Positions 1 through 64,000 of a stretch of DNA of 64,000 bases are shown piece after piece (positions within the stretch are counted from its first letter, which is position 1; each line of letters starts with the position of its first letter). Below the pieces are notes generated by a model. That model did no database searches and was not told the origin of the DNA. It saw only the letters and a list, made by a program, of their open reading frames with translations. Both the position numbers and the translations under genes were made by a program. The stretch comes from Pelomonas aquatica (GTDB lineage: Bacteria > Pseudomonadota > Gammaproteobacteria > Burkholderiales > Burkholderiaceae_C): assembly GCF_026712205.1 (NCBI RefSeq), contig NZ_JAPPUW010000003.1, positions 186,001 through 250,000 of the forward strand, in the 5' to 3' direction.

Positions 1-161
1 AGGGTCCAGCTGCCGGACGGCGCAGGCGCGGGGGCGGGTGCCGGCGCGGGTGCCGGGGCCGCGGTGGCCGAACCACCACCGCCGCCGCAGGCCGTCAACA
101 CGGCGGCAAGGGCGGGCAGCAGGCCGCGCAAGGGGCTGGGTGGGCGGGTGATGGCGTTCAT
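1..161 (-). CDS. Lipoprotein, N-terminal part only (cut by window edge)
   Basis: Only the first 53 codons lie in the window. The protein begins MNAITRPPSPLRGLLPA, has a short hydrophobic stretch, and then a lipobox ending LTAC, so Cys25 is the likely lipidated residue. A Gly-rich stretch and an Ala-Pro repeat linker (about residues 34-47) follow, which is typical of surface or periplasmic lipoproteins that carry a domain on a flexible tether. Its ATG overlaps the stop codon of the upstream GH1 beta-glucosidase gene (ATGA), so it is probably the last visible gene of the minus-strand beta-glucoside operon and translationally coupled to it. A glycan-binding or glycan-cleaving domain downstream is a guess from context; the domain itself is outside the window. 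Confidence 0.7.
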   Translation of the reverse strand, partial: MNAITRPPSPLRGLLPALAAVLTACGGGGGSATAAPAPAPAPAPAPAPSGSWT

Positions 162-1531
162 GGATTGGTCTCCGGGGTGGTCTTGTGAAGTGTCCAGCCG
201 CGCCAGGCGGCGAGGAAGTCGCGGTACCACTCGGCGCTGGCCTTGGGCGTGCGCGCCTGGGTGGCGTAGTCGACGTGCACGATGCCGAAGCGCTTCAGGT
301 AGCCGCTGGCCCATTCGAAGTTGTCCAGCAGGCTCCAGACCATATAGCCGGCCATGGGCACGCCCTGGCGCATGGCGCTGGCGACGGCGGCGATGTGGTC
401 GCGCAGATAGGCGATGCGGTCGTCGTCCTGCACGCGGCCCTGGGCCAGCTTGCCGTCCTTGAAGGCGCCGCCGTTCTCGGTCACGTAGACGGGCGGCAGG
501 CCGGGGTAGTCGCGGTGCAGCAGCAAGAGCAGGTCGGTCAGGCCGGGGGCGTAGACCTCCCAGCCCATGTCGGTGACGGGCAGGCCGCGCTCCTTGGCGT
601 CCCACTCCTGGCCGCCGGCCGACACGACGGTGCGGGTGTAGTAGTTGACACCGAAGTAGTCCATGGGCTGGGCGATCAAGCCCATGTCGCCGGCCTGCAC
701 GACGGGCGCGTCGGCGCCGAGCTCGGCCAGCACCTCCTCGGGATAGCTGCCCTTGAACAGGGGGTCGGCATACCAGCGCCGGCCGCGGGCGTCGGCCAGG
801 GCCGCGGCGGCGATGTCCTCGGGCATGGCCGTGGCCGGCACGCAGGAGGACAGGTTGAGCACGATGCCGAGCCGGCTCCTGGCGCCGTCGGCGCGCAGGG
901 CCTGCAGGGCCAGGCCGTGGCTGAGCAGCAGGTGGTGGCAGACCTGGGCCGCGATCCTGCGGCTCTTGATGCCGGGCGCGAAGCTGCCCTGCTCGTGGCC
1001 CAGCACGGCGACGACCCAGGGTTCGTTGTGCGTGGTGATGCCGTCCAGCCGGTCGCCCAGGCGGGCCTGCACATGGCGGGCGTAGTCGACGAAGCGGTGC
1101 ACGGTGTCGCGGTCGTTCCAGCCGCCGCGGTCCTGCAGGCCCTGCGGCAGGTCCCAGTGGTTCAGCGTCGCGAAGGCCCGGATGCCGCGCGCCTTCAGGC
1201 CATCCACCAGGCGCTCGTAGAAGTCCAGGCCCCTGGCATTGAACTCGCCGTGGCCCAGGGCCTGCACGCGCGGCCAGGCGATGGAGAAGCGGTAGCAGTT
1301 GACGCCCAGCGAGGCGATCAGGTCGAGGTCGCTCTCCAGGCGGTGGAAGTGGTCGCAGGCCACGTCGCCGTTGCTGGCGTCGGCGATGGCGCCGGGCTGC
1401 CTGCAAAAGGCGTCCCAGATGGACTCGCCCTTGCCGTCTTCATGCGCGGCGCCCTCGATCTGGAAGCTGCTGGTGGCCACGCCCCAGACGAAGTCGGGCG
1501 GGAACTGTCGGTGCAGGGGGGCTTGGGTCAT
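158..1531 (-). CDS. GH1 beta-glucosidase
   Basis: A 457-residue protein with the full GH1 barrel: N-terminal FVWGVATSSFQIEG (about residues 14-27), the TLNHWDLP motif (122-129), the acid/base in THNEP (Glu170) and the nucleophile in VTENG (Glu352). No signal peptide is visible, so it should act in the cytoplasm on imported cellobiose-like or other beta-glucosides, releasing glucose. The reading frame stays open further upstream, but the start MTQAPLHRQF, just before the conserved N-terminal motif and 5 bases after the stop of the upstream permease gene, fits the family length of about 450. It is the fourth gene of the operon solute-binding protein, permease, permease, GH1, lipoprotein. Exact substrate cannot be told from sequence; GH1 also includes beta-galactosidases and beta-fucosidases. 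Confidence 0.93.
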   Translation of the reverse strand: MTQAPLHRQFPPDFVWGVATSSFQIEGAAHEDGKGESIWDAFCRQPGAIADASNGDVACDHFHRLESDLDLIASLGVNCYRFSIAWPRVQALGHGEFNARGLDFYERLVDGLKARGIRAFATLNHWDLPQGLQDRGGWNDRDTVHRFVDYARHVQARLGDRLDGITTHNEPWVVAVLGHEQGSFAPGIKSRRIAAQVCHHLLLSHGLALQALRADGARSRLGIVLNLSSCVPATAMPEDIAAAALADARGRRWYADPLFKGSYPEEVLAELGADAPVVQAGDMGLIAQPMDYFGVNYYTRTVVSAGGQEWDAKERGLPVTDMGWEVYAPGLTDLLLLLHRDYPGLPPVYVTENGGAFKDGKLAQGRVQDDDRIAYLRDHIAAVASAMRQGVPMAGYMVWSLLDNFEWASGYLKRFGIVHVDYATQARTPKASAEWYRDFLAAWRGWTLHKTTPETNP

Positions 1532-1536
1532 GGGTT

Positions 1537-2355
1537 TCACTTGACGGCACCGGCGGTCAGGCCCGCGATCAGTTGGCGCGACGAGACGACGAAGAGGACG
1601 AGCAGGGGCAGCGTGGCTATTGCCGACCCCGCCATCAGCGCGCCCCACTCGGTGCTGGTGGTGCTGAACAGGCTGCGCAGGGCCAGCGGCAGCGTGTAGT
1701 TGTCGGCGCTGCGCAGCACGATGAGCGGGCTCATGAAGTTGTTCCATGAGCCGATGAAGGTGATGAGGCCCAGCGTGCCCAGCGCCGGCTTCATCAGCGG
1801 CAGTGCGATGCGCCAGTAGATGCCGAGCTCGCTGCAGCCGTCGATGCGGGCGGCGCTGAGCAGTTCCCTGGGCACGGTGCTGGCCGCGAACTGGCGCATC
1901 AGGAAGATGCCGAAGGCGCTGGCCGCGCCGGGCAGGTAGAGGGCGCGGTGGGTGTCGATCCAGCCCAGCGCGTCCATGACCATGAAGCTGGGGATCATGT
2001 TCATGAAGGCCGGCACCATCAGCGTGCCCATGACGAGTGCGAACAGCGCCCGCTTGAAGCGGAACTCCAGCATCGCGAAGGCATAGCCGGCCATGGAGCA
2101 GAACAGCAGCGTCAGCGCCGTGGACATCAGGCCGACGTAGAGGCTCCAGCCGACGTTCTTCCAGAACGGCAGCCGGGTGGTGAGCAGCCTGATGTTGTCC
2201 AGCAGCTCGCCGCCGAACCCCAGCGGCGGCGGCACGTTGAAGATGTCGGTGCGCGACTGCGTCGCGAACACGAACATGAAGTAGAAGGGCGCGAGCATGA
2301 TGAACGCGCCGACGAGGACGATGGCATAGGCCGCGTACTTCGGGATCGTCCTCAT
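1537..2355 (-). CDS. ABC sugar transporter permease, MalG/CUT1 type
   Basis: A 272-residue inner-membrane protein with about six hydrophobic segments, starting MRTIPKYAAYAIVLVG. The permease EAA loop is seen as ELLSAARIDGCSELGIYWRIALP around residues 180-200, the site that contacts the ATPase. It forms the second half of a CUT1 family importer with the permease encoded just upstream, whose stop codon overlaps this ATG (ATGA). The neighbours are a solute-binding protein and a GH1 beta-glucosidase, so the importer probably brings a di- or oligo-beta-glucoside into the cytoplasm. No ATPase gene occurs in this operon or anywhere in the window; CUT1 importers often share a single ATPase (MalK/MsiK type) encoded elsewhere. 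Confidence 0.93.
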   Translation of the reverse strand: MRTIPKYAAYAIVLVGAFIMLAPFYFMFVFATQSRTDIFNVPPPLGFGGELLDNIRLLTTRLPFWKNVGWSLYVGLMSTALTLLFCSMAGYAFAMLEFRFKRALFALVMGTLMVPAFMNMIPSFMVMDALGWIDTHRALYLPGAASAFGIFLMRQFAASTVPRELLSAARIDGCSELGIYWRIALPLMKPALGTLGLITFIGSWNNFMSPLIVLRSADNYTLPLALRSLFSTTSTEWGALMAGSAIATLPLLVLFVVSSRQLIAGLTAGAVK

Positions 2356-3248
2356 GGCTGCGCCCGCCGGTCCCCGAAGGCCTTGTTGGTCAGCCAGGTC
2401 AGTAGCGCGATGAGGCCGAACATGATCCAGGCCAGCGCGCTGGCGCCGCCGAAGTCGCTGAAGTCGAAGGCCAGGCGGTAGAGGTAGATGGCCACCGTCA
2501 TCGCCGCCTGGTCGGCACCGCCCTTGCCGTTGGTCAGGATGAAGGGCTCCTCGAAGAGCTGCATGCCGCCGATGACGGACAGCGTCACGCCGAACAGGAT
2601 CATGGGCTTGAGGCCGGGCAGCGTGATGCGCAGGAACTGCTGCCAGGGGCCGGCGCCGTCGAGCTTGGCGGCCTGGTAGAGGTCGTGCGGCAGCGTCTGC
2701 AGCGCGGCGAGGTAGAGCACCAGATTGAAGCCGACATAGCGCCAGAACACGATGATGGCCACGGCCGGCTTGATGGCCTGCGGCGAGCGCATCCAGTTGA
2801 TGTGCTCGGTGCCGAAGAGGGCGTGCAGGGCCTGGTTGACGAGGCCGTAGTCGGTCGAGAACAGCGAGCCGAACAGCATCGCGATGGCGACCGTGGACGT
2901 GATGTAGGGCAGGAAATAGGCGCCCGAGAACAGGCCGCGCCAGCGCCCGAAGGCCTGGTGCAGGAAGACGGCCAGCGGCAGCGCGACGAGGTGCTGGGGC
3001 AGGCCCGCCGCGACGGCCAGCCACAGCGTGTTGCGCAGCGCCTTCCAGAACCAGCCGTCGGTCAGCGCGAAGACGAAGTTCTCGAGGCCAACGAACTTCA
3101 TCGACTCGATGCCGCTCGTGGGCTCCCAGGACTGGAAGGCCAGCCACAGCGAGAACAGCAGCGGGAACAGGCCGAAGACGGCGAACAGGATCAGGAAGGG
3201 GCTGACCAGCAGGTAGGGGGCCCACGATGAAGGAATGCGCAATTGCAT
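2352..3248 (-). CDS. ABC sugar transporter permease, MalF/CUT1 type
   Basis: A 298-residue membrane protein beginning MQLRIPSSWAPYLLVSPFLI, with six predicted membrane segments and the EAA loop (DLYQAAKLDGAGPWQQFLRI, about residues 194-213). It pairs with the MalG-like permease immediately downstream, with which it overlaps by four bases. The first ATG after the preceding hairpin repeat was chosen because the protein then opens at the usual cytoplasmic N-terminus of the family. Unlike the other junctions of this operon, the 119-base gap to the solute-binding protein gene is not coupled and contains a strong inverted repeat. That arrangement would allow the binding protein to be made in excess over the membrane parts, as is common for these importers. 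Confidence 0.93.
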   Translation of the reverse strand: MQLRIPSSWAPYLLVSPFLILFAVFGLFPLLFSLWLAFQSWEPTSGIESMKFVGLENFVFALTDGWFWKALRNTLWLAVAAGLPQHLVALPLAVFLHQAFGRWRGLFSGAYFLPYITSTVAIAMLFGSLFSTDYGLVNQALHALFGTEHINWMRSPQAIKPAVAIIVFWRYVGFNLVLYLAALQTLPHDLYQAAKLDGAGPWQQFLRITLPGLKPMILFGVTLSVIGGMQLFEEPFILTNGKGGADQAAMTVAIYLYRLAFDFSDFGGASALAWIMFGLIALLTWLTNKAFGDRRAQP

Positions 3249-3275
3249 GTCAGTCAGCGGGATGCGATGGCGGAA

Positions 3276-3354
3276 ATGCAACCACAGAGGCACAGAGACA
3301 CAGAGGCAATGCATGGCGGCTGCTTCTCTGTGCCTCTGTGCCTCTGTGGTTGCA
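3276..3354. repeat. Dispersed CCACAGAGGCACAGAG hairpin repeat, copy 1
   Basis: Two inverted arms (3276-3308 and about 3321-3354) both contain CCACAGAGGCACAGAG and pair over about 22 perfect bases, then imperfectly. The loop is short. The same element recurs at 55412-55478 and as a single degenerate arm at 45383-45414. It lies between the binding-protein gene and the first permease gene. There is no T tract after the stem, so it does not look like a classical terminator, but as RNA it would fold strongly and could block 3'-end decay or reduce read-through. Confidence 0.85.
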
Positions 3355-3367
3355 TCTGTGTTCCATG

Positions 3368-4636
3368 TCAGCGATTCGCCCGATGCACCAACAGCGCCTG
3401 CGCGTCTTCCAGCGCCTGTGGAATTGGCTTGCCGTACTCCAGCACGTTGTCGAGCTCGGCGTTGACGACCTCGTCGGCGAACTTGTGCTGCCTGTGCATC
3501 CGCACGACCGGGATGCGGTGCGCCGCCTCGCGCCACAGCTGGCGCGCCTTCTGGCCGCCGAGGAAGGGCAGCGGCACGTCGAAGAACGGCCCCTCCTGCG
3601 CGGCCAGCAGCGCCGGGAAGGCGTCCTGGGACTTGAAGGCGTCCAGCTGGCGCTGGCGGTCCAGCGTCAGCTCCTGGATCAGCTGCCAGGCGAGCTGCTT
3701 GCGCTCCGGTGCCGAGCGGCGCGGGATGGCGTAGTAGGTGCCGCCGTAGGAGCAGTAGGCGTTCTCGGGCAGCTGGGCCACGCGCCATTTGCCGGCCGTG
3801 CCGGGCGCCACCCAGTTGGCCATCTGGCCGGCCATCCAGCCGCCCGACATCTCGGTGGCCAGCCGGCCGCGCTTGAGCATCTCGGCCCAGTCGTTGAACC
3901 AGACCTCGACGCGCGCGTCCAGGCCCAGCCGCCGCACCTTGCGCGCCAGCTCGAAGGCGCGCAGGAAGCGCGGCGACGTGAGCTGCGCCCGCCCCTGACC
4001 ATCGAAGAACTGGCCCTCGCCCGGCGGCGTGCCGGCGCGCACGACGATGTCCTTCAGCAGCCGCACGTCGCCGATCAGGTAGGCGCCGGTCCTGGCCTTC
4101 AGCTCGGCGCCGGCCTCGACGTAGGCGTCCCAGGAGCGCGTCAGGTCCGCCTCCTTCAGCCCGGCCCGGGCCAGCAGGTCGGCGCGGTAGAACAGCGAGC
4201 CCGGCCCGATGTCGGTCGGCATCGCGACGACGTGGCCGTCGCGGTTGCGCGCCGTCTCGAAGGCGAAGGGCACGAAGCCGTCCTTGAAGCGCTCCGCGCC
4301 AAAGGCCGGCGCCGACAGGTCCTCCAGGCCCGAACCGAGCGAGAAGCGCCCCAGGTAGCTCGCCTCCAGCGCGATGACGTCGGGCAGGTGGCCGGACGTG
4401 GATAGCGCTGTCGTCATCGCCGTGTGGTGGTCGTCGTACTGGCGGCTGATGACTTCGGCACGCACCTCGGGATGGCTCCGGCTCCAGCCCTTGAGCACGT
4501 CCCTGGCGATGGCGTCGACCAGCGGGAAGGCCGCCACCGTCAGCGGCGGCCGTTCGGCGGCCCGGCCCAGGCCGGTCGCCGCGCTGGCGGCAGCGGCGAG
4601 CAGGTGGCGGCGGTTGAGGAGAGCGAGGTTGGACAT
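3368..4636 (-). CDS. ABC transporter sugar-binding protein
   Basis: A 422-residue periplasmic protein of the CUT1 solute-binding family. The N-terminus MSNLALLNRRHLLAAAASAA looks like a Tat-type or Sec signal (twin Arg at residues 9-10 followed by an Ala-rich hydrophobic stretch). The body shows family features: HPEVRAEVI, LPDVIALEASYLGRF, AMPTDIGPGSLFYRADLL and a late GGWMAGQMANW, typical of binding proteins that close on an oligosaccharide. It is the first gene of the beta-glucoside import operon. Its start codon is only 3 bases from the end of a LacI-type palindrome (4640-4655), so the operator overlaps the expected transcription start and leaves no room for a Shine-Dalgarno sequence. A later start would destroy the signal peptide, so this ATG is kept. 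The ligand is inferred from the GH1 neighbour only. Confidence 0.9.
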   Translation of the reverse strand: MSNLALLNRRHLLAAAASAATGLGRAAERPPLTVAAFPLVDAIARDVLKGWSRSHPEVRAEVISRQYDDHHTAMTTALSTSGHLPDVIALEASYLGRFSLGSGLEDLSAPAFGAERFKDGFVPFAFETARNRDGHVVAMPTDIGPGSLFYRADLLARAGLKEADLTRSWDAYVEAGAELKARTGAYLIGDVRLLKDIVVRAGTPPGEGQFFDGQGRAQLTSPRFLRAFELARKVRRLGLDARVEVWFNDWAEMLKRGRLATEMSGGWMAGQMANWVAPGTAGKWRVAQLPENAYCSYGGTYYAIPRRSAPERKQLAWQLIQELTLDRQRQLDAFKSQDAFPALLAAQEGPFFDVPLPFLGGQKARQLWREAAHRIPVVRMHRQHKFADEVVNAELDNVLEYGKPIPQALEDAQALLVHRANR

Positions 4637-4639
4637 AAT

Positions 4640-4655
4640 TTGAAAGCGCTTTCAA
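4640..4655. promoter_or_regulatory. LacI-type operator O1 (TTGAAAGCGCTTTCAA)
   Basis: A perfect 16-base palindrome with the central CG step usual for LacI-family operators. It lies between the binding-protein gene and the divergent lacI-type gene, and the same sequence recurs upstream of the TonB receptor (5934, 6108 and 6134). On the minus strand it ends 3 bases before the binding-protein ATG. A weak -10-like CACAAT lies just upstream of it on that strand, so the repressor would sit on the transcription start. Confidence 0.88.
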
Positions 4656-4771
4656 GATTGTGCCGCGCGACGCCCGGGCACCCCAGCCGCACAAACCCTA
4701 GGACGCCGGCCGGAGCCTCCACCGCAACGGGCGCGACCGGCCCCTACACTCGCGGCACTGCCCGCCCGCCC

Positions 4772-5824
4772 ATGACCGACAAGCCGCCCCCCGCCAAGAA
4801 AGCGCCTTCAATCGCCCGCCCGGACGGCGTGGTGACGCTGGAGCAGGTGGCCGAACTGGCCGGCGTGTCGCCGAGCACGGTGTCGCGCATCCTGAACGGC
4901 ACCGCGGCCGTCAGCCAGGCCAAGAAGGACGCGGTGCAGGCCGCCATCCAGGAGCTGGGATTCCGCCCCAACCCGGTGGCGCGCGGCCTGGCCGGCGGGC
5001 GCACGCTGTCCATCGGCGTCGTCACGCAGATCATCTCCAGCCCCTTCTACGGCGAGGCCCTGCTCGGCATCGAGCGCGAACTGGAACGCGCCGGCTATGT
5101 GCCGCTGTTCGTGTCGGGCAACTGGCACGAGGACGACGAGCGCAAGGCCATCGAGACGCTGCTGTCGCGGCGCGTCGACGGCGTCATCGTGCTGGCCGGC
5201 CGGCTCTCCGACGGCGAGCTGGCCAAGGTGGCCGACAGCCTGCCCGTGGTCGTCGTCGGCCGCCAGCTCGGCGGGCCGCAGCTCTACAGCTTCAGCTTCG
5301 ACAACCGGGCCGGCGCGCGCGCGGCCACCCAGCACCTCGTCGACCTGGGCCACCGGCGCATCGCCTTCATCGCCGGCGACCTGCTGCACGACGATGCCGT
5401 CGAGCGCCAGAACGGCTATCTGGACGCGCTGACCGCGGCCGGCATCCCGGCCGACCCCGGCCTCATCGTGCAGAGCGACTACACCGAGGCCGGCGGCCTG
5501 CTGGCCGTCAGCCGCCTGCTGGAGCGGGACAGCCACTTCACGGCGCTGTTCGCATCCAACGACCAGATGGCCATCGGCGCCTGCCTGGGCCTGCACCGGC
5601 GCAATCTGCGCGTGCCCGACGACGTGTCGCTGGTGGGCTTCGACGACCTCATCATGGCGCGCTACGCCATGCCGCCGCTGACGACCATCCGCCAGTCCGT
5701 CTACGAGATCGGCAGCGAGGCCGCGACCGCCATGCTCGAGATGCTGCGCGGCGGCAGGCCCAGGGCCCAGCTGCCCGAGCCCGAGCTGGTTTTGCGCGAG
5801 AGCACGCGGCGCATGCCGCGCTGA
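4772..5824 (+). CDS. LacI-family transcriptional repressor of the beta-glucoside regulon
   Basis: A 350-residue regulator. Residues about 20-43 (VTLEQVAELAGVSPSTVSRILNG) are the LacI helix-turn-helix and hinge start; the rest is a periplasmic-binding-protein-like sensor domain (LSIGVVTQIISSPFYGEALLGI, then VDGVIVLAG, ALFASNDQMAIGACLGL, and VSLVGFDDLIMARY). The ATG at 4772 gives the usual short N-terminal tail before the HTH; the frame is open further upstream but without family similarity. It sits between the ABC/GH1 operon and the TonB receptor gene, each preceded by copies of the same palindrome, so it very probably represses both when the sugar is absent. The inducer is unknown; glucose, cellobiose or another beta-glucoside would fit the neighbours. 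Confidence 0.93.
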   Translation: MTDKPPPAKKAPSIARPDGVVTLEQVAELAGVSPSTVSRILNGTAAVSQAKKDAVQAAIQELGFRPNPVARGLAGGRTLSIGVVTQIISSPFYGEALLGIERELERAGYVPLFVSGNWHEDDERKAIETLLSRRVDGVIVLAGRLSDGELAKVADSLPVVVVGRQLGGPQLYSFSFDNRAGARAATQHLVDLGHRRIAFIAGDLLHDDAVERQNGYLDALTAAGIPADPGLIVQSDYTEAGGLLAVSRLLERDSHFTALFASNDQMAIGACLGLHRRNLRVPDDVSLVGFDDLIMARYAMPPLTTIRQSVYEIGSEAATAMLEMLRGGRPRAQLPEPELVLRESTRRMPR

Positions 5825-5933
5825 GCCGCCGCCAGCTCCTCCGCTCCCGTCGCGGCCATGCCGCCGGCCAGACGGCCGTTGCACGGCGCGGGTAAACCAT
5901 GTGGCCGATCCCTGAGCCGAAGCGCATCATCAT

Positions 5934-5949
5934 TTGAAAGCGCTTTCAA
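5934..5949. promoter_or_regulatory. LacI-type operator O2 (TTGAAAGCGCTTTCAA)
   Basis: A perfect copy of the palindrome found at 4640. It lies about 110 bases after the regulator gene and about 200 bases upstream of the two operators next to the TonB receptor promoter. This spacing would allow DNA looping between a remote and a proximal operator, as known for LacI itself. Confidence 0.85.
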
Positions 5950-6107
5950 AAGCCTCATCGGATTGCCGCTTTTCAACCCCGCAAGCGCCGGCTCCACCCA
6001 TCGCAGCTTTCCTCACTGGGAAGACTGCGGAGGCGCTGGCGACGCGCGGCCCCTGCACTCGCGGTCCGGCGTCGCGACGGCGCCGCAGACCAAGGGTGTT
6101 GCCTAGT

Positions 6108-6123
6108 TTGAAAGCGCTGCCAA
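6108..6123. promoter_or_regulatory. LacI-type operator O3, degenerate right half
   Basis: TTGAAAGCGCTGCCAA: the left half matches O1 and O2 exactly, while the right half has two changes. It is 26 bases from O4, and its left half overlaps a possible -35 box. Confidence 0.7.
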
Positions 6124-6133
6124 TGACGTATTG

Positions 6134-6149
6134 TTGAAAGCGCTTTCAG
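6134..6149. promoter_or_regulatory. LacI-type operator O4 (TTGAAAGCGCTTTCAG)
   Basis: Matches O1 at 15 of 16 positions. It is the operator nearest the TonB receptor gene, ending 36 bases before its ATG, where a bound repressor would cover the probable transcription start. Confidence 0.82.
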
Positions 6150-6185
6150 TTTTCGCGCCACAAGACCTACTCTGGAGACAACTGA

Positions 6186-9100
6186 ATGAGAAAGCCACGC
6201 CCCGCCCTTCGCCTCACCAGCCTGGCCGCTGCCAGCGGCCTGCTGTTCGCCGGCGCCGCCGCCCATGCGCAGGCCACCGCACCGGCCGCCGCGGCCAGTG
6301 CGCCGCAGGCCCAGCAGCTCGAAACCGTCGTCGTCACCGGCATCCGCAAGAGCCTGGAGACCTCGGTCAACCTGAAGCGCTCGGCCGCCGGCCTGGTCGA
6401 CGGCATCGTGGCCGAAGACATCGGCAAGTTCCCCGACACCAACCTCGCCGAGGCCATGCAGCGCATCAGCGGCGTGTCCATCGACCGCAGCAACGGCGAA
6501 GGCACCAAGGTCACCGTGCGCGGCATGGGGCCGGACTTCAACCTGGTGCTGCTCAACGGCCGCCAGATGCCCGGCTCCAACATCGACGGCAGCGCGCCCA
6601 GCTCGCGCTCCTTCGACTTCTCCAACCTGGCCTCCGAAGGCGTGTCGGCGCTGGAGGTCTACAAGACCAGCAAGGCCAGCACGCCGACCGGCGGCATGGG
6701 CGCGACGATCAACATCCGCACGCCCCGCCCCTTCGACAGCCGGGAGACCGTCGCCAGCGTCGGCGTGAAGATGGTGCGCGACAGCACCGCGCGGAACCTG
6801 CCCGCCGAGGAGCAGGGCAAGCAGCTGACGCCCGAGCTGTCGGGCATCTACAGCACCCAGTTCGCCGACGGCATGTTCGGCATCGCGCTGATCGGCAGCT
6901 ACCAGGTGCGCGACTCGGGCTACAACCAGGCCGCCGTCACCAGCGGCTGGCACACCTTCAAGGGCAGCGACAGCGGCTGGGGCCCGCTGCCCAACCCGGC
7001 ACCCGAGGTCAAGAACCGCCCGGGGCCGAACGACATCTACAACGTCCCGCAGAACCTGAACTACGCCTTCACCGGCATCCACCGCGAGCGCAGCAACGGC
7101 CAGCTGGTGTTCCAGTTCCGGCCCGTGAAGGACCTGGTCGGCACGCTGGACTACACGATGTCGGAGCAGAAGTTCCGCCAGAAGCGCAACGACATTTCCG
7201 CCTGGTTCAATTTCGGCGGCCAGTTCGGCGAGTACACGCCCGGCCCCATCGCGACGCCGCTGGTCTACGGCGAGCACATCCCCACCGGCAACGCCGACGT
7301 CGCCATGGGCACGTCGCGCACGTCGACCAGCAACAGGAACAGGTCCGTGGGCCTGAACCTGAAGTGGAAGGCGACGGACGCGCTGAACTTCGACTTCGAC
7401 GCCCACCACTCCACCGCCACCTCGGGCGCGGACGACCCGCTGGGCACCAGCGTGACGCTGGGCACGGCCTCCTTCAACCGCGGCGACACGGCGGCCGACT
7501 TCAGCAACAAGTTCCCGGTGCTGAGCATCGCCAACGCGCCTTTGGACCCGACGCTGCAGGAACTGGAGGGCTCGGTGTTCGGCAACAGCTACCAGCGCAA
7601 CGAGATCAACCAGGCCCAGGCCAGCGGCAAATGGAAGATCGACGCCGACAGCAGCCTGGACTTCGGCATCAGCCTGACCGACGTGAAGAACCGCTCGGCC
7701 TACACCAACGTCCAGCGCAACACCTGGGGCCACAACGCCGGCTCGGCGGGCGGCCCCGCCGACATGCCCGACAACATCTGGCACGCCGACTCCATCGGCA
7801 AATACTTCGGCGGCGTGCCGGGCCACGACAGCAGCAAGCTCTACAACCAGTTCTTCTATTTCAATTTCGACGACGTGCGCAATGCCGCCATCAAGGCGGT
7901 GGGCAGCAACCTGCCCTATCTGGCGTCCTTCGACTTCGACAACTCGCAGAACTACGCGGCCAAGCTGGCCGGCCTGCCCAACGTCGGCTACAGCTTCCAG
8001 GACATGCGCACGACCGAGAAGACCCGGTCGCTCTATCTGCAATACAACCGGGCCTGGGAATGGGGCATCCCCTTCGACGCCTCGGTCGGCGCACGCTACG
8101 AGAAGACCGACGTGACCTCGCCGACCCGCCAGTCCATCCCGCAGTCCGTGCAGTGGGCGTCGACGAACGAGCTGTCCATCGTGTCGGGCGACGTCACGTC
8201 CTTCTCGCTGTCGGGCAAGTACAGCTATCTGCTGCCCTCCATCGACCTCAGCGCCGACGTGACGCCCGACACCAAGCTGCGCCTGAGCTACGGCGAAACC
8301 ATCGGCCGCCCCGGCTGGGCCAACCTGCAGGGCGGCATCACGCTGAACAACCCGGGCCGCATCGCCGGCAACGTCGGCAGCGTCGGCAACCCCGACCTGA
8401 AGCCGCTCAAGTCCAGGAACTTCGACTTCTCGGCCGAGCACTACTACGACAAGGGCAGCTACATCAGCGCCAGCTATTTCCGCAAGGACCTGAGCGACTA
8501 CATCGAGCCCGTGTCCGTCGCCCAGACGCCGTTCAACCTGCACACGCCGGCCGGCAGCGCGATGTTCAACGAGGCCATCGGCAAGGGCGGCTGCGGCGCC
8601 ACCGCCTCGGACTGCATCCGCCAATACATCTTCAAGAACTACCCGACGGCGCCGGGCGTGAACGTGGCGACGCAGACCATCACGGGCCAGCCCGGCGACC
8701 CGCTGATGGTCTTCCAGATGGCCACGCAGGCCAACAGCTCGCGCAAGGCCAGCCTCAACGGCATCGAGCTGAACGCCCAGCACAGCTTCCGCAACGGCCT
8801 GGGCTTCTCGGCCAACTTCACGCGGGTGCGCTCCAGCGCCGCCTACCAGGACGGCGTGGTGGGCCAGGAGTTCGCGATCGACGGCCTGGGCGACTCGGGC
8901 AACCTGGTCGGCTTCTACGAAGACACGAGCTACAGCGCCCGCCTGGCCTACAACTGGCGCGGCCGCTACCTGATCACGCACTTCGGCGGCACCGACGGCG
9001 CCCAGCCGCTGTACGTGGAACCACGCGGCCAACTGGACCTGAGCCTGGGCTACAACCTCAACAAGCAACTCTCGCTGCAGCTCGAAGCCATCAACCTGAA

Positions 9101-9200
9101 CGACGCCATCGTCCGCACCTATATGCGGGCGCAGCAGCAGGTCGGCTCGGTCACCCAGCTGGGGCGTCGCTACATGATCGGAGCCCGCTACAAGTTCTGA
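6186..9200 (+). CDS. TonB-dependent receptor, Xanthomonas/Caulobacter carbohydrate type
   Basis: A 1004-residue outer-membrane transporter. It has a signal peptide ending near AAAHAQ, a TonB-box-like LETVVVTG (about residues 45-52), a plug domain (IGKFPDTNLAEAMQRISGVSIDRS, then VTVRGMGPDFNLVLLNGRQMPG) and a long beta-barrel ending in an aromatic residue (MIGARYKF). This matches the TIGR01782-type receptors linked to glycan uptake in Xanthomonas and Caulobacter. The ribosome site GGAG precedes the ATG. With three upstream operators of the local LacI protein and a beta-glucosidase/ABC operon across the intergenic region, it most likely imports a beta-glucan oligosaccharide across the outer membrane. 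An intrinsic terminator follows, then an operon of halogenase-like genes. Confidence 0.95.
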   Translation: MRKPRPALRLTSLAAASGLLFAGAAAHAQATAPAAAASAPQAQQLETVVVTGIRKSLETSVNLKRSAAGLVDGIVAEDIGKFPDTNLAEAMQRISGVSIDRSNGEGTKVTVRGMGPDFNLVLLNGRQMPGSNIDGSAPSSRSFDFSNLASEGVSALEVYKTSKASTPTGGMGATINIRTPRPFDSRETVASVGVKMVRDSTARNLPAEEQGKQLTPELSGIYSTQFADGMFGIALIGSYQVRDSGYNQAAVTSGWHTFKGSDSGWGPLPNPAPEVKNRPGPNDIYNVPQNLNYAFTGIHRERSNGQLVFQFRPVKDLVGTLDYTMSEQKFRQKRNDISAWFNFGGQFGEYTPGPIATPLVYGEHIPTGNADVAMGTSRTSTSNRNRSVGLNLKWKATDALNFDFDAHHSTATSGADDPLGTSVTLGTASFNRGDTAADFSNKFPVLSIANAPLDPTLQELEGSVFGNSYQRNEINQAQASGKWKIDADSSLDFGISLTDVKNRSAYTNVQRNTWGHNAGSAGGPADMPDNIWHADSIGKYFGGVPGHDSSKLYNQFFYFNFDDVRNAAIKAVGSNLPYLASFDFDNSQNYAAKLAGLPNVGYSFQDMRTTEKTRSLYLQYNRAWEWGIPFDASVGARYEKTDVTSPTRQSIPQSVQWASTNELSIVSGDVTSFSLSGKYSYLLPSIDLSADVTPDTKLRLSYGETIGRPGWANLQGGITLNNPGRIAGNVGSVGNPDLKPLKSRNFDFSAEHYYDKGSYISASYFRKDLSDYIEPVSVAQTPFNLHTPAGSAMFNEAIGKGGCGATASDCIRQYIFKNYPTAPGVNVATQTITGQPGDPLMVFQMATQANSSRKASLNGIELNAQHSFRNGLGFSANFTRVRSSAAYQDGVVGQEFAIDGLGDSGNLVGFYEDTSYSARLAYNWRGRYLITHFGGTDGAQPLYVEPRGQLDLSLGYNLNKQLSLQLEAINLNDAIVRTYMRAQQQVGSVTQLGRRYMIGARYKF

Positions 9201-9269
9201 GCTCCGAGGCAAAGCCTGGTACGGCGGTGCTCGCGCCCTGGGGCGCCGCCCTTGTTCGCCGATTGGCGA

Positions 9270-9291
9270 GGCCGCGCGAGCGGCCCTTTTT
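9270..9291 (+). terminator. Intrinsic terminator between receptor and halogenase operon
   Basis: GGCCGC and GCGGCC form a perfect 6-bp stem with a GCGA loop, followed directly by CTTTTT. It lies 70 bases after the receptor stop and only 14 bases before the ATG of the halogenase gene. Transcripts of the halogenase operon starting at the receptor promoter would therefore need read-through. Confidence 0.8.
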
Positions 9292-9305
9292 GTCTGAACT
9301 CGGGA

Positions 9306-10844
9306 ATGGCAGTGGACGACAGACTTCGCGACGTGGCGGTACTCGGCGGCGGCTCGGCCGGCTGGCTGGTCGCCGCGCTGCTGGCGGCCGTGCACGGCGG
9401 GCCGCGCGGCGGCCTGCGCGTCACGCTGGTCGAATCCAGCGAGGCGCCGCCCATCGGCGTCGGCGAGGGCAGCTGGCCGAGCATGCGCGACACGCTGCGC
9501 CGCATCGGCCTGGCCGAGGCCGACTTCGTGCGCCGCTGCCAGGTGAGCTTCAAGCAGGGCTCGCGCTTCGACCGCTGGCGGCAGGGAGGCGGCCCGGATG
9601 ACCGCTACTACCACCCCTTCATGCTGCCGGTCGGTTTCGGCGACGCCGACCTCGTGCCGGCCTGGCTGGCCACGCAAGGCCAGCGCGCCTTTGCCGACGT
9701 CGTCAGCCCCAGCGTGCAGGTCTGCGAGGCCGGCCTCGCCCCCAAGCAGGTGCAGACGCCCGAGTTCGGCGCCGTCGCCAACTACGCCTATCACTTCGAT
9801 GCCGGCCTGTTCGGCCAGGTGCTGCGCGAGCACGCCATCGCCCGTCTCGGCGTGCGCCACGTCGTCGCCCATGTCGACGCCGTGCTGGCCCGCGACGACG
9901 GCGACCTCGCCGCGCTGCAGACCCGCGGCCAGGGCCGCATCGAGGCCGACCTCTTCATCGACTGCTCCGGCCTCGCGTCGCGCCTGATCGGCCAGCACTT
10001 CGGCGTGCCGCTCAGGAGCGAGCGCGACGTGCTGTTCAACGACGCGGCGCTGGCCGTGCAGCTGCCCTACGACCGGCCGGATGCGCCGCTGGCCTCCTGC
10101 ACCATCGCCACCGCCTGGGCCAAGGGCTGGATCTGGGACATCGCGCTGCCGTCGCGGCGCGGCGTCGGCTGCGTCTACTCGCGCGCCCATGCCGGCGACG
10201 ACGAGGCCCAGGCCGCCCTGCTGGCCTATCTGGACGACACCGGCACGCCGGCCGAGCGCCCCGCGCCCCGGCCCATCCGCTTCGAGCCCGGCTATCGCGA
10301 GCGTTTCTGGGTGCGCAACTGCGTGGCCATCGGCCTGGCTTCGGGCTTCATCGAGCCGCTGGAGGCCTCGGCCCTGGCCCTGGTGGAGCTGTCCGCCGCG
10401 CGGCTGTGCGACGAACTGCCGATGACCCGCGCGACGATGGACGGCGTGGCGCGCCGCTTCAACGACGACTTCGGCTACCGCTGGGCCCGCGTGATCGACT
10501 TCCTGAAGCTGCACTATGCGCTGAGCGAACGCGACGACAGCGGCTACTGGCGCGCCCACCGCGACCCCGCCACCTGGCCTGAACGCCTGCGCGAGCTGCT
10601 GCCCGCCTGGCGGCTGCGCCCGCCGGCGCGGCACGACTTCGGCCGCATCGACGAAGTCTTCCCCGCGGCCAGCTACCAGTACATCCTCTACGGCATGGGC
10701 TTCCGCCCCGAGGCCCAGCCGCTCTCCGCCCGCCGGCTGCAGGCCGCCCAGGCCTGCTTCGACGAGGCGGCCCGCCAGGCCCGCCGCTTCCTCTCCGGGC
10801 TGCCGGGTCACCGCAGCCTGATCGACCATCTGCAAGCGCCATGA
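9306..10844 (+). CDS. Flavin-dependent halogenase-like protein (tryptophan halogenase family)
   Basis: A 512-residue member of the PF04820 family. It has the FAD-binding GGGSAGW (residues 14-20), a second flavin motif PPIGVGEGSWP (48-58), the active-site Lys (Lys83 in SFKQGSRF), a WxWxI motif (W275, W277) and the FIEPLEAS motif (348-355) containing the Glu that corresponds to the catalytic Glu of PrnA. The third element of WxWxIP is changed to Ala here (WIWDIA), unlike the other two copies in the window. Family members use FADH2, O2 and halide to halogenate indoles. There is no natural-product cluster nearby; the neighbours are a TonB receptor, a SapC protein, an FIH-like oxygenase and a second halogenase. 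The start at 9306 follows GGGA. The true substrate is unknown. Confidence 0.88.
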   Translation: MAVDDRLRDVAVLGGGSAGWLVAALLAAVHGGPRGGLRVTLVESSEAPPIGVGEGSWPSMRDTLRRIGLAEADFVRRCQVSFKQGSRFDRWRQGGGPDDRYYHPFMLPVGFGDADLVPAWLATQGQRAFADVVSPSVQVCEAGLAPKQVQTPEFGAVANYAYHFDAGLFGQVLREHAIARLGVRHVVAHVDAVLARDDGDLAALQTRGQGRIEADLFIDCSGLASRLIGQHFGVPLRSERDVLFNDAALAVQLPYDRPDAPLASCTIATAWAKGWIWDIALPSRRGVGCVYSRAHAGDDEAQAALLAYLDDTGTPAERPAPRPIRFEPGYRERFWVRNCVAIGLASGFIEPLEASALALVELSAARLCDELPMTRATMDGVARRFNDDFGYRWARVIDFLKLHYALSERDDSGYWRAHRDPATWPERLRELLPAWRLRPPARHDFGRIDEVFPAASYQYILYGMGFRPEAQPLSARRLQAAQACFDEAARQARRFLSGLPGHRSLIDHLQAP

Positions 10845-11569
10845 CCCGCCCCGCCCTGCTCGACAACGTCACCCACCGCCACCTGCGCCTGCACACCGGC
10901 CGCTCCGCCGCCCTGGGCGATGCGCGCCAGTCGGCGCTGGCCCTGCCGGCCGAATTCCGCCAGCTGCAGGCCCACTTCCCCATCGTCTTCCAGCGGGTCG
11001 ACGGCCAGGACGGCGGCAGCGCCTTCCAGCCCATCGCGCTGTTCGGCCTGGAGGAGGGGCAGAACCTCTTTCTGAGCGACGCCGGCTGGGACGCGCCCGT
11101 CGTGCCGATGGCCCTGCAGCGCGACCCCTTCATGATCGGCCGCAATGGCGACACCCTGCAGCTGCACATCGACCTCGACAGCCCGCGCATCGTCGGGCCC
11201 GGGCAGGGCGAGGTCGGCACCGCCGTCTTCCTGCCCCACGGCGGCCACAGCGAATACCTGGACCATGTCGTCAGCCTGCTCGAACACCTGCACGCCCATG
11301 CCCAGCAGCTGCCCGCCTTCATCGCCGCGCTGACCCAGCACCAGCTGCTGGAGCCCTTCGTTCTGGACGTGGAACTGGCGGACGGCAGCCAGAGCCGGCT
11401 GTCGGGCCTGTACACCGTGCACGAAGAGCGCCTGGCCGCGCTGCCCGGCGCCGCGCTGCAGGCACTGGCCCGCGACAACCACCTGCTGCCCATCTACATG
11501 CAGCTGGCCTCGCTGTCGCAGCTGCCCGGTCTCATCGAGCGCCACAACCGGCTCCACGCGATCGGCTGA
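10841..11569 (+). CDS. SapC family protein
   Basis: A 242-residue cytoplasmic protein (no signal peptide) with the SapC-family pattern: an N-terminal HRHLRL, ALPAEFRQLQAHFPIVFQ around residues 37-54, then LFGLEEGQNLFLSDAGWDAPVVPMALQRDPFMIG and a C-terminal HNRL. PF07277 takes its name from a Campylobacter S-layer locus gene, but in Proteobacteria these proteins recur beside TonB receptors and halogenase-like flavoproteins and have no known biochemical function. Its ATG overlaps the stop of the halogenase gene (ATGA), and the cupin gene follows 2 bases after its stop, so the four genes are clearly one operon. The tight link suggests that it works with the two flavoproteins or the oxygenase, perhaps as a chaperone or substrate carrier; that is inference. 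Confidence 0.85.
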   Translation: MTRPALLDNVTHRHLRLHTGRSAALGDARQSALALPAEFRQLQAHFPIVFQRVDGQDGGSAFQPIALFGLEEGQNLFLSDAGWDAPVVPMALQRDPFMIGRNGDTLQLHIDLDSPRIVGPGQGEVGTAVFLPHGGHSEYLDHVVSLLEHLHAHAQQLPAFIAALTQHQLLEPFVLDVELADGSQSRLSGLYTVHEERLAALPGAALQALARDNHLLPIYMQLASLSQLPGLIERHNRLHAIG

Positions 11570-11571
11570 GC

Positions 11572-12579
11572 ATGCGCGCCGTCCCCGACTGGCCAGCCGC
11601 CTGCGATCCCGAGGCCCTGCCCGAGGCGCTGCTGACGGCGGACCGGCCCTACGTCATCCGCGGCGCCTTTGCGCACTGGCCGGTCGTGCAGGCGGCCCGC
11701 CAATCCGGCGAGGCCCTGGCCCGCTACCTGATGGGCCTGTACAACGGTGTGCACGTCGGCCTCTTCCAGCTGCCGCCCGAGGCCCGCGGCCGCGCCTTCT
11801 ATGCGGACGTGGGCCTGAGCCGCTTCAACTTCAGGCGCCACATCGCGACGCTGGATCAGGTGCTCACCGGCCTGCTCGGACTCGCCGGCACGGCCGAGCC
11901 GCCGGCCCTGTATGTCGGCAGCACGACCGTGGAAGCCGTGCTGCCCGGCTTCATGGCCGCGAACCGCCTGGGCCTGGGCGCGCGCGATTCGCTGGCCAGC
12001 CTGTGGCTGGGCAACCGCAGCCGCGTCGCGGCCCACTACGACCTGCCGGACAACCTCGCCATCGCCGCCGCCGGCCGGCGCCGCTTCACGCTGTTCGCGC
12101 CCGGGCAGATCCACAACCTCTACATGGGCCCGCTGGACCCGACGCCCGCCGGCCAGCCCATCAGCCTGGTGGACTTCGCCGCGCCGGACTTCGAGCGCTT
12201 CCCGCGCTTCGCGCAGGCGCTGCAGGCCGGCGAGGTCGCCGAGCTCGACCCCGGCGACGCGATCTTCATCCCCAGCATGTGGTTCCACCACGTCGAAGGC
12301 CTGGAGCCGATCAACCTGCTCATCAACGCCTGGTGGCGCCAGACGCCCGAGTACATGGACTCGCCCGTCAGCGCCCTGCACCTCGCGCTAATGACCCTGC
12401 GCAAGCTGCCCGAGAAGGAACGCCGCATCTGGCAGCAGCACTTCCAGCACTTCGTCTTCGACGCCGACGCCAGCACCTGGGCCCACATCCCGCCCGCCGC
12501 CCGCGGCCTGCTCGACGGCGCCGACGACACCACCTCGCGCCAGGCCCGCGCGCAACTGCTGAGTCAATTGAAACGATGA
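11572..12579 (+). CDS. FIH-like cupin_8 (JmjC-type) 2-oxoglutarate oxygenase candidate
   Basis: A 335-residue protein with a cupin_8 double-stranded beta-helix. The Fe(II)-binding set is visible as HYD (His155, Asp157) and a distal His in MWFHHVEGLEPINLL (His239 or His240), which closely resembles the corresponding motif of the asparaginyl hydroxylase FIH. An Arg-rich strand (GRRRFTLFAP, 168-177) and the N-terminal RPYVIRGAFAHWPVV are also family marks. Such enzymes use 2-oxoglutarate and O2 to hydroxylate protein side chains or small molecules. It is the third gene of the halogenase-SapC-cupin-halogenase operon and its stop overlaps the next ATG. The substrate cannot be read from the sequence; modification of a peptide or protein partner is a reasonable hypothesis because of the FIH-like metal site. 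Confidence 0.83.
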   Translation: MRAVPDWPAACDPEALPEALLTADRPYVIRGAFAHWPVVQAARQSGEALARYLMGLYNGVHVGLFQLPPEARGRAFYADVGLSRFNFRRHIATLDQVLTGLLGLAGTAEPPALYVGSTTVEAVLPGFMAANRLGLGARDSLASLWLGNRSRVAAHYDLPDNLAIAAAGRRRFTLFAPGQIHNLYMGPLDPTPAGQPISLVDFAAPDFERFPRFAQALQAGEVAELDPGDAIFIPSMWFHHVEGLEPINLLINAWWRQTPEYMDSPVSALHLALMTLRKLPEKERRIWQQHFQHFVFDADASTWAHIPPAARGLLDGADDTTSRQARAQLLSQLKR

Positions 12580-14123
12580 ACACGCCCACGACCCAACCCG
12601 TACGCCGCGTCGTCATCGCCGGCGGCGGCACCGCAGGCTGGATGATGGCCGCGCTGATGAGCAAGCTGCTCGGCAGGCAGCTCGACATCAAGCTCGTCGA
12701 GTCCGAGGAGATCGGCACCGTCGGCGTCGGCGAGGCCACCATCCCGGCCCTGCACACCTTTCACAACCTGCTCGGCATCAACGAGGCCGAGTTCATGGCC
12801 GCGACCAACGCGACCTTCAAGCTCGGCATCCATTTCGAGGGCTGGAAGGACATCGGCGAGGACTATTTCCACTCTTTCGGCTCGACCGGCAACGACCACT
12901 GGAGCGCCGGCTTCCAGCATTTCTGGCTCAAGGGCGTGGCGGAGGGCCTGGCCAGGCCCTACACCGACTACAACCCCGAGACGGTGGCGGCCTTTGCCAA
13001 CCGCTTCGCCCACCTGCCGCGCAACGGGCTGAACTACGCCTACCACCTGGACGCCGGCCGCTACGCCCGATACCTGCGCGCGATGAGCGAGGCCCACGGC
13101 GTGCAGCGCATCGAAGGCAGGATCGCCGCCGTGCTGCAGGACGGCCCGCAGGGCCGGGCGGGCGACATCACCGCGCTGCAGATGCAGGACGGCACGCGCA
13201 TAGCCGGCGAGCTCTTCATCGACTGCACCGGCTTTCGCTCCCTGCTGCTGGGCGAGACGCTGGGCGTGGGCTACGAGGACTGGTCCTGCTGGCTGCCCTG
13301 CGACCGCGCGGTGGCCGTGCAGACCGCCTCGGTGCGCGAGGCCTGGCCCTACACGCGGGCCATCTGCCACCCCTTCGGCTGGCAATGGCGCATCCCGCTG
13401 CAGAACCGCGTCGGCAACGGCCTGGTCTACAGCAGCAGGGAGCTCAGCGACGCCGACGCGCCCGAGGTGCTGAAGCAGCACGTCGAGGGCGAGCTGCTGA
13501 TCCCGCCGCGCCTGCTGAAGTTCACCCCCGGCCAGCGCGCCAAGGCGTGGGAGCGCAACTGCATCGCCGTCGGCCTCGCCAGCGGCTTCGTCGAGCCGCT
13601 GGAATCCACCAGCATCCACCTGATCCAGCGTTCCGCCATCCGGCTGATGCAGCTCTTCCCGGGCGGCGGCATCAAGCCGGCCGACATCGAGGAATACAAC
13701 CAGCAGTCCAGACGCGAGCTGGAGCACATCCGCGACTTCATCGTGCTGCACTACCACGTCAACGCGCGCACCGACTCCCGGCTCTGGCGCGATGTGCGCG
13801 ACATGGAGCTGCCGGCCACGCTGCGCCACCGCATCGAACTCTTCCGCGCCAGCGCCCGCGTCTTCCGCCCCAGCGACGAGCTGTTCGCCGAGAACTCCTG
13901 GATCCAGGTCATGCTCGGCCAGGGCATCGCGCCGCAGGCCTACCACCCGGTGGCCGACCTGATGGGCCGGCCGGAACTGAGCAACTTCCTCGGCGACATC
14001 CAGCTCAAGGTCTCGCGCACCGTGGCCGGCCTGCCCGGCCACCAGGCCTATGTCGAGCAGCTGTGCGCGCCCTACCGCAGCGCGTCGACGGCCCAGCTGG
14101 CCGCCACGCCGCTGCGGGCTTGA
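12576..14123 (+). CDS. Flavin-dependent halogenase-like protein, second copy
   Basis: A 515-residue PF04820 protein with every hallmark intact: GGGTAGW (16-22), TVGVGEATIP (48-57), catalytic Lys82 in TFKLGIHF, the WQWRIP motif (269-274) and FVEPLEST (338-345) with Glu340. It is only distantly similar to the first copy (9306), but very similar in motif pattern to the third copy at 53806, so the two operon members are probably not recent duplicates and may act in different steps. Related proteins from Brevundimonas (BrvH) and Xanthomonas campestris were reported to brominate free indole in vitro, yet their role in TonB receptor loci is not known. Last gene of the operon, coupled by ATGA to the cupin gene; a terminator follows at 14267. 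Confidence 0.9.
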   Translation: MNTPTTQPVRRVVIAGGGTAGWMMAALMSKLLGRQLDIKLVESEEIGTVGVGEATIPALHTFHNLLGINEAEFMAATNATFKLGIHFEGWKDIGEDYFHSFGSTGNDHWSAGFQHFWLKGVAEGLARPYTDYNPETVAAFANRFAHLPRNGLNYAYHLDAGRYARYLRAMSEAHGVQRIEGRIAAVLQDGPQGRAGDITALQMQDGTRIAGELFIDCTGFRSLLLGETLGVGYEDWSCWLPCDRAVAVQTASVREAWPYTRAICHPFGWQWRIPLQNRVGNGLVYSSRELSDADAPEVLKQHVEGELLIPPRLLKFTPGQRAKAWERNCIAVGLASGFVEPLESTSIHLIQRSAIRLMQLFPGGGIKPADIEEYNQQSRRELEHIRDFIVLHYHVNARTDSRLWRDVRDMELPATLRHRIELFRASARVFRPSDELFAENSWIQVMLGQGIAPQAYHPVADLMGRPELSNFLGDIQLKVSRTVAGLPGHQAYVEQLCAPYRSASTAQLAATPLRA

Positions 14124-14266
14124 AATCCCCACGGCCGGCCCGACATTTCAGCCCGACGGACAATTCCATCCAACATGAAGCTCAACCCCACGACCCAAGC
14201 CCGCCTCGACACCTAAGGCGTCTTCGACCGTGTTCGGAAGGCGCAAGGCCTTCCGGTTCAGCACTC

Positions 14267-14305
14267 AACCCCGGCAGGCCCGCAGCTCCCGGGGTTTTGT
14301 TTTTC
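14267..14305 (+). terminator. Intrinsic terminator after the halogenase operon
   Basis: AACCCCGG and CCGGGGTT form an 8-bp stem around a 14-base loop, followed by TTGTTTTT. It ends the halogenase operon or, if transcription starts inside the intergenic region, could act as an attenuator before the EF-G paralogue. Confidence 0.75.
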
Positions 14306-14422
14306 CAACTGGGTTCAACCGTGTTCAACCGCACCTTCGACAAGCTGATCGCCACGATTCCCGAGCGCCGGAGCGCGGCTTCGCTGCGCCTGCGCTTCGG
14401 CGTGCTGCCCACGCGCTAGCCC

Positions 14423-14469
14423 GGTGGTTCCACTCCGGGCTGGCATGCCAACCCGAATCAGGAACCACC
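14423..14469 (+). promoter_or_regulatory. Inverted repeat masking the EF-G paralogue ribosome site
   Basis: GGTGGTTCC (14423-14431) and GGAACCACC (14461-14469) are perfect 9-base complements. The second arm contains the only Shine-Dalgarno-like bases (AGGAA) and ends directly at the ATG. Folding would hide the ribosome site, so translation may depend on opening this stem. Confidence 0.6.
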
Positions 14470-16482
14470 ATGAACTCGAACAACCTCCGCAATCTGCGCA
14501 ACATCGGCGTCATCGCCCACGTCGACGCCGGCAAGACCACGACCACCGAACGCATCCTGTTCTACACGGGCGAGAACCATCGCATCGGCGAAGTGGACGA
14601 CGGCAGCACGACGATGGACTTCGACCCCCAGGAGCGCCAGCGCGGCATCACCATCCACAGCGCGGCCACCACCGTGCACTGGCAGGGCACGCAGATCAAC
14701 CTGATCGACACGCCCGGCCACATCGACTTCAACATCGAGGTCAAGCGCTCGCTGCGCGTGCTGGACGGCGCCGTCGTCGTCTTCGACGGCGTGGCCGGCG
14801 TGGAGCCGCAGACCGAGACCAACTGGCGCCTCGCGGACGACTACCGCGTGCCCCGCATCGCCTTCGTCAACAAGCTGGACCGCGCCGGCGCGGACTTCCC
14901 GCGCGTCGTCTCGATGATGCGCGAGCGCCTCGGTGCGCGCGCGCTGCCGCTGCAACTCCCCATCGGCGCCGAGAGCGAATTCCGCGGCGTCGTGGACCTG
15001 CTCGCCCTGCAGGCCCTGGTCTGGGACCGCGACGACGCGAAGGAGCCCCCGCGCGTGACGGAGATTCCGCCCGAGCTGATGAGCGCTGCCCAGGCGGCCC
15101 GTGCACGCCTGGTCGAGGCCGTCGTCGAGCGCGACGACGCGCTGCTGGACGCCTGGCTGCGCGGCGAGAGCCCCGGCGTCGACGCGCTGCGCGCCGGCCT
15201 GCGCGCCGCCACCATCGCCGGCGACATCGTGCCCGTGCTGGCCGGCTCGGCCTTCCGCAACCGCGGCGTGGAGCCGCTGCTGGACGCCGTCGTCGCCTAC
15301 CTCCCGCGCCCGGGTGAAGCCCCCGGCGCGGCGGACACGCAGGGCCCGCTGTCGGCCCTGGCCTTCAAGCTGAGCGCCGACGACCACGGCGCGATGGTGT
15401 TCGTGCGCGTCTACAGCGGCGTGCTCAAGCGCGGTGACACGGTCTTCAACGCGAGCACCGGCAAGGCCGAGCGCGCGTCGCGGCTCTACGAGATCCACGC
15501 GGACCGCCGCGTCGAGCGCGACGAACTCGTCGCCGGCGACATCGCGGGCATCGTCGGCCTGAAGGACGTGCTGACCGGCCACACGCTGGCTTCCGCCAAG
15601 GACGCGCCCGTGCTGGAAAGCATCGAAGCGCCCGAGGCCGTCATCGACGTCGCCATCGAGCCCCGCAGCCAGGACGGCACGGCCGCCCTCGCCAAGGGCC
15701 TGGCCGTGCTCGTCCGCGAAGACCCGTCGCTGCGCCTGCGCCAGGACACCGACTCGGGCCAGACCCTGCTGTCCGGCATGGGCGAGCTGCAGCTGGAGGT
15801 GGCGGTGGAGAAGCTGCGTTCGCGCTTCGGCGTCGAGGTGCAGATGGGCCGCCCGCAGGTCGCCTACCGCGAGACCCTCACGGCGGCTGCCGAGGTGCAC
15901 CACCTGCACCGCAAGCAGAGCGGCGGCCCCGGCCAGTTCGCCGAGCTGACGCTGCGCGTGGCGCCGCTGCCGCGCGGCGCGGGCATGCGCTTCGACAGCA
16001 CGGTGGTGGGCGGCGCGATCCCGCGCGAGTTCATCCCGGCCGTCGAGGTGGGCGTGCGCAAGGCCGCGCTGGCCGGGCCGTTCGCCGGCTACCCGCTGGT
16101 GGACTTCGAGGCCGTGCTCGTCGACGGCAGCCACCATGTGCGCGACTCGTCGGCGCTGGCCTTCGAGCTGGCGGCGGCGGCGGCGCTGCGCGAGGCGGTG
16201 CTGAAGGCCTCGCCGGTGGTGCTGGAGCCGCTGATGGCCGTCGAGGTCATCACGCCGGCCGACTACCTCGGCGACGTCATCGGCGACCTGCTGCGGCGGC
16301 ACGGCCATGTGCAGGGCCAGGACGCGCGCGGCAACGCGGTCGTCGTGACGGCCCATGTGCCGCTGGCGCAGATGTTCGGCTACATCGGCCATCTGCGCGC
16401 CCTCAGCTCGGGGCGCGCGCAGTTCACGATGCAGCTGAGCCACTATGCAGAAGTGCCGGCGCGCGCCGCGCTGGCGGCATGA
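14470..16482 (+). CDS. fusA2: Elongation factor G paralogue
   Basis: A 670-residue translational GTPase. It shows the G1 loop [12 protein letters not shown] (16-27), the switch [10 protein letters not shown], the NKLD specificity motif and the later EF-G domains ([58 protein letters not shown]; and the C-terminal [24 protein letters not shown]). It is slightly shorter than canonical EF-G (about 700), and no ribosomal or tuf genes surround it, so it is more likely the extra EF-G that many Betaproteobacteria carry than the main fusA of the str operon. Paralogues of this kind can serve in ribosome recycling, stress or slow growth. Start chosen from the family N-terminus and the adjacent AGGAACC; an inverted repeat encloses that site. 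Confidence 0.9.
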
Positions 16483-16489
16483 GCCGGGG

Positions 16490-16522
16490 GCGGGAGGCGG
16501 GCCGACGGGGCCTGCCTTCCGC
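16490..16522 (+). terminator. GC-rich hairpin after the EF-G paralogue
   Basis: Arms GCGGGAGGCGGGCC and GGCCTGCCTTCCGC pair at about 12 of 14 positions, eight bases after the EF-G stop. There is no T tract, so it may stabilise the 3' end or assist factor-dependent termination rather than act as a classical intrinsic terminator. Confidence 0.4.
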
Positions 16523-16637
16523 CTGTGCGGCAGGTCACCCGACCGGGAGGGGCGACTGCACGCTTCGTAGCGAATTGCGGTCAGTCAGGCTGCGGTGGTA
16601 GCGTGCCGGCCATCCTTCATCTAAACCTCGGTGTGCC

Positions 16638-16949
16638 ATGCCGTCCCAAATTTTCGCCGCTGAGCGCATTTGGTTTGCAGTCGCGCCAGATGGCACGGAA
16701 CACGAGGTTGTAGTCGCCATAGGTCCGCCCACAAAGGCGGAGCGTGGTGAGTGGCGATCCGTAGCGTCGGTCGGGTGCTTAGAAACAGCAACCCATTCCA
16801 TCGCTGGCATCGATTCTTGGCAAGCAATCGAATTGGCTATGCGATTTTCAGCAAGGCGTATCGGTCATTTCGCCGAGATTGGATGGCGGTTCTATTGGGA
16901 GCGCGGCGGTGAGCTTGCAACAGCGCAGGACCTGGCATGTGTCTCGTGA
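16638..16949 (+). CDS. Small hypothetical protein (DUF6968-like)
   Basis: A 103-residue protein with no signal peptide or membrane segment. The pattern AVAPDGTEHEVVVAIGPP, then GEWRSVASVGCLE, then GIDSWQAIELAMRFSARRI resembles small DUF6968-type proteins, in which a short beta-sheet is followed by a helix of the form D-x-x-Q-A-x-x-L-A. No function is known for that group. Base composition is visibly less GC-rich than in the flanking catabolic genes, and it lies in an islet with a toxin-antitoxin pair, suggesting recent acquisition. The assignment to DUF6968 is from memory of the pattern and should be treated as tentative. Confidence 0.6.
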   Translation: MPSQIFAAERIWFAVAPDGTEHEVVVAIGPPTKAERGEWRSVASVGCLETATHSIAGIDSWQAIELAMRFSARRIGHFAEIGWRFYWERGGELATAQDLACVS

Positions 16950-17056
16950 TGGACAGGACTCGGCCACGAGCTGACAACGGCGCACCTCAGCCTCGGGGCC
17001 GCCTGCGCATCTGATCGCAACACGTGCACGAATCACATTTGCATTACACTTTGCGC

Positions 17057-17350
17057 ATGAAGACTGCCACTCTGCCGGCCGTGCGCGTCGAGCCTGCGCT
17101 GCGTAGCGATGCCGAAGCTGTGCTTGACGAGGGTGAATCCCTCTCCGACTTTGTCGCTTCATGCGTCCGCGGCGGCGTGGCTTGGCGGCGGACTCAAGAC
17201 GCCTTTCTCGCGCGAGCCCGAGACGCCGTCGAGCGATCTGAGCGCGAAGGCAGCGGGTTCTCGCCGCAGGAAGTGCTGCGGCGGATGGATGAACGAATCG
17301 AGGCGGCCCGTCAGCGCCTGGTCGCAACGAAGCCGAGCGCGAAGCGGTGA
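17057..17350 (+). CDS. Antitoxin, ParD/YlcI-YnfO-like
   Basis: A 97-residue protein starting MKTATLPAVRVEPALRSDAE, followed by VLDEGESLSDFVASCVRGGVAWRR, which fits the ribbon-helix-helix DNA-binding fold of ParD-type antitoxins; the charged C-terminal half would bind the toxin. A possible -10 box TACACT (17045-17050) lies only 6 bases before the ATG and there is no Shine-Dalgarno sequence, so the mRNA may be leaderless. The direct repeats ACATTTGCA and ACACTTTGCG just upstream may be the site for autoregulation. The toxin gene overlaps its stop codon by four bases (GTGA), the usual gene order for these modules. Confidence 0.75.
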   Translation: MKTATLPAVRVEPALRSDAEAVLDEGESLSDFVASCVRGGVAWRRTQDAFLARARDAVERSEREGSGFSPQEVLRRMDERIEAARQRLVATKPSAKR

Positions 17351-17670
17351 CCCTCTACCGCGTCGTGTTGACCGAGGAGGCCACCGACGACTTGATGAGG
17401 ATCGAGGGCTTCATCATCGAACGTGAACTCGCCAGCGCGACACCTGACCTCGACGTCGTGCGGCGCCTCAGGGACGCAGTCGACCGTGCGCTCCGATTGT
17501 TGGAGTTCTCACCGCACTCATGCCGCCGGGCCGCCCGCGCCCTGAATGACGCGCAGCGTGAGCTGATCGTTCCCTTTGGGAGCTCCGGGCTCGTCGCAGC
17601 CTTTGAGGTCCGTGGCGAGGTGGTCCGCATCGGTGCCATTCGCCATCAGCTGGAGCAGGATTACCACTGA
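17347..17670 (+). CDS. RelE/ParE-family toxin
   Basis: A 107-residue protein with the ParE pattern: an N-terminal strand YRVVLTEEATDDLMRIEGFI, a helix ending in a Ser-rich loop (LLEFSPHSCRRAARAL), RELIVPFGSSGLVAAFEV, and a C-terminal VVRIGAIRHQLEQDY, which matches the strand-plus-His ending of the superfamily. It begins with GTG inside the antitoxin stop (GTGA), so the two genes are translationally coupled. ParE toxins poison gyrase while RelE toxins cleave mRNA; the sequence alone does not decide, although the R-x-x-E and final H-Q-x-x-D-Y pattern leans to ParE. The pair may only serve to maintain this islet. Confidence 0.8.
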   Translation: MTLYRVVLTEEATDDLMRIEGFIIERELASATPDLDVVRRLRDAVDRALRLLEFSPHSCRRAARALNDAQRELIVPFGSSGLVAAFEVRGEVVRIGAIRHQLEQDYH

Positions 17671-18186
17671 CCCTGATCGAGTGGGCCCAACGGCCCGACA
17701 GGCATCTCGGCTTTCCACTTTGAGGCGCTTGTCGGCCGACCGCAGATGGTCGTGAGGAGCGGTCATGGATGGCCCTTGATCCCGACCTTGCCAGCGGAGC
17801 CCTCAGGGCATCGGTGCGCTTGGGGCCGACGCGCTTCGACTGGGTTCAACCTGGCAGAGCCTCATACGGGTTTGCAATCAAAGTGATAACAAGGCGCGAA
17901 GCCGCAGACAGTGCTTTAGCACGGCAAGGCGAAGCAACGCAGTTAGCGCTTTGATTGCGAAGCTGTATCACACCATGAACCCCAGCCTCCTTATTCAGTC
18001 TTACCAACCGAATTTTCTGTCGCAGCTCAGCGGCCCGGGAACCGCGACCGCCTCCTGTATCCATGCCGTTCGATGCAGTCATCGCCCCTGCACTGCGGCA
18101 ACTTGCCCGAACAATCAATTCGCCAGCCACCCGTCCTGCACACTGAATCCGGCCCGCCACCCAAGGATGCCCAGCCGAGCAGAGGG
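17671..18186. other. Non-coding stretch with a palindromic repeat
   Basis: A 516-base gap between the toxin gene and the convergent beta-galactosidase gene. It holds the 105-bp repeat at 17864-17968. I see no other gene, promoter or terminator that can be supported. The base composition is mixed, in line with the accessory islet. Confidence 0.6.
17864..17968. repeat. 105-bp palindromic repeat (MITE-like), copy 1
   Basis: The ends form an inverted repeat: ATACGGGTTTGCAATCAAAG at the left, and at the right CTTTGATTGCGAAGCTGTAT, whose complement matches at 17 of 20 positions. The interior carries a second small stem GTGCTTTAGCAC. A near-identical element lies at 51380-51480, differing mainly by a 4-base deletion near the right arm. 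The size, terminal inverted repeats and copy number suggest a miniature mobile or REP-type element; no coding capacity. Confidence 0.85.
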
Positions 18187-20028
18187 TCAATGCGTCTCAT
18201 AGACCGGGTCGGCCAGGCCCTGCATCATGGCCCGGCCCGCTGTCGGCGGCTCGGTCGTGAAGACCAGCACCTCGTTGGCGCCCGCCTTCAGCCACGAGGC
18301 CGGCAGATAGAGGGTCTGCTGCGGGCCGACGGACCAGAAGCGGCCCAGGTGGTGGCCGTTGACCCAGACCTGGCCCTTGCCCCAGCCGCGCGTGTCCAGG
18401 AAGCTGTCGACGGGCCTGTCCAGCTTCAAGCTGCCGCGCCAGAAGCCGGGCAGCGTCGCGTCGCCGGCCTCACCCGCCGGCAGGCGCTGCAGCGCCGCGG
18501 CGTCCAGCGGCAGCGGGTAGACCGTCCAGCCCTCAAGGTCCTCCTTGTCGACCCGCACGGCGCGCGTGATGCCCTTGTTGTCGTCGACCAGCCGGGCACC
18601 GAAGCCGATGCGGCCCATGGCCTCGACGAGCAGGTCGAGCTGCGTGCCCGCGGGCAGGTCCACGGCCAGCGTCTTCTCGCCGCGCCTACGGTCCAGCCGG
18701 CCGATGACGCGGCCGTCGGCCAGCACGGTGGCCTGGTCGCGCAGCTCGTCCAGCACCAGCTGGCCCCTGGCCGGCGCTTCGAGGCGCTTGCGGTACAGGA
18801 TGTAGCCGTAGTTCTGGCCGAACTCCTCCATCGGGCGCACCCAGCGCGAGCTGCGCGCTTGGGACAGCACCTCCAGGCGCGCCAGAAGATTGCCGGCCGG
18901 CTTCAGCGCGAAGGCGGGCAAGGCCTGCGGCTGCGGCTGCGGCTCGGGCACGGGCGGCAGCGCCTCGCCGGTGTAGCTGGCGATGACCTCGCGCAGCGCC
19001 CGGTATTTGGGCGTCGGGCGGCCGGCCTCGTCCAGCGCGGCGTCGTAGTCGTAGCTCGTCGTGCCGGGCTGGTAGGGCTCGGCGGCCGAGTAGTTGGCGC
19101 CGGCCAGCCAGCCGAAGCTGCTGCCGCCGTGGAACATATAGAGGTTGAAGGAGGCGCGCTGCGACATCAACCAACCCACCGTGCGCGCGGCCTCCTCGGG
19201 GGGCTGGCGGTGGTGCAGCTCGCCCCAGTGGTCGAACCAGCCGGCCCAGTATTCGCCGGCCATGCGCGGGCCGTTGGGGCGCCAGTCGTCCAGGGCCTGC
19301 ATCGATTCCCGGGCGTCGTCCGCGCCGCCGCCGAAGTTGACGGCGGCCGGCACGTCGGCCAGCGTGCCGGCGTCCAAGAGCCGGGCCGCGCCGCCGTCGG
19401 ACGTGAACAGCGGCGCGTCCAGGCCCGCCTCGCGCATCTGCGCGCGCACGGCGCCCAGGTAGTCTTGGTCGCGGCCGAAGGAGCCGTATTCGTTCTCCAG
19501 CTGCAGCATCAGGATGGGCCCGCCGCGGCTGCTCTGCAGGTCGCCGATCTCCTGGGCCAGGCGCTTGAAGTAGCGCGCCGTGGCGGCCAGGTAGCGCGCG
19601 TCCATCGAGCGCACGCGCAGCCCTGGCGTGCGCAGCAGCCAGGCCGGGAAGCCGCCAAAGTCGACCTCGGCGCAGACATAGGGCCCCGGCCGCAGCACGA
19701 CGCCCAGGCCCTCCTCGGCGGCCGTCTGCACGAAGGCGCGCAGGTCGTTCTGGCCGGAGAAGTCCCACTGCCCCGGCTCGGGCTCGTGCTGCGACCAGAA
19801 GGCATAGGTCGTCACGGTGTTCAGACCCATGGCCCTGGCCATGCGCAGCCGCTCGCGCCAGGCCGCGCGCGGGATGCGCGGGTAGTGCATCTCGCCGGAG
19901 CGGATCTGGAACGGGCGGCCGTCGAGCCTGAACTGCGCGCCGTCGATCTCGAAGCGCGCCGCGGCCTGTGCGCCGCCAACCGTCAGGGCCAGCAGCACAG
20001 CAACGGCGGCATGGATCCACGTCTTCAT
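18187..20028 (-). CDS. GH35 beta-galactosidase, exported
   Basis: A 613-residue enzyme with a signal peptide (MKTWIHAAVAVLLALTVGGAQA) and a GH35 barrel. RSGEMHYPRIPRAAW (43-57), VLRPGPYVCAEVDFGGFPAWLL (111-132), the acid/base in QLENEYG (Glu180) and the nucleophile in GEYWAGWFDHWG (Glu259) are all present, followed by C-terminal jelly-roll domains (GQVWVNGHHLGRFW). It would remove terminal beta-galactose in the periplasm or outside the cell. Its ATG overlaps the stop of the DUF3472 lipoprotein gene (ATGA), making it the last gene of the minus-strand operon that starts with GH31. Beside two candidate alpha-N-acetylgalactosaminidases, a natural job is removing beta-1,3-galactose from a GalNAc core; linkage preference is inference. 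Confidence 0.93.
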   Translation of the reverse strand: MKTWIHAAVAVLLALTVGGAQAAARFEIDGAQFRLDGRPFQIRSGEMHYPRIPRAAWRERLRMARAMGLNTVTTYAFWSQHEPEPGQWDFSGQNDLRAFVQTAAEEGLGVVLRPGPYVCAEVDFGGFPAWLLRTPGLRVRSMDARYLAATARYFKRLAQEIGDLQSSRGGPILMLQLENEYGSFGRDQDYLGAVRAQMREAGLDAPLFTSDGGAARLLDAGTLADVPAAVNFGGGADDARESMQALDDWRPNGPRMAGEYWAGWFDHWGELHHRQPPEEAARTVGWLMSQRASFNLYMFHGGSSFGWLAGANYSAAEPYQPGTTSYDYDAALDEAGRPTPKYRALREVIASYTGEALPPVPEPQPQPQALPAFALKPAGNLLARLEVLSQARSSRWVRPMEEFGQNYGYILYRKRLEAPARGQLVLDELRDQATVLADGRVIGRLDRRRGEKTLAVDLPAGTQLDLLVEAMGRIGFGARLVDDNKGITRAVRVDKEDLEGWTVYPLPLDAAALQRLPAGEAGDATLPGFWRGSLKLDRPVDSFLDTRGWGKGQVWVNGHHLGRFWSVGPQQTLYLPASWLKAGANEVLVFTTEPPTAGRAMMQGLADPVYETH

Positions 20029-21740
20029 GGCGCGAGCGACGCGAAGCTCCATTCCTGCGTCGGGCTGCTTTCCGGCGTCGCAATGACGACCGGCGTCAGC
20101 GCGCCGATCGCGCCGCCCTGGGTGTCCAGCACCAGGCCGCTGGCGACGTGGACGAGGGCATAGACGCCGCTGCGTACCGGCACGATGCGCCACTGCTGCA
20201 CGGCCGTGCCGTCCGGCGGCTCGATGCTGACGCGCGAGCCGGCCGCCGTCGCGCCGCCGGCAACGGCCAGCGCCAGGCCGCTGCGCGGGTTGACGAGGGT
20301 GTAGATGCCGCTGCCGGCCAGCGTCTCGGCGACGGTCCACTGCTGCGCGACACCGCCGTGCGTCGGATAGATCTCGACCTTGGTGCCGGGCGTGGTGGAG
20401 GCGGCCGGGATGTCCAGCGCCGAGCCAAGCGCGCCCTGGCTGCCGACGACGTTGAGGCCGGGAACCAGCGGCGGCGGCGCGACGGGCGGCTCATAGGGCA
20501 TGGGCACGGCGCGCGGCACGCCGGGCAGGTTCAGCGGCCGGCCCACGTTCTGGCCGCCGGTGCTGAGGCGGAAGCGTCCGTCGTCCAGGTATTCGAAGCG
20601 GTAGTTCGCGCAGACCTCGTTGTGGTCGGGCGTGTAGACCGCATCGCCCAGCGCCTTCTTCACGTCCACCCAGACGCCGTCCGCGCCCTGGTAGCGCACG
20701 CGGCCATAGGTGGCGGCGCGCACCGGGTTGCCGAGGCAGGACTTGGCCGTGTCGGACCAGTCCTCGACGAAGCCGTAGGCGCCGGACTGCGCCAGCACCT
20801 TGGGGCTGCGCAGCGTGCCCAGCTTCTTGCGCTGGCCGTCGCGCGGGTCGGTGAAGAACATGCTGTAGTCCTGCCGGCCGTCGGCCAGCGCGGCCACCTC
20901 CAGCTCGAAGCGGTAAGTCGCCCCGACCTCGGGCGTATAGGCCGCCTCGCACTTGATGCCCGTGCCCTCGCCGCCGAAGTTCGTGCAAGCGGAGATGCCG
21001 GGGTCGACGACGACGGGACTGACGCCGCCGACGTCCCACAGCGAGAACAGCAGCTGCTGGCTCTGGATGCCGCCATAGCCGCCGTTGAAGCCGATGACCT
21101 CGTAATAGGTCGTGGCCGGCCAGCTGTGCGGCGTGACCTCGGCGCTGAACTTCTGCCAGGCCGGCGTCTTCCAGCTCACATGGATGGAGTTGGCGCGCGT
21201 GACGTGGCCGCGCGACTGGCCGCGGATCTCGACGGCCGCAGCGCTGCCGTCCGCGCGGCGCAGGCCCACGTCCAGCGTCTGGCGGTTGGCGCGGCCGGCC
21301 GTCCACCAGGCGCTGGCGATGCCGTTGAAGTCGGTCGTCGGCGCGTCGGGGAAGACCCAGCCGCTGCCGTCCTTGTCCGCATTGCCGTTGTCGCGCGGCA
21401 GCCAGTTCACCGCGCAGCCCTGCACCGGCTGGCCGCCCAGCGTGACGCGCACCTTGAGCTTGCGCGGCTGGTGCGTCGTGTTGCCGGACTCGATGGTCGG
21501 GTCGTAGAGCGTCGCCGAGAACACCGAGCCGTCGCGGGCCTGGCCGGCGTCGGGCGTCAACGCGGCCAGCACGGCGCCGGCCGGGCAGCCACCCTGCGGC
21601 TGCGGCGCGGCGGCGGCCAGGGCATGGGCCGTGGGGGCCACGGCGGCGCGGGCCTCGGGCGGTGTAGCGCTGCCGCCGCCGCAAGCGGCCAGGGATGCCG
21701 CCAGCGCGAGGGCGCAGGCCGCGGTGTTCGTGATCTTCAT
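20025..21740 (-). CDS. DUF3472 lipoprotein with C-terminal ricin-type lectin domain
   Basis: A 571-residue exported lipoprotein: the signal ends LAAC, so Cys20 is the lipid site, and a Gly/Ser/Ala-rich linker follows. The middle part (about residues 170-410) matches DUF3472 proteins (HVSWKTPAWQKFSAEVTPHSW, then TYYEVIGFNGGYGGIQ and a late TPDHNEVCANYRFEYLDDGRFRLSTGG). The last 140 residues form a beta-trefoil with three QxW repeats (QQW, QQW, QEW), a carbohydrate-binding CBM13 fold. The start follows AGGAG with good spacing. It is coupled by ATGA to the downstream GH35 gene. A surface glycan-binding or glycan-cleaving role in the GalNAc regulon is likely, but DUF3472 has no proven activity that I know of. 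Confidence 0.85.
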   Translation of the reverse strand: MKITNTAACALALAASLAACGGGSATPPEARAAVAPTAHALAAAAPQPQGGCPAGAVLAALTPDAGQARDGSVFSATLYDPTIESGNTTHQPRKLKVRVTLGGQPVQGCAVNWLPRDNGNADKDGSGWVFPDAPTTDFNGIASAWWTAGRANRQTLDVGLRRADGSAAAVEIRGQSRGHVTRANSIHVSWKTPAWQKFSAEVTPHSWPATTYYEVIGFNGGYGGIQSQQLLFSLWDVGGVSPVVVDPGISACTNFGGEGTGIKCEAAYTPEVGATYRFELEVAALADGRQDYSMFFTDPRDGQRKKLGTLRSPKVLAQSGAYGFVEDWSDTAKSCLGNPVRAATYGRVRYQGADGVWVDVKKALGDAVYTPDHNEVCANYRFEYLDDGRFRLSTGGQNVGRPLNLPGVPRAVPMPYEPPVAPPPLVPGLNVVGSQGALGSALDIPAASTTPGTKVEIYPTHGGVAQQWTVAETLAGSGIYTLVNPRSGLALAVAGGATAAGSRVSIEPPDGTAVQQWRIVPVRSGVYALVHVASGLVLDTQGGAIGALTPVVIATPESSPTQEWSFASLAP

Positions 21741-21800
21741 GGCATTCACTCCTTGGAGGGATCGGGAACACGCCCACCTTGCGCGGGCAGCAGCCGGCCA

Positions 21801-21823
21801 CGGCCCCGTCCCGGACGGGGCCG
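21801..21823 (-). other. Strong hairpin between GH109 and DUF3472 genes
   Basis: CGGCCCCGTCC and GGACGGGGCCG are perfect 11-base complements around a single base, in the only sizeable gap (103 bases) of this operon. No T tract follows on the minus strand. It may protect the upstream part of the transcript or lower expression of the last two genes. Confidence 0.6.
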
Positions 21824-21843
21824 CGCGGCACAACGGCAGGGGA

Positions 21844-23202
21844 TCAGTAGCGATCGTCGAACGCGAAGATGGGCTTGCGTGTCTTCCACCGGCCTTCCGT
21901 GAAATCCGGGAAGGGCAGCGTCTTGTTGTCCTCGGCGATGGACTGCTCGGACAGCGGCGTGATGGCGCTCCAGGCCACCGCGTCGTAGATGTCGATGGGC
22001 ATGGGCGCGTCCGCCTTCAGCGCCTCGACGAAGGCATGGATGACGAAGAAGTCCATGCCGCCATGGCCAGCGCCCTCGGCCGCCGCCGCGTATTTCTTCC
22101 ACAGCGGATGGTCGAACTTGTCGCCGTATTTCTCGAACGGCTCCCACTGGTGCGGCGGGCTGATGCCCTCGACGTGGACCGAGTGGTTGACGTCCATCCA
22201 CAGGCCGTGGGTGCCCTGCACGCGAAAGCCCAGCGAATAGGGCCGCGGCAGCGAGGTGTCGTGCTGCAGCAGGATGGTCTCGCCGTTCTCGCAGGCCAGC
22301 GTCGTCGTGACGACGTCGCCGAGGCTGAACTTCAGCTGCGCGCTGGGATGCTGCTTGCCGCCCTGGGCCTCGGCGTACTCATGCAGGCCGCGCGCCTTGG
22401 TCGCGAAGCTGTTGATCCGCGTGAAGCGGTTGCCGCGATGGATGTTGGTGAACATCGCGCAGGGGCCGATGCCGTGGCTGGGGTAGAGCTCGCCGTTGCG
22501 CCGCACCGAGTGCTCGGTGCGCCAGCGCGCCTCGCTCCAGCCCTTGGCCCCGAACTCGGCGCCGCCGCCATAGGGCCTGGCCGGGTCGCCGCTGTTGAAC
22601 TTCACGGCGCGCAGATCGTGCTGGTAGCCGCCCTGCAGGTGCACGAGCTCGCCGAACAGGCCGGCGCGCACCATCTGCAGCACGGCCATCACGTCGCGGC
22701 GGTAGCAGACGTTCTCCAGCAGCATATAGGGCGTGCCGCTGCGCTGCTGGGTGCGCAGCACGTCCCAGTGGTCCTGCAGCGTGATGCCGGCGACGACCTC
22801 GCAGCCGACCGCCACCCTGGCCTGCATCGCAGCTATGGCCATGGGCGCATGCCACTCCCAGGGAGTGGCGATGATGACGCCGTCCAGGCCCTCGACCTCC
22901 AGCAGCCGGCGCCAGGCCTGCGGGTCGCCACCTTCGCCAAAGGTCTGCGGGCCCGGCTTGCCGGCCTTCCCGACCTGGTCCAGCGCGCGCTTGAGCATGA
23001 AGGGCTCGATGTCGCACAGCGCGACGACGTCGACATCGTCGCGGCGCAGCAGTTCGCGCAGCAGCACCTGGCCGCGCATGCCGGTGCCGATCATCCCCAG
23101 GCGCAGCCGCGGGCGGGCCGCCGCCCGCGCGCCATGGAAGCTGGCGGCGGCCAGCGCCGCCAGCGAGCCGTTGCGCAGCCAATCTCGACGCTGCATCCTC
23201 AT
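21844..23202 (-). CDS. GH109-type NAD-dependent glycosidase (alpha-N-acetylgalactosaminidase candidate)
   Basis: A 452-residue Gfo/Idh/MocA-fold protein with a twin-arginine signal (MQRRDWLRNGSLAALAAASF), a Rossmann motif GMIGTGMRG (about 36-44), and the blocks LENVCYRRDVMAVLQMVRAG and GELVHLQGGYQHDLRAVKFN that mark GH109 enzymes such as the Elizabethkingia alpha-N-acetylgalactosaminidase. These bind NAD+ and cleave by oxidation-elimination. The Tat signal fits export of a folded cofactor-loaded protein. It is coupled to the TonB receptor gene (TGATG) inside a regulon with a complete GalNAc catabolic pathway, which supports the activity. A plain sugar dehydrogenase is the alternative; GH109-like sequences are diverse and many are untested. 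Confidence 0.82.
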   Translation of the reverse strand: MRMQRRDWLRNGSLAALAAASFHGARAAARPRLRLGMIGTGMRGQVLLRELLRRDDVDVVALCDIEPFMLKRALDQVGKAGKPGPQTFGEGGDPQAWRRLLEVEGLDGVIIATPWEWHAPMAIAAMQARVAVGCEVVAGITLQDHWDVLRTQQRSGTPYMLLENVCYRRDVMAVLQMVRAGLFGELVHLQGGYQHDLRAVKFNSGDPARPYGGGAEFGAKGWSEARWRTEHSVRRNGELYPSHGIGPCAMFTNIHRGNRFTRINSFATKARGLHEYAEAQGGKQHPSAQLKFSLGDVVTTTLACENGETILLQHDTSLPRPYSLGFRVQGTHGLWMDVNHSVHVEGISPPHQWEPFEKYGDKFDHPLWKKYAAAAEGAGHGGMDFFVIHAFVEALKADAPMPIDIYDAVAWSAITPLSEQSIAEDNKTLPFPDFTEGRWKTRKPIFAFDDRY

Positions 23203-26171
23203 CACCAGAACTTGTAGCTTGCCGACACGTTGTAGCTGCGACCGAACAGGTTGAGGCTGTGGTCATAGCCCTCCCAGCCGTTCGGATCGTAGTAGGGCAT
23301 GCGGTTGAACAGGTTCTTGATGTTCAGGCCCAGGTCCAGGTTCTTCACCGGCTTCCAGTTGAAGCCGAGGTTGACCGTGTGGTGGGCCGGCGCGCCGTTG
23401 CACAGATTGGCCGGCATCGCGACATCGGCGGCCGTGCAGCTGCTCGGGTTGTTGTTGGCCTCGTCGTTCGGGTCATAGGCCCACTTGGTCTTGCCCGTGT
23501 AGTTCACGAACAGGCTGGTCACGAGGTTGCCGTAGCTCCAGTCGGCGTTCAGCGTCGCGCGCAGCTTGGGCGAGCCGTAGTAGCCGACGTAGTTGTTGCT
23601 GAAGCCTTCGCCGTCCTCGTAGTTGTAGGTCTCGCGCATGCGGATGGACACGGCGGCGCCCAGGCCCAGCTTGCCCCAGGAGCCCAGCGAGTGCTTGCTG
23701 CGCGCGTCGATGTCGAAGCCGTCGACCAGCGTGCGGCCGCGGTTGAGGTAGCTGGTCGTCAGGCCGGCCAGGTTGCCCACCGAGTAGCCCGGCAGCGCGC
23801 CCTGGCAGGCCGCCGCGTTGGCCGGGTTGGCGCACATCGCCGCGACGGCCGCGACGTTGGCGCGGTCGGTGTCGGAGATCGGGAAGCGCACCGCCTGGCT
23901 GGCGCCGTTCAGCGCCGGGCCGTATTTCTCGACCAGCTTGCGCAGCAGCTCGCTCGGGTCCTGGCGGATGATCTCGTCGCGGCGGTAGACGAACCAGTAG
24001 TCCAGCGACAGGCTCACGTCCTTCCAGGGCTCGAACACGAGGCCGACCGTCGAGATCTTGGCCGTCTCGGGCTTGAGGTTGGGGTTGGGCGGCGTCAGGC
24101 CGCCGATGGTGCGGCTGCAGTCGACATTGGTCAGGTTCTTGCCGAGGTCAACGTCGGTGGCCGACACCGACTTCTTCAGCAGCGCGGCGATGGCATTGGT
24201 CTCGTCGCAGCGCAGCTGGTCCTTGATGCCGCCGAACTGCGCATAGACGCCGCCCTGGCCGGCCTCGGCCAGGCTGGGCGCGCGGAAGCCCTCGGAGTAG
24301 GTGCCGCGCAGCAGCAGCTCCGGCATCGCGCGGAACTTCAGGCCGATCTTGGGCGCCAGGTTGGCCTTGAAGTTCGGGTATTTGTCCAGACGCGCGGCGG
24401 CGTCGAGCTCCAGGCTCTTCGTGAGCGGCACGATGGTCTCGCCGAACACGGCGCCCACGGTGCGCTTGCCGTCGAACCAGGAGCCGCCCTGCTGCGTGAT
24501 GAGGCCATTGGCCGCGTCGGCGTTGCCCGGCGTGTAGAAGCTCTCGCGCATCAGGTTCAGGCCGAAGGCGGCGCGCACCTCGCCGGCAGGCAGGCGGCCG
24601 ATGGTGCCCTCGACCTTGGCGTCCCAGCTGATGAGCTTGGTCCAGGACTGGATGTCGAAGGTCGGGTAGGCCTGGCGGATCAGCGCGGCGTTGGCGTCGC
24701 TGATGACACCGAACTGGTAGGCCGGGTTGTCGGCGATATAGGTGCGGCCGGTGACCGGGTCCTTGGTGAAGGGGCCGAAGGCCTTCTCGAAGCCCTTCAG
24801 GTTCACGTTGATGGTCTGGAACAGCGTCGAATGGCTGCCGGCCACGCTGAGCGCGCTCTCGAAGTCCCAGTCGCCGAAGACGGTGCCGCGCACGCCGGCC
24901 AGCGCACGGTAGTTGTCGTCGGTGTTGCGCTGGCCGAAGTGGCCGGTGGCGTCCTGCAGCAGATAGCTCAGGCCGGCCGCGCCGCCCATCTTGGCGGCCA
25001 TGTCGGGGTCGAGGTGGGCCTTCGCGTAGACGTTGTTGGGGCCGAGGAAGGGAATCTTGAAGGTGTTCAGCGTCGTGCCGGTATTGCGCGAATACCAGCT
25101 CGACGGATTGCCCGTCGTGGAGTTGAAGCTGCGCGGGCCGTTCTGGCCATGCATGTCGATGTGGGTGTAGGCCGCCTCGGCAAAGCCTTCCCAGTCGCCG
25201 CCGAGCTTCAGCCGGCCGTTCAGATAGCCGGTGGTGCGCTGGGAGCTGGGGCCGGTGTCGAGCTGGTAGGGCAGCGTGTCCCAGACGCAGCTGGTGCCGC
25301 CGGAGGTCGGGATGGCGGTCGGGCAGCCGCCCACGGCGCGCCGGACGATGGCGTTCTTGTTGGCCGCATCGACGACGAACAGCGTGCCGGGGTTCATCAC
25401 GCCGGGCTCGCTGCCGACGCCGATGCGCATGTTCTTGATGAAGTTCGGATTGTTGACGTAGAACTGGTCGGGCCGCTTGTCGTAGGTGTCGGCCAGCGCG
25501 ATGCGGTCGCGCTTGTAGAGGTTGAGCGAGCCATACAGGCTCCAGCCGTCGCGGGCCAGGTCGCCCTTGCCGAACAGCACGCTGCCCTGGTGCTCGCCAT
25601 AGGCCTTCACGTTGGACGACCAGTCGGTGCCGGCGCGCACCTCCAGGCCCTCGTAGCCCTTCTTGGTGATGACGTTGATGACGCCGGCGACGGCGTCGGA
25701 GCCGTAGACCGCCGAGGCGCCGTCGGTCAGCACCTCCATGCGCTCGATGGCGGCGGCAGGGATGGCGTCGATGTTGACGAACATCGTCTGGAAGCCCATC
25801 GGCGCGCCGTAGTAGGACAAGCGGCGGCCGTTCAGCAGCACCAGCGTGCCCTGGGCGCCCAGGCCGCGCAGATTGGCCGACGAGGCACCGTCGGAGCCGG
25901 TGAACATGGAGCGGAAGTCCTGCTGCTGCGCGGGGCGGGCCGCGGGCAGGTTGTCCAGCACCTGCAGCAGCGTGCGCGCGCCCATGTTCTCGATCTGCTT
26001 GGCGTCGATGACCTGCACGGGCGACGCGGTCTCGGCATTGATGCGCTTGATGCTGGAGCCGGTCACTTCCACGCGCTCGATCTTCTGCGGCGCCGCGTCC
26101 TCTTCGGCGGCCAGCAGCGGGGTGCACAGGCCGGCGCTCATCAGCACGACCATCAGCTTCGTCGGTTTCAT
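23202..26171 (-). CDS. TonB-dependent receptor of the GalNAc regulon
   Basis: A 989-residue outer-membrane receptor: signal peptide ending LLAAEE, TonB-box-like IERVEVTGSSIKR, a plug with VQVIDAKQIENMGARTLLQVL and SANLRGLGAQGTLVLLNGRR, then GASAVYGSDAVAGVINVITKKGYEG, and a barrel ending in Phe-Trp. The type differs from the two other receptors in this window (closer to the general plug family than to TIGR01782). A GGAG ribosome site precedes the ATG. It lies 31 bases behind the GH31 gene and its stop overlaps the GH109 start, so it is an operon member and should import the GalNAc-containing sugar released outside the cell. Long Asn/Gly-rich barrel strands and the absence of iron-related neighbours argue against a siderophore receptor. 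Confidence 0.93.
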   Translation of the reverse strand: MKPTKLMVVLMSAGLCTPLLAAEEDAAPQKIERVEVTGSSIKRINAETASPVQVIDAKQIENMGARTLLQVLDNLPAARPAQQQDFRSMFTGSDGASSANLRGLGAQGTLVLLNGRRLSYYGAPMGFQTMFVNIDAIPAAAIERMEVLTDGASAVYGSDAVAGVINVITKKGYEGLEVRAGTDWSSNVKAYGEHQGSVLFGKGDLARDGWSLYGSLNLYKRDRIALADTYDKRPDQFYVNNPNFIKNMRIGVGSEPGVMNPGTLFVVDAANKNAIVRRAVGGCPTAIPTSGGTSCVWDTLPYQLDTGPSSQRTTGYLNGRLKLGGDWEGFAEAAYTHIDMHGQNGPRSFNSTTGNPSSWYSRNTGTTLNTFKIPFLGPNNVYAKAHLDPDMAAKMGGAAGLSYLLQDATGHFGQRNTDDNYRALAGVRGTVFGDWDFESALSVAGSHSTLFQTINVNLKGFEKAFGPFTKDPVTGRTYIADNPAYQFGVISDANAALIRQAYPTFDIQSWTKLISWDAKVEGTIGRLPAGEVRAAFGLNLMRESFYTPGNADAANGLITQQGGSWFDGKRTVGAVFGETIVPLTKSLELDAAARLDKYPNFKANLAPKIGLKFRAMPELLLRGTYSEGFRAPSLAEAGQGGVYAQFGGIKDQLRCDETNAIAALLKKSVSATDVDLGKNLTNVDCSRTIGGLTPPNPNLKPETAKISTVGLVFEPWKDVSLSLDYWFVYRRDEIIRQDPSELLRKLVEKYGPALNGASQAVRFPISDTDRANVAAVAAMCANPANAAACQGALPGYSVGNLAGLTTSYLNRGRTLVDGFDIDARSKHSLGSWGKLGLGAAVSIRMRETYNYEDGEGFSNNYVGYYGSPKLRATLNADWSYGNLVTSLFVNYTGKTKWAYDPNDEANNNPSSCTAADVAMPANLCNGAPAHHTVNLGFNWKPVKNLDLGLNIKNLFNRMPYYDPNGWEGYDHSLNLFGRSYNVSASYKFW

Positions 26172-26202
26172 CTCATCTCCTCGTTGAATCTCTGAACTCG
26201 GC

Positions 26203-29200
26203 TCAGCGCGGCTGCGCCGGGCCCTTGCTTCTCTGCGAAGGGGCGGCGGCCGGCAGCGGCCGCACCTCGTCGCCCTGCTGACCCAGCAACAGGGCGTTGG
26301 CCCAGTTGCCGCAGACCCGTTGCGGCTGCGCGCCGCGCGCGGCCAGCGTGCGCAGCGAGAGCTGGCGCAGGCCGCGCACGTCCAGCTCCGGCTTGACGAC
26401 CGCCGGCGCCTGCACGAGGCCGCTGTCGTAGAGCAGGCGGCCGTCGCCCCAGACCTGGAACTGCAGGCCGCCGCCCGCACGGCAGCTGTCGTCCACACCG
26501 AGGTCGGCGCGGAAGGTCTGCCAGCGACCGGCGAGTTGCAGCTCCAGTTGCTGGCCAGGCTTCATGCCCAGCCCCTTGCGGAACTGCAGGCCGTTCATGC
26601 GCATCGCCGCGGCACCGCTGGCGGGCCTGTCCCGGCCGATGCCGGCCGGCAGGCTCAGGTCGGACAGCACGCGCTGCTGCAGCCGGCCTTCGGGCGCGGG
26701 CACCTCCAGCACCTTGAAACTGGACAGCGTGATCGGGCCGACATCGACCGGCACGAAGGCGTTGAAGGCCTTGGCCGGCGCCTGCGCGGCGGCGCTGACC
26801 ATCGGGTCGCTGGCCGCTGCGGCCTCGCCCTCGGGGTTCTGCACCGACAGCACGCGAAAGCGCAGCAGGCGCCCGGCCGTGGGCCCGAATTCGATGCGTT
26901 GCGCCGGCTGCTGCAGCTTCAGCCGGCCGCGCGCGACGGGCTCGCCCCAGTCGCCGTTGTTGTCGGCCAGATAGACCTCGTAGTCGCGCACCTGGCCGTA
27001 CTTCCAGTGCTGGTCGTTGCGCGGCGCGAGCTCGATGCCGTCGATCAGGCGGCGCTCGCCCAGGCCCAGCACCCACTCGTGCGGGCCGCTGCGCAGGGCC
27101 TGGTTGCGGGTCGTGCGGAACCAGGCCTGGGGCTTGTCGCTGAGCTTGTCGTTCAGCGCGTTCTCCAGCGGGTGGCCGGGCTCCTCGGCCGGGCGGTTGA
27201 CGACCGTCAGGCTGTCGGCCGGCACCGCGCGGCCGGCGGCGGGCGCGGCGGGGAAGTCGTCGTCCGCGGCGGGCGCGGCCTGCACGCCGCGCAGCGCGAA
27301 GGCCAGGCCGGCGCGGATGTCGCGCTTGACTGTCTTCACATGGAGGCTGCCGTGGCGGTCGGCGGCGTCGAAGGCCCAGCCCTCGTCCACCGCGTCCAGA
27401 TCGGCAACCTGGGGCAGGGCCTTGCCATCGAGCTCGACGGCGGCGGGCGCCTGCCGGCTGGCCACGCGCAGCGAATAGGCGCGCGCGGCCTCCTGGCCGT
27501 CGTAGCGACCCTGGACCGGCTCCAGCGTCACGCCGAGCACGTCGCCGTCCAGCTGCATCGCGATGCGCTGGGTGCTGAAGGCGCCGCCCTGATAGCGGCG
27601 CGTCAGGCCATCGTCCTCATAGAGCTTGAACTCGGAGGGGCGGCTGGCATCGGGGTAGAGATCCAGCGTCAGCCTGTCCTTGGGCTTCTGGCCGTCGAAC
27701 AGCACTTCGGGGTACATCGGCAGGATGGCACCGGCACGGACGAAGACGGGGAGTTTGTCGAGGGTGACCTGCAGGTCGATGTCGCGGCCCGCGGGGCCGA
27801 CGCTCAGCTGGCGGCCATCCCAGTAGTCGAGCCAGCGGCCGCCAATGGGCGATCCGGGCAAATGGATGCCCTTGCGCCAGCCCTGGCTGGCCGCCTGGCT
27901 GCGGAACACGGGCGCCACGAGCAGGTCCGGCCCGAGCAGGAACTGGTGCTTGTAGGCCTCGCCGGCGGCCTGCGGGTCGCCGGCGTGGTCCCACATCAGG
28001 CCGCGCACCAGCGGGGCGCCGGTCTGCTCGGCCTCGCGGGCCAGCGTGTACATCAGCGGCGTCAGGCGCAGCTTGAGCTTGAGGTATTTGCGGTTGATGG
28101 AACGGTAAGGTTCGTCGAACCACCAGGGGTGCTTGCGCTCGGCCTCGGCCCAGCCGGACATGCCCATCAACACCGGCGTGAAGCTCTTCCACTGCAGGTC
28201 GCGCGTGAAGGTCTCGGGGCTGCCGCCGAAGATGGCGTCCACGTCGCCGCTGGCATAGGCCTGGCCCGACAGACCGGAGCCGATCAGCGTCGGGATGTGC
28301 CAGCGGATGTAGTCCCAGCTGGCCGACTGGTCGCCCGTCCACGTCACCGCATAGCGCTGCGTGCCGGCCCAGCCCATCACGGTCCACAGGAAGGGGCGCG
28401 CGTCGGAGTTGTCCAGGATGCCGTCGTAGGCGGCCTTGTTCGCGTCCAGCGAGAACTGGTAGCCCTGGCCCGTCCAGGCCACGTCGAGCTTCTGCGCGCG
28501 GGTGCCGGCGGTGCCGACCTCCCACTTGATCTTGTCGACGCCGTTCTCGGTCCACAGCCCGGTCTTGAAGCCGTACTGCGCCAGGCCCTGCACGACCTTG
28601 GGCAGGTCTGTGTAGCCGCAGCCATAACCGTCGTTGGGCAGGATCCAGCCGCCGGGCATGTCGTGCTCGCGGTACTTCTTCGCGACGCTGTCGACGACGT
28701 CGGGCGTCTTGCCGGTCGGGCCGTCGCTCCAGCCCTTGGGCACGGTGCCGGGCTTCTTGACGTTGTCGCCGTCGTTGTAGCAATCGGCGTCGCCGTATTC
28801 CAGCGCCCAGCGCGGCAGCAGCTTGGCGCGGCCGGTCAGCTCGGTGTAGGCGGCCAGCACGTCTCTCAAGCCGGCGCCGGCAAAGTAGTAGGCGTCGAAG
28901 CGGCCTTCCTCGTGCTCCAGGCTGGCCTGCTCGTCCAGCCGCAGGTCGTAGCTGCCATCGCTCCAGGTGTTGCGCAGCATGCCCCAGCCGCGCGAGCTCA
29001 TCAGGAAGGGCGCGGGGCTGGGCCGGTCGCCGTCTTCCCAGCCGCCGGAGTAGGAGATGTCGAGCTGGCGGCCCTTGAACTCGAAGCGGCCGTTCTGCTG
29101 GCCGCCGCCGTAGAAGCGCTCGCCGGCCGTGCTGGACAGCGTCTGCACGGCGCGCTTGGCCGCGAGGTCCAGCGGCTGCAGCTCGCGCCACAGCGGCTCG

Positions 29201-29649
29201 GCCTCGCCCGCGCGCAGCAGCTCCAGGCGCAGCGGCTTGCGGTGGATGCGCAGCGTCAGCGCGGCGGTCTGGATCTCGACGCGGTCGGCCCGCTCGACGA
29301 CGCGGTGCGCCACCGCCTCCCAGCGCCGCGGCAGCACGATGGGCGCGGCCTTGTCGCCGGCCGGCGTGAGCTGGCCGTTGGCGCCGGCCTGCACATGGAA
29401 GAGGTCGGCGCGCAGCAGGCTCACGCGCAGCAGCACGCCGGCGTCGGTGCGCAGCTCGAACGCGGTGGCGGCGCCGTCCTCGCCGACGCCGCCCGCGGCC
29501 GCGGGCTGCAGCGACAGCAGCCGGCCGACCGGCGCGGCCAGCGCCACCGGCGCCAGCGCCGCCAGCAGGCCACCCGCCAGCAGCAGCGCCGCCACGCGCC
29601 CGCCGCCCGTCATGCCCCTGCCCCGCCTTGCCCGCTCCACTGCTTTCAT
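26203..29649 (-). CDS. Large secreted GH31 enzyme with discoidin-like and NPCBM domains (alpha-GalNAcase-like)
   Basis: A 1148-residue exported enzyme. After the signal peptide come the GH31 N-terminal sandwich (about 40-270), the barrel (about 280-640), a proximal C-domain, an F5/8-type domain (about 800-930) and a C-terminal NPCBM-like domain (about 980-1130). The barrel lacks the usual KTDFGE/DMNE forms: instead it has GLWTENGVDKIKWEVGTAG, QKLDVAW (Asp389, likely nucleophile), WTGD, and ASGDVDAIFGG (Asp469 or Asp471, likely acid/base). This pattern resembles the GH31 subgroup with alpha-N-acetylgalactosaminidase activity described in Enterococcus and Bacteroides. It is the first gene of the operon and faces agaS across a shared regulatory region. 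Subgroup assignment is from remembered motifs and needs an alignment. Confidence 0.85.
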   Translation of the reverse strand: MKAVERARRGRGMTGGGRVAALLLAGGLLAALAPVALAAPVGRLLSLQPAAAGGVGEDGAATAFELRTDAGVLLRVSLLRADLFHVQAGANGQLTPAGDKAAPIVLPRRWEAVAHRVVERADRVEIQTAALTLRIHRKPLRLELLRAGEAEPLWRELQPLDLAAKRAVQTLSSTAGERFYGGGQQNGRFEFKGRQLDISYSGGWEDGDRPSPAPFLMSSRGWGMLRNTWSDGSYDLRLDEQASLEHEEGRFDAYYFAGAGLRDVLAAYTELTGRAKLLPRWALEYGDADCYNDGDNVKKPGTVPKGWSDGPTGKTPDVVDSVAKKYREHDMPGGWILPNDGYGCGYTDLPKVVQGLAQYGFKTGLWTENGVDKIKWEVGTAGTRAQKLDVAWTGQGYQFSLDANKAAYDGILDNSDARPFLWTVMGWAGTQRYAVTWTGDQSASWDYIRWHIPTLIGSGLSGQAYASGDVDAIFGGSPETFTRDLQWKSFTPVLMGMSGWAEAERKHPWWFDEPYRSINRKYLKLKLRLTPLMYTLAREAEQTGAPLVRGLMWDHAGDPQAAGEAYKHQFLLGPDLLVAPVFRSQAASQGWRKGIHLPGSPIGGRWLDYWDGRQLSVGPAGRDIDLQVTLDKLPVFVRAGAILPMYPEVLFDGQKPKDRLTLDLYPDASRPSEFKLYEDDGLTRRYQGGAFSTQRIAMQLDGDVLGVTLEPVQGRYDGQEAARAYSLRVASRQAPAAVELDGKALPQVADLDAVDEGWAFDAADRHGSLHVKTVKRDIRAGLAFALRGVQAAPAADDDFPAAPAAGRAVPADSLTVVNRPAEEPGHPLENALNDKLSDKPQAWFRTTRNQALRSGPHEWVLGLGERRLIDGIELAPRNDQHWKYGQVRDYEVYLADNNGDWGEPVARGRLKLQQPAQRIEFGPTAGRLLRFRVLSVQNPEGEAAAASDPMVSAAAQAPAKAFNAFVPVDVGPITLSSFKVLEVPAPEGRLQQRVLSDLSLPAGIGRDRPASGAAAMRMNGLQFRKGLGMKPGQQLELQLAGRWQTFRADLGVDDSCRAGGGLQFQVWGDGRLLYDSGLVQAPAVVKPELDVRGLRQLSLRTLAARGAQPQRVCGNWANALLLGQQGDEVRPLPAAAPSQRSKGPAQPR

Positions 29650-29699
29650 TCGCTGCCCTTGCGCACCGCCCGAGGCGGCTGTCTGGAATCAATGCGCAA

Positions 29700-29728
29700 A
29701 CTCTAGAAACCACATCAAAAGAAGTCAA
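29700..29728 (-). promoter_or_regulatory. Promoter of the GH31 operon
   Basis: On the minus strand: -35 TTGACT (29723-29728), a 17-base spacer and -10 TAGAGT (29700-29705). Transcription would start near 29693, giving a leader of about 44 bases that includes AAGGG as ribosome site. Confidence 0.65.
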
Positions 29729-29730
29729 CA

Positions 29731-29757
29731 AATCGAAACTTAAAAGCGAAAGTTAAG
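29731..29757. promoter_or_regulatory. Candidate AgaR operator, GH31 side
   Basis: Read on the minus strand it contains ACTTTCGCTTTTAAGTTTCG, immediately upstream of the -35 box of the GH31 promoter. It matches the agaS-side site in the core ACTTTCG(C)TTTTAA and resembles the TTTCGTTT-rich sites of E. coli AgaR. Confidence 0.6.
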
Positions 29758-29992
29758 CCTTTGGATACGGGAAATCCATGACGAGAAACTGCGACCCGTC
29801 TTTCGATAGCTCGCAAAATCGACGCAGCATCTTTTCATTCGCTGGGAAAAAGCAACGCCCCTCGTCGCCATCGAGGTTCCCAGCCCATCGAGACATCTCG
29901 GCAACGCCTCGCCGGGCAGCACACTTCCGCGCCAATCGCCGCCCGGCTCCGCCGCCAAGCCGCCCTTCCTTTGACAAGGGATTCGCCAACAT

Positions 29993-30025
29993 AACTTTCG
30001 TTTTAACCTTTATTTTCTTTCTTTG
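29993..30025. promoter_or_regulatory. Candidate AgaR operator, agaS side
   Basis: Contains ACTTTCGTTTTAACCTTTA followed by TTTTCTTTCTTTG, ending one base before the -35 box of the agaS promoter. CTTTC units recur within it at 29995 and 30018. A further inverted pair CGAAA (30036-30040) and TTTCG (30055-30059) lies over the promoter itself and could be a second contact. Confidence 0.6.
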
Positions 30026-30026
30026 T

Positions 30027-30055
30027 TTGACAATTCGAAAGTCAGGCGATATCGT
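30027..30055 (+). promoter_or_regulatory. Promoter of the aga operon
   Basis: A perfect -35 TTGACA (30027-30032), a 17-base spacer and -10 TATCGT (30050-30055). The expected start near 30062 leaves a leader of about 17 bases before agaS. Confidence 0.68.
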
Positions 30056-30078
30056 TTCGGCAGCACTTGAGATTGGCA

Positions 30079-31254
30079 ATGACTTCACTTCTGCACCGCG
30101 AGCGACACGACTGGCAACGCCTGGGTGGCCTGCACACGGCCGAGGAGATCGAGCACCAGCCGGCGCTGTGGCGCGCGCTGGCCACGGCCCTCGAAGCCCA
30201 GCAGCCGCGCATCGACGCCTTCCTGGGCGACTGGCTGCGCCAGCCTGGCCACCTCGTCATCCTGACCGGCGCCGGCAGCTCGGCCTATATCGGCGAGATG
30301 GCGGCCGACTCGCTCAACGCCGCCTGGCCCGCCGAGGTCCGCGCGGTGGCCAGCACCAGCCTGCTGACCCATCCCGAGCTCTATCTGACGCGCGGGCAGC
30401 CGACGCTGCTGGTGTCATTCGCGCGCAGCGGCAACAGCCCCGAGAGCCTGGCCACCGTCGAGCTGCTGCGCGCCAGCGTCGACGCGCCGCGCTTCCTGAA
30501 CATCACCTGCAATGCCGAGGGCGAGCTGCTCAGCGGCAGCGCCGGCCGCGCCGACACGCTGAACCTGCTGATGCCCGAGGGCAGCTGCGACCGCGGCTTC
30601 GCGATGACGAGCAGCCTGACGACGATGCTGCTGGCCGCGCTGGCCGTGCTCGGCGCCGGCGCCTGGCCCGAGCGCCTGGGCCGCATCCGCAGCCTGGCCG
30701 GCCTCGCCGACACCGCGCTGGCCGCCTGGGCCGCGCCCGTGCAGGCCCTGGCCCAGGCCGACGTGCGGCGCATCGTCTACCTCGGCAGCGGCGCCCAGGA
30801 GGCGCTGGCCAGGGAGGCCGCGCTGAAGGTGCTGGAGTTGACCAGCGGCCGCGTGATGGCGGTGGCCAACACGCCGCTGGGCTTCCGCCACGGGCCGAAG
30901 TCCATGCTGGACGAGCACAGCCTCGTGCTCGTGCTGCGCAGCCGCGGCAGCGTGGCGCGGCGCTACGAGCACGACCTCGTGCAGGAGCTGCGCGCCGACG
31001 GCATCGCCGCCCGCGTGCTGACGCTGGGCCCCGAGGACGAGGCCGAGCATCTGCCCGCCTTCCTGCCGGTGCCGCCGCTGCCGCAGGACGGGCTGGACGA
31101 CAGCTGGCTGACGCCGCTGTGGCTGATCGCCGCCCAGCTGCTGGCACTGAACAAGTCGGTGGCCCTGGGCCTGACGCCCGACAACCCCTTCCCCGACGGT
31201 CGCGTCAACCGCGTCGTACAGGGCGTGACGATTCATAACCATGACCCGCGCTGA
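30079..31254 (+). CDS. agaS: AgaS: galactosamine-6-phosphate deaminase/isomerase
   Basis: A 391-residue cytoplasmic protein of two SIS domains. The first has VILTGAGSSAYIGEM (about 60-74) and VSFARSGNSPESLATVELL; the second has YLGSGAQEALAREAALKVLELTSGRV and FRHGPKSMLD. Length and motif layout match AgaS, which turns galactosamine-6-phosphate into tagatose-6-phosphate and ammonia. The ATG at 30079 is preferred to an in-frame TTG four codons upstream. It is the first gene of the operon agaS-agaK-agaZ-agaR-agaA-MFS and overlaps the kinase gene by 14 bases. Glucosamine synthase-type and phosphosugar isomerases share the fold, but the neighbours make AgaS much the best fit. Confidence 0.92.
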   Translation: MTSLLHRERHDWQRLGGLHTAEEIEHQPALWRALATALEAQQPRIDAFLGDWLRQPGHLVILTGAGSSAYIGEMAADSLNAAWPAEVRAVASTSLLTHPELYLTRGQPTLLVSFARSGNSPESLATVELLRASVDAPRFLNITCNAEGELLSGSAGRADTLNLLMPEGSCDRGFAMTSSLTTMLLAALAVLGAGAWPERLGRIRSLAGLADTALAAWAAPVQALAQADVRRIVYLGSGAQEALAREAALKVLELTSGRVMAVANTPLGFRHGPKSMLDEHSLVLVLRSRGSVARRYEHDLVQELRADGIAARVLTLGPEDEAEHLPAFLPVPPLPQDGLDDSWLTPLWLIAAQLLALNKSVALGLTPDNPFPDGRVNRVVQGVTIHNHDPR

Positions 31255-32182
31255 GCTGTACTTCGGCCTCGACATCGGCGGCACCAAGATCGAGCTGGCC
31301 GCCTGCGACGCCGCGCTCGCCGTCGTGCACCGCCAGCGCATCGCGACGCCGGCGGCCGACTTCGACGACTTCGTCGCGCAGACTGCCGCGCTGGTGCGCG
31401 ACGCCGAAACCGCGCTGGGCCGCAGCGCCACGGCCATCGGCCTCGGCATGCCCGGCGTCGTCGACCCGGCCAGCGGCTACCAGCTCAGCTCCAACGTGCC
31501 GGCGCTGAACGGCCGCCAGGTCGCGCCCGCGCTGGAAGCCGCGCTGGGCCGGCCCGTGCACATGGGCAACGACTGCCAGTGCTTCGCGCTGTCCGAGGCG
31601 CAGGGCGGCGCGGCGGACGGCCTGCCCAGCATGTTCGGCGCCATCCTGGGCACCGGCGCGGGCGGCGGCTACTGCGTCGGCGGCCGGCTGGTGGCCGGCT
31701 ACAACGGCCTGGCCGGCGAATGGGGCCACTGGCCCGTGCCGGCCGCGCAATTGCTGCAGCACGACCTGCCGCTGCTGGACTGCCCCTGCGGCCTGCGCGG
31801 CTGCCTGGAGCGCTATGTCTCCGGCACCGGCCTGGCCACGCTGCACCGGCTGCGCAGCACCGACTCCGAGCCCGCGGCCGATGCCGCCGCCGTGCACGCG
31901 CTGGCCGCCGAGGGCGACGAGGCCGCCACCGACGCACTGGCCATCCACCTCGACCTGCTGGCCCAGGGCCTGGCCGGCCTCGTGCTCGCGCTGGACCCGC
32001 ACGCCATCGTGCTCGGCGGCGGCCTGTCCAAGCTGCAGCGCCTGTACGACGAGCTGCCCGCCGCGATGGCCCGCCACCTGTTCCGCGGCGCGCGGGTGCC
32101 GCCGCTGCTGCCGCCGCGCTTCGGCGATGCCGGTGGCGCGCGCGGCGCCGCGCTGCTGGCCCGCCAGCGCTGCGGCGCCTGA
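31241..32182 (+). CDS. agaK: ROK-family N-acetylgalactosamine kinase
   Basis: A 313-residue sugar kinase with the ROK signatures: the phosphate loop DIGGTKIE (11-18), catalytic Asp111 in NDCQC, the E-x-G-H motif (GEWGHW, His163) and the zinc-binding CPCGLRGC (181-188). No DNA-binding domain is present, so it is a kinase and not a ROK regulator. It overlaps agaS by 14 bases. In AgaK-type pathways it phosphorylates free GalNAc at O6 after transport, which fits the presence of an MFS sugar porter instead of a PTS in this operon. Specificity for GalNAc over GlcNAc is inferred from context. Confidence 0.88.
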   Translation: MTRAELYFGLDIGGTKIELAACDAALAVVHRQRIATPAADFDDFVAQTAALVRDAETALGRSATAIGLGMPGVVDPASGYQLSSNVPALNGRQVAPALEAALGRPVHMGNDCQCFALSEAQGGAADGLPSMFGAILGTGAGGGYCVGGRLVAGYNGLAGEWGHWPVPAAQLLQHDLPLLDCPCGLRGCLERYVSGTGLATLHRLRSTDSEPAADAAAVHALAAEGDEAATDALAIHLDLLAQGLAGLVLALDPHAIVLGGGLSKLQRLYDELPAAMARHLFRGARVPPLLPPRFGDAGGARGAALLARQRCGA

Positions 32183-32206
32183 ACCCTCTCGCTTTCACGC
32201 TTTGCC

Positions 32207-33553
32207 ATGGCCTCTTCGTCTCCCATCCAGGACCGCATCGCCGCGCACCGCCGCGGCGAGCCTATCGGGCTGACCAGCGTCTGCTGCAGCAGCACCTATG
32301 TGCTGGAGGCCGCGATGCAGCTGGCCGTGCGGCGCGGCAGCCTGCTGCTGGTCGAGTCCACGTCCAACCAGGTGGACCAGTTCGGCGGCTACACCGGCAT
32401 GACGCCGCCGCAGTTTCGCGACGGCGTGTTGACGCTGGCGGCTGCCTGCGGCCTGCCGGCCGAGCACCTCGTGCTGGGCGGCGACCATCTCGGCCCCAAC
32501 GCCTGGCAGCACCTGCCGGCGGCCGAGGCCATGGGGCACGCGAAGACGCTGATCCAGGCCTATGCCGCCGCCGGCTTCAACAAGATCCACCTCGACTGCA
32601 GCATGGCCTGCGCCGACGACCCGGCGCGCCTGCCCGACGAGGTCGTCGCGCAGCGCTCGGCCCAGCTCGCCGAGGTGGCCGAGGCCGCCGCGCGCGGCGC
32701 CGGGCTGCCGCCGCCGGTCTATGTGATCGGCACCGAGGTGCCCATCCCCGGCGGCGAGTCGGCCCTGGCCGGCGGCGTGGCCGTCACGCGGCCGGAGGCC
32801 GCCGCGCAGACGCTCGAAGTGCACCGCCAGGCCTTCGCCGCGCGCTCGCTGCGCGAGGCCTGGCGGCGCGTCGTCGCGATGGTCGTGCAGCCCGGCGTGG
32901 ACTTCGACCACAGCGCCGTGCAGCACTACGACCGCGCCGCCGCAGCCTCGCTGTCGCGCTTCATCGAGGGCCAGCCCGGCCTGGTCTACGAGGCCCATTC
33001 CACCGACTACCAGACCGAGGCCTCGCTGCATGCGATGGTGCGCGACCATTTCGCGATCCTGAAGGTCGGCCCGGCGGCCACCTTCGCCTTGCGCGAGGCC
33101 TGGTTCGCGCTCGCGATGCTGGAGCGCGAGCTGCTGCCGGCCGCCGCCCAGTCGCGTCTCATCGAGACGCTGGACGAGGCCATGCGCCGGCAGCCGCGCC
33201 ACTGGCTCAAGCACTACCCCGGCGCGCCCGAGGCCCAGCGCCTGCTGCGCGCCTACGGCCTCAGCGACCGCTGCCGCTACTACTGGGGCGAGCCGGCTGT
33301 GGACGCCGCGCTGGGCCGCCTCATCGCCAACCTCGATGCCCGGCCGCTGCCGCTGGCGGCGCTGAGCCAGTTCCTGCCCGAGCAGGCGCAGGCCGTGTTC
33401 GAGGGCCGCCTGGCCGCCCGCGCCGAGGACCTGGCCCGCGACAAGGTGAGCCAGCTGCTGGCCCGCTACGCCCGCGCCTGCGATGCCAACGAGGCGGCGC
33501 CGCGCGACGTCGCAATCGCAAGCCCGGCCCCGGCCCCGGTTTCGAACCCCTGA
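32207..33553 (+). CDS. agaZ: AgaZ/GatZ/KbaZ: tagatose-bisphosphate aldolase subunit family
   Basis: A 448-residue member of the GatZ/KbaZ family (LGGDHLGPNAWQ around 87-98; FNKIHLDCSMACADDP; YVIGTEVPIPGGES; VYEAHSTDYQTEASLHAMV). In enterobacteria this protein is the non-catalytic partner of the class II aldolase KbaY/GatY; comparative work on Shewanella instead proposed that AgaZ is the tagatose-6-phosphate kinase. No agaY/kbaY or pfkB-type gene is present in the window, so the step after tagatose-6-phosphate depends either on AgaZ itself or on genes elsewhere. The start lies 24 bases after agaK with no strong Shine-Dalgarno sequence. Confidence 0.88.
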   Translation: MASSSPIQDRIAAHRRGEPIGLTSVCCSSTYVLEAAMQLAVRRGSLLLVESTSNQVDQFGGYTGMTPPQFRDGVLTLAAACGLPAEHLVLGGDHLGPNAWQHLPAAEAMGHAKTLIQAYAAAGFNKIHLDCSMACADDPARLPDEVVAQRSAQLAEVAEAAARGAGLPPPVYVIGTEVPIPGGESALAGGVAVTRPEAAAQTLEVHRQAFAARSLREAWRRVVAMVVQPGVDFDHSAVQHYDRAAAASLSRFIEGQPGLVYEAHSTDYQTEASLHAMVRDHFAILKVGPAATFALREAWFALAMLERELLPAAAQSRLIETLDEAMRRQPRHWLKHYPGAPEAQRLLRAYGLSDRCRYYWGEPAVDAALGRLIANLDARPLPLAALSQFLPEQAQAVFEGRLAARAEDLARDKVSQLLARYARACDANEAAPRDVAIASPAPAPVSNP

Positions 33554-33587
33554 GAATCTGCGCTCGTTCGAAACAAGCCCGAAAGCC

Positions 33588-34355
33588 ATGCGAAACACCA
33601 GCCAGCGCCGCGAACAGATCCTGCAACTCCTCGTCAAGCAAGGCGGCGTGCAGGTGTCCGAGCTGGCCGCGCTGACCGGCGTGTCGGCCGTGACCATCCG
33701 CACCGACCTCGCCCAGCTGGAGGCCCAGGGCCTGGCCACGCGCAACCACGGCGGCGCGACGCTGGTGCGCACGCCGCCGCAGGAACAGAGCGTGCAGCAG
33801 CGCGACAGCCTGAACAGCGCGCTGAAGGAGGTCATCGGCGCGCGCGCCGCCGAGCTGGTGCAGCCGGGCGACAACATCCTCGTCGACTCCGGCACCACCA
33901 CCGTGCCGCTGGCCCGCCACCTGCTGGACCACCGCGACGTCACGGTGATGACCAACGGCCTGAACATCGCCTGGGAGCTGGCCAATGCGCAGGGCGTGGA
34001 GGTCATGCTGACCGGCGGCCTGCTGCGCAAGCAGTCGCTGTCCTTCCAGGGCGTGCAGGCCGAGGCCTGCCTGAATGCCTACAGCTTCGACACCCTCTTC
34101 CTCGGCGTCGACGGCCTGGACCTGCAGTTCGGCCTGACCACCCACCACGAGGCCGAGGCCAGCCTGAACCGCAAGATGGTCGAGCGCGCGCGGCGCGTCG
34201 TCGTGCTCTGCGACGCGTCCAAGTTCGGGCGGGTCAGCCTGCACCGCATCGGCCTGCTGGAGCAGGTCGACACCATCATCACCGACGCCGGCATCAGCCC
34301 CGAATACCGCGACGGGCTGGCAAGGCTGGGCATCGAGCTGATCGTCGCGGAATGA
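33588..34355 (+). CDS. agaR: DeoR-family regulator of the GalNAc regulon
   Basis: A 255-residue DeoR regulator. The N-terminal winged helix (MRNTSQRREQILQLLVKQ; VSELAALTGVSAVTIRTDLAQLE; NHGGA, residues 1-55) is followed by the phosphosugar-sensing domain (ILVDSGTTTVPLARHL; VMLTGGLLRKQSLSFQG; TLFLGVDGLD; VVLCDASKFGR). Position inside the aga operon identifies it as the AgaR counterpart, probably sensing an amino-sugar phosphate or tagatose phosphate. Likely targets are the two CTTTCG/TTTTAA sites upstream of agaS and the GH31 gene. Its stop overlaps the deacetylase start (ATGA). Confidence 0.9.
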   Translation: MRNTSQRREQILQLLVKQGGVQVSELAALTGVSAVTIRTDLAQLEAQGLATRNHGGATLVRTPPQEQSVQQRDSLNSALKEVIGARAAELVQPGDNILVDSGTTTVPLARHLLDHRDVTVMTNGLNIAWELANAQGVEVMLTGGLLRKQSLSFQGVQAEACLNAYSFDTLFLGVDGLDLQFGLTTHHEAEASLNRKMVERARRVVVLCDASKFGRVSLHRIGLLEQVDTIITDAGISPEYRDGLARLGIELIVAE

Positions 34356-35473
34356 GCGTGGCACGCCAGGCCGTCGAGGGCCGCATCCTGACGCCCGACG
34401 GCTGGATCACCGGCCGGCTGTGCTTCGGCGAGCGCGTGCACGACATCGAGGCCGATGCCGGCGTGCGCGCCGACCGCCTCGTGCTGCCCGGCTTTATCGA
34501 CCTGCACGTGCACGGCGCGCTGGGCGTGGACATCATGCAGGGCGGCGACGCGGCCACCACCATCGCGCGTGCCCATGCGCGGCACGGCACGACGCTGCTG
34601 CTGGGCACGACGATGACGGCTCATGCCAGCGACATCGAGCGCGCGCTGCACGGCATGAGCAGCGCCATCGCCAACAAGGCCGAGGACGGCGCCCGCGTGC
34701 TGGGCGCGCACCTCGAAGGCCCCTTCATCAGCCCGCACCGCCTCGGCGCCCAGCCGCCGCTGACCGTGCCGGCCACGCTGGCGGCCGTGCAGCGCCTGCA
34801 CGCCATCGCGCCGCTGCGCGTGCTGACGCTGGCGCCCGAGATGCCCGGCCACCTGGAACTGATCCCCGCGCTCGCCGCGCTGGGCATCCGCGTGCAGATC
34901 GGCCACAGCAACGGCAGCTATGACGACGGCGTGGCCGCGCTGCGCGCCGGCGCGGCCGGCTTCACCCATCTGTTCAACGGCATGACCGGGCTGCACCACC
35001 GCGACCCGGGCATCGTGGGCGCGGCGCTGGCCCATGCCGAGTACGCCGAGCTGATCCCCGACCTGCAGCACGTGGCGCCGGGCACGATGCAGGCGGCGAT
35101 GCGCGCGATCCCGCGCCTGTATGCCATCACCGACGCGACGGCCGCCACCGGCATGCCCGACGGCGAATACGCCCTCGGCCCGCAACGCGTCTACAAATGC
35201 GCCGGCTGCGTGCGCCTGGGCGGCAGCAAGGGCTCCCTGGCCGGCAGCGCGCTGACGATGGACCAGGCGCTGCGCAACCTCGTCGAACTGGGCCAGGACC
35301 TGGCCCTCGCGTCGCAGCGCTGCGCCCTGTTCCCGGCCGACTACCTCGGCCTGGCCGACCGCGGGCTCCTCGCGCCCGGCGCCTGGGCCGACATGGTCGT
35401 GCTGGACGAGGCGCTGCAACCGCGCCAGGTCTTCAGCGAAGGCCACGCCATCTCCCCCGACAACAAGCTCTGA
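34352..35473 (+). CDS. agaA: N-acetylgalactosamine-6-phosphate deacetylase (NagA/AgaA family)
   Basis: A 373-residue amidohydrolase with the complete NagA-type site: H-x-H (His52, His54 in DLHVHG), Glu122 in LEGPFIS, His185 in GHSNG, His206 in THLFNGM and the catalytic Asp261 in ITDATAA. It removes acetate from the 6-phosphate of the amino sugar, giving the substrate of AgaS. Next to agaS, agaK and agaZ it is best read as the GalNAc version; NagA proteins can act on GlcNAc-6-phosphate too, so the enzyme could be shared. Coupled by ATGA to the regulator gene and followed after 14 bases by the transporter gene. Confidence 0.92.
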   Translation: MSVARQAVEGRILTPDGWITGRLCFGERVHDIEADAGVRADRLVLPGFIDLHVHGALGVDIMQGGDAATTIARAHARHGTTLLLGTTMTAHASDIERALHGMSSAIANKAEDGARVLGAHLEGPFISPHRLGAQPPLTVPATLAAVQRLHAIAPLRVLTLAPEMPGHLELIPALAALGIRVQIGHSNGSYDDGVAALRAGAAGFTHLFNGMTGLHHRDPGIVGAALAHAEYAELIPDLQHVAPGTMQAAMRAIPRLYAITDATAATGMPDGEYALGPQRVYKCAGCVRLGGSKGSLAGSALTMDQALRNLVELGQDLALASQRCALFPADYLGLADRGLLAPGAWADMVVLDEALQPRQVFSEGHAISPDNKL

Positions 35474-35487
35474 CACAAGGACCGCCG

Positions 35488-37269
35488 ATGACTGCTCCAA
35501 CCGCCGGCATGCTGCAAGGGCCGCGCTATATGCGCTTCCTGCTCTTCATCGCCGGCATGGGCGGGCTGCTGTATGGCATCGACATCGGCATCATCGCCGG
35601 CGCCCTGCCCTATCTGGAATCCACGGCCGTCGCGGCCTGGCGGCTCAGCGCCCAGCAGCTCAGCTTCATCGTCGCGGCCGTGCTGCTGGGCAGCGTTCTG
35701 TCGTCGCTGTTCGCCGGTGCGCTGGCCGACGCCATCGGCCGCAAGCCCGCCATGCTGCTGGCCGGCGCGCTGTTCACGCTGAGCATTCCCGTCATCGCGC
35801 TGGCCGACGGCTATGTGCCGCTGCTGATGGGCCGGCTGCTGCAGGGCGTCAGCGGCGGGCTGATCGGCGTCGTCGTGCCGCTCTACCTGGCCGAATGCCT
35901 GAGTGCCGAGAGGCGCGGGCGCGGCACCGCGATGTTCCAGCTGCTGCTGACCATCGGCCTCGTCGTCGCCGCGCTGATCGGCCTCGTGCAGGCGCGCGGC
36001 GTCGAGGCCGCCAGCGCCGCGGCCCAGGCGGCCGGCGGCGACGTGCAGCAGGCCCTGTTCGCCGCGCGCGACCACGCCTGGCGCAGCATCTTCTGGATGA
36101 GCCTGGCGCCCGGCCTCGTGTTCACACTGGGCGGGCTGCTGCTGTCGGAATCGCCGCGCTGGCTGCTGCGCCGCGGCCGCGCCGAGGCCGCGCTGGCCAC
36201 GCTGCGGCGCAGCCTGCCCGAGGCCCAGGCACGCGAAACGCTGGCCGCCATGGCGGCCAGCGGCGGTGCCACGGCCGCTGCCACCGCCGCCGAGCCGCTG
36301 CTGAGCCGCCGCTATGTGCTGCCCTTCCTGCTCGCCTGCCTCGTGCTGGCCTGCACCCAGGCCACCGGCATCAACTCGGTGCTGGCCTATGCGGTGACCA
36401 TCCTGAACGCCGCCGGCCTGCCGGGCTCGATGGCCAACTGGGCCGACGTGGCCATCAAGCTGCTGAACGCGGCCGTCACCGTGCTGGCCGTCAGCCTGGT
36501 GGACCGCAAGGGCCGCAAATTCCTGCTGATGCTGGGCAGCGGCGGCATCGCGCTGTCGCTGCTGGGCGCCGCGCTGCTGTTCCAGTCCGCCGAGGACGAG
36601 CTACGCGACGTTGGGCCGGCGCTGGCCGCGCGCCAGCAGGGCGACACGCTGACGCTGCAGCTGGATGCCGCGCAATGGCGCGCCCTCGGCGCCGACCCGG
36701 CCGCCGGCCCGCAGATGCTGACCGTGGCCTGGTCCTATGGCGAGTTCAGCAATGTGCAGACGCTGCGCAGCGACGCGGGTCCGACAAGCCTGAACATCCG
36801 CCGCGCCAACACCGTGCAGCCCGACAACGTCATCGGCGCGCTGTTCCGCCGCCTGCACCTCAACCCCTTCGCCGACCCGGGCGCCTCGGCCCAGGCGCCG
36901 CTGCGCATCGCCTCCGCCCGGCTCGGCCCGGTGCCCAGCGCCGCGCACGGCGGCTGGACGGCGGCGTGCATCCTGGCCTTCGTCGCCTTCTTCGCCGTGG
37001 GCCCCGGCGTCTGCGTGTGGCTGGCGCTGTCCGAGCTGATGCCCACGCGCATCCGCTCCAACGGCATGAGCATCGCGCTGCTCGTCAACCAGTTCGTGTC
37101 CACGTCCATCGCCGCCGTCTTCCTGCCCACCGTAGGCCAGCACGGCTACGCAGCGATGTTCTTCTTCTGGGCCGGCTGCACGCTGGTCTTCTTCCTCGTC
37201 GCGGCCCGGCTGCTGCCCGAGACCAAGGGGCGCACGCTGGAGGAGATCGAGGGGTTCTTCGTGCGCTAG
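35488..37269 (+). CDS. MFS sugar porter with a large inserted loop
   Basis: A 593-residue inner-membrane transporter of the sugar porter family, recognised by the D-x-x-GRKP loop (about 84-90), ESPRWLLRRGR, QATGINSVLAYAV, a D-RKGRK loop and the C-terminal PETKGRTLEEIE. Twelve membrane segments are expected. Sugar porters are usually 450-500 residues; here about 120 residues are inserted between the segments near 365 and 490 (from EDELRDVGPALAA to ARLGPVPSAAHGG), predicted to form a soluble domain. Start set by AAGGA and ATG at 35488. Last gene of the aga operon, so the likely cargo is GalNAc taken from the periplasm in unphosphorylated form. Its TAG stop shares the palindrome CTAG with the convergent ridA-like gene. 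Confidence 0.9.
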   Translation: MTAPTAGMLQGPRYMRFLLFIAGMGGLLYGIDIGIIAGALPYLESTAVAAWRLSAQQLSFIVAAVLLGSVLSSLFAGALADAIGRKPAMLLAGALFTLSIPVIALADGYVPLLMGRLLQGVSGGLIGVVVPLYLAECLSAERRGRGTAMFQLLLTIGLVVAALIGLVQARGVEAASAAAQAAGGDVQQALFAARDHAWRSIFWMSLAPGLVFTLGGLLLSESPRWLLRRGRAEAALATLRRSLPEAQARETLAAMAASGGATAAATAAEPLLSRRYVLPFLLACLVLACTQATGINSVLAYAVTILNAAGLPGSMANWADVAIKLLNAAVTVLAVSLVDRKGRKFLLMLGSGGIALSLLGAALLFQSAEDELRDVGPALAARQQGDTLTLQLDAAQWRALGADPAAGPQMLTVAWSYGEFSNVQTLRSDAGPTSLNIRRANTVQPDNVIGALFRRLHLNPFADPGASAQAPLRIASARLGPVPSAAHGGWTAACILAFVAFFAVGPGVCVWLALSELMPTRIRSNGMSIALLVNQFVSTSIAAVFLPTVGQHGYAAMFFFWAGCTLVFFLVAARLLPETKGRTLEEIEGFFVR

Positions 37270-37667
37270 GCCGGCACGACCGCCGTCACCTCGATCTCCA
37301 CCTTGGCACGGTCCTCCATCAGGGCCGACACCTGCACCGCGCTCATCGCGATACCGTAGTCGCGGCCCAGCACCTCGCGGTAGGCCTGGCCCACCTCGCG
37401 GCCGCGGGCGATGTATTCGCGCTTGTCGATGAGATACCAGGTCATGCGCACGATGTGCTCGGGCGCGGCGCCGGCCTCGGCCAGCACGGCGCGCACGTTC
37501 AGCAGGGCCTGGCGCACCTGGGCGATGAAGTCGTCGCTGTCGAACTCGCAGCCCTCGTTCCAGCCGATCTGGCCGGCGACGAAGACCTGGCGGCCGCTGG
37601 CCGCGACGCCGTTGGCATAGCCGCGCGGCGCGGCCCAGCCGGCGGGCTGCAGGATTTGTTTGCTCAT
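37266..37667 (-). CDS. RidA-family enamine/imine deaminase
   Basis: A 133-residue protein of the YjgF/YER057c/UK114 family (FVAGQIGW, then QALLNVRAVLAEAGAAPEHIVRMTWYLID, and EIEVTAVVPA at the end), with the Arg and C-terminal Glu positions expected for deaminase activity. It is the last gene of the 2-aminobenzoyl-CoA operon; its ATG overlaps the stop of the thioesterase gene (ATGA). The monooxygenase/reductase of this pathway makes a non-aromatic amino-oxo-cyclohexene CoA ester, an enamine, so hydrolysis of the enamine or imine by a dedicated RidA would be a sensible job here. That role is inference from position. The gene is convergent with the sugar porter and both stops lie in CTAG at 37266-37269. 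Confidence 0.88.
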   Translation of the reverse strand: MSKQILQPAGWAAPRGYANGVAASGRQVFVAGQIGWNEGCEFDSDDFIAQVRQALLNVRAVLAEAGAAPEHIVRMTWYLIDKREYIARGREVGQAYREVLGRDYGIAMSAVQVSALMEDRAKVEIEVTAVVPA

Positions 37668-38089
37668 GGGTGGGTCTCCTGGGCGCGCTGCAGCGCGGCG
37701 CGCAAGTCGGCGGGCAGGGGCATGGGTTGGTGGGTGTCCAGCGAGGTGCAGACCAGCACCTGGTCGAACTCGACGCGGATGCCGTCGTCGCCTTCGAAGG
37801 CGATGGCCAGCGCCAGCGAGCTGCGGCCCAGGCGGGCGATGCGGATGCGCTGGCGCAGGCGGTCGCCGATGCGGCTGACGCGCCTGAAGCGGGTGTCGAG
37901 CCGCGTCGTGGGCATGCCGATGCGGCGCCCGACGATCAGCTCCACGAACGACAGCCCCAGGCCCTGCGCGAACCAGTCCTCGACCAGCTCGTTCAGCATT
38001 TCGAAATAGCGCGGGTAGAACACGATGCCGGCCGGGTCGCAGTGGCCGAAGCGCACGAGCTGCTCGCGCTGGAAGACGAAGCCGGGCAT
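37664..38089 (-). CDS. Hotdog-fold acyl-CoA thioesterase (4-hydroxybenzoyl-CoA thioesterase type)
   Basis: A 141-residue hotdog protein. RFGHCDPAGIVFYPRYFEMLNELVEDWF (about 13-40) contains the catalytic Asp18 typical of 4-hydroxybenzoyl-CoA thioesterases, followed by the helix and beta-sheet pattern TRFRRVSRIGDRLRQRI and VLVCTSLDTHQPMPLP. It may release CoA from dead-end aromatic or ring-reduced CoA esters and so free the CoA pool. The start codon shares one base with the CoA ligase stop (TGATG) and its own stop overlaps the RidA-like gene, which places it firmly in the operon. Confidence 0.87.
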   Translation of the reverse strand: MPGFVFQREQLVRFGHCDPAGIVFYPRYFEMLNELVEDWFAQGLGLSFVELIVGRRIGMPTTRLDTRFRRVSRIGDRLRQRIRIARLGRSSLALAIAFEGDDGIRVEFDQVLVCTSLDTHQPMPLPADLRAALQRAQETHP

Positions 38090-39690
38090 CAGGTTTCGCG
38101 CAGCTTGAAGCGCTGCAGCTTGCCGGTCTCGGTGCGCGGCAGGCTGCTGCGGAACTCGATGGCGCGGGGGTACTTGTAGGGCGCGATGCTGGCCTTCACA
38201 TGCTCCTGCAGGGCCTTCGCATCGCCGGCATGGCCCTCGCGCAGCACGACGAAGGCCTTGACGAGCTGGCCGCGCTCCGCGTCCGGCACGCCGATGACGG
38301 CACATTCGGCCACGGCCGGATGGCTCAGCAGCGCGGCCTCGACCTCGGGGCCGGCGATGTTGTAGCCGCCCGAGATGATCATGTCGTCGGTGCGCGCCTG
38401 GTAGACGTAGTAGCCGTCGGCGTCGACGAGGTAGGCGTCGCCGGTCAGGTTCCAGCCGTCGTGCACGTATTGGCGCTGGCGCCCGTCGGCAAGGTAGCGG
38501 CAGCCCGTGGGGCCCTTGACGGCCAGGTGGCCGATCTGGCCGGGCGGCAGCGCGCGGCCGGCGTCGTCGAGGATGCAGGCCCGGTAGCCGGGCACGGGCT
38601 TGCCGGTCGCGCCGGGCCTGGCCGTGGCCTCGGTGTGCGAGATGAAGATGTGCAGCAGCTCGGTCGCACCGATGCCGTCGAGCAGCTCGATGCCCGTCTT
38701 CTCCTTCCACAGCGCACGCGTGGCCGCAGGCAGGGCCTCGCCGGCGCTGACGCATTTGCGCAGCGACGCGATGTCGTGCTGCGCGACCAGCGGCGCCATC
38801 GCGCGGTAGGAGGTGGGCGCCGTGAAGCAGACCGTCGCGCGGTGCTCGACGATGGCCTTGAGCAGCAGCTCCGGCGCGGCCTTTTCCAGCAGCACCGTGG
38901 AGGCGCCGACGCTCATCGGGAACAGCAGCAGGCCGCCCAGCCCGAAGGTGAAGGCCAGCGGCGGGCTGCCGATGAAGACGTCGCTGGCCTCGGCGCGCAG
39001 GGAATGAGGCGGCCAGCAGCGGCAGATGGCGATGATGTCCCGGTGGAAGTGCATCGTGCCCTTGGGCTGGCCCGTCGTGCCGGACGTGAAGGCGATCAGC
39101 GCGCAGTCGTCGCTGGCCGTGTCGACATTCGTGAAGCTGGCCGGATGCCGCGCCGCCCGGGCCTCCAGGCCATCGGGCTCGCCGCTGCGGAACAGGCAGA
39201 TGCCGCGCAGCACGGGGTTCTGCTGCTGGGCCGCCGCGAGTTCATCGGCCAGCGCCGCATCGCACAGCGCATGGCTGACCTCGGCCTTGGCGATGACCTT
39301 GCCCAGCTCGACGGCGCGCAGCAGCGGCATCGTCGCCACCGCGATCGCGCCGGCCTTGATGACGGCGAACCAGCAGGCCGCCAGCTGTGGCGTGTTGGCG
39401 CCGCGCAGCAGCACGCGGTTGCCCGGCACGACGCCCAGTTCGTTGACCAGCACGTTGGCGATGCGGTTCGCCTCGGCCTGCAGGTCGGCATAGCTCCACT
39501 TCACGCCGGCGCCCTGTACGCAGGGCCGGTCGCCCTGGCCCTGCGCGACCCAGCGGTCCAGCAGCTCCGTGGCCGCATTCAGCCGGGGGCCGAACTGCAG
39601 CGCCGGCAGCTCGAAGACCAGCTCCGGCCACTGGTCCTGCGGCGGGAGATGGTCTCTTGCGAAGGTATCCAGATGAGCCGATGGATGCAT
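38089..39690 (-). CDS. 2-aminobenzoate-CoA ligase (benzoate-CoA ligase family)
   Basis: A 533-residue adenylate-forming enzyme: phosphate-binding loop IAFTSGTTGQPKGTMH (about 201-216), GIGATELLHIFIS, the core Asp in LTGDAYLVDADGYYVYQ, hinge and DMIISGGYNIAGPEVE, and the C-terminal Lys in PRTETGKLQRFKLRE. The family is that of benzoate and 2-aminobenzoate CoA ligases. It would activate anthranilate with ATP and CoA, the first step of the pathway catalysed by the other enzymes in this operon. Benzoate or salicylate are possible alternative substrates, but the linked bifunctional monooxygenase/reductase favours 2-aminobenzoate. Confidence 0.9.
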   Translation of the reverse strand: MHPSAHLDTFARDHLPPQDQWPELVFELPALQFGPRLNAATELLDRWVAQGQGDRPCVQGAGVKWSYADLQAEANRIANVLVNELGVVPGNRVLLRGANTPQLAACWFAVIKAGAIAVATMPLLRAVELGKVIAKAEVSHALCDAALADELAAAQQQNPVLRGICLFRSGEPDGLEARAARHPASFTNVDTASDDCALIAFTSGTTGQPKGTMHFHRDIIAICRCWPPHSLRAEASDVFIGSPPLAFTFGLGGLLLFPMSVGASTVLLEKAAPELLLKAIVEHRATVCFTAPTSYRAMAPLVAQHDIASLRKCVSAGEALPAATRALWKEKTGIELLDGIGATELLHIFISHTEATARPGATGKPVPGYRACILDDAGRALPPGQIGHLAVKGPTGCRYLADGRQRQYVHDGWNLTGDAYLVDADGYYVYQARTDDMIISGGYNIAGPEVEAALLSHPAVAECAVIGVPDAERGQLVKAFVVLREGHAGDAKALQEHVKASIAPYKYPRAIEFRSSLPRTETGKLQRFKLRET

Positions 39691-39694
39691 GGTG

Positions 39695-40831
39695 TCAGGC
39701 CCTCAACAGTTCGCGACCGATGATCAGTTGCTGCACTTCGCTGGCGCCCTCGTAGATGCGCAGCGCACGGATTTCCCGGTAGAGGGATTCGACGATCTCG
39801 CCGCGGCGCACGCCGCGGCCGCCAAAGAGCTGCACGGCCGCGTCGATGACCTGCTGGGCACCCTCGGTCGCCCTCAGCTTGGCCATCGCGGCCTCCTTCG
39901 TGATCTTGCGGCCCTGGTCGCGCAGCCAGGCGGCGCGGTAGACCAGCAGGGCCGACGCGTCCACCGTGCAGGCCATGTCGGCCAGCTTGGCCTGCGTGAG
40001 CGGCAGGTCGGCCAGGCGTGCACCGAACATCGGCCGCGCCTTGGCCTGGGCCAGGCCTTCCTGCAGGGCCCGGCGGCCGAAGCCCAGGGCCGCCGCGGCC
40101 ACCGAAGTGCGGAAGACGTCCAGCGTGCGCATCGCGACCTTGAAGCCTTCACCCGGCGCGCCCAGCATCTGCGACCTGGGCACGCGGCAGTTCGTGAAGC
40201 GCAGCCGCGCCAGCGGATGCGGCGCGATGACATCGATGCGCTCGGCAATGTCGAAGCCGGCCAAGCCCGCATCGACGATGAAGGCCGAGATGCCCCGCGC
40301 GCCGGCCGCCTCGCCCGTGCGGGCGAACAGCACATAGAAGTCCGCGATGCCGCCGTTGGAGATCCAGGTCTTCTCGCCGTTCAGCAGATAGGCATCGCCG
40401 TCCTCGGTGGCACTGCACTGCATGGCCGCCACGTCGGAGCCGGCCTCGGGCTCGGACAGCGCGAACGCCGCCAGCGCTTCACCACGAGCAACGCGCGGCA
40501 GATAGCTTTCACGCTGAGCCGGCGTGCCCTGCAGCGAGATCGCGCCCGAACCCAGGCCCTGCATCGCGAACGCGAAATCGGCCAGGCCGTCGTGCCTCGC
40601 CAGCGTCTCGCGGATCAGGCAGATGGCACGCGTGTCGATGGCCTGGCCTTCACCCGCCACCGCGTGGTTCAGCCAGCCGGCCGCGCCGAGCTGGGCCACC
40701 AGCGCACGGCACTGCGCATCGACATCGTCCTCGTGGTCCACGTGCTGCAGATGCTCGCCGCACCAGGCGTCCAGCGCGGTCGCCAGCTCGCGGTGCTTGG
40801 CGTCGAAGAAGGGCCAGTCGAGGTGATCCAT
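39695..40831 (-). CDS. Acyl-CoA dehydrogenase
   Basis: A 378-residue flavoprotein of the acyl-CoA dehydrogenase family ([56 protein letters not shown]; and the C-terminal [19 protein letters not shown], whose Glu aligns with the catalytic base of medium-chain enzymes). The ATG at 40831 is chosen because it gives the family N-terminus and lies one base after the stop of the enoyl-CoA hydratase gene. In this operon it probably oxidises a ring-reduced cyclohexane or cyclohexene carboxyl-CoA, or a ring-opened dicarboxylyl-CoA, made from 2-aminobenzoyl-CoA. Confidence 0.92.
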
Positions 40832-40832
40832 G

Positions 40833-41672
40833 TCAGTTCCCTTCGAAGGCCGGCTTCTGCCTGGCCGCAAAGGCCTCGTAGGCGCGGTGGAAGTCCTGGG
40901 TCATCATGCAGATGGCCTGGGCCTGAGCCTCGGACTCGATGGCCTCGTCCACGCCCATGGCCCACTCCTGGTGCAGCATGCGCTTGGTCATCGCATGCGC
41001 AAAGCTCGGGCCCGCGGCAATCTCGCGGCCCCAAGCCAGCGCCTCGGCCAGCAGTTGCTCCGGCTCGGCGATGCGGTTCAGGAAGCCCCAGGCCAGCGCC
41101 TCGTCGCCGCCCAGGCTGCGGCCGCTATAGAGCAGGTCCGACGCGCGGCCCTGGCCGACGATGCGGGGCAGCATCGCGCAGGCGCCCATGTCGCAGCCGG
41201 CCAGGCCGACGCGGGTGAACAAAAAGGCCGTCTTGCTGCGGGCCGTGCCCACGCGCAAGTCGGACGCCATGGCCATGATGGCGCCCGCGCCGGCGCAGAC
41301 ACCGTCGATGGCCGCGACGACGGGCTGCGGGCAGGCGCGCATGGCCTTGACGAGGTCGCCCGTCATGCGCGTGAAGGCCAGCAGGTCGGGCATGCTCATG
41401 CCGGTCAGCGGGCCGATGATCTCGTGCACGTCGCCACCGGAACAGAAGTTGCCGCCGGCCCCCTGGACGACGATGGCCTTGACCTCGTCGACATAGGCCA
41501 GCGCGCGGAACAGGTCGCGCAGCTCGGCATAGGACTCGAAGGTCAGCGGGTTCTTGCGCTCGGGCCGGTTCAGCGTGATGAGGCCGACCGCCCCCTGCTG
41601 CTGCCAGAGGAAGTGCTGGGGCGCGTAGCCGGCGAGGCTCTTGCGGTTGCCGGATGCCAGGTGCGGAGTCAT
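40833..41672 (-). CDS. Enoyl-CoA hydratase/isomerase family protein
   Basis: A 279-residue crotonase-fold protein: [26 protein letters not shown], oxyanion-hole segments [14 protein letters not shown] (about 73-86) and [23 protein letters not shown], then [24 protein letters not shown]. It should add water to, or isomerise, an unsaturated CoA ester in the beta-oxidation-like part of the 2-aminobenzoyl-CoA route. Its ATG overlaps the stop of the marR-like gene (ATGA). Ring-opening hydrolases of the crotonase family are an alternative; the exact reaction is not readable from sequence. Confidence 0.9.
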
Positions 41673-42145
41673 GTGTTGTCCTTCAGATGCATCTTCAGTT
41701 GCGCGAGCAGCTCATGGACCTGGGTCTTCTGCGCCGGCGTCCAGCCGGCGAACAGCTCGACGATCCAGCCCTCGTGCGTGGCGGCCATGCGCTTGAACTG
41801 GCGGCGGCCCGCGGGCGTCAGCCGAACGATGAAGCTGCGCCTGTCCTCGGGCCGCGTTTCGCGCAGCACCAGGCCTTCGGCTTCGAGCTGGTCGGTGATG
41901 CCGGTCACGTTGCCGCCGGTCACCATCAGCCGCTCGGACAGCTCGCGCATCGTCAGCCCGTCGGGGTGGCGCTCCAGCTGGGCGAGCAGGTCGAAGCGGG
42001 GCAGCGTCGTGCCGAACTCCTGGCGCAGGCGCTGGCGGATCTGGTCCTCCACGCGCGTCGTGCAGGACAGCAGGCGCAGCCAGAGCCGCAGCGCCTGGTG
42101 ATCGTCGGCGGAGGCGCGGGTTTCGAGATCGAAGTCGGCCGACAT
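41669..42145 (-). CDS. MarR-family regulator of the anthranilate operon
   Basis: A 158-residue winged-helix protein with the MarR pattern: [66 protein letters not shown] (about 53-118). It is encoded inside the operon it probably controls, coupled by TGATG to the SDR gene and by ATGA to the hydratase gene. Regulators of this type often respond to the CoA ester of the aromatic substrate. A matching imperfect palindrome (45246-45259) lies exactly between the -35 and -10 boxes of the operon promoter. Confidence 0.9.
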
Positions 42146-42879
42146 CACATCGTCTCCCCGCCATCCACGGCAATGGCCTGGCCGTTGACGCCGCCGCTGC
42201 GCACCAGCCACGCCACCGTGTCGGCCACTTCCTCGGGCTGGATCAGCCGGCCCTGCGGGTTGGCCTTGGCCAGTTCCGCCCTCGCCTGGCTCGCCGTGCG
42301 GCCGGTCTTGGCGACGATGTTGGCGATGGCGCCCGCGACGATGTCGGTCTCGGTGTAGCCGGGGCAGACCGCGTTGACCGTCACGCCCTTGGCCGCCACC
42401 TCCAGCGCCAGCGCACGCGTCAGGCCCAGCACGCCATGCTTGGCCGCGCAGTAGGCCGCCACATAGGCATAGCCCTTCAGCGCGGCCGTGCTGGCGACGT
42501 TGACGATGCGGCCGTCCCGGCGCGCCAGCATGCCGGGCAGCACGGCGCGGCTGCACAGGAAGCTGCCGGTGAGGTTCACGTTCAGCAGGCGCTGCCAGAC
42601 CTCCAGCGAGGTCTTGGCTAAGGGCGCCGTCTCCACCTGGCCGGCGTTGTTGACGAGAACGTCCACATCACCCACGGCAGCAAAGGCGGCGGCGACGCTG
42701 GCTTCGTCGCCCACGTCGCAGGCCTGCACGGCCACGTCGCCCAGCGCCGCCTGCGTGCTGCGCAGCCGCTCCAGGCTGCGCCCCATCAGCGTGACGCGCA
42801 GGCCATCGGCCAGCAGGCGCTTGGCCACCGCCGCGCCGATGCCGCTGCCGCCGCCGGTGACCACTGCATGTTTCTTCAT
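42145..42879 (-). CDS. Short-chain dehydrogenase/reductase (3-hydroxyacyl-CoA dehydrogenase type)
   Basis: A 244-residue SDR: cofactor loop TGGGSGIG (8-15), NNAG (77-80), and catalytic Ser130, Tyr143 and Lys147 (YCAAK), with a C-terminal [13 protein letters not shown]. It probably oxidises or reduces a hydroxy/oxo CoA ester in the beta-oxidation-like lower part of the pathway. The ATG overlaps the stop of the bifunctional monooxygenase gene (ATGA). Confidence 0.9.
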
Positions 42880-45215
42880 ACGCCCAACGCCTTGTTCGCC
42901 TGCTCGGCCGCAGCCACGCTGTCGGCGCGCTGGCGTTCGAACTCGCGCTCCAGCTGCGACTTGCCGGACAGGTATTGCCTGGGCCATTCCAGGCCGACCG
43001 GCCCGGCATAGCCAATGCGCGCGGCCTCGGTCAGCGTCCAGGCCGGGTTGGCCAGATGCGGGCGCGCGATCGCGCAGAGGTCGGCGCGGCCCGACGCGAT
43101 GATGCTGTTCACATGGTCGGCCTCCGAGATCGCACCGACGGCCATCGTCGCAATGCCGACGCGGTTGCGGATGCTCTCGGCGAAGGGCGTCTGCCACATG
43201 CGGCCATAGATCGGCTTCTGCGCCTTGCTGACCTGGCCGGAAGACACGTCGATCAGGTCGGCACCCGCGGCCTTGAACGCCGCGGCGATGGCGACCGCAT
43301 CCTCCGGCGTCGTGCCGCCGGCCACCCAGTCGTGGGCCGAGATGCGGACCGACATCGGCCGGTCCTCGGGCCAGACCTCGCGCAGCGCGTGGAAGACCTC
43401 CAGCGGGTAGCGCAGCCGGTTGGCGAGCACGCCGCCGTAGGGGTCGTCTCGCCGGTTGGTCAGCGGCGAGATGAAGCCGGACAGCAGATAGCCATGGGCG
43501 CAGTGCAGCTCCAGCCAGTCGAAGCCGGCGTCCGCCGCGCGCCGCGCCGCGCTGACGAAGTCCTCGCGCACGCGGTCCATATCGGCCCGCGTCATCGCGC
43601 GTGCGACCTGGCTCACACCCTCGATGTATTGCTGCTCGGACGCCGCCATCAACGGCCAGTTGCCCGAAGCCAGCGGGCGGTCTTCGCCGCCGCTCCAGGG
43701 CACGCAGGTCGAGCCCTTGGGGCCGGCGTGGCCGAGCTGCATCGCGACCTTGGCGCTGCTGTTGGCATGGATGAAACCGACGATGCGCTGCCAGGCGGCG
43801 CCCTGCGCGTCGCTCCACAGGCCCGGGCAGCCGGGCGTGATGCGCGCGTCGGGCGACACGCAGCTCATCTCGGCGAACACCAGGCCGGCGCCACCCAGCG
43901 CACGCGCACCGAGATGGGCCAGGTGGTAGTCGGCCGGCAGGCCGTCCACGCAGCTGTATTGCGCCATCGGCGACACGACGACGCGGTTCTTCAGCGTCAG
44001 GCCGCGCAGCCGGTAGGGCGTGAACATCGGCGGCAGCTGGGCATCGAGGCCCGACTGCGCGGCCAGCCAGCGCTCGAACTCGCCGACGTAGCCGGCATCG
44101 CGCAGCCTCAGGTTCTCGTGCGAGATGCGCTGCGAGCGCGTCAGCAGCGAGTACGCGAACTGCTCGGGCGCCAGCCGCGCATGGCGCTCCACGTTCTCGA
44201 ACCACTCCGTCGAGTTGCGCGCCGCGTTCTGGATGCGCAGCACCTCGATGCTGCGGCTGGCCTGGTAGTCGGCCAGCGCGGCCTCCAGGTCGCCACCATG
44301 CTTGTCGATGTCGCGCGCCAGCGCAATCGCGTCCTCCAGCGCGAGCTTGCTGCCCGAGCCGATCGAGAAATGCGCCGTGTGGGCCGCGTCGCCCATCAGC
44401 ACGACCGGCGCGCCCCGCTCGTTGCGGTGCACCCAGGTCTTGCAGACCACGCGCGGGAAGCGGATCCACTGCGCCGAGCCGCGCAGATGGCTGGCGTTGG
44501 AGATCAGCTGGTGGCCGTCGAGCACCCTGGCGAACAGCTTCTCGCAGAAGGCGATGCTCTCCTCCTTGCCCATGCCCTCCAGGCCCGCCGCGCGCCAGAC
44601 TTCCTCGGGAGCCTCGACGATGAAGGTCGAGTGCGTCGCGTCGAAGCGGTAGGCGTGGGCCTGGAACCAGCCCCATTCGGTGCGCTGGAAATCGAAGGTG
44701 AAGGCGTCGAACAGCTTGGTCGTGCCCAGCCACACGAAGCGGCAGCGGCGCAGGTCGATGTCGGGCTGGTAGGTGGCGGCGTACTTCTGGCGCAGGCGGC
44801 TGTTCAGGCCGTCGGCCGCGATGATGAGGTCGGCGTCGAGGCCGGCGTCGTCGGCCACGTCGGTCTCGTAGGCCAGCTCGACACCCAACTGCTCACAGCG
44901 CGCCTGCAGGATGTTAAGCAGCTTCTTGCGGCCGATGCCGCAGAAGCCATGCCCGCCCGACACGATGCGCCGGCCGCCGATGTGCACGGCGATGTCGTCC
45001 CAGTGGTTGAAGGCATCGCTGATCTCGTCGGCCGTCTCGGCATCCGCCTCGCGCAGCGCATCCACGGTCTGGTCCGACAGCACGACGCCCCAGCCGAAGG
45101 TGTCGCCCGCACGGTTGCGCTCCAGCACCCGCACGACACGCGCCGGGTCGGCCTTCTTCATCAGCAGCGCGAAATACAGCCCGGCGGGACCGCCGCCGAC
45201 GCAGGTGATACGCAT
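42876..45215 (-). CDS. Bifunctional 2-aminobenzoyl-CoA monooxygenase/reductase (salicylyl-CoA 5-hydroxylase-like)
   Basis: A 779-residue fusion. The N-terminal part (1-390) is a flavoprotein monooxygenase with [15 protein letters not shown] (6-20) and [22 protein letters not shown] (about 285-306). From about 400 on it is an old-yellow-enzyme type FMN reductase ([71 protein letters not shown]). Size (about 85 kDa) and domain order match the 2-aminobenzoyl-CoA monooxygenase/reductase known from Azoarcus evansii, which hydroxylates and then reduces the ring of the CoA ester. Salicylyl-CoA 5-hydroxylases are close relatives, so substrate is decided by the operon. First gene of the operon, with a clear promoter 25-53 bases upstream. 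Confidence 0.93.
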
Positions 45216-45239
45216 GGTGTTGCACCGTCCTTGCGCAAC

Positions 45240-45268
45240 ACTTTAGAAATAGATAGTTCAAACGTCAA
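45240..45268 (-). promoter_or_regulatory. Promoter of the 2-aminobenzoyl-CoA operon
   Basis: On the minus strand: -35 TTGACG (45263-45268), a 17-base spacer and -10 TAAAGT (45240-45245). The predicted start lies about 18 bases before the ATG. The surrounding 40 bases are clearly AT-rich. Confidence 0.7.
45246..45259. promoter_or_regulatory. Candidate MarR operator in the promoter spacer
   Basis: GAAATAGATAGTTC is an imperfect palindrome (GAA, TA, TA, TTC arms) occupying the space between the -10 and -35 boxes, the classic position for MarR repression. The assignment to the MarR protein of this operon is by position. Confidence 0.5.
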
Positions 45269-45617
45269 GTATTTATTCGCACTGCAGGCGACTGGAAACC
45301 CTGATCGATAACCGATCGCATGGCCTGCCAGATCGTTCGCTCTTGCGGTCTGGTCTGCACGGCTCTGGCAAGAACGCAGCAAATGCAACCAGAGAGGCAC
45401 GGAGTCACAGAGAACTCGGTGCTGAACCGGTAGCCATGGGCCGTGAACTGGCATGGTCTTTGCGCCCTGTACCGCCGTGCGCTCGACAGTGCGAGCTGCG
45501 AGTTCCCGAGGTTGGCCAGGTTCCGCCATACACGTAAGCGTCAAGTCTTCCTCGCTAGGGTAGTCAGCTCCCCGAACTGGCTAGCATCGACAACCGCGCC
45601 AAACCCTGAGATCCGAA
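45269..45617. other. Non-coding stretch upstream of the anthranilate operon
   Basis: About 350 bases with no supported gene. It contains one arm of the dispersed CCACAGAG-type repeat (45383-45414). Nothing else recognisable was found. Confidence 0.5.
45383..45414. repeat. Single degenerate arm of the dispersed hairpin repeat, copy 2
   Basis: ATGCAACCAGAGAGGCACGG, followed by AGTCACAGAGAA, matches one arm of the repeats at 3276 and 55412 with a few changes. The complementary arm is missing, so this appears to be a decayed or truncated copy. Confidence 0.65.
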
Positions 45618-46139
45618 ATGCCGCCAAAGATGCATCGCTTGCTGCTTGTCACGACCCTGCTGGGTGTCAGCCTGCCGGCCAGCGCCAATCCGACGAAACA
45701 GGAACTTGCGATGCGGCTGGTCGCCGTCATGCGGCTCGACTACACCGTTCTCGACGCCCTTCAGTGGCAAGCACGCGTCGCGCCCGCATTCTCGGGCGAT
45801 GTTTCGGCCTGCCTCGGCGGCGCCGACTACAAGCGATTCACGGCGCCAATTGCCAACGTAGTTGCGAGGGATGTATCGGTTGATGACATTGCCTATCTGC
45901 TTGGTTTCTATTCATCGCCAGCCGGTAGCAAGTTCACCGAAGCGGCTCTGGTTGATGCGCACAAGCATGCCGATCCTGGCATCAAAGAGGACTACCCTGA
46001 CATCTCACCTGACGAATACGCTCAGATTTCGTCGCTCATCAAGTCGGAGCCTTATGCCCGTTTTCGTGGAGTCCAAACATACGCAAGCGTGCGGCAAACA
46101 GCTGACCAGTTGCTCGCCGAATGCCGCGCTGGCAAGTGA
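45618..46139 (+). CDS. Exported hypothetical protein, DUF2059-like
   Basis: A 173-residue protein with a signal peptide (MPPKMHRLLLVTTLLGVSLPASA). The segment DDIAYLLGFYSSPAGSKFTEAAL (about 92-114) is the kind of helix motif seen in DUF2059-type periplasmic proteins, where an F-Y-x-S-P-x-G pattern is typical. Function is unknown. GC content and codon use look lower than in the catabolic genes around it. It stands alone between the anthranilate operon and a cupin gene; no promoter was identified. Confidence 0.65.
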   Translation: MPPKMHRLLLVTTLLGVSLPASANPTKQELAMRLVAVMRLDYTVLDALQWQARVAPAFSGDVSACLGGADYKRFTAPIANVVARDVSVDDIAYLLGFYSSPAGSKFTEAALVDAHKHADPGIKEDYPDISPDEYAQISSLIKSEPYARFRGVQTYASVRQTADQLLAECRAGK

Positions 46140-46277
46140 ATCTGCAAGTCGGCATGACCGCATGGCCGTTGCTTGATCAGATCGAACCGTGCTGAGCGCC
46201 CTCCACACGGTCTTGAAGGCCCCAGCCCCTTTCCCTAATATCCGCTGGTCATCACCCGACCACCCCGGGGAGGGCCT

Positions 46278-46685
46278 ATGAGAAGCTGCACCACGCCCTG
46301 TGCCATTGCCTTCGCGCTCGCCGCGTTCACTGGCGCGATTGCCGCTCAAAGTCCCGGACTCACTCGAACCATCGTCACTCGCGCAGACGTTTCGGTGCCA
46401 GGTCGAGAGGCTGTCATCGCGCATGTGGAGTTGGCCCCGGGGAGTGTTGCCGGCTGGCATACACACCCGGGAGACGAGATCAGTCATGTGAATGAAGGCG
46501 AGGTCACGTTGATGGTCGCCGGCCAGCCGCCGCGCAAGTTCGGCGCCGGGCAAGGGTTCGTGATTCCGGCCGGTGTGGTCCACAGCGCAAGCAACGAGGG
46601 TTCTTCGACGGCTCGGGTGGTGGGCGTTTACGTGGTGGAAAAGGGCAAGCCCCTGGCGTCGCCCGCATCGGCACCCGCGCCGTGA
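46278..46685 (+). CDS. Exported cupin-domain protein
   Basis: A 135-residue single-domain cupin with a signal peptide ending near AIAAQ. The two cupin motifs are visible: G-W-H-T-H-P-G-D-E-I-S-H-V (about 59-71; His61, His63, Glu67 as metal ligands) and GFVIPAGVVHSASNEG (about 93-108; His102). A strong GGGGAGGG ribosome site precedes the ATG. Small periplasmic cupins of this kind have diverse or unknown roles; no neighbour indicates a substrate. Confidence 0.8.
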   Translation: MRSCTTPCAIAFALAAFTGAIAAQSPGLTRTIVTRADVSVPGREAVIAHVELAPGSVAGWHTHPGDEISHVNEGEVTLMVAGQPPRKFGAGQGFVIPAGVVHSASNEGSSTARVVGVYVVEKGKPLASPASAPAP

Positions 46686-46745
46686 GCGCCGGGCCGGCCT
46701 GATCACCTGAAGCCGGCACGGGCCACGCTCGACCGGGAGGAGCTC

Positions 46746-47753
46746 ATGGATTCACGACGGCGACGGCTCTGCATGTCATCGGTTGCAGCGGCGCTTGCCT
46801 CCGTGCCGCCCTTGCACGCCCTGTCTCAATGCGGAGCCGATGGCGACGACTTCCGCGTGACGCTGCTTGGCACCGGCAGCCCCCAGCCTTCCGTCGAACG
46901 CTTCGGCCCCGGCGTGCTGGTGCAGGTCGCCGGCCAGGTGCTGTTGTTCGATTGCGGGCGCGGCGTCGCGCAGCGCCTGGTTCAGGCGCATCTGAAATTG
47001 GGAGCTGCCGACAAGCTGTTCCTGACCCATCTGCATTCGGACCACACGGTAGGCATTCCCGACCTGTGGCTGACCGGCTGGCTGGAGCCGCCTTGGGGCC
47101 AGCGCCGGGGGCCGTTTCAGGTCTTCGGGCCTGCGGGCACTCGCCAACTGATGGAGCACCTCGAGAAGGCCTATGCCTGAGACATCGACACCCGGGTTGC
47201 CGATCAGAAGCTCGCGCGCGCGAACGTCGCGGTGGTGGTGACCGAGTTCGACGAAGGCGTCGTCTACGAGAGCGGCGACGTGAAGGTCACTGCGTTTGCG
47301 GTGGACCACGGCGATCTCGTCAAACCGGCGTTCGGGTTCCGCGTGGACCACGACGGACGCTCGGCCGTGATCTCGGGCGACACGCGCTTCAGCGAAAACC
47401 TGATCAAGCATGCGGCCGGCGCCGATCTGCTGATCCACCAGGTGGCCGCGATGCGCCCGGAGCTGCTCGCCTTGCCGGCCTTTCAAGTCATCCTCGCGCA
47501 CCACACCAGCCCCGAGGAAGCCGGTCGCGTGTTCAGCCGCGTCAAGCCCAGGCTCGCGGTCTTCTATCACTTCTCGCTGCTGGGCACGGCCAAGCTGCCG
47601 CCGCTGACGGCGCAGGAGGTCGTGGCGGCGGCGCGCAAGACCTACGACGGTCCATTGATCGCGGGCGAGGATCTGATGGCCTTCAGCATCGGCCGCGGTG
47701 GCGTCGCCGTCGGCGCCGGGGCGGCAGGACGGGGCTGCGCCGATGAACGCTAG
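46746..47753 (+). pseudogene. Metallo-beta-lactamase fold hydrolase, interrupted by one in-frame stop
   Basis: The reading frame 46746-47753 encodes one MBL-fold protein of the RNase Z/arylsulfatase-like group, with a signal-like N-terminus, LLGTGSPQPS (41-50), the metal motif THLHSDH (94-100), then GRSAVISGDTRFSENL and ILAHHTSPEEAGRVFSR downstream. It is broken by a single TGA at 47178-47180, codon 145, after EKAYA; the frame then continues without shift as DIDTRVADQKL. A Trp codon (TGG) at this place would restore the gene. The truncated product keeps the metal motif but lacks half of the fold, so it should be inactive unless the stop is read through or is a sequencing error. Confidence 0.8.
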
Positions 47754-48348
47754 CCGGCCGAGCAACAGCAGCCTGCGATCGGGCGCGATGCGCGGGCTTG
47801 TTTCGGCGCTGCTGCTCATCGGGTCGGTGCAGGCCGCCGCGGACGACGAGCCGAGCTGGGCCGCGCTGAGGCAGGGCGGCAAGGTCGTCCTGCTGCGCCA
47901 CGCCCATGTCGAGATTCGGGAAGGGATCGGGCACCTCGCCCCGGGGCATTGCGACGAGGAGGTCAATCTTTCGCAACGCGGCGAGAAGCAGGCCCGGCAG
48001 ATCGGCAAGGCCTTCAGGGCGCATGGCGTTCCGGTCGGAGAAGTCCTGACCAGCCCCTACTGCCGCTGCATCGACACGGGCAGGATCGCGTTTGGCAGCG
48101 CGACGCCCGTTCCTTATCTCAGGCCACCCGGAACGGTCTCTGAGGCGCAAGCGGAAGTCGATCAGGCAGGCCTGATGAAAGCCATCCTGACGCACCACGC
48201 ACCCACGAACCTGGTCATGATCACCCACGATCTCAACATCGCGGGCGTCGTCCTCGAAGACACCGTGCGGATGGGCGAGTTCTTCGTCGTCGAACCCAAG
48301 GGAGACCATCTGGACATCGTCGGATCCATCGTGATTGGCGAGGACTGA
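47743..48348 (+). CDS. Exported histidine phosphatase superfamily protein
   Basis: A 201-residue protein with a signal-like segment (residues 16-33) and the phosphoglycerate-mutase fold marks: LLRHAH (Arg52, His53 phosphohistidine site), SQRGEKQARQIGKAF, TSPYCRCIDTGRIAFG and MITHDLNI with the second His. It probably hydrolyses a phosphate ester in the periplasm. The ATG at 47743 overlaps the last codons of the broken MBL gene; another ATG at 47788 would start directly at the signal peptide and is possible. The overlap suggests the two genes once formed an operon. Confidence 0.78.
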   Translation: MNASRPSNSSLRSGAMRGLVSALLLIGSVQAAADDEPSWAALRQGGKVVLLRHAHVEIREGIGHLAPGHCDEEVNLSQRGEKQARQIGKAFRAHGVPVGEVLTSPYCRCIDTGRIAFGSATPVPYLRPPGTVSEAQAEVDQAGLMKAILTHHAPTNLVMITHDLNIAGVVLEDTVRMGEFFVVEPKGDHLDIVGSIVIGED

Positions 48349-48423
48349 ATCCAGCCGAATGCCCGGCCCCCGGCGCTCGGGTGAGCGAGGCGGAGTTGCA
48401 GGCGGCGACGATGCGCGCCGCGC

Positions 48424-49137
48424 CTACTGCCAGCGCAGATGCACAACCCGATAGCCGTTGGCCTTCAGTTGCTGCAGCAGAAAGGGCAAGGCCCGCGCCG
48501 TCTGGTCCTGCGCGTCATGCAGCAGCACGATGCCGCCGCCGCTCTTCGCGAGCTGCCCCAGCAGCTTGTCGGCCAGCATCTGCGGTGTCTGGTCGGGCAG
48601 CCAGTCTTCGGCGCCGGCATCGACGGACATGACGGTGATCGCACGCTCGCGCAGCGCGGCCAGCAGCGTCGGCGTCTCCTCCAGGAAAGGGAAGCGCCAG
48701 GCCGGCGGCTCGCTGCCCAGTACGGCGCGGTAGGCGGCGGTCATCGCATCGAGGTCGGCCAGCTGCGCAGCGGGCGACAGCTGCGGGAAGTGCTCGTGCC
48801 GGAAGCCGTGCATGCCGACGCTGTGGCCGGCGTCGCGCACCCGGCGGGCCAGCTCGGCGTGGGCCTGCAGCGGCGCGCCGTTCATGAAGAAGCTGGCCTG
48901 CACGCATTGCTCGGCCAGGGCCTTCAGCACGAGGGGCGTGGACTCGGGCCGCGGGCCGTCGTCGAAAGTCAGCACGACCTCCTTGGGCGCCAGCGCCGGC
49001 AGCGCGGCATGCTGGGCCGTGCCCCAGGCCGCGGCTTCGCGCGGCAGCGTCAGCGTGCGCGAGGTGCCGAGCGCGTCGGGCGCGCAAGCCGGTTGCGTGG
49101 CGGCGGCGGCCAGGGCCAGGCTCATCAGCAGGCCCAT
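48424..49137 (-). CDS. Polysaccharide deacetylase (NodB domain), exported
   Basis: A 237-residue CE4-type protein: short signal peptide, motif 1 TFDDGPRPE (57-65, catalytic Asp59 and metal Asp60), motif 2 GMHGFRHEHF (108-117, metal His110 and His114), and a late VLLHDAQDQTARALPFLL. It should remove acetyl groups from an N- or O-acetylated glycan such as chitooligosaccharide, xylan or peptidoglycan. The ATG shares a base with the stop of the MFS gene (TGATG), so both belong to one operon. A role in processing acetylated xylan would match the xylose regulon downstream, but this is only suggested by distance. Confidence 0.88.
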   Translation of the reverse strand: MGLLMSLALAAAATQPACAPDALGTSRTLTLPREAAAWGTAQHAALPALAPKEVVLTFDDGPRPESTPLVLKALAEQCVQASFFMNGAPLQAHAELARRVRDAGHSVGMHGFRHEHFPQLSPAAQLADLDAMTAAYRAVLGSEPPAWRFPFLEETPTLLAALRERAITVMSVDAGAEDWLPDQTPQMLADKLLGQLAKSGGGIVLLHDAQDQTARALPFLLQQLKANGYRVVHLRWQ

Positions 49138-50453
49138 CAGTGCGCTCCCACCGGTGCTTCGTTGCCGGCGGCGGCGGTGTCCTCGCGCCCGTCCTGCGGG
49201 AAGGGCGCCAGCCAGGCCAGCAGCACCGGCGGTACCGAGAACACCAGCACCCAGCCGAAGAAGCTCGAATAGTGGTGGCCGACCGCGTTCCACAGCAGGC
49301 CGCTGACGCTGCCGGTGCCCCATTTGGTCAGCGCCATGACGCCGGTGGCCATCGCGTAGTGGGCCATGCGGAAGGGGCCGGGGGCGATCTGCTGCATCAT
49401 GTAGAGCATGTGGCCGACCGAGCCCATGCCGAAGCCGAACTTCTCGAGGGCGACGACGACGGCGATGGTGGCCGTGTCGGCCGGCAGCGTCTGCGCCAGA
49501 TAGAAATAGGTCAGGTGCGGGATGTTGAGCACCAGGGCCAGCGTGAAGAAGCTGCGCGGCAGCGTGCGCCGGGCGACGAAGAAGCCGCCGAGGAAGGCGC
49601 CGGCGATGAAGCTCAGCGTGCCGACCGTGCCGTTGATGTGGCCCAGCGCCTCGTTGTCCAGGCCCAGGCCGCCGGCGGCGGCGCCGTCCAGCAGGAAGAG
49701 CGGGCCGAACTTCTCGATGAAGCCTTCGCCGAAACGGTAGAAGAAGATGACGGCCAGCATCATCCAGATCTGCGGCTTCTGGAAGAAGGTGACCCAGGCC
49801 TCGGCCGTGGCCTTCAGGCCGCCGGCCAGGCCCTGGCCGTGCAGATGCGACGGCCAACCCGGCGGCAGCACGCGCAGGTGGTAGAGGCCGAACAGCGCCA
49901 TCGCCGCGGCAGCCAAGGCCACGACGATGACCCAGCACTGCACCCAGCTCAGGCCCATGTGGTTGTGCAGCCAGCCGGTCAGCGAGACCAGCAGGCCCGA
50001 CGCGATGACGGCGCCGAGGTTCCAGCACATACCCTGCAGGCCGGAGTAGCGGGCCTGGTCGGTCTTGCTGACCGTCGTCATGAAGACGCCGTCGGCGCAG
50101 GTGTCCTGCGTGGCGGACGCGAAGCCGACGATCCAGAAGAAGGCCAGCGACAGCCTGAAGAAGTCCGCCAGCGGCAGGCACAGCGCGACGAGGCCGAGGG
50201 CCGCGGCCATCGCGAACTCCATGCCGATAACCCAGAAGCGCTTGCTGCGGTAGGTCTCCAGCAGCGGCGCCCACAGCGGCTTGAGCACCCAGGGCAGATA
50301 CATCTGCGAGGTGTAGAGGGCGATGTCCTCGTTGGACACGCCGAGGTTCTTGTAGATGATGGCCGCGACGACGCCCACCATGACATTGGGCAGGCCCATG
50401 GCGAGGTAGAGCGAGGGCACCCAGGTCAGCGGGTGGCGGGAGGTCTGGGTCAT
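49137..50453 (-). CDS. MFS transporter (AmpG/PAT-like)
   Basis: A 438-residue membrane protein with about 12 segments, starting MTQTSRHPLTWVPSLYLAMGLPNVMVG. YTSQMYLPWVLKPLWAPLLE, ASATQDTCADGVFMTTVSKTDQARYSGLQGMCWNLG and FYRFGEGFIEKFGPLFLLD resemble AmpG-like permeases and their sugar-locus relatives in Proteobacteria and Bacteroidetes. AmpG proper imports muropeptides; relatives in glycan loci are thought to carry oligosaccharides. Coupled to a polysaccharide deacetylase gene. The frame is open much further upstream, but only this start gives a normal N-terminus. Cargo unknown; an oligosaccharide is the best guess. Confidence 0.85.
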   Translation of the reverse strand: MTQTSRHPLTWVPSLYLAMGLPNVMVGVVAAIIYKNLGVSNEDIALYTSQMYLPWVLKPLWAPLLETYRSKRFWVIGMEFAMAAALGLVALCLPLADFFRLSLAFFWIVGFASATQDTCADGVFMTTVSKTDQARYSGLQGMCWNLGAVIASGLLVSLTGWLHNHMGLSWVQCWVIVVALAAAAMALFGLYHLRVLPPGWPSHLHGQGLAGGLKATAEAWVTFFQKPQIWMMLAVIFFYRFGEGFIEKFGPLFLLDGAAAGGLGLDNEALGHINGTVGTLSFIAGAFLGGFFVARRTLPRSFFTLALVLNIPHLTYFYLAQTLPADTATIAVVVALEKFGFGMGSVGHMLYMMQQIAPGPFRMAHYAMATGVMALTKWGTGSVSGLLWNAVGHHYSSFFGWVLVFSVPPVLLAWLAPFPQDGREDTAAAGNEAPVGAH

Positions 50454-50606
50454 GGCGGGCTGGGCTTCATGCTGCCGTTGGGCAGGGCGGGAACGGGGGT
50501 GCCCCGATTGGATTGCCGGGCCTGCGGCCCGGATCCTCGCGGCGGCCTCGTGCAGGCCCCTGGACGGCGTTTCGTTCGCAAGCGCCATGCCATGGGATCC
50601 GTTCGA

Positions 50607-50618
50607 GACAACGCTGTC
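50607..50618. promoter_or_regulatory. Possible operator upstream of the MFS-deacetylase operon
   Basis: GACAACGCTGTC is an imperfect palindrome (GACA arms around CG) about 155 bases upstream of the MFS start, the only such element in that 230-base gap. It has the form of a LacI-type operator but differs from the 4640 family. No core promoter could be fixed, so this is weak. Confidence 0.3.
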
Positions 50619-50683
50619 ATTCTGTCCGAATTCGCGTCGTCTATGGACTAGGGTTAGCCATGCCGGCCCGGCTGCCCGGCGCG

Positions 50684-50955
50684 TCAGTCCCGCATCACGC
50701 TCAAGGGCTTCGCCACGGGGTTGGACAGCACCAGCGCCGTCGTGACGCTGCCGAATTTCGCCAGCGTGTCCGCCACGCGCTCCAGGTCGTGCGGCACCGC
50801 GAACGCGCAGTAGACGACGAAGCAGTCCTCGCCAGTGACGCGCAGCACCTGGAGCACCTCCGGCAGGCTCTGGAACAGCTGCACATAGCGGGCGATGTGC
50901 TCGTGCGCGGTGCGCACGCGGACCACGGCCTGCAGGTCCACCGCCTGGCCCAGCA
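50684..50955 (-). pseudogene. Lrp/AsnC regulator remnant, C-terminal half only
   Basis: The minus-strand frame ends with a recognisable Lrp/AsnC ligand-binding (RAM) domain: AVDLQAVVRVRTAHEHIARYV, then SLPEVLQVLRVTGEDCFVVYCAF and VADTLAKFGSVTTALVLSNPV, stop at 50684. The helix-turn-helix half that should lie to the right is missing. Beyond about 50955 the DNA belongs to a gene fragment on the other strand. The frame continues open but without similarity, as expected for high-GC antisense sequence. Confidence 0.78.
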
Positions 50956-51380
50956 GGACTGGGACCGCCCGAACTGCCGGCACTGGGCGGCGCGCCTGGA
51001 GCGGGCCGTGGCCGAGGCCGGGGCCGGAATGCATCCTGGTGGCCCACAGCCTGGGCTGCCTGCTGGTCGCGTGCTGGGCCGCGCAGACGCAGCGGCCCGT
51101 CCGCGCGGCGCTGCTGGTGGCGGCGCCCGATCCGCAGGGGCCGGCCTTCCCTGCCGCCGCAAAGGGTTTCGGCGCCCTGCCCCGGCAGCGCCTGCCCTTC
51201 GAGACGCGCATCATCGCGAGCCGGAACGACCCCTATGCCGGCCCCGCGTTCAGCAGGCAGGTCGCGGCGGCCTGGGGCGCCGAGCTGCAGGCCGCCGGCG
51301 AGGCCGGGCATCTGAATGCGCAGAGCGGGCTCGGTAGCTGGCCCGCGGCCTGGCAGCAGGTGCAGGGCTGGCGCCTCTGA
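50946..51380 (+). pseudogene. RBBP9/YdeN-type alpha/beta hydrolase remnant, C-terminal part with frameshift
   Basis: Plus-strand sequence encodes DWDRPNCRHWAARLERAVAEAG in one frame and, after a one-base shift near 51025, ECILVAHSLGCLLVACWA, VRAALLVAAPDPQGPAF and a C-terminal AGHLNAQSGLGSWPAAW in another. The nucleophile elbow (A-H-S-L-G) and the final D..H region (ASRNDPYAG; GHLN) mark the RBBP9/YdeN family. The N-terminal strand and start codon are missing, cut at the junction with the Lrp remnant. Both the truncation and the shift make it non-functional. Confidence 0.78.
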
Positions 51381-51480
51381 TACGGGTTTGCAATCAAAGT
51401 GATAACAAGGCGCGAAGCCGCGGACAGTGCTTGAGCACGGCAAGGCGAAGCAACGCAGCGCTTTGATTGCGAAGCCGTAT
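51380..51480. repeat. 101-bp palindromic repeat (MITE-like), copy 2
   Basis: Nearly identical to 17864-17968, with a 4-base deletion near the right arm and a few substitutions. Terminal arms ATACGGGTTTGCAATCAAAG and CTTTGATTGCGAAGCCGTAT pair at 18 of 20 positions. It starts on the last base of the hydrolase remnant's TGA stop and ends 14 bases before the stop of the alpha-xylosidase gene. Confidence 0.85.
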
Positions 51481-51494
51481 GAGAGGCCGCTGGC

Positions 51495-53792
51495 TCAGCC
51501 AGCCGACCAGCTCAGCGTGCCGCCCTCGGCCTGCACGGGGCTGCGCCGGCCGTCGACCTCGATGGCCCAGTCGCGCAGCACGCCTTCGCCGACCTCGGCC
51601 GTGTAGTGGCGGTCTTCGCGCCTGATCCTGCCTCGCGCCGCGATGCCGCCGCCGACCGCCGCGACCTCGAAGGCCACGCTCGCGCCGTCGTCCAGCTCGA
51701 ACACGCGCAGCACGGTGCCGCGGCCGTAGTCGTAGTCCGGCCTCTCGGTCTCGGCGCCCCAGGCGATGACGCTGTTGGGCGCGGCATAGAGCGGCATGGA
51801 CAGGAAGCCATGCGTCTCGCGATGCCAGCGTCCGCCCTGCTTCTTCTCGCCGCTGAGAAGATGCGTCCAGGTTCCTTGCGGCAGATAGAAGTCCACTTCT
51901 CCACTCTCGGTGAAGACGGGTGCGACGAGCAGGCTCTCGCCGAGCTGGTACTGCCGGTCCAGCGTCGCGCAGGCGGGGTCCTGCGGGTATTCCATCAACA
52001 TGGAGCGCATCAGCGGCACGCCCGTCTGCGTCGCCTCGAAGGCCCTGGCGTAGAGATAGGGCATGAGCCGGTGCTTGAGCCGCGTGAACACGCGCAGCAC
52101 GTCGCAGCTTTCCTCGTCGATCAGCCATGGCACTCGATAGCTGCTGCTGCCGTGCAGGCGGCTGTGCGAGGACATCAGGCCGAACTGGATCCAGCGCTTG
52201 TAGACGGCCGGCGGCGGGTTGCCCTCGAAGCCCCCGATGTCGTGGCTCCAGAACGCGAAGCCGCAGCTCGTCAGCGACAGGCCGCCGCGCAGGCTCTCAG
52301 CCATGGACTCGAACGTGCTCCAGCAGTCGCCACCCCAGTGCACCGGGAAACGCTGGCCCGACGCATAGGTGGAGCGCGCAAAGACGATGGCCTCCTGGCC
52401 CTGCACCTCCTGCAGCAGCTCGAACACCGCCTGGTTGTATTGCAGCGCGTAGAGGTTGTGCATCTCGACCGGGTCGGAGCCGTCGAAGTAGCTGACGCCT
52501 TCGCTCGGGATGCGCTCGCCGAAGTCGGTCTTGAAGCAGTCGGCGCCGGTGGCCAGCAGGCGGCGCAGATGGCCCTGGTACCAGGCCTTGGCGGCGGGGT
52601 TCGTGAAGTCCACGATGGCCATGCCGGGCTGCCACTGGTCGGTCTGGAAGGTCAGGCCATCTTGTGGCCCGCCCTTGCGCTTGATGAAGTAGCCCTGCGT
52701 TGCGCCTTCAGCGAACAGCGGCGACTGCTGCGCGACATAGGGGTTGATCCACAAGCTGATCTTCAGCCCCTTGGCATGCAGGCGCTTGAGCATGGCCTCG
52801 GGCTCGGGGAAGCCGCGGCGGTCCCACTCGAAGTCGCACCACTGGAACTCGCGCATCCAGAAGCAGTCGAAGTGGAAGACCGACAGCGGCAGCTCGCGCC
52901 GCGCCATCTCGTCGATGAAGTGGGTGGCCGTGGCCTCGTCGTATTGCGTCGTGAACGAGGTCGTCAGCCACAGGCCGAAGCTCCAGGCCGGCGGCAGCGG
53001 GGCGCGGCCGGTCAACGCTGTCAGCCGCTGCACGACGGCCTTGGGATTGGGGCCGGCGATGACGCAGTAGTCCAGGCTCTCGCCCTCGCGGCTGAACTGC
53101 ACGCGCGCGACCTTCTCCGAGCCGACCTCGAAGGACACCGGGCCGGCCTCGTTGACGAGCACGCCGTAGCCGCGGTTGGTCAGGTAGAAGGGCACGTTCT
53201 TGTAGGCCTGCTCGCAGGCCGTGCCGCCGTCCTTGTTGGTGTTCTCGACGACCTGGCCGTTCTTGACCCAGGGCGTGAAGCGCTCGCCCAGGCCGTAGAC
53301 GTTTTCGCCGACGGCCAGCGTCAGCTGGTCATGCACATGGTTGCGTGTGATGCCGTCCTTGCCGGCCCACTGGATGTAGCCCAGGCCGCGCCAGTCGCTC
53401 TTCGTCAGCACGCGCCCGCCTTCGCGGAATATCAGGCTCCAGCCCTCGCCCTTCTTCACGTCGACCGAGATCGCGCCGGAGCTCAGCGTGGCCTGGGTCT
53501 CGCCGTCAACGATCTGCACGGCCGGCCGGCCGGCGCCGACCATCGGGATGTGCAGGCGCGGCGGCTGCGAGGCGCTGTAGTGCTCGACGCTGACGCGGAT
53601 GACGCCCTCGAGCGGCGAGCTCAGCGTCACGGTCAGCGTGGGGCCTTGCAGCGTGTCGCCGCGGTGCTTGATGGGGCGCGTCGTGGCGAGCACGACGAGG
53701 CGGTCTGCGTGGGCTTCAACCGCATAGGCCTCGGCCGCGTAGTGTGCGGCGACGCCCGGTTGAAGCAGCCACTGTCCGTCGGTGAACTTCAT
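51495..53792 (-). CDS. GH31 alpha-xylosidase, YicI type
   Basis: A 765-residue cytoplasmic enzyme (no signal peptide; E. coli YicI is 772). The YicI marks are all present: FHFDCFWMREFQWCDFEWD (307-324, the loop that selects xylose), the nucleophile in FKTDFGERIP (Asp423) and the acid/base in WSHDIGGFE (Asp518). It should release xylose from the non-reducing end of isoprimeverose or xyloglucan oligosaccharides. It follows the third halogenase gene by 13 bases and is divergent from xylR-xylB-xylA, which would use the released xylose. Because the enzyme is intracellular, oligosaccharides must be imported first; the TonB receptor at 59878 and an inner-membrane carrier such as the MFS protein at 49137 could do this. 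Confidence 0.93.
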   Translation of the reverse strand: MKFTDGQWLLQPGVAAHYAAEAYAVEAHADRLVVLATTRPIKHRGDTLQGPTLTVTLSSPLEGVIRVSVEHYSASQPPRLHIPMVGAGRPAVQIVDGETQATLSSGAISVDVKKGEGWSLIFREGGRVLTKSDWRGLGYIQWAGKDGITRNHVHDQLTLAVGENVYGLGERFTPWVKNGQVVENTNKDGGTACEQAYKNVPFYLTNRGYGVLVNEAGPVSFEVGSEKVARVQFSREGESLDYCVIAGPNPKAVVQRLTALTGRAPLPPAWSFGLWLTTSFTTQYDEATATHFIDEMARRELPLSVFHFDCFWMREFQWCDFEWDRRGFPEPEAMLKRLHAKGLKISLWINPYVAQQSPLFAEGATQGYFIKRKGGPQDGLTFQTDQWQPGMAIVDFTNPAAKAWYQGHLRRLLATGADCFKTDFGERIPSEGVSYFDGSDPVEMHNLYALQYNQAVFELLQEVQGQEAIVFARSTYASGQRFPVHWGGDCWSTFESMAESLRGGLSLTSCGFAFWSHDIGGFEGNPPPAVYKRWIQFGLMSSHSRLHGSSSYRVPWLIDEESCDVLRVFTRLKHRLMPYLYARAFEATQTGVPLMRSMLMEYPQDPACATLDRQYQLGESLLVAPVFTESGEVDFYLPQGTWTHLLSGEKKQGGRWHRETHGFLSMPLYAAPNSVIAWGAETERPDYDYGRGTVLRVFELDDGASVAFEVAAVGGGIAARGRIRREDRHYTAEVGEGVLRDWAIEVDGRRSPVQAEGGTLSWSAG

Positions 53793-53805
53793 GGTGATGC
53801 TGGGG

Positions 53806-55332
53806 TCAGGGGTGGGAGGGGGCGCGCGCATGGCGCAGGATGTAGTCGGCGTGGTCGGGCATGCCGGCCGCGGTCTGCGCGATGGCCTGGCGCAGCCGCG
53901 TGAAGTGCTGCAGCAGGGCTTTGGCGTCGATGTGGTCGACGAAGGGGTCGTGGCTCTCGGGCCGCAGGCCGAGGCCGAAGAAGAGCGACACCCAGGACGG
54001 CTCGGCAAAGCCCTCGGGGTCGAAGATGGCGACACGGGCCGCGCTGCGGAACAGCTCGATCTGGTGGGCCAGCGAGTCGGGGATGGGCATGGCCGCGCAG
54101 TAGCGCCACAGCTCGCCGTCGCGCCTGTCGGTCAGCTTGTAGTGCAACGCGATGAAGTCGCGGATGGACTCGTACTGCCGGGCCATGCGGCGGTTGAACT
54201 CGGCGGCCAGATGCGGCTTGAACTGCCGGTCCGGGAAGAGCTCGATCAGCCGGCCGACGGCATCCATGATGAGCTGGATGCTGGTGGACTCCAGCGGCTC
54301 CAGGAAGCCGCCGGACAGGCCGATGGCGACGACGTTCCTGACCCAGCCGTCCCTGCGCCGGCCGGTCGTGAAGCGCAGCTGGCGCGGCGTGTCCAGCGCC
54401 CTGCCGTCCAGGCCGGCGAGCAGCGTGGCGGCGGCCTCGTCGTCGCCGATGAACTGGTTGCAGTAGACGTGGCCGTTGCCGATGCGGTGCTGCAGCGGGA
54501 TGCGCCACTGCCAGCCGGCCGCCCTGGCGGTGGACGTGGTGTAGGGCGTCAGCGGCTCGACGCGTTCGCTCGGCACGGCCAGAGCGCTGTTGCAGGGCAG
54601 CAGCGCGCTCCAGTCCTCAAAGGGCGACTGCATCGCGCCGCCGATCAGCAGCGCCCGGAAGCCCGAGCAGTCGATGAAGAGGTCGCCGTCGACGCGGCGG
54701 CCGTCGGCCAGCCTCACGGCGGCGACGAAGCCGTCATCGGGCCGCAGCTCCACATCGACGATGGTGCCCTCCACGCGCCGGGCGCCGCGCTGCAGCGCGT
54801 ACTCGCGCAGGGTGGCGGCGTAGAGGCCGGCGTCGAAGTGGTAGGCGAAGGAATAGGCATTGGCCGCCGACGGCGCCCCGCCCTCGGGCGGCGCGAAGCG
54901 GTTGCGCAAAGCCATGACCGTGGCCATGGACCAGTCCTCGTAGCCCGGCAGCCCGTCCACGATGTGCGACAGCCGCAGCCAGTGCTGCCAGGGCGGGCGG
55001 TTGTCGATGGCCGGGCCGAAGTCGCCGAAGCCGTGGAAGAAGCGGTGGCCCACGCGGCCCCAGTCGCGGAACTCGATGCCGAGCTTGAAACTGCCCTGGG
55101 TGCGCCTGACGAAGTCCGCGTCGTCCAGGCCCAGCGTGCGGTTGTAGGCGCGGATGGGCGGCAACGTGGCCTCGCCGACGCCGATGCTGCCGATGTCGGG
55201 CGACTCGACCAGCACGATCTCGCAGCGCCCCTCGCCGGCCGGCTCGAAGCGCTGGGCCAGCGGCGCGGCGGCCATCCAGCCGGCGGTGCCGCCGCCGACG
55301 ATGACGATCCTGCGGATGGCGTGCTCGTTCAC
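53806..55332 (-). CDS. Flavin-dependent halogenase-like protein, third copy
   Basis: A 508-residue PF04820 protein, complete in motifs: GGGTAGW (13-19), GSIGVGEATLP (48-58), catalytic Lys83 in SFKLGIEF, WQWRIP (274-279) and FLEPLEST (343-350) with Glu345. The start is a GTG at 55332, set by a perfect AGGAGG five bases upstream; a TTG five codons earlier lies before that site. It opens the operon halogenase to alpha-xylosidase and diverges from the ROK repressor gene, sharing its operator region. It is closest in motif pattern to the copy at 12576. Nothing nearby makes a typical indole natural product, so its substrate in a xylose regulon is a puzzle. Confidence 0.9.
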   Translation of the reverse strand: MNEHAIRRIVIVGGGTAGWMAAAPLAQRFEPAGEGRCEIVLVESPDIGSIGVGEATLPPIRAYNRTLGLDDADFVRRTQGSFKLGIEFRDWGRVGHRFFHGFGDFGPAIDNRPPWQHWLRLSHIVDGLPGYEDWSMATVMALRNRFAPPEGGAPSAANAYSFAYHFDAGLYAATLREYALQRGARRVEGTIVDVELRPDDGFVAAVRLADGRRVDGDLFIDCSGFRALLIGGAMQSPFEDWSALLPCNSALAVPSERVEPLTPYTTSTARAAGWQWRIPLQHRIGNGHVYCNQFIGDDEAAATLLAGLDGRALDTPRQLRFTTGRRRDGWVRNVVAIGLSGGFLEPLESTSIQLIMDAVGRLIELFPDRQFKPHLAAEFNRRMARQYESIRDFIALHYKLTDRRDGELWRYCAAMPIPDSLAHQIELFRSAARVAIFDPEGFAEPSWVSLFFGLGLRPESHDPFVDHIDAKALLQHFTRLRQAIAQTAAGMPDHADYILRHARAPSHP

Positions 55333-55411
55333 GGCCGCCTCCTGCAAGGGCGCGGCGAACGGAAGCCGCCCGGCGCGGTCGGGTTCACTGCTTGTCTCCA
55401 GAAATCAAAAG

Positions 55412-55478
55412 GCAACCACAGAGGCACAGAGCCACGGAGAAACACGCACAGAGCGCTTCTCTGTGCCTCTGTGGTTGC
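55412..55478. repeat. Dispersed CCACAGAGGCACAGAG hairpin repeat, copy 3
   Basis: Left arm 55412-55441 and right arm 55457-55478 pair over 20 perfect bases, both built on CCACAGAGGCACAGAG. It is the same element as at 3276. It lies just upstream of the halogenase gene, within its probable leader or promoter region. Confidence 0.85.
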
Positions 55479-55609
55479 ATTTCCGTATTCGTTTCGGCAA
55501 TGCCCGCGGCGCTTGGCGCCTTGGACAAACGGGAAGGCGCTGCGTTGGCGCCGGGCCGCGAGTCTGCGACTTGCCCGGCCGGGGCGGGAGGGTGTTTCCC
55601 CTTATTTAG

Positions 55610-55630
55610 TTAGTTTGACGCACGAACTAA
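55610..55630. promoter_or_regulatory. Candidate XylR operator
   Basis: The core TAGTTTGACGCACGAACTA (55611-55629), with one further pairing base on each side, is an almost perfect palindrome of TTAGTTTG half-sites. These resemble the half-sites of the Bacillus XylR (ROK) operator. It lies about 60 bases before xylR and overlaps the tentative promoter, so XylR probably represses its own operon and perhaps the divergent halogenase operon. Confidence 0.7.
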
Positions 55631-55690
55631 TAATGTTTGCACAAGGCGGGGCCGAACTGCGCCCCGCTGACGAGACCCACGGAGACAAAC

Positions 55691-56914
55691 TTGCCCATCG
55701 AGGCCGCCGGCAGTCAGCAGCTGCTCAAGGACATCAACCGCATGGCCCTGGTGCGCCATCTGTGCGCCCAGCCGGGCCAGTCGCGCGCCGACCTGGCCAC
55801 GGCCGTGGGCCTGACCAAGTCCACCGTCAGCGGGCTCGTGCGCGACCTGGTCGCCGAGGGCTGGCTGGAGGAGCGCGAGGTCGTCGCCACCGGCGACCTC
55901 GGCCGCCGCCCCACGCCCCTCTTCATCGACCCGGCCCGGCTGCTGCTGCTCGGCGCCGAGGTCGGCATCGACGCCGCCCGCGTCGTCGCCACGTCGCTGA
56001 CCGGCGAGATCAAGGCCCAGGCCGTCGCCGGCTACGGCTCGGGCAAGAGCGCCAAGGCCTGCATCGCCAGCCTGGCCACCGCGCTGCTGAAGCTGCGCCG
56101 CCAGTTCGACGCGGCCCGGCACCGCATCATCGGCATCGGCGTGGGCCTGCCGGGCGGCGTGGACGAGGCCGAGGGCTTCCTGCATTTCGCACCCAACCTG
56201 GGCTGGAGCGAAGTGCCCGTCGGCGCGCTGCTGCGCGAGAAGTTCGCCGGCACCGCGCTGGCCGACGTGCCGCTGTTCGTGCAGAACGAGGCCGACGTCG
56301 CGGCCCTGGGCGAGCTGGAGTTCCACCCCTCGCCGCTGACCGACCCGCTGCTCTACGTCAGCATCAACCAGGGCGTGGGCGCCGGCGTCATCGTCGGCGG
56401 CCGGCTGCTGACCGGCCACCGCGGCTTCGCCGGCGAGGTCGGCCACATCGTGCTGCAACTCAACGGCCCGCCCTGCTCCTGCGGCCGGCGCGGCTGCGCC
56501 GAGGCGCTGATCGGCCCGCGCGCGATGCTGCGCAGCGTGCCCGGCAGCGAGACCGACGGGCTGGCCGAGATCCGCGCCCGCCTGGCCGCCGGCCACGCGG
56601 CCCAAGCGGCCGCCGTGCGCCAGGCCGGCGAATACCTGGGCGTGCTGCTGAACAACCTCGCCGCCGCCTACGACCCCGCCTGCATCGTCGTCGGCGGCGC
56701 CGCAGTCGAGCTGGGCGAGGCCTTCCTGCAGCCGGCGCTGCAGACGCTGGCCGGCTATGCCGCCGCGGCGCGCCTGGAACCCACCACCGTGCGCAGGTCC
56801 AGCTTCGGCGCGGATGCCGTGGCCGTCGGCGCCGCCGCGCTGGCCCGCTACCGGCTGACCCGCCCGCTGATCTCGACGGCAGCGATGGACACGGCCGTGA
56901 AGGAGGCCGCCTGA
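55691..56914 (+). CDS. xylR: ROK-family xylose repressor XylR
   Basis: A 407-residue regulator with an N-terminal winged helix (LLKDINRMALVRHLC; SRADLATAVGLTKSTVSGLVRDLVAEGWL, residues 11-59) and a ROK sugar-binding domain (LLGAEVGIDAARVVA; GVGLPGGVDEAEG; NQGVGAGVIVGGRLL; GHIVLQLNGP; zinc motif CSCGRRGC at 262-269). The start is set at a TTG (55691) preceded by GGAG, because it gives the short tail typical of ROK repressors; an ATG eighteen codons later would cut into the first helix. Its stop overlaps xylB (TGATG). Adjacent xylB, xylA and an upstream palindrome like Bacillus XylR sites identify it as the xylose-responsive repressor. Confidence 0.9.
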   Translation: MPIEAAGSQQLLKDINRMALVRHLCAQPGQSRADLATAVGLTKSTVSGLVRDLVAEGWLEEREVVATGDLGRRPTPLFIDPARLLLLGAEVGIDAARVVATSLTGEIKAQAVAGYGSGKSAKACIASLATALLKLRRQFDAARHRIIGIGVGLPGGVDEAEGFLHFAPNLGWSEVPVGALLREKFAGTALADVPLFVQNEADVAALGELEFHPSPLTDPLLYVSINQGVGAGVIVGGRLLTGHRGFAGEVGHIVLQLNGPPCSCGRRGCAEALIGPRAMLRSVPGSETDGLAEIRARLAAGHAAQAAAVRQAGEYLGVLLNNLAAAYDPACIVVGGAAVELGEAFLQPALQTLAGYAAAARLEPTTVRRSSFGADAVAVGAAALARYRLTRPLISTAAMDTAVKEAA

Positions 56915-58368
56915 TGTTCCTCGGCATCGACCTCGGCACATCGGAAGTCAAGCTGCTGCTGCTCGACAAGGGCGGTAGCGTCGTCGGCCAGGCCGGCGCC
57001 GCGCTGGACCTGCAGCGCCCGCAGCCGCTGTGGTCCGAGCAGGACCCGGCCGCCTGGTGGCGCGCCACCGGCACGGCCGTCGCCACGCTGCGCGAGCGCC
57101 ACGCGCAAGCCTGGCCGCTGGTGAGCGCCATCGGCCTGTCGGGCCAGATGCACGGCGCCGTGCTGCTGGGCGGCGGCGACGAAGTGCTGCGCCCCGCCAT
57201 CCTCTGGAACGACGGCCGCAGCCACGCCGAATGCGCCGAGCTGGAGGCCGCCGCGCCGCGCCTGCACGACATCGCCGGCAATCTCGCGATGCCGGGCTTC
57301 ACCGCGCCCAAGCTGCTGTGGGTGCGCCGGCACGAGCCCGAGATCTTCGCCCGGGTGAAGACCGTGCTGCTGCCCAAGGACTGGCTGCGCCTGCAGCTCT
57401 GTGGCGACAAGGTCTCCGACCCGTCCGACGCGGCCGGCACGCTGTGGCTGGACGTGGCACGCCGCGACTGGTCCGACGAACTGCTGGCGGCCTGCGGCCT
57501 GACGCGCGCGCAGATGTCCCGCCTCGTCGAGGCCAGCGAGCCCAGCGGCGTGCTCAAGCCCGAACTCGCGCGCGCCTGGGGCCTGGGGCCCGAGGTCGTC
57601 ATCGCGGGCGGCGCCGGCGACAACGCGGCCAGCGCCATCGGCATCGGCACGGTGGCACCCGGCGACGGCTTCATCTCGCTGGGCACCTCGGGCGTGCTCT
57701 TCGTCGTCAACGACCGCTTTGCGCCCAACCCGGCCTCGGCCGTGCACGCCTTCTGCCACGCACTGCCGCAGCGCTGGCACCAGATGAGCGTGATGCTGTC
57801 GGCGGCGAGCTGCCTGCGCTGGTTCTGCACCTTGGTCGGCAGCGACGAAGCCACGCTGCTGGCCGAGCTTTCGCCCGATGACAGCGCAGTCATCGACCTC
57901 GCTCCGATCTTCCTGCCCTATCTCGCCGGCGAGCGCACGCCGCACAACGACCCCTTCGCGCCCGGCGTCTTCTTCGGCCTCACGCCCGCGAGCAACCGCG
58001 CCGCCTGCACCTACGCCGTGCTGGAGGGCGTGGCCTTCGGCCTGGCCGACGGCCTGGACGCGCTGCGCGCCGCCGGCACCGAGGTGAGCACGCTGTCCCT
58101 GGTCGGCGGCGGTGCGCGCAGCGCCTACTGGGCGCAGCTGATCGCCGACGCGCTGGGCGTCGACATCCTCGTGCACGCCGGCAGCGAGGCCGGCGGCGCC
58201 CTCGGTGCCGCGCGCCTGGCCTGGCTGGCTGCGGGCGGGCAGGTCGACGCGGTCTGCACCCGCCCCGCCGTCGCGGCCCGCCACCGCCCCAACCCCGAAC
58301 GCCATGCGCGCCTGACCCCCCGGCTGGCGCGCTTCCGTGACCTCTACCGCCGCCTGCGCGGCGCCTGA
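56914..58368 (+). CDS. xylB: Xylulokinase
   Basis: A 484-residue FGGY-family kinase, the same length as E. coli XylB. It has GIDLGTSEVK (4-13), SGQMHGAVLL (76-85), WNDGRSHAEC (98-107), the catalytic Asp236 in GGAGDNAAS, and the FGGY signature region LGTSGVLFVV. It phosphorylates D-xylulose made by the xylose isomerase encoded 9 bases downstream, feeding the pentose phosphate pathway. Coupled to xylR by TGATG. Confidence 0.96.
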   Translation: MFLGIDLGTSEVKLLLLDKGGSVVGQAGAALDLQRPQPLWSEQDPAAWWRATGTAVATLRERHAQAWPLVSAIGLSGQMHGAVLLGGGDEVLRPAILWNDGRSHAECAELEAAAPRLHDIAGNLAMPGFTAPKLLWVRRHEPEIFARVKTVLLPKDWLRLQLCGDKVSDPSDAAGTLWLDVARRDWSDELLAACGLTRAQMSRLVEASEPSGVLKPELARAWGLGPEVVIAGGAGDNAASAIGIGTVAPGDGFISLGTSGVLFVVNDRFAPNPASAVHAFCHALPQRWHQMSVMLSAASCLRWFCTLVGSDEATLLAELSPDDSAVIDLAPIFLPYLAGERTPHNDPFAPGVFFGLTPASNRAACTYAVLEGVAFGLADGLDALRAAGTEVSTLSLVGGGARSAYWAQLIADALGVDILVHAGSEAGGALGAARLAWLAAGGQVDAVCTRPAVAARHRPNPERHARLTPRLARFRDLYRRLRGA

Positions 58369-58377
58369 ACCTTGACC

Positions 58378-59694
58378 ATGACGAGCTATTTCCACCACAT
58401 CGCACCGATCCGCTACGAAGGCCCCGACAGCCCGAACGAGCTGGCCTTCAAGCACTACGACAAGGACCGCCTGGTGCTGGGCAGGCGCATGGAAGACCAT
58501 CTGCGCTTTGCCGTCTGCTACTGGCACAACTTCGTCTGGACCGGGCTGGACCCCTTCGGCGGCGCCACCTTCGAGCGCCCCTGGTTCCAGGGCGGCAGCC
58601 CGATGGAGCTGGCCCGCGCCAAGGCCGACGCCGCCTTCGAGTTCTTCGCCAGGCTCGGCGCGCCCTACTACTGCTTCCACGACCGCGACGTGGCCCCCGA
58701 GGGCGCGACCCCGCGCGAAAGCCAGGACAACTTCAAGCGCATCGTCGACCTGCTGGCCGAGAAGCAGCAGGCCACCGGATGCAAGCTGCTGTGGGGCACG
58801 GCCAACCTGTTCAGCCACCGCCGCTTCATGTCGGGCGCGGCCAGCAACCCCGACCCGGCCCTGTTCGCGATGGCCGCGCTGCAGGTGCGCGACGCGATGG
58901 ACGCCACGCTCAAGCTCGGCGGCGAGAACTACGTGCTGTGGGGCGGCCGCGAGGGCTACGAGACGCTGCTGAACACGCGCCTGGGCCAAGAACTCGACCA
59001 GCTCGGCCGCTTCCTGAATATGGTGGTCGAGCACAAGCACAAGATCGGCTTCAAGGGCGCCATCCTCATCGAGCCCAAGCCGCGCGAGCCGTCCAAGCAC
59101 CAGTACGACTTCGATGTCGCCACCGTCTACGGCCTGCTCGTGCGCTACGGCCTCGAGAAGGAGGTCAAGGTCAACATCGAGGCCAACCACGCGACGCTGT
59201 CGGGCCACAGCTTCGAGCACGAGATCGCCACCGCCGGCGCTTTAGGCATCCTCGGCAGCCTGGATATGAACCGCGGCGACCCGCAGCTCGGCTGGGACAC
59301 CGACCAGTTCCCCAACAACGTGCCCGAGACGGCGCTGGCGCTCTACCACGTCATCCAGGCGGGCGGCCTGGGCTCGGGCGGCCTGAACTTCGACGCCAAG
59401 GTGCGCCGCCAGTCGCTGGACGCCGAGGACCTCTTCCACGGCCACATCGGCGGCATGGACGTCTGCGCCCAGGGCCTGCTCGCCGCCGAAAAGATGGTCG
59501 AGGACGGCCGCCTCAAGGCCGCCGTGGACAAGCGCTACGCCGGCTGGGACAGCGCGGCCGGCCAGGACATCCTGCAAGGCCGCCGCACGCTGGCCCAGCT
59601 GGCCGACGAAGTGCTCGAACGCAACACCGACGTGGCCCCCGTGTCCGCGCGCCAGGAGGCGCTGGAGAACCTCGTCAACCGCTTCTGTGGCTGA
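58378..59694 (+). CDS. xylA: Xylose isomerase
   Basis: A 438-residue enzyme (E. coli XylA is 440). Catalytic His101 and Asp104 are in [12 protein letters not shown]; the metal ligands lie in [43 protein letters not shown] and [10 protein letters not shown]; all expected residues are present. It converts D-xylose to D-xylulose for the kinase encoded just upstream. The ATG at 58378 is preferred to an in-frame TTG two codons earlier. Confidence 0.97.
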
Positions 59695-59877
59695 TTCCCC
59701 ATAACTCAAGGACTCACCGCCACGCAACCCGCCCGGAACGACAACGCTGCCATGACGGTCAATCAGCCATCCAGCCCCTGTCGCGCCGGGCAATGTTGAT
59801 CTCCCTTTCCTTCACTGCCGAACCAGCAGTCCAGCACAGCAAGGCCTAGAGCCCAGACCACAACGACAGGAGACACT

Positions 59878-62868
59878 GTGAAACAGCACCGCCGCACCGC
59901 CATTTCCATCGCCGCCGCCCAGGCCGCCCTGCTCTGCAGCGGCCTGGCCCTGGCCCAGACCACGCCCGCCCCGGCGGCCTCCGCGGCCGGCGCCAAGCCG
60001 CAGAACCTCGAGACCGTCGTCGTCAGCGGCCGCCGCGCGGCCCTGCAGTCGGCCCAGAAGATCAAGCAGGACGCCGACGAGATCGTCGACTCCGTCAATG
60101 CCGACGACATCGGCAAGCTGCCGGACAAGTCCGTCACCGAGGTGCTGCAACGCATCGTCGGCGTGACCATCGACCGCACCATGGCCAAGGGCGACCCCGA
60201 GCACTACTCGGTCGAAGGCTCGGGCGTGAACATCCGCGGCCTGTCCTGGGTGCGCTCCGAAATGAACGGCCGCGACACCTTCTCGGCCAACGGCGGCCGT
60301 GCGCTGAACTTCGAGGACGTGCCGCCCGAGCTGATGGCCGGCGTGGACGTCTACAAGAACCCGTCGGCGGCCCAGGTCGAAGGCGCCATCGGCGGCCTCG
60401 TGAACCTGCGCACCGCCCTGCCCTTCGACTACAACGGCCTCAAGGGCGCCGTCTCGGTCAGCGGCAACTACAACGGCTTGCAGCGCAAGTGGAGCCCCGC
60501 GGCCTCGGGTCTGCTGTCCAACCGCTGGAAGACCGACCTCGGCGAATTCGGCGCGCTCTTGAGCCTGGCGCGCAGCAAGAGCACGACGCGCACCGACCTC
60601 TGGCAGGCCGAGCCCTACTACAACATCGACGGCACGCACTGGGTGCCCAAGGGCGCGCAGTGGCGCGACTCCAACTTCGACCGCACCCGCGAGGGCACCT
60701 ACGGCGCGCTGCAGTGGAAGAAGAACGACGTCAGCAGCTCGCTGACCTACTTCGAGTCCAAGTACCGCATGCACTGGGACGAGAACGCGCTGTTCGCCCA
60801 GTCCACACCCTACAACCTGCAGATCGGCAGCGGCGCGACCTACGGCGCCAACAACCAGCTGCTGACCGGCACGCTGACCGACCCGACCGACGGCGGCATC
60901 AACTTCGGTGCCGACACGCGCTACATGACGCGCGACTCCAGGACCCGCGACCTGGGCTGGAACCTGAAGTGGAAGGTCAACGACCGCTGGAGCTTCAGCA
61001 CCGACCTGCAGCTCGTGAAGTCCAGCACCAATGCCTTCGACTCCACCGTCGCCACCGGCCTGCAGATGCCCAAGGAGACGCTGGACCTGTCCGGCTCGAC
61101 GCCGCGCGTCGTCTTCGACGCCTCCGACCTGGCCGCGCTGCAGGACAAGGGCAACTACTACTGGGCGTTCACGATGGAACACCTGGACAAGAGCAAGGCC
61201 GACTCCAAGGTCTGGCGCGCGGACGCCAAGTTCAACTTCGACCACCCCGTGCTGCAGGACCTGCAGTTCGGCATCCGCCTGACCGATCGCAACGCGACGA
61301 CGATCAACTCCTCGCCGAGCTACAACTGGGCCGCCATCACGCAGGTCTGGCAGCAGGGCTGGGACATCACCGGCCTGGCGCGCCTGAACGACCCGCGCTT
61401 CAACGCGCCGGTGTCGCTGCACCAGTTCACGAACTTCTTCGGCGGCCAAAGCGTGCCGGCCATCTACGTGCCCGACGTGTCGCTGGCTCAGGGCTACCCC
61501 GACAGCTACGCGATGCTGCACCAATACCACGACCAGGTCCTGTGCAAGCCGCAGCCCTGGCGCTCGGGTTGCAGCCCCTGGACGCCCGCCACCTTCGGCA
61601 CCGACCCCGAGGGCACCAACCAGCAGCATGAGAAAACGCAGGCCGTCTACGGCCAGCTGCGCTTCGGCTGGGAAGACCAGCCCATGCCGGTGGACGGCAA
61701 CCTCGGCCTGCGCGTCGTGCGCACCGACATGAAGGCCAACGGCTACATGGTCTTCAAGAACAACGCGCCGACCCTGAAGGACGGCGAGTCCTTTGGCGGC
61801 GTGGTCCTCCCGAACGTGGCCTCCTTCCCGCCCAAGGCGCTGGACGCAAGCCAGAGCTACACCAATGTGCTGCCCAGCCTGAACCTGCGCTTGAAGGCCA
61901 GCGACCAGCTGCAGTTCCGCGCCGCGCTGGCCCAGGCCATCTCGCGCCCGGACTTCTCCGACATGCAGGCCTACACCTCGCTGTCGCTGGACACCCAGAA
62001 GCACTCGAACGGCAACACCGTCGTCATCGACAGCGTCTCGCTGACCGGCAAGGCTGACGGCAACCCGCTGCTCAAGCCCATCAGGTCCAACCAGCTCGAC
62101 CTGACCGGCGAGTGGTACTTCTCCAAGACCGGCTCGCTGACCGTGGCCCTGTTCGACAAGGAACTCAAGGACGTCATCGTGAAGCAGTCCGCCACGACGC
62201 AGCTGCTCGACGGTGCCGGCAACCCGATCAACTTCACGGTCACCTCGCCGGTCAACGGCGCCAAGGGCCATGCCCGCGGCATCGAGATCGCCTTCCAGCG
62301 CTACCTCGACATGCTGCCGGGCTGGCTGTCGGGCTTCGGCGTGCAGGCCAACTACACCTACGTCGACAGCAAGACGACGCCCTACAACCCGGTCCTGACC
62401 GCCTACTGCGCCGGCACCAGCACCAGCGCATCCAACCTGAACCTCAACATCAACGGCTGCGACACCGATGGCCACACCTTCGGCAACCTGCCGCTGATCA
62501 ACCTGTCCAAGAACGCCTACAACCTGGCGCTGCTCTACGACTACGGCCCGATCTCGGCCCGCCTGGCCTACAGCTGGCGTTCCAGGTACCTGCAGGGCGT
62601 CAACGTCAACGGCACCAACGGCGGCGACGGCCGCCTGGCCAACGGCACCGGCGTGGCCTGGGCGCTGCCGACCTGGAGCGACGCCTACGGCCAGGTCGAC
62701 GCCGGCATCACCTACCGCCTCAACGACCACTTCAGCGTCAGCCTGGAAGGGCAGAACCTGAACAACGCGCTGGCCCGGCAGCTGATGCAGCAGCAGATCG
62801 GCTTCATGACCCGCGGCGTCAACTACACCGGGCGCCGCTACTCGGTGCAAGCCAGCTACTCGTTCTGA
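59878..62868 (+). CDS. TonB-dependent receptor of the xylose regulon
   Basis: A 996-residue outer-membrane receptor of the TIGR01782 type. Signal peptide ending near LALAQ, TonB-box-like LETVVVSG (about 43-50), plug motifs IGKLPDKSVTEVLQRIVGVTIDR, VNIRGLSWVRSEMNGRDTF, MAGVDVYKNPSAAQVEGAIGGLVNLRT, and a barrel ending VQASYSF. The start is GTG, supported by AGGAG five bases before it. It lies 183 bases after xylA with no terminator or clear promoter between, and 25 bases before a GH35 gene. In this setting it should import a xylose-containing oligosaccharide, with xyloglucan fragments as the best guess given the alpha-xylosidase and GH35 neighbours. Confidence 0.94.
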   Translation: MKQHRRTAISIAAAQAALLCSGLALAQTTPAPAASAAGAKPQNLETVVVSGRRAALQSAQKIKQDADEIVDSVNADDIGKLPDKSVTEVLQRIVGVTIDRTMAKGDPEHYSVEGSGVNIRGLSWVRSEMNGRDTFSANGGRALNFEDVPPELMAGVDVYKNPSAAQVEGAIGGLVNLRTALPFDYNGLKGAVSVSGNYNGLQRKWSPAASGLLSNRWKTDLGEFGALLSLARSKSTTRTDLWQAEPYYNIDGTHWVPKGAQWRDSNFDRTREGTYGALQWKKNDVSSSLTYFESKYRMHWDENALFAQSTPYNLQIGSGATYGANNQLLTGTLTDPTDGGINFGADTRYMTRDSRTRDLGWNLKWKVNDRWSFSTDLQLVKSSTNAFDSTVATGLQMPKETLDLSGSTPRVVFDASDLAALQDKGNYYWAFTMEHLDKSKADSKVWRADAKFNFDHPVLQDLQFGIRLTDRNATTINSSPSYNWAAITQVWQQGWDITGLARLNDPRFNAPVSLHQFTNFFGGQSVPAIYVPDVSLAQGYPDSYAMLHQYHDQVLCKPQPWRSGCSPWTPATFGTDPEGTNQQHEKTQAVYGQLRFGWEDQPMPVDGNLGLRVVRTDMKANGYMVFKNNAPTLKDGESFGGVVLPNVASFPPKALDASQSYTNVLPSLNLRLKASDQLQFRAALAQAISRPDFSDMQAYTSLSLDTQKHSNGNTVVIDSVSLTGKADGNPLLKPIRSNQLDLTGEWYFSKTGSLTVALFDKELKDVIVKQSATTQLLDGAGNPINFTVTSPVNGAKGHARGIEIAFQRYLDMLPGWLSGFGVQANYTYVDSKTTPYNPVLTAYCAGTSTSASNLNLNINGCDTDGHTFGNLPLINLSKNAYNLALLYDYGPISARLAYSWRSRYLQGVNVNGTNGGDGRLANGTGVAWALPTWSDAYGQVDAGITYRLNDHFSVSLEGQNLNNALARQLMQQQIGFMTRGVNYTGRRYSVQASYSF

Positions 62869-62893
62869 GCGCTGGCCAGGGCCCGGAGTCACG

Positions 62894-64000
62894 ATGAAGA
62901 AGAAGCACCTCCTCATTGCCGCGGCACTGGCCGGCCTGCTGGCGGCCCGAGCCGCCGACGCGGCCGAAGTCCCCCGCCTGGTCTCGCGCGACGGCCGCCA
63001 TGCGCTGCTCGTCGACGGCAAGCCCTTCCTGATCCTCGGCGCGCAGGCGCACAACGCCAGCAACTACCCCGACGCGCTGAAGGACGTCTGGCCGGCCGCG
63101 GCCGACGCGCAGGCCAACACCGTGCTGATGCCGGTGGCCTGGGAGCAGGTCGAGCCCGAGGAGGGGCGCTTCGACTTCGGCTTCGTCGACACGCTGGTCA
63201 AGCAGGCCCGCCAGCAGAAGAAGCACCTCGTGCTGCTGTGGTTCGCGACCTGGAAGAACACCAGCGCCCAATACACGCCGGCCTGGGTCAAGCTCGACAC
63301 CAGGCGCTTCCCCGCGATGCGCGACCGCGACGGCAAGCCCAGCTACTGCCTCAGCCCCTTCGGCAGCGAGACGCTGAAGGCCGACCGGCGCGCTTTCGTC
63401 GCGCTGATGGGCCACCTGAAGCAGATCGACTCGGCCGAGCGCACCGTGCTGATGGTGCAGGTCGAGAACGAGGTCGGCACCTACGGCCTCGTGCGCGACT
63501 TCGGCCCGGCCGCGCAGGCCGCCTTCGAGCAGCCGGTGCCGGCCGCCGTGCTGGCGCGCAAGAAACCCGTCGCCGCGGCGTCCGGCAACTGGCGCGAGGT
63601 CTACGGCGACTACGCCGACGAATATTTCCACGCCTGGGCCATCGCCCGCTACATCGGCGACATCGCCCAGGCCGGCCGCGTCGCCTACGACCTGCCGGTG
63701 TACGTCAACAACGCGCTGCGCAACCCGCTGGAGCAGCCGCCCAAGCCCTGGAACAAGGACTTCGCCAGCGGCGGCCCGACCTGGGACGTCATCGACATCT
63801 ACAAGGCCGCGGCGCCGGCCGTCGACATCGTTGCGCCCGACATCTACAACCCCGACGCCGCCCAGATCGAGGCCAATCTGCGGCTCTTCCAGCGCGCCGA
63901 CAACGCGCTGTGGATTCCCGAGATCGGCAATGCGCCGGGCTATGCGCGCTGGCTCTATGCCGCCTTCGGCCAGGGCGCCATCGGCGTCGCGCCCTTTGGC
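62894..64000 (+). CDS. GH35 beta-galactosidase (DUF5597-type), 5' part only
   Basis: The frame is open from ATG 62894 (ribosome site GGAG) to the end of the window, 369 codons. A signal peptide (MKKKHLLIAAALAGLLAARAADA) is followed by GRHALLVDGKPFLILGAQAHNAS, VAWEQVEPEEGRFDF (82-96), the acid/base region VQVENEVGTYG (Glu193) and the likely nucleophile in WIPEIGN (Glu343). This matches GH35 enzymes carrying a DUF5597 domain, such as the Cellvibrio japonicus Bgl35A that removes beta-galactose from xyloglucan side chains. Together with the YicI-like alpha-xylosidase and the xylose genes it points to xyloglucan oligosaccharides. The C-terminal domain is outside the window. Confidence 0.85.
   Translation, partial: MKKKHLLIAAALAGLLAARAADAAEVPRLVSRDGRHALLVDGKPFLILGAQAHNASNYPDALKDVWPAAADAQANTVLMPVAWEQVEPEEGRFDFGFVDTLVKQARQQKKHLVLLWFATWKNTSAQYTPAWVKLDTRRFPAMRDRDGKPSYCLSPFGSETLKADRRAFVALMGHLKQIDSAERTVLMVQVENEVGTYGLVRDFGPAAQAAFEQPVPAAVLARKKPVAAASGNWREVYGDYADEYFHAWAIARYIGDIAQAGRVAYDLPVYVNNALRNPLEQPPKPWNKDFASGGPTWDVIDIYKAAAPAVDIVAPDIYNPDAAQIEANLRLFQRADNALWIPEIGNAPGYARWLYAAFGQGAIGVAPFG

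Follow-up and report, generated by a model that had tools for sequence, protein, structure and literature searches.

The four genes that follow a TonB-dependent receptor in a sugar locus of Pelomonas aquatica encode two PF04820 flavoproteins (HalA and HalB), a SapC protein and a cupin_8 Fe(II)/2OG oxygenase, and are tentatively read here as a receptor-dedicated oxidative tailoring module, with a probability of roughly one in three (0.35). The favoured form of this reading, by analogy with the CciT-CciO system, is that the enzymes would tailor either the receptor itself or something that only the receptor needs. Because the four-gene set is kept together in many bacteria, it probably serves the receptor or its cargo.

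Organization and regulation of the locus

The window is the whole stretch of 64,000 nucleotides that was analyzed, and the following features in it are relevant to the operon.

158..1747, minus strand: GH1 enzyme, in the divergently oriented sugar operon (PF00232, 511.6 bits)
3368..4636, minus strand: ABC sugar-binding protein (PF01547/PF13416)
4640..4655, no strand assigned: LacI-type operator in front of the divergent ABC and GH1 genes (TTGAAAGCGCTTTCAA, exact)
about 4772..5824, plus strand: LacI-family regulator (PF00356 and Peripla_BP_3; ATG at 4772)
5934..5949, no strand assigned: LacI-type operator between regulator and receptor (TTGAAAGCGCTTTCAA, exact)
6134..6149, no strand assigned: LacI-type operator beside the receptor start (TTGAAAGCGCTTTCAA, one mismatch)
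6186..9200, plus strand: TonB-dependent receptor of the TIGR01782 family (644.3 bits; cut-off 310 bits)
9270..9285, plus strand: terminator-like stem with a CTTTTTGTCT tail in the receptor-HalA gap, read from the sequence (3 such sites in the region vs 4.0 in shuffles)
9306..10844, plus strand: HalA, PF04820 flavoprotein (385.7 bits; nearest solved structure 2PYX)
10841..11569, plus strand: SapC, PF07277 (208.8 bits)
11572..12579, plus strand: cupin_8/FIH-like Fe(II)/2OG oxygenase (PF13621, 203.2 bits)
12576..14123, plus strand: HalB, PF04820 flavoprotein of the Xcc4156 type (609.3 bits)

In the Pfam scan, frames matching the PF00528 permease family sit between the genes for the ABC sugar-binding protein and the GH1 enzyme. 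Downstream of the LacI regulator and the TIGR01782 receptor the gene order is HalA, SapC, cupin and HalB in a tight operon, and the profile matches confirmed the initial annotation of two PF04820 proteins, SapC and an FIH-like cupin_8 protein behind a TonB receptor. HalA/SapC and cupin/HalB each overlap as ATGA, and 2 bases separate SapC from cupin. The statement that there is no natural-product cluster nearby stands for the part of the window genes covered by the Pfam scan, among which no PKS or NRPS gene was found.

The LacI-type operators proposed at the receptor were borne out. At one mismatch or fewer, TTGAAAGCGCTTTCAA occurs in only three places in the 5.12 Mb genome, all of them within this locus, and the GH1 and ABC sugar transporter genes share this operator with the receptor of the HalA-HalB operon. 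The stem between the receptor and HalA is a weak candidate for an attenuator.

Conservation of the gene set with the receptor

Conserved co-occurrence had been set beforehand as the test that could refute the proposal, and it proved to be strong. Among 70 usable receptor loci, picked by receptor sequence alone, at least one of the four module genes lay directly downstream of the receptor in 63, and all four were present with their order kept in 33, an association well beyond chance in this neighbourhood survey. The locus surveys also support the description of these genes as a conserved set that is controlled by a sugar regulator and linked to TonB receptors. The TIGR01782 receptor is the constant partner of the module across loci, and within the surveyed family the most constant module member is the cupin, which lies within the downstream gene run in 62 of 70 receptor loci. 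Among the titles and abstract starts covered by a literature search without preprints or most subscription journals, none describes the four-gene set, which may have been mentioned elsewhere.

A different reading takes SapC or another partner protein as the target of the enzymes, with SapC serving the receptor once it has been modified. This would fit the position of SapC between enzyme genes in the operon, as well as its occurrence beside PF04820 genes without a cupin in three loci (L108, L119 and L120) and between PF04820 and DUF6445 genes in three others (L254, L262 and L275). Structure comparison of the SapC model (pLDDT 96.3) found no solved relative, which also favours this reading. However, the cupin occurs without SapC in 10 of the 70 receptor loci (9 cupin only, 1 cupin-HalB), and cupin-HalB is present without SapC in L202 and L216. 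Additionally, 63 of the 81 SapC loci sampled had no PF04820 gene within 6 kb, which indicates that SapC does not need these enzymes, and SapC as the target is considered improbable. SapC acquires from this work a genomic setting and a confident model.

The flavoproteins HalA and HalB

Both flavoproteins match the PF04820 profile with its FAD-binding module well above the cut-off of 21 bits. The active-site Lys and Glu were correctly described as intact in both (K83 and E353 in HalA, K81 and E342 in HalB); among relatives, both residues are kept in 68/68 A-type proteins and each in 88/92 B-type proteins. The WxWxIP motif reads WQWRIP in HalB and WIWDIA in HalA, which differs at the last residue, and that position is also non-Pro in 66 of 68 A-type proteins.

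HalB matches Xcc4156 (PDB 6Y1W) at 694.7 bits over residues 6-512. A module of Xanthomonas arboricola (L163), in the order receptor-SapC-cupin-HalB, has a HalB that reaches 1024.9 bits against Xcc4156. On sequence grounds, Xcc4156, a crystallised halogenase, is of the HalB type of the receptor module, an assignment that is new here, with the operon context of this type read from the X. arboricola relative rather than from the neighbourhood of Xcc4156 itself. Of the group C indole halogenases Xcc4156 and BrvH (6FRL), HalB is of the type of the former, but the available parts of the Xcc4156 and BrvH papers make no mention of receptor, SapC or cupin partners.

These relatives bear on a somewhat unlikely alternative, in which the enzymes act on a small molecule entering via the receptor or needed by it, such as a ligand, an inhibitor or a self-made cofactor. 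According to the available sections of two papers, PF04820 enzymes of this group accept indole or its derivatives in vitro (PMC5945002, PMC7336383). Halogenation of indole derivatives is reported, in the part of the source at hand, for the HalB-type homologue Xcc4156. The enzymes here also seem to reside in the cytoplasm, the compartment in which a small molecule would arrive after import, and the CciT-CciO authors, in the portion available, discuss a small-molecule type of model for their oxygenase. However, the BrvH authors doubt in the accessible text that indole is the natural substrate because activity on it is low, and SapC, having no recognised enzyme fold, would be without an obvious place. 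The native substrates of Xcc4156 and BrvH are given as unknown in the same excerpts. With a small molecule as its target, the module would represent new partner chemistry for sugar uptake.

The cupin oxygenase and DUF6445

The FIH-like HxD...H metal site ascribed to the cupin_8 protein was verified, with the triad H155-x-D157...H239 invariant in 12/12 operon cupins. A profile built from these 12 sequences hits both FIH (3.7e-26) and JMJD5 (5.1e-23). The operon cupins thus resemble the cupin_8 JmjC hydroxylases FIH and JMJD5 in profile match and intact triad, but they differ in being bacterial and receptor-linked and in having an apparent Arg (Arg170) at the likely equivalent of the FIH 2OG-binding lysine K214.

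DUF6445 (PF20043) is a further module partner in relatives, where it follows HalB or is fused to it (a HalB-DUF6445 fusion was found in three genomes). It has an HxD...H...R motif and an oxygenase fold. Its closest folds are the OGFOD1/Tpa1 ribosomal prolyl hydroxylases, but no PDB sequence match was found (one DUF6445 query, best E 0.83). Small-molecule 2OG enzymes are also among its close folds, which is consistent with a small-molecule target. DUF6445 looks like a 2-oxoglutarate oxygenase, a new partner that acquires a likely enzyme class from this analysis.

Adjacent and co-conserved receptor and oxygenase genes (here the cupin, at the frequency given above) are a likeness to CciT-CciO, PiuA-PiuC and Fiu-YbiX. 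However, the receptors of those systems import iron, according to the portions of the reports available, whereas the receptor here is in a sugar locus, and the same portions describe one PiuC-family oxygenase and do not mention flavoproteins or SapC. Since both oxygenases here, PF13621 and PF20043, are outside the CciO/PiuC family, the module is not classed as a CciT-CciO member.

Sugar-related neighbours

Recurrent neighbours over 86 loci, counted by cluster representative, include GH3 (27), GH16 (26) and GH1 (23), which suggest beta-glucan use, and the glycan genes at this locus probably serve beta-glucan oligosaccharides. The GH1 cluster was missing from the visible stretch in 63 of the 86 loci, and the loci in which the module follows a receptor have GH3, GH16 or GH1, or lack all three within the visible stretch. 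Such varied neighbours behind one module are hard to reconcile with a single ligand, which argues against a small-molecule target. The neighbour counts also argue against a role in detoxifying or using aromatic aglycones of plants freed from beta-glucosides. The GH1 gene and ABC sugar transporter under the receptor's operator speak for this idea of the initial annotation, but no aromatic-degradation family was found among the ten neighbour clusters scanned (24 listed), and it now appears most improbable.

PF04820 enzymes are usually part of natural-product or peptide pathways, and a hidden pathway of this kind might merely share the receptor's promoter. In line with this, the lanthipeptide halogenase MibH falls in group C in the available part of its source (PMC8269204). 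However, no biosynthetic family was found among the ten scanned neighbour clusters (24 listed), and the neighbour that stays constant is the receptor; a hidden pathway is thus very unlikely.

Search for a modified receptor residue

The enlarged receptor set held 159 sequences, or 145 once duplicates were removed, of which 4 were dropped from the tree-aware scan (200 null draws each). In the remaining 141 receptors no residue convincingly tracked enzyme presence. W255 was considered as a HalB target, since among the initial 86 module receptors W was present in 74/74 with HalB and in 3/12 without. It was rejected because in the enlarged set it was W in 104/106 with HalB and still in 25/39 without, and because two HalB-bearing relatives, L292 (Y) and L294 (F), already differ.

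For HalA losses, 4 columns changed in at least 3 loss clades compared to 0.92 expected, which 6% of draws reached. HalB losses gave 1 column, F843, compared to 0.06 expected (6% of draws; 3% with aromatic columns only and 1.5% for F to Y in at least 2 clades), and SapC losses gave no changed column in the 141 receptors. Cupin losses gave 3 columns compared to 0.04 expected (0/200 draws), one of them aromatic, again F843 (likewise 0/200), and 22 columns changed at 2 or more clades (0.5%). Among the listed columns, this cupin-loss excess appears to rest on the distant receptors L108, L119, L120, L124 and L127, whose long branches fall outside the null model. F843 is likewise not claimed as an enzyme-linked site. 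Its changes are mostly in reduced-module receptors (L299, L302, L311, L337, L343 and L348) that group in one HalA-loss clade, and Y is also found at this position in L179, which has all four genes.

Proposed role of the module

In the preferred reading of oxidative tailoring for the receptor, HalA, HalB and the oxygenases would have a single common target in the cytoplasm, one present at every such locus. This target would most probably be the receptor polypeptide prior to its export, and SapC would be the adaptor presenting it to the enzymes. The cupin would act first and the flavoproteins later, an order proposed because no other member is as constant as the cupin in the surveyed family. The enzymes may hydroxylate or halogenate their target, and the side chains altered in this way would tune ligand capture or gating. 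It is possible, though on balance doubtful, that Proteobacteria mature their outer-membrane sugar receptors in this way before export, using a dedicated set of flavin and 2-oxoglutarate oxygenases with a SapC adaptor, which would make this a halogenase-family post-translational modification system. If true, such maturation would supply the native substrate so far lacking for halogenases of the BrvH and Xcc4156 types, and the receptor as target would mean a new control layer over glycan uptake in Proteobacteria. No native substrate is known for the orphan indole halogenases that have been expressed and crystallised, and with the Xcc4156 type located in a conserved receptor operon the question can be put to a direct test. 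New here are DUF6445 as a partner, its fusions with HalB and the operon setting of enzymes of the Xcc4156 type.

Results

The genes of the module follow a TonB receptor of the TIGR01782 class in a window of 70% GC, from a genome of 5.12 Mb, and are arranged as follows.

9270-9285: terminator-like stem between the receptor and HalA
9306-10844: HalA, PF04820 flavoprotein, after the TIGR01782 TonB receptor
10841-11569: SapC
11572-12579: cupin_8 protein
12576-14123: HalB, PF04820 flavoprotein

The initial annotation had described these genes as closely coupled by overlapping stops and starts, which was borne out by ATGA overlaps at HalA/SapC and cupin/HalB and a gap of 2 bases at SapC/cupin. It had also placed LacI-type operators at the receptor, and TTGAAAGCGCTTTCAA was indeed found at 4640, at 5934 and, with one mismatch, at 6134; a whole-genome search allowing up to one mismatch gave no further copy. 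Opposite the LacI gene and divergent from it lie a GH1 enzyme, permease frames and an ABC sugar-binding protein, and since TTGAAAGCGCTTTCAA is confined to these three sites, uptake, hydrolysis and the module look like one local regulon. The stem before HalA could lower expression of the enzymes relative to the receptor; terminator-like sites in the region were not more common than in shuffles. Downstream of the operon is an EF-G-like GTPase gene (14230-16482), and a gene of its cluster also stands after the module in the surveyed loci L139, L140 and L144.

SapC was present in 138 of 398 genomes of the phylum. Among the matches listed by score, 81 SapC loci were examined (80 fetched and one of the own genome), with a PF04820 gene within 6 kb in 18 and none within 6 kb in 63. 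At five loci (L088, L103, L106, L112, L118) the gene that precedes SapC, at 44-199 bases, encodes a different class of TonB receptor, and no PF04820 gene lies within 6 kb of SapC. A genome scan with the operon cupins found at least 585 relatives, the best 80 of which were kept. The closest among the matches listed were from Roseateles puraquae and Pelomonas (79% identity), and within the best 80 the order receptor-(HalA)-SapC-cupin-HalB was seen in Roseateles, Massilia, Duganella, Lysobacter, Pseudoxanthomonas, Xanthomonas, Steroidobacter, Porticoccaceae and one alphaproteobacterial MAG. At the cupin and SapC query loci, HalA-SapC-cupin-HalB followed the receptor in 51 of 99 entries (one receptor counted twice) and SapC-cupin-HalB in 19. 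Because that set is biased by its queries, a second set was drawn by receptor sequence alone, giving 73 places (72 fetched, 70 usable), which fall in 55 of the 294 genomes from one family.

A lack of conserved co-occurrence had been named as grounds for refutation; in the receptor-only set, a module gene lay directly downstream of the receptor at 63/70 loci, and all four genes stood in the order HalA-SapC-cupin-HalB at 33. The remaining loci carried SapC-cupin (11), cupin alone (9), SapC-cupin-HalB (4), SapC-cupin-HalB with DUF6445, a predicted 2OG oxygenase (3), other forms (3) or nothing (7). A nested series fits 67/70. Cupin was found downstream at 62/70 loci, SapC at 52/70 and PF04820 at 43/70. 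In this family cupin is the module gene kept most constantly; outside the family, cupin is absent in L108, L119, L120 and L124, and cupin, SapC and PF04820 genes have each been seen as the sole module member behind a receptor. HalB-DUF6445 fusions occur in three Roseateles-type genomes (L020:9447-11738, which is contig C54 of the own genome; L176:3364-5616; L267).

HalB scored 694.7 bits against Xcc4156 (6Y1W), and a Xanthomonas arboricola HalB behind receptor-SapC-cupin scored 1024.9 bits; judged by this match and the locus of this relative, Xcc4156 is of the HalB type of the module. The best match of HalA among solved structures is 2PYX (509.8 bits). The catalytic Lys and Glu, said earlier to be intact in both flavoproteins, are retained in HalA and HalB, as in 68/68 A-type and 88/92 B-type proteins (each protein typed after whichever of HalA and HalB it scored higher against), and the Pro of WxWxIP is missing in 66/68 A-type proteins. 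The proposed FIH-like HxD...H site also held, being invariant in 12/12 operon cupins, and the operon cupin has sequence matches to FIH and JMJD5. A crude hydropathy check found no signal-peptide-like N-terminus in SapC, cupin or HalB; the hydrophobic stretch that it found in HalA is read as the FAD motif.

In the own genome, 10 of 12 PF04820 matches are full-length genes, and 10 of 31 TIGR01782 matches are receptors that score above the cut-off. Seven of these ten genes (three on contig C23, one each on C12, C54, C27 and C30) have such a receptor no more than about 5 kb away, and an eighth (C22) adjoins another TonB receptor. The C7 gene is at a contig end with its upstream side beyond the contig, and the C8 gene had no receptor among the neighbours scanned. 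For three receptors, those of C1, C10 and C25, genome profile matches placed no module genes on the contig stretch. In the C30 locus (L023, C30:1-12100) the module is rearranged: receptor-PF04820 is accompanied by a second receptor, a DUF6445 gene and, on the opposite strand, two cupin_8 genes. The window also contains a second sugar locus (51495-62868), which has a PF04820 gene of its own (53806-55347), GH31, a TIGR01782 receptor at 59878 and a ROK-family regulator-like gene.

Discussion

The constant element among the loci is the receptor. The module enzymes may tailor it before export, or they may make something needed by the receptor alone. Several of the oxygenases have protein-hydroxylase relatives and SapC has no recognised enzyme fold, which favours the receptor as the target of tailoring, with a probability of roughly 0.35; this is not set higher because no receptor residue convincingly tracked enzyme presence in a direct sequence test. 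A precedent for a receptor that needs an oxygenase is CciT, which specifically requires the cytoplasmic oxygenase CciO, without CciT protein being lost and with the target reported as unknown (PMC12004947, PMC12004943); that pair serves iron.

All families of the module are already known, as are receptor-oxygenase pairs. A literature search, judged by titles and the start of abstracts, found no paper on this gene set among those listed; it covered subscription journals thinly and preprints fell outside its scope, so an earlier mention is possible.

The neighbour clusters that recurred around 86 module loci, each named from one representative, were GH3 (27 loci), GH16 (26) and GH1 (23); next in frequency were an ABC ATPase that has MalK-type domains, at 19 loci, and an MFS protein, at 14. 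These neighbours fit use of beta-glucan, laminarin or beta-glucosides. The module is not tied to GH3, GH16 or GH1, since only one of the 12 Xanthomonas loci among the 86 (L196) has such a neighbour in the stretch seen. Another glycan locus in the window (18187-29649) encodes GH35, a DUF3472 protein with ricin-type lectin repeats, a GH109-type oxidoreductase, a TonB receptor and GH31.
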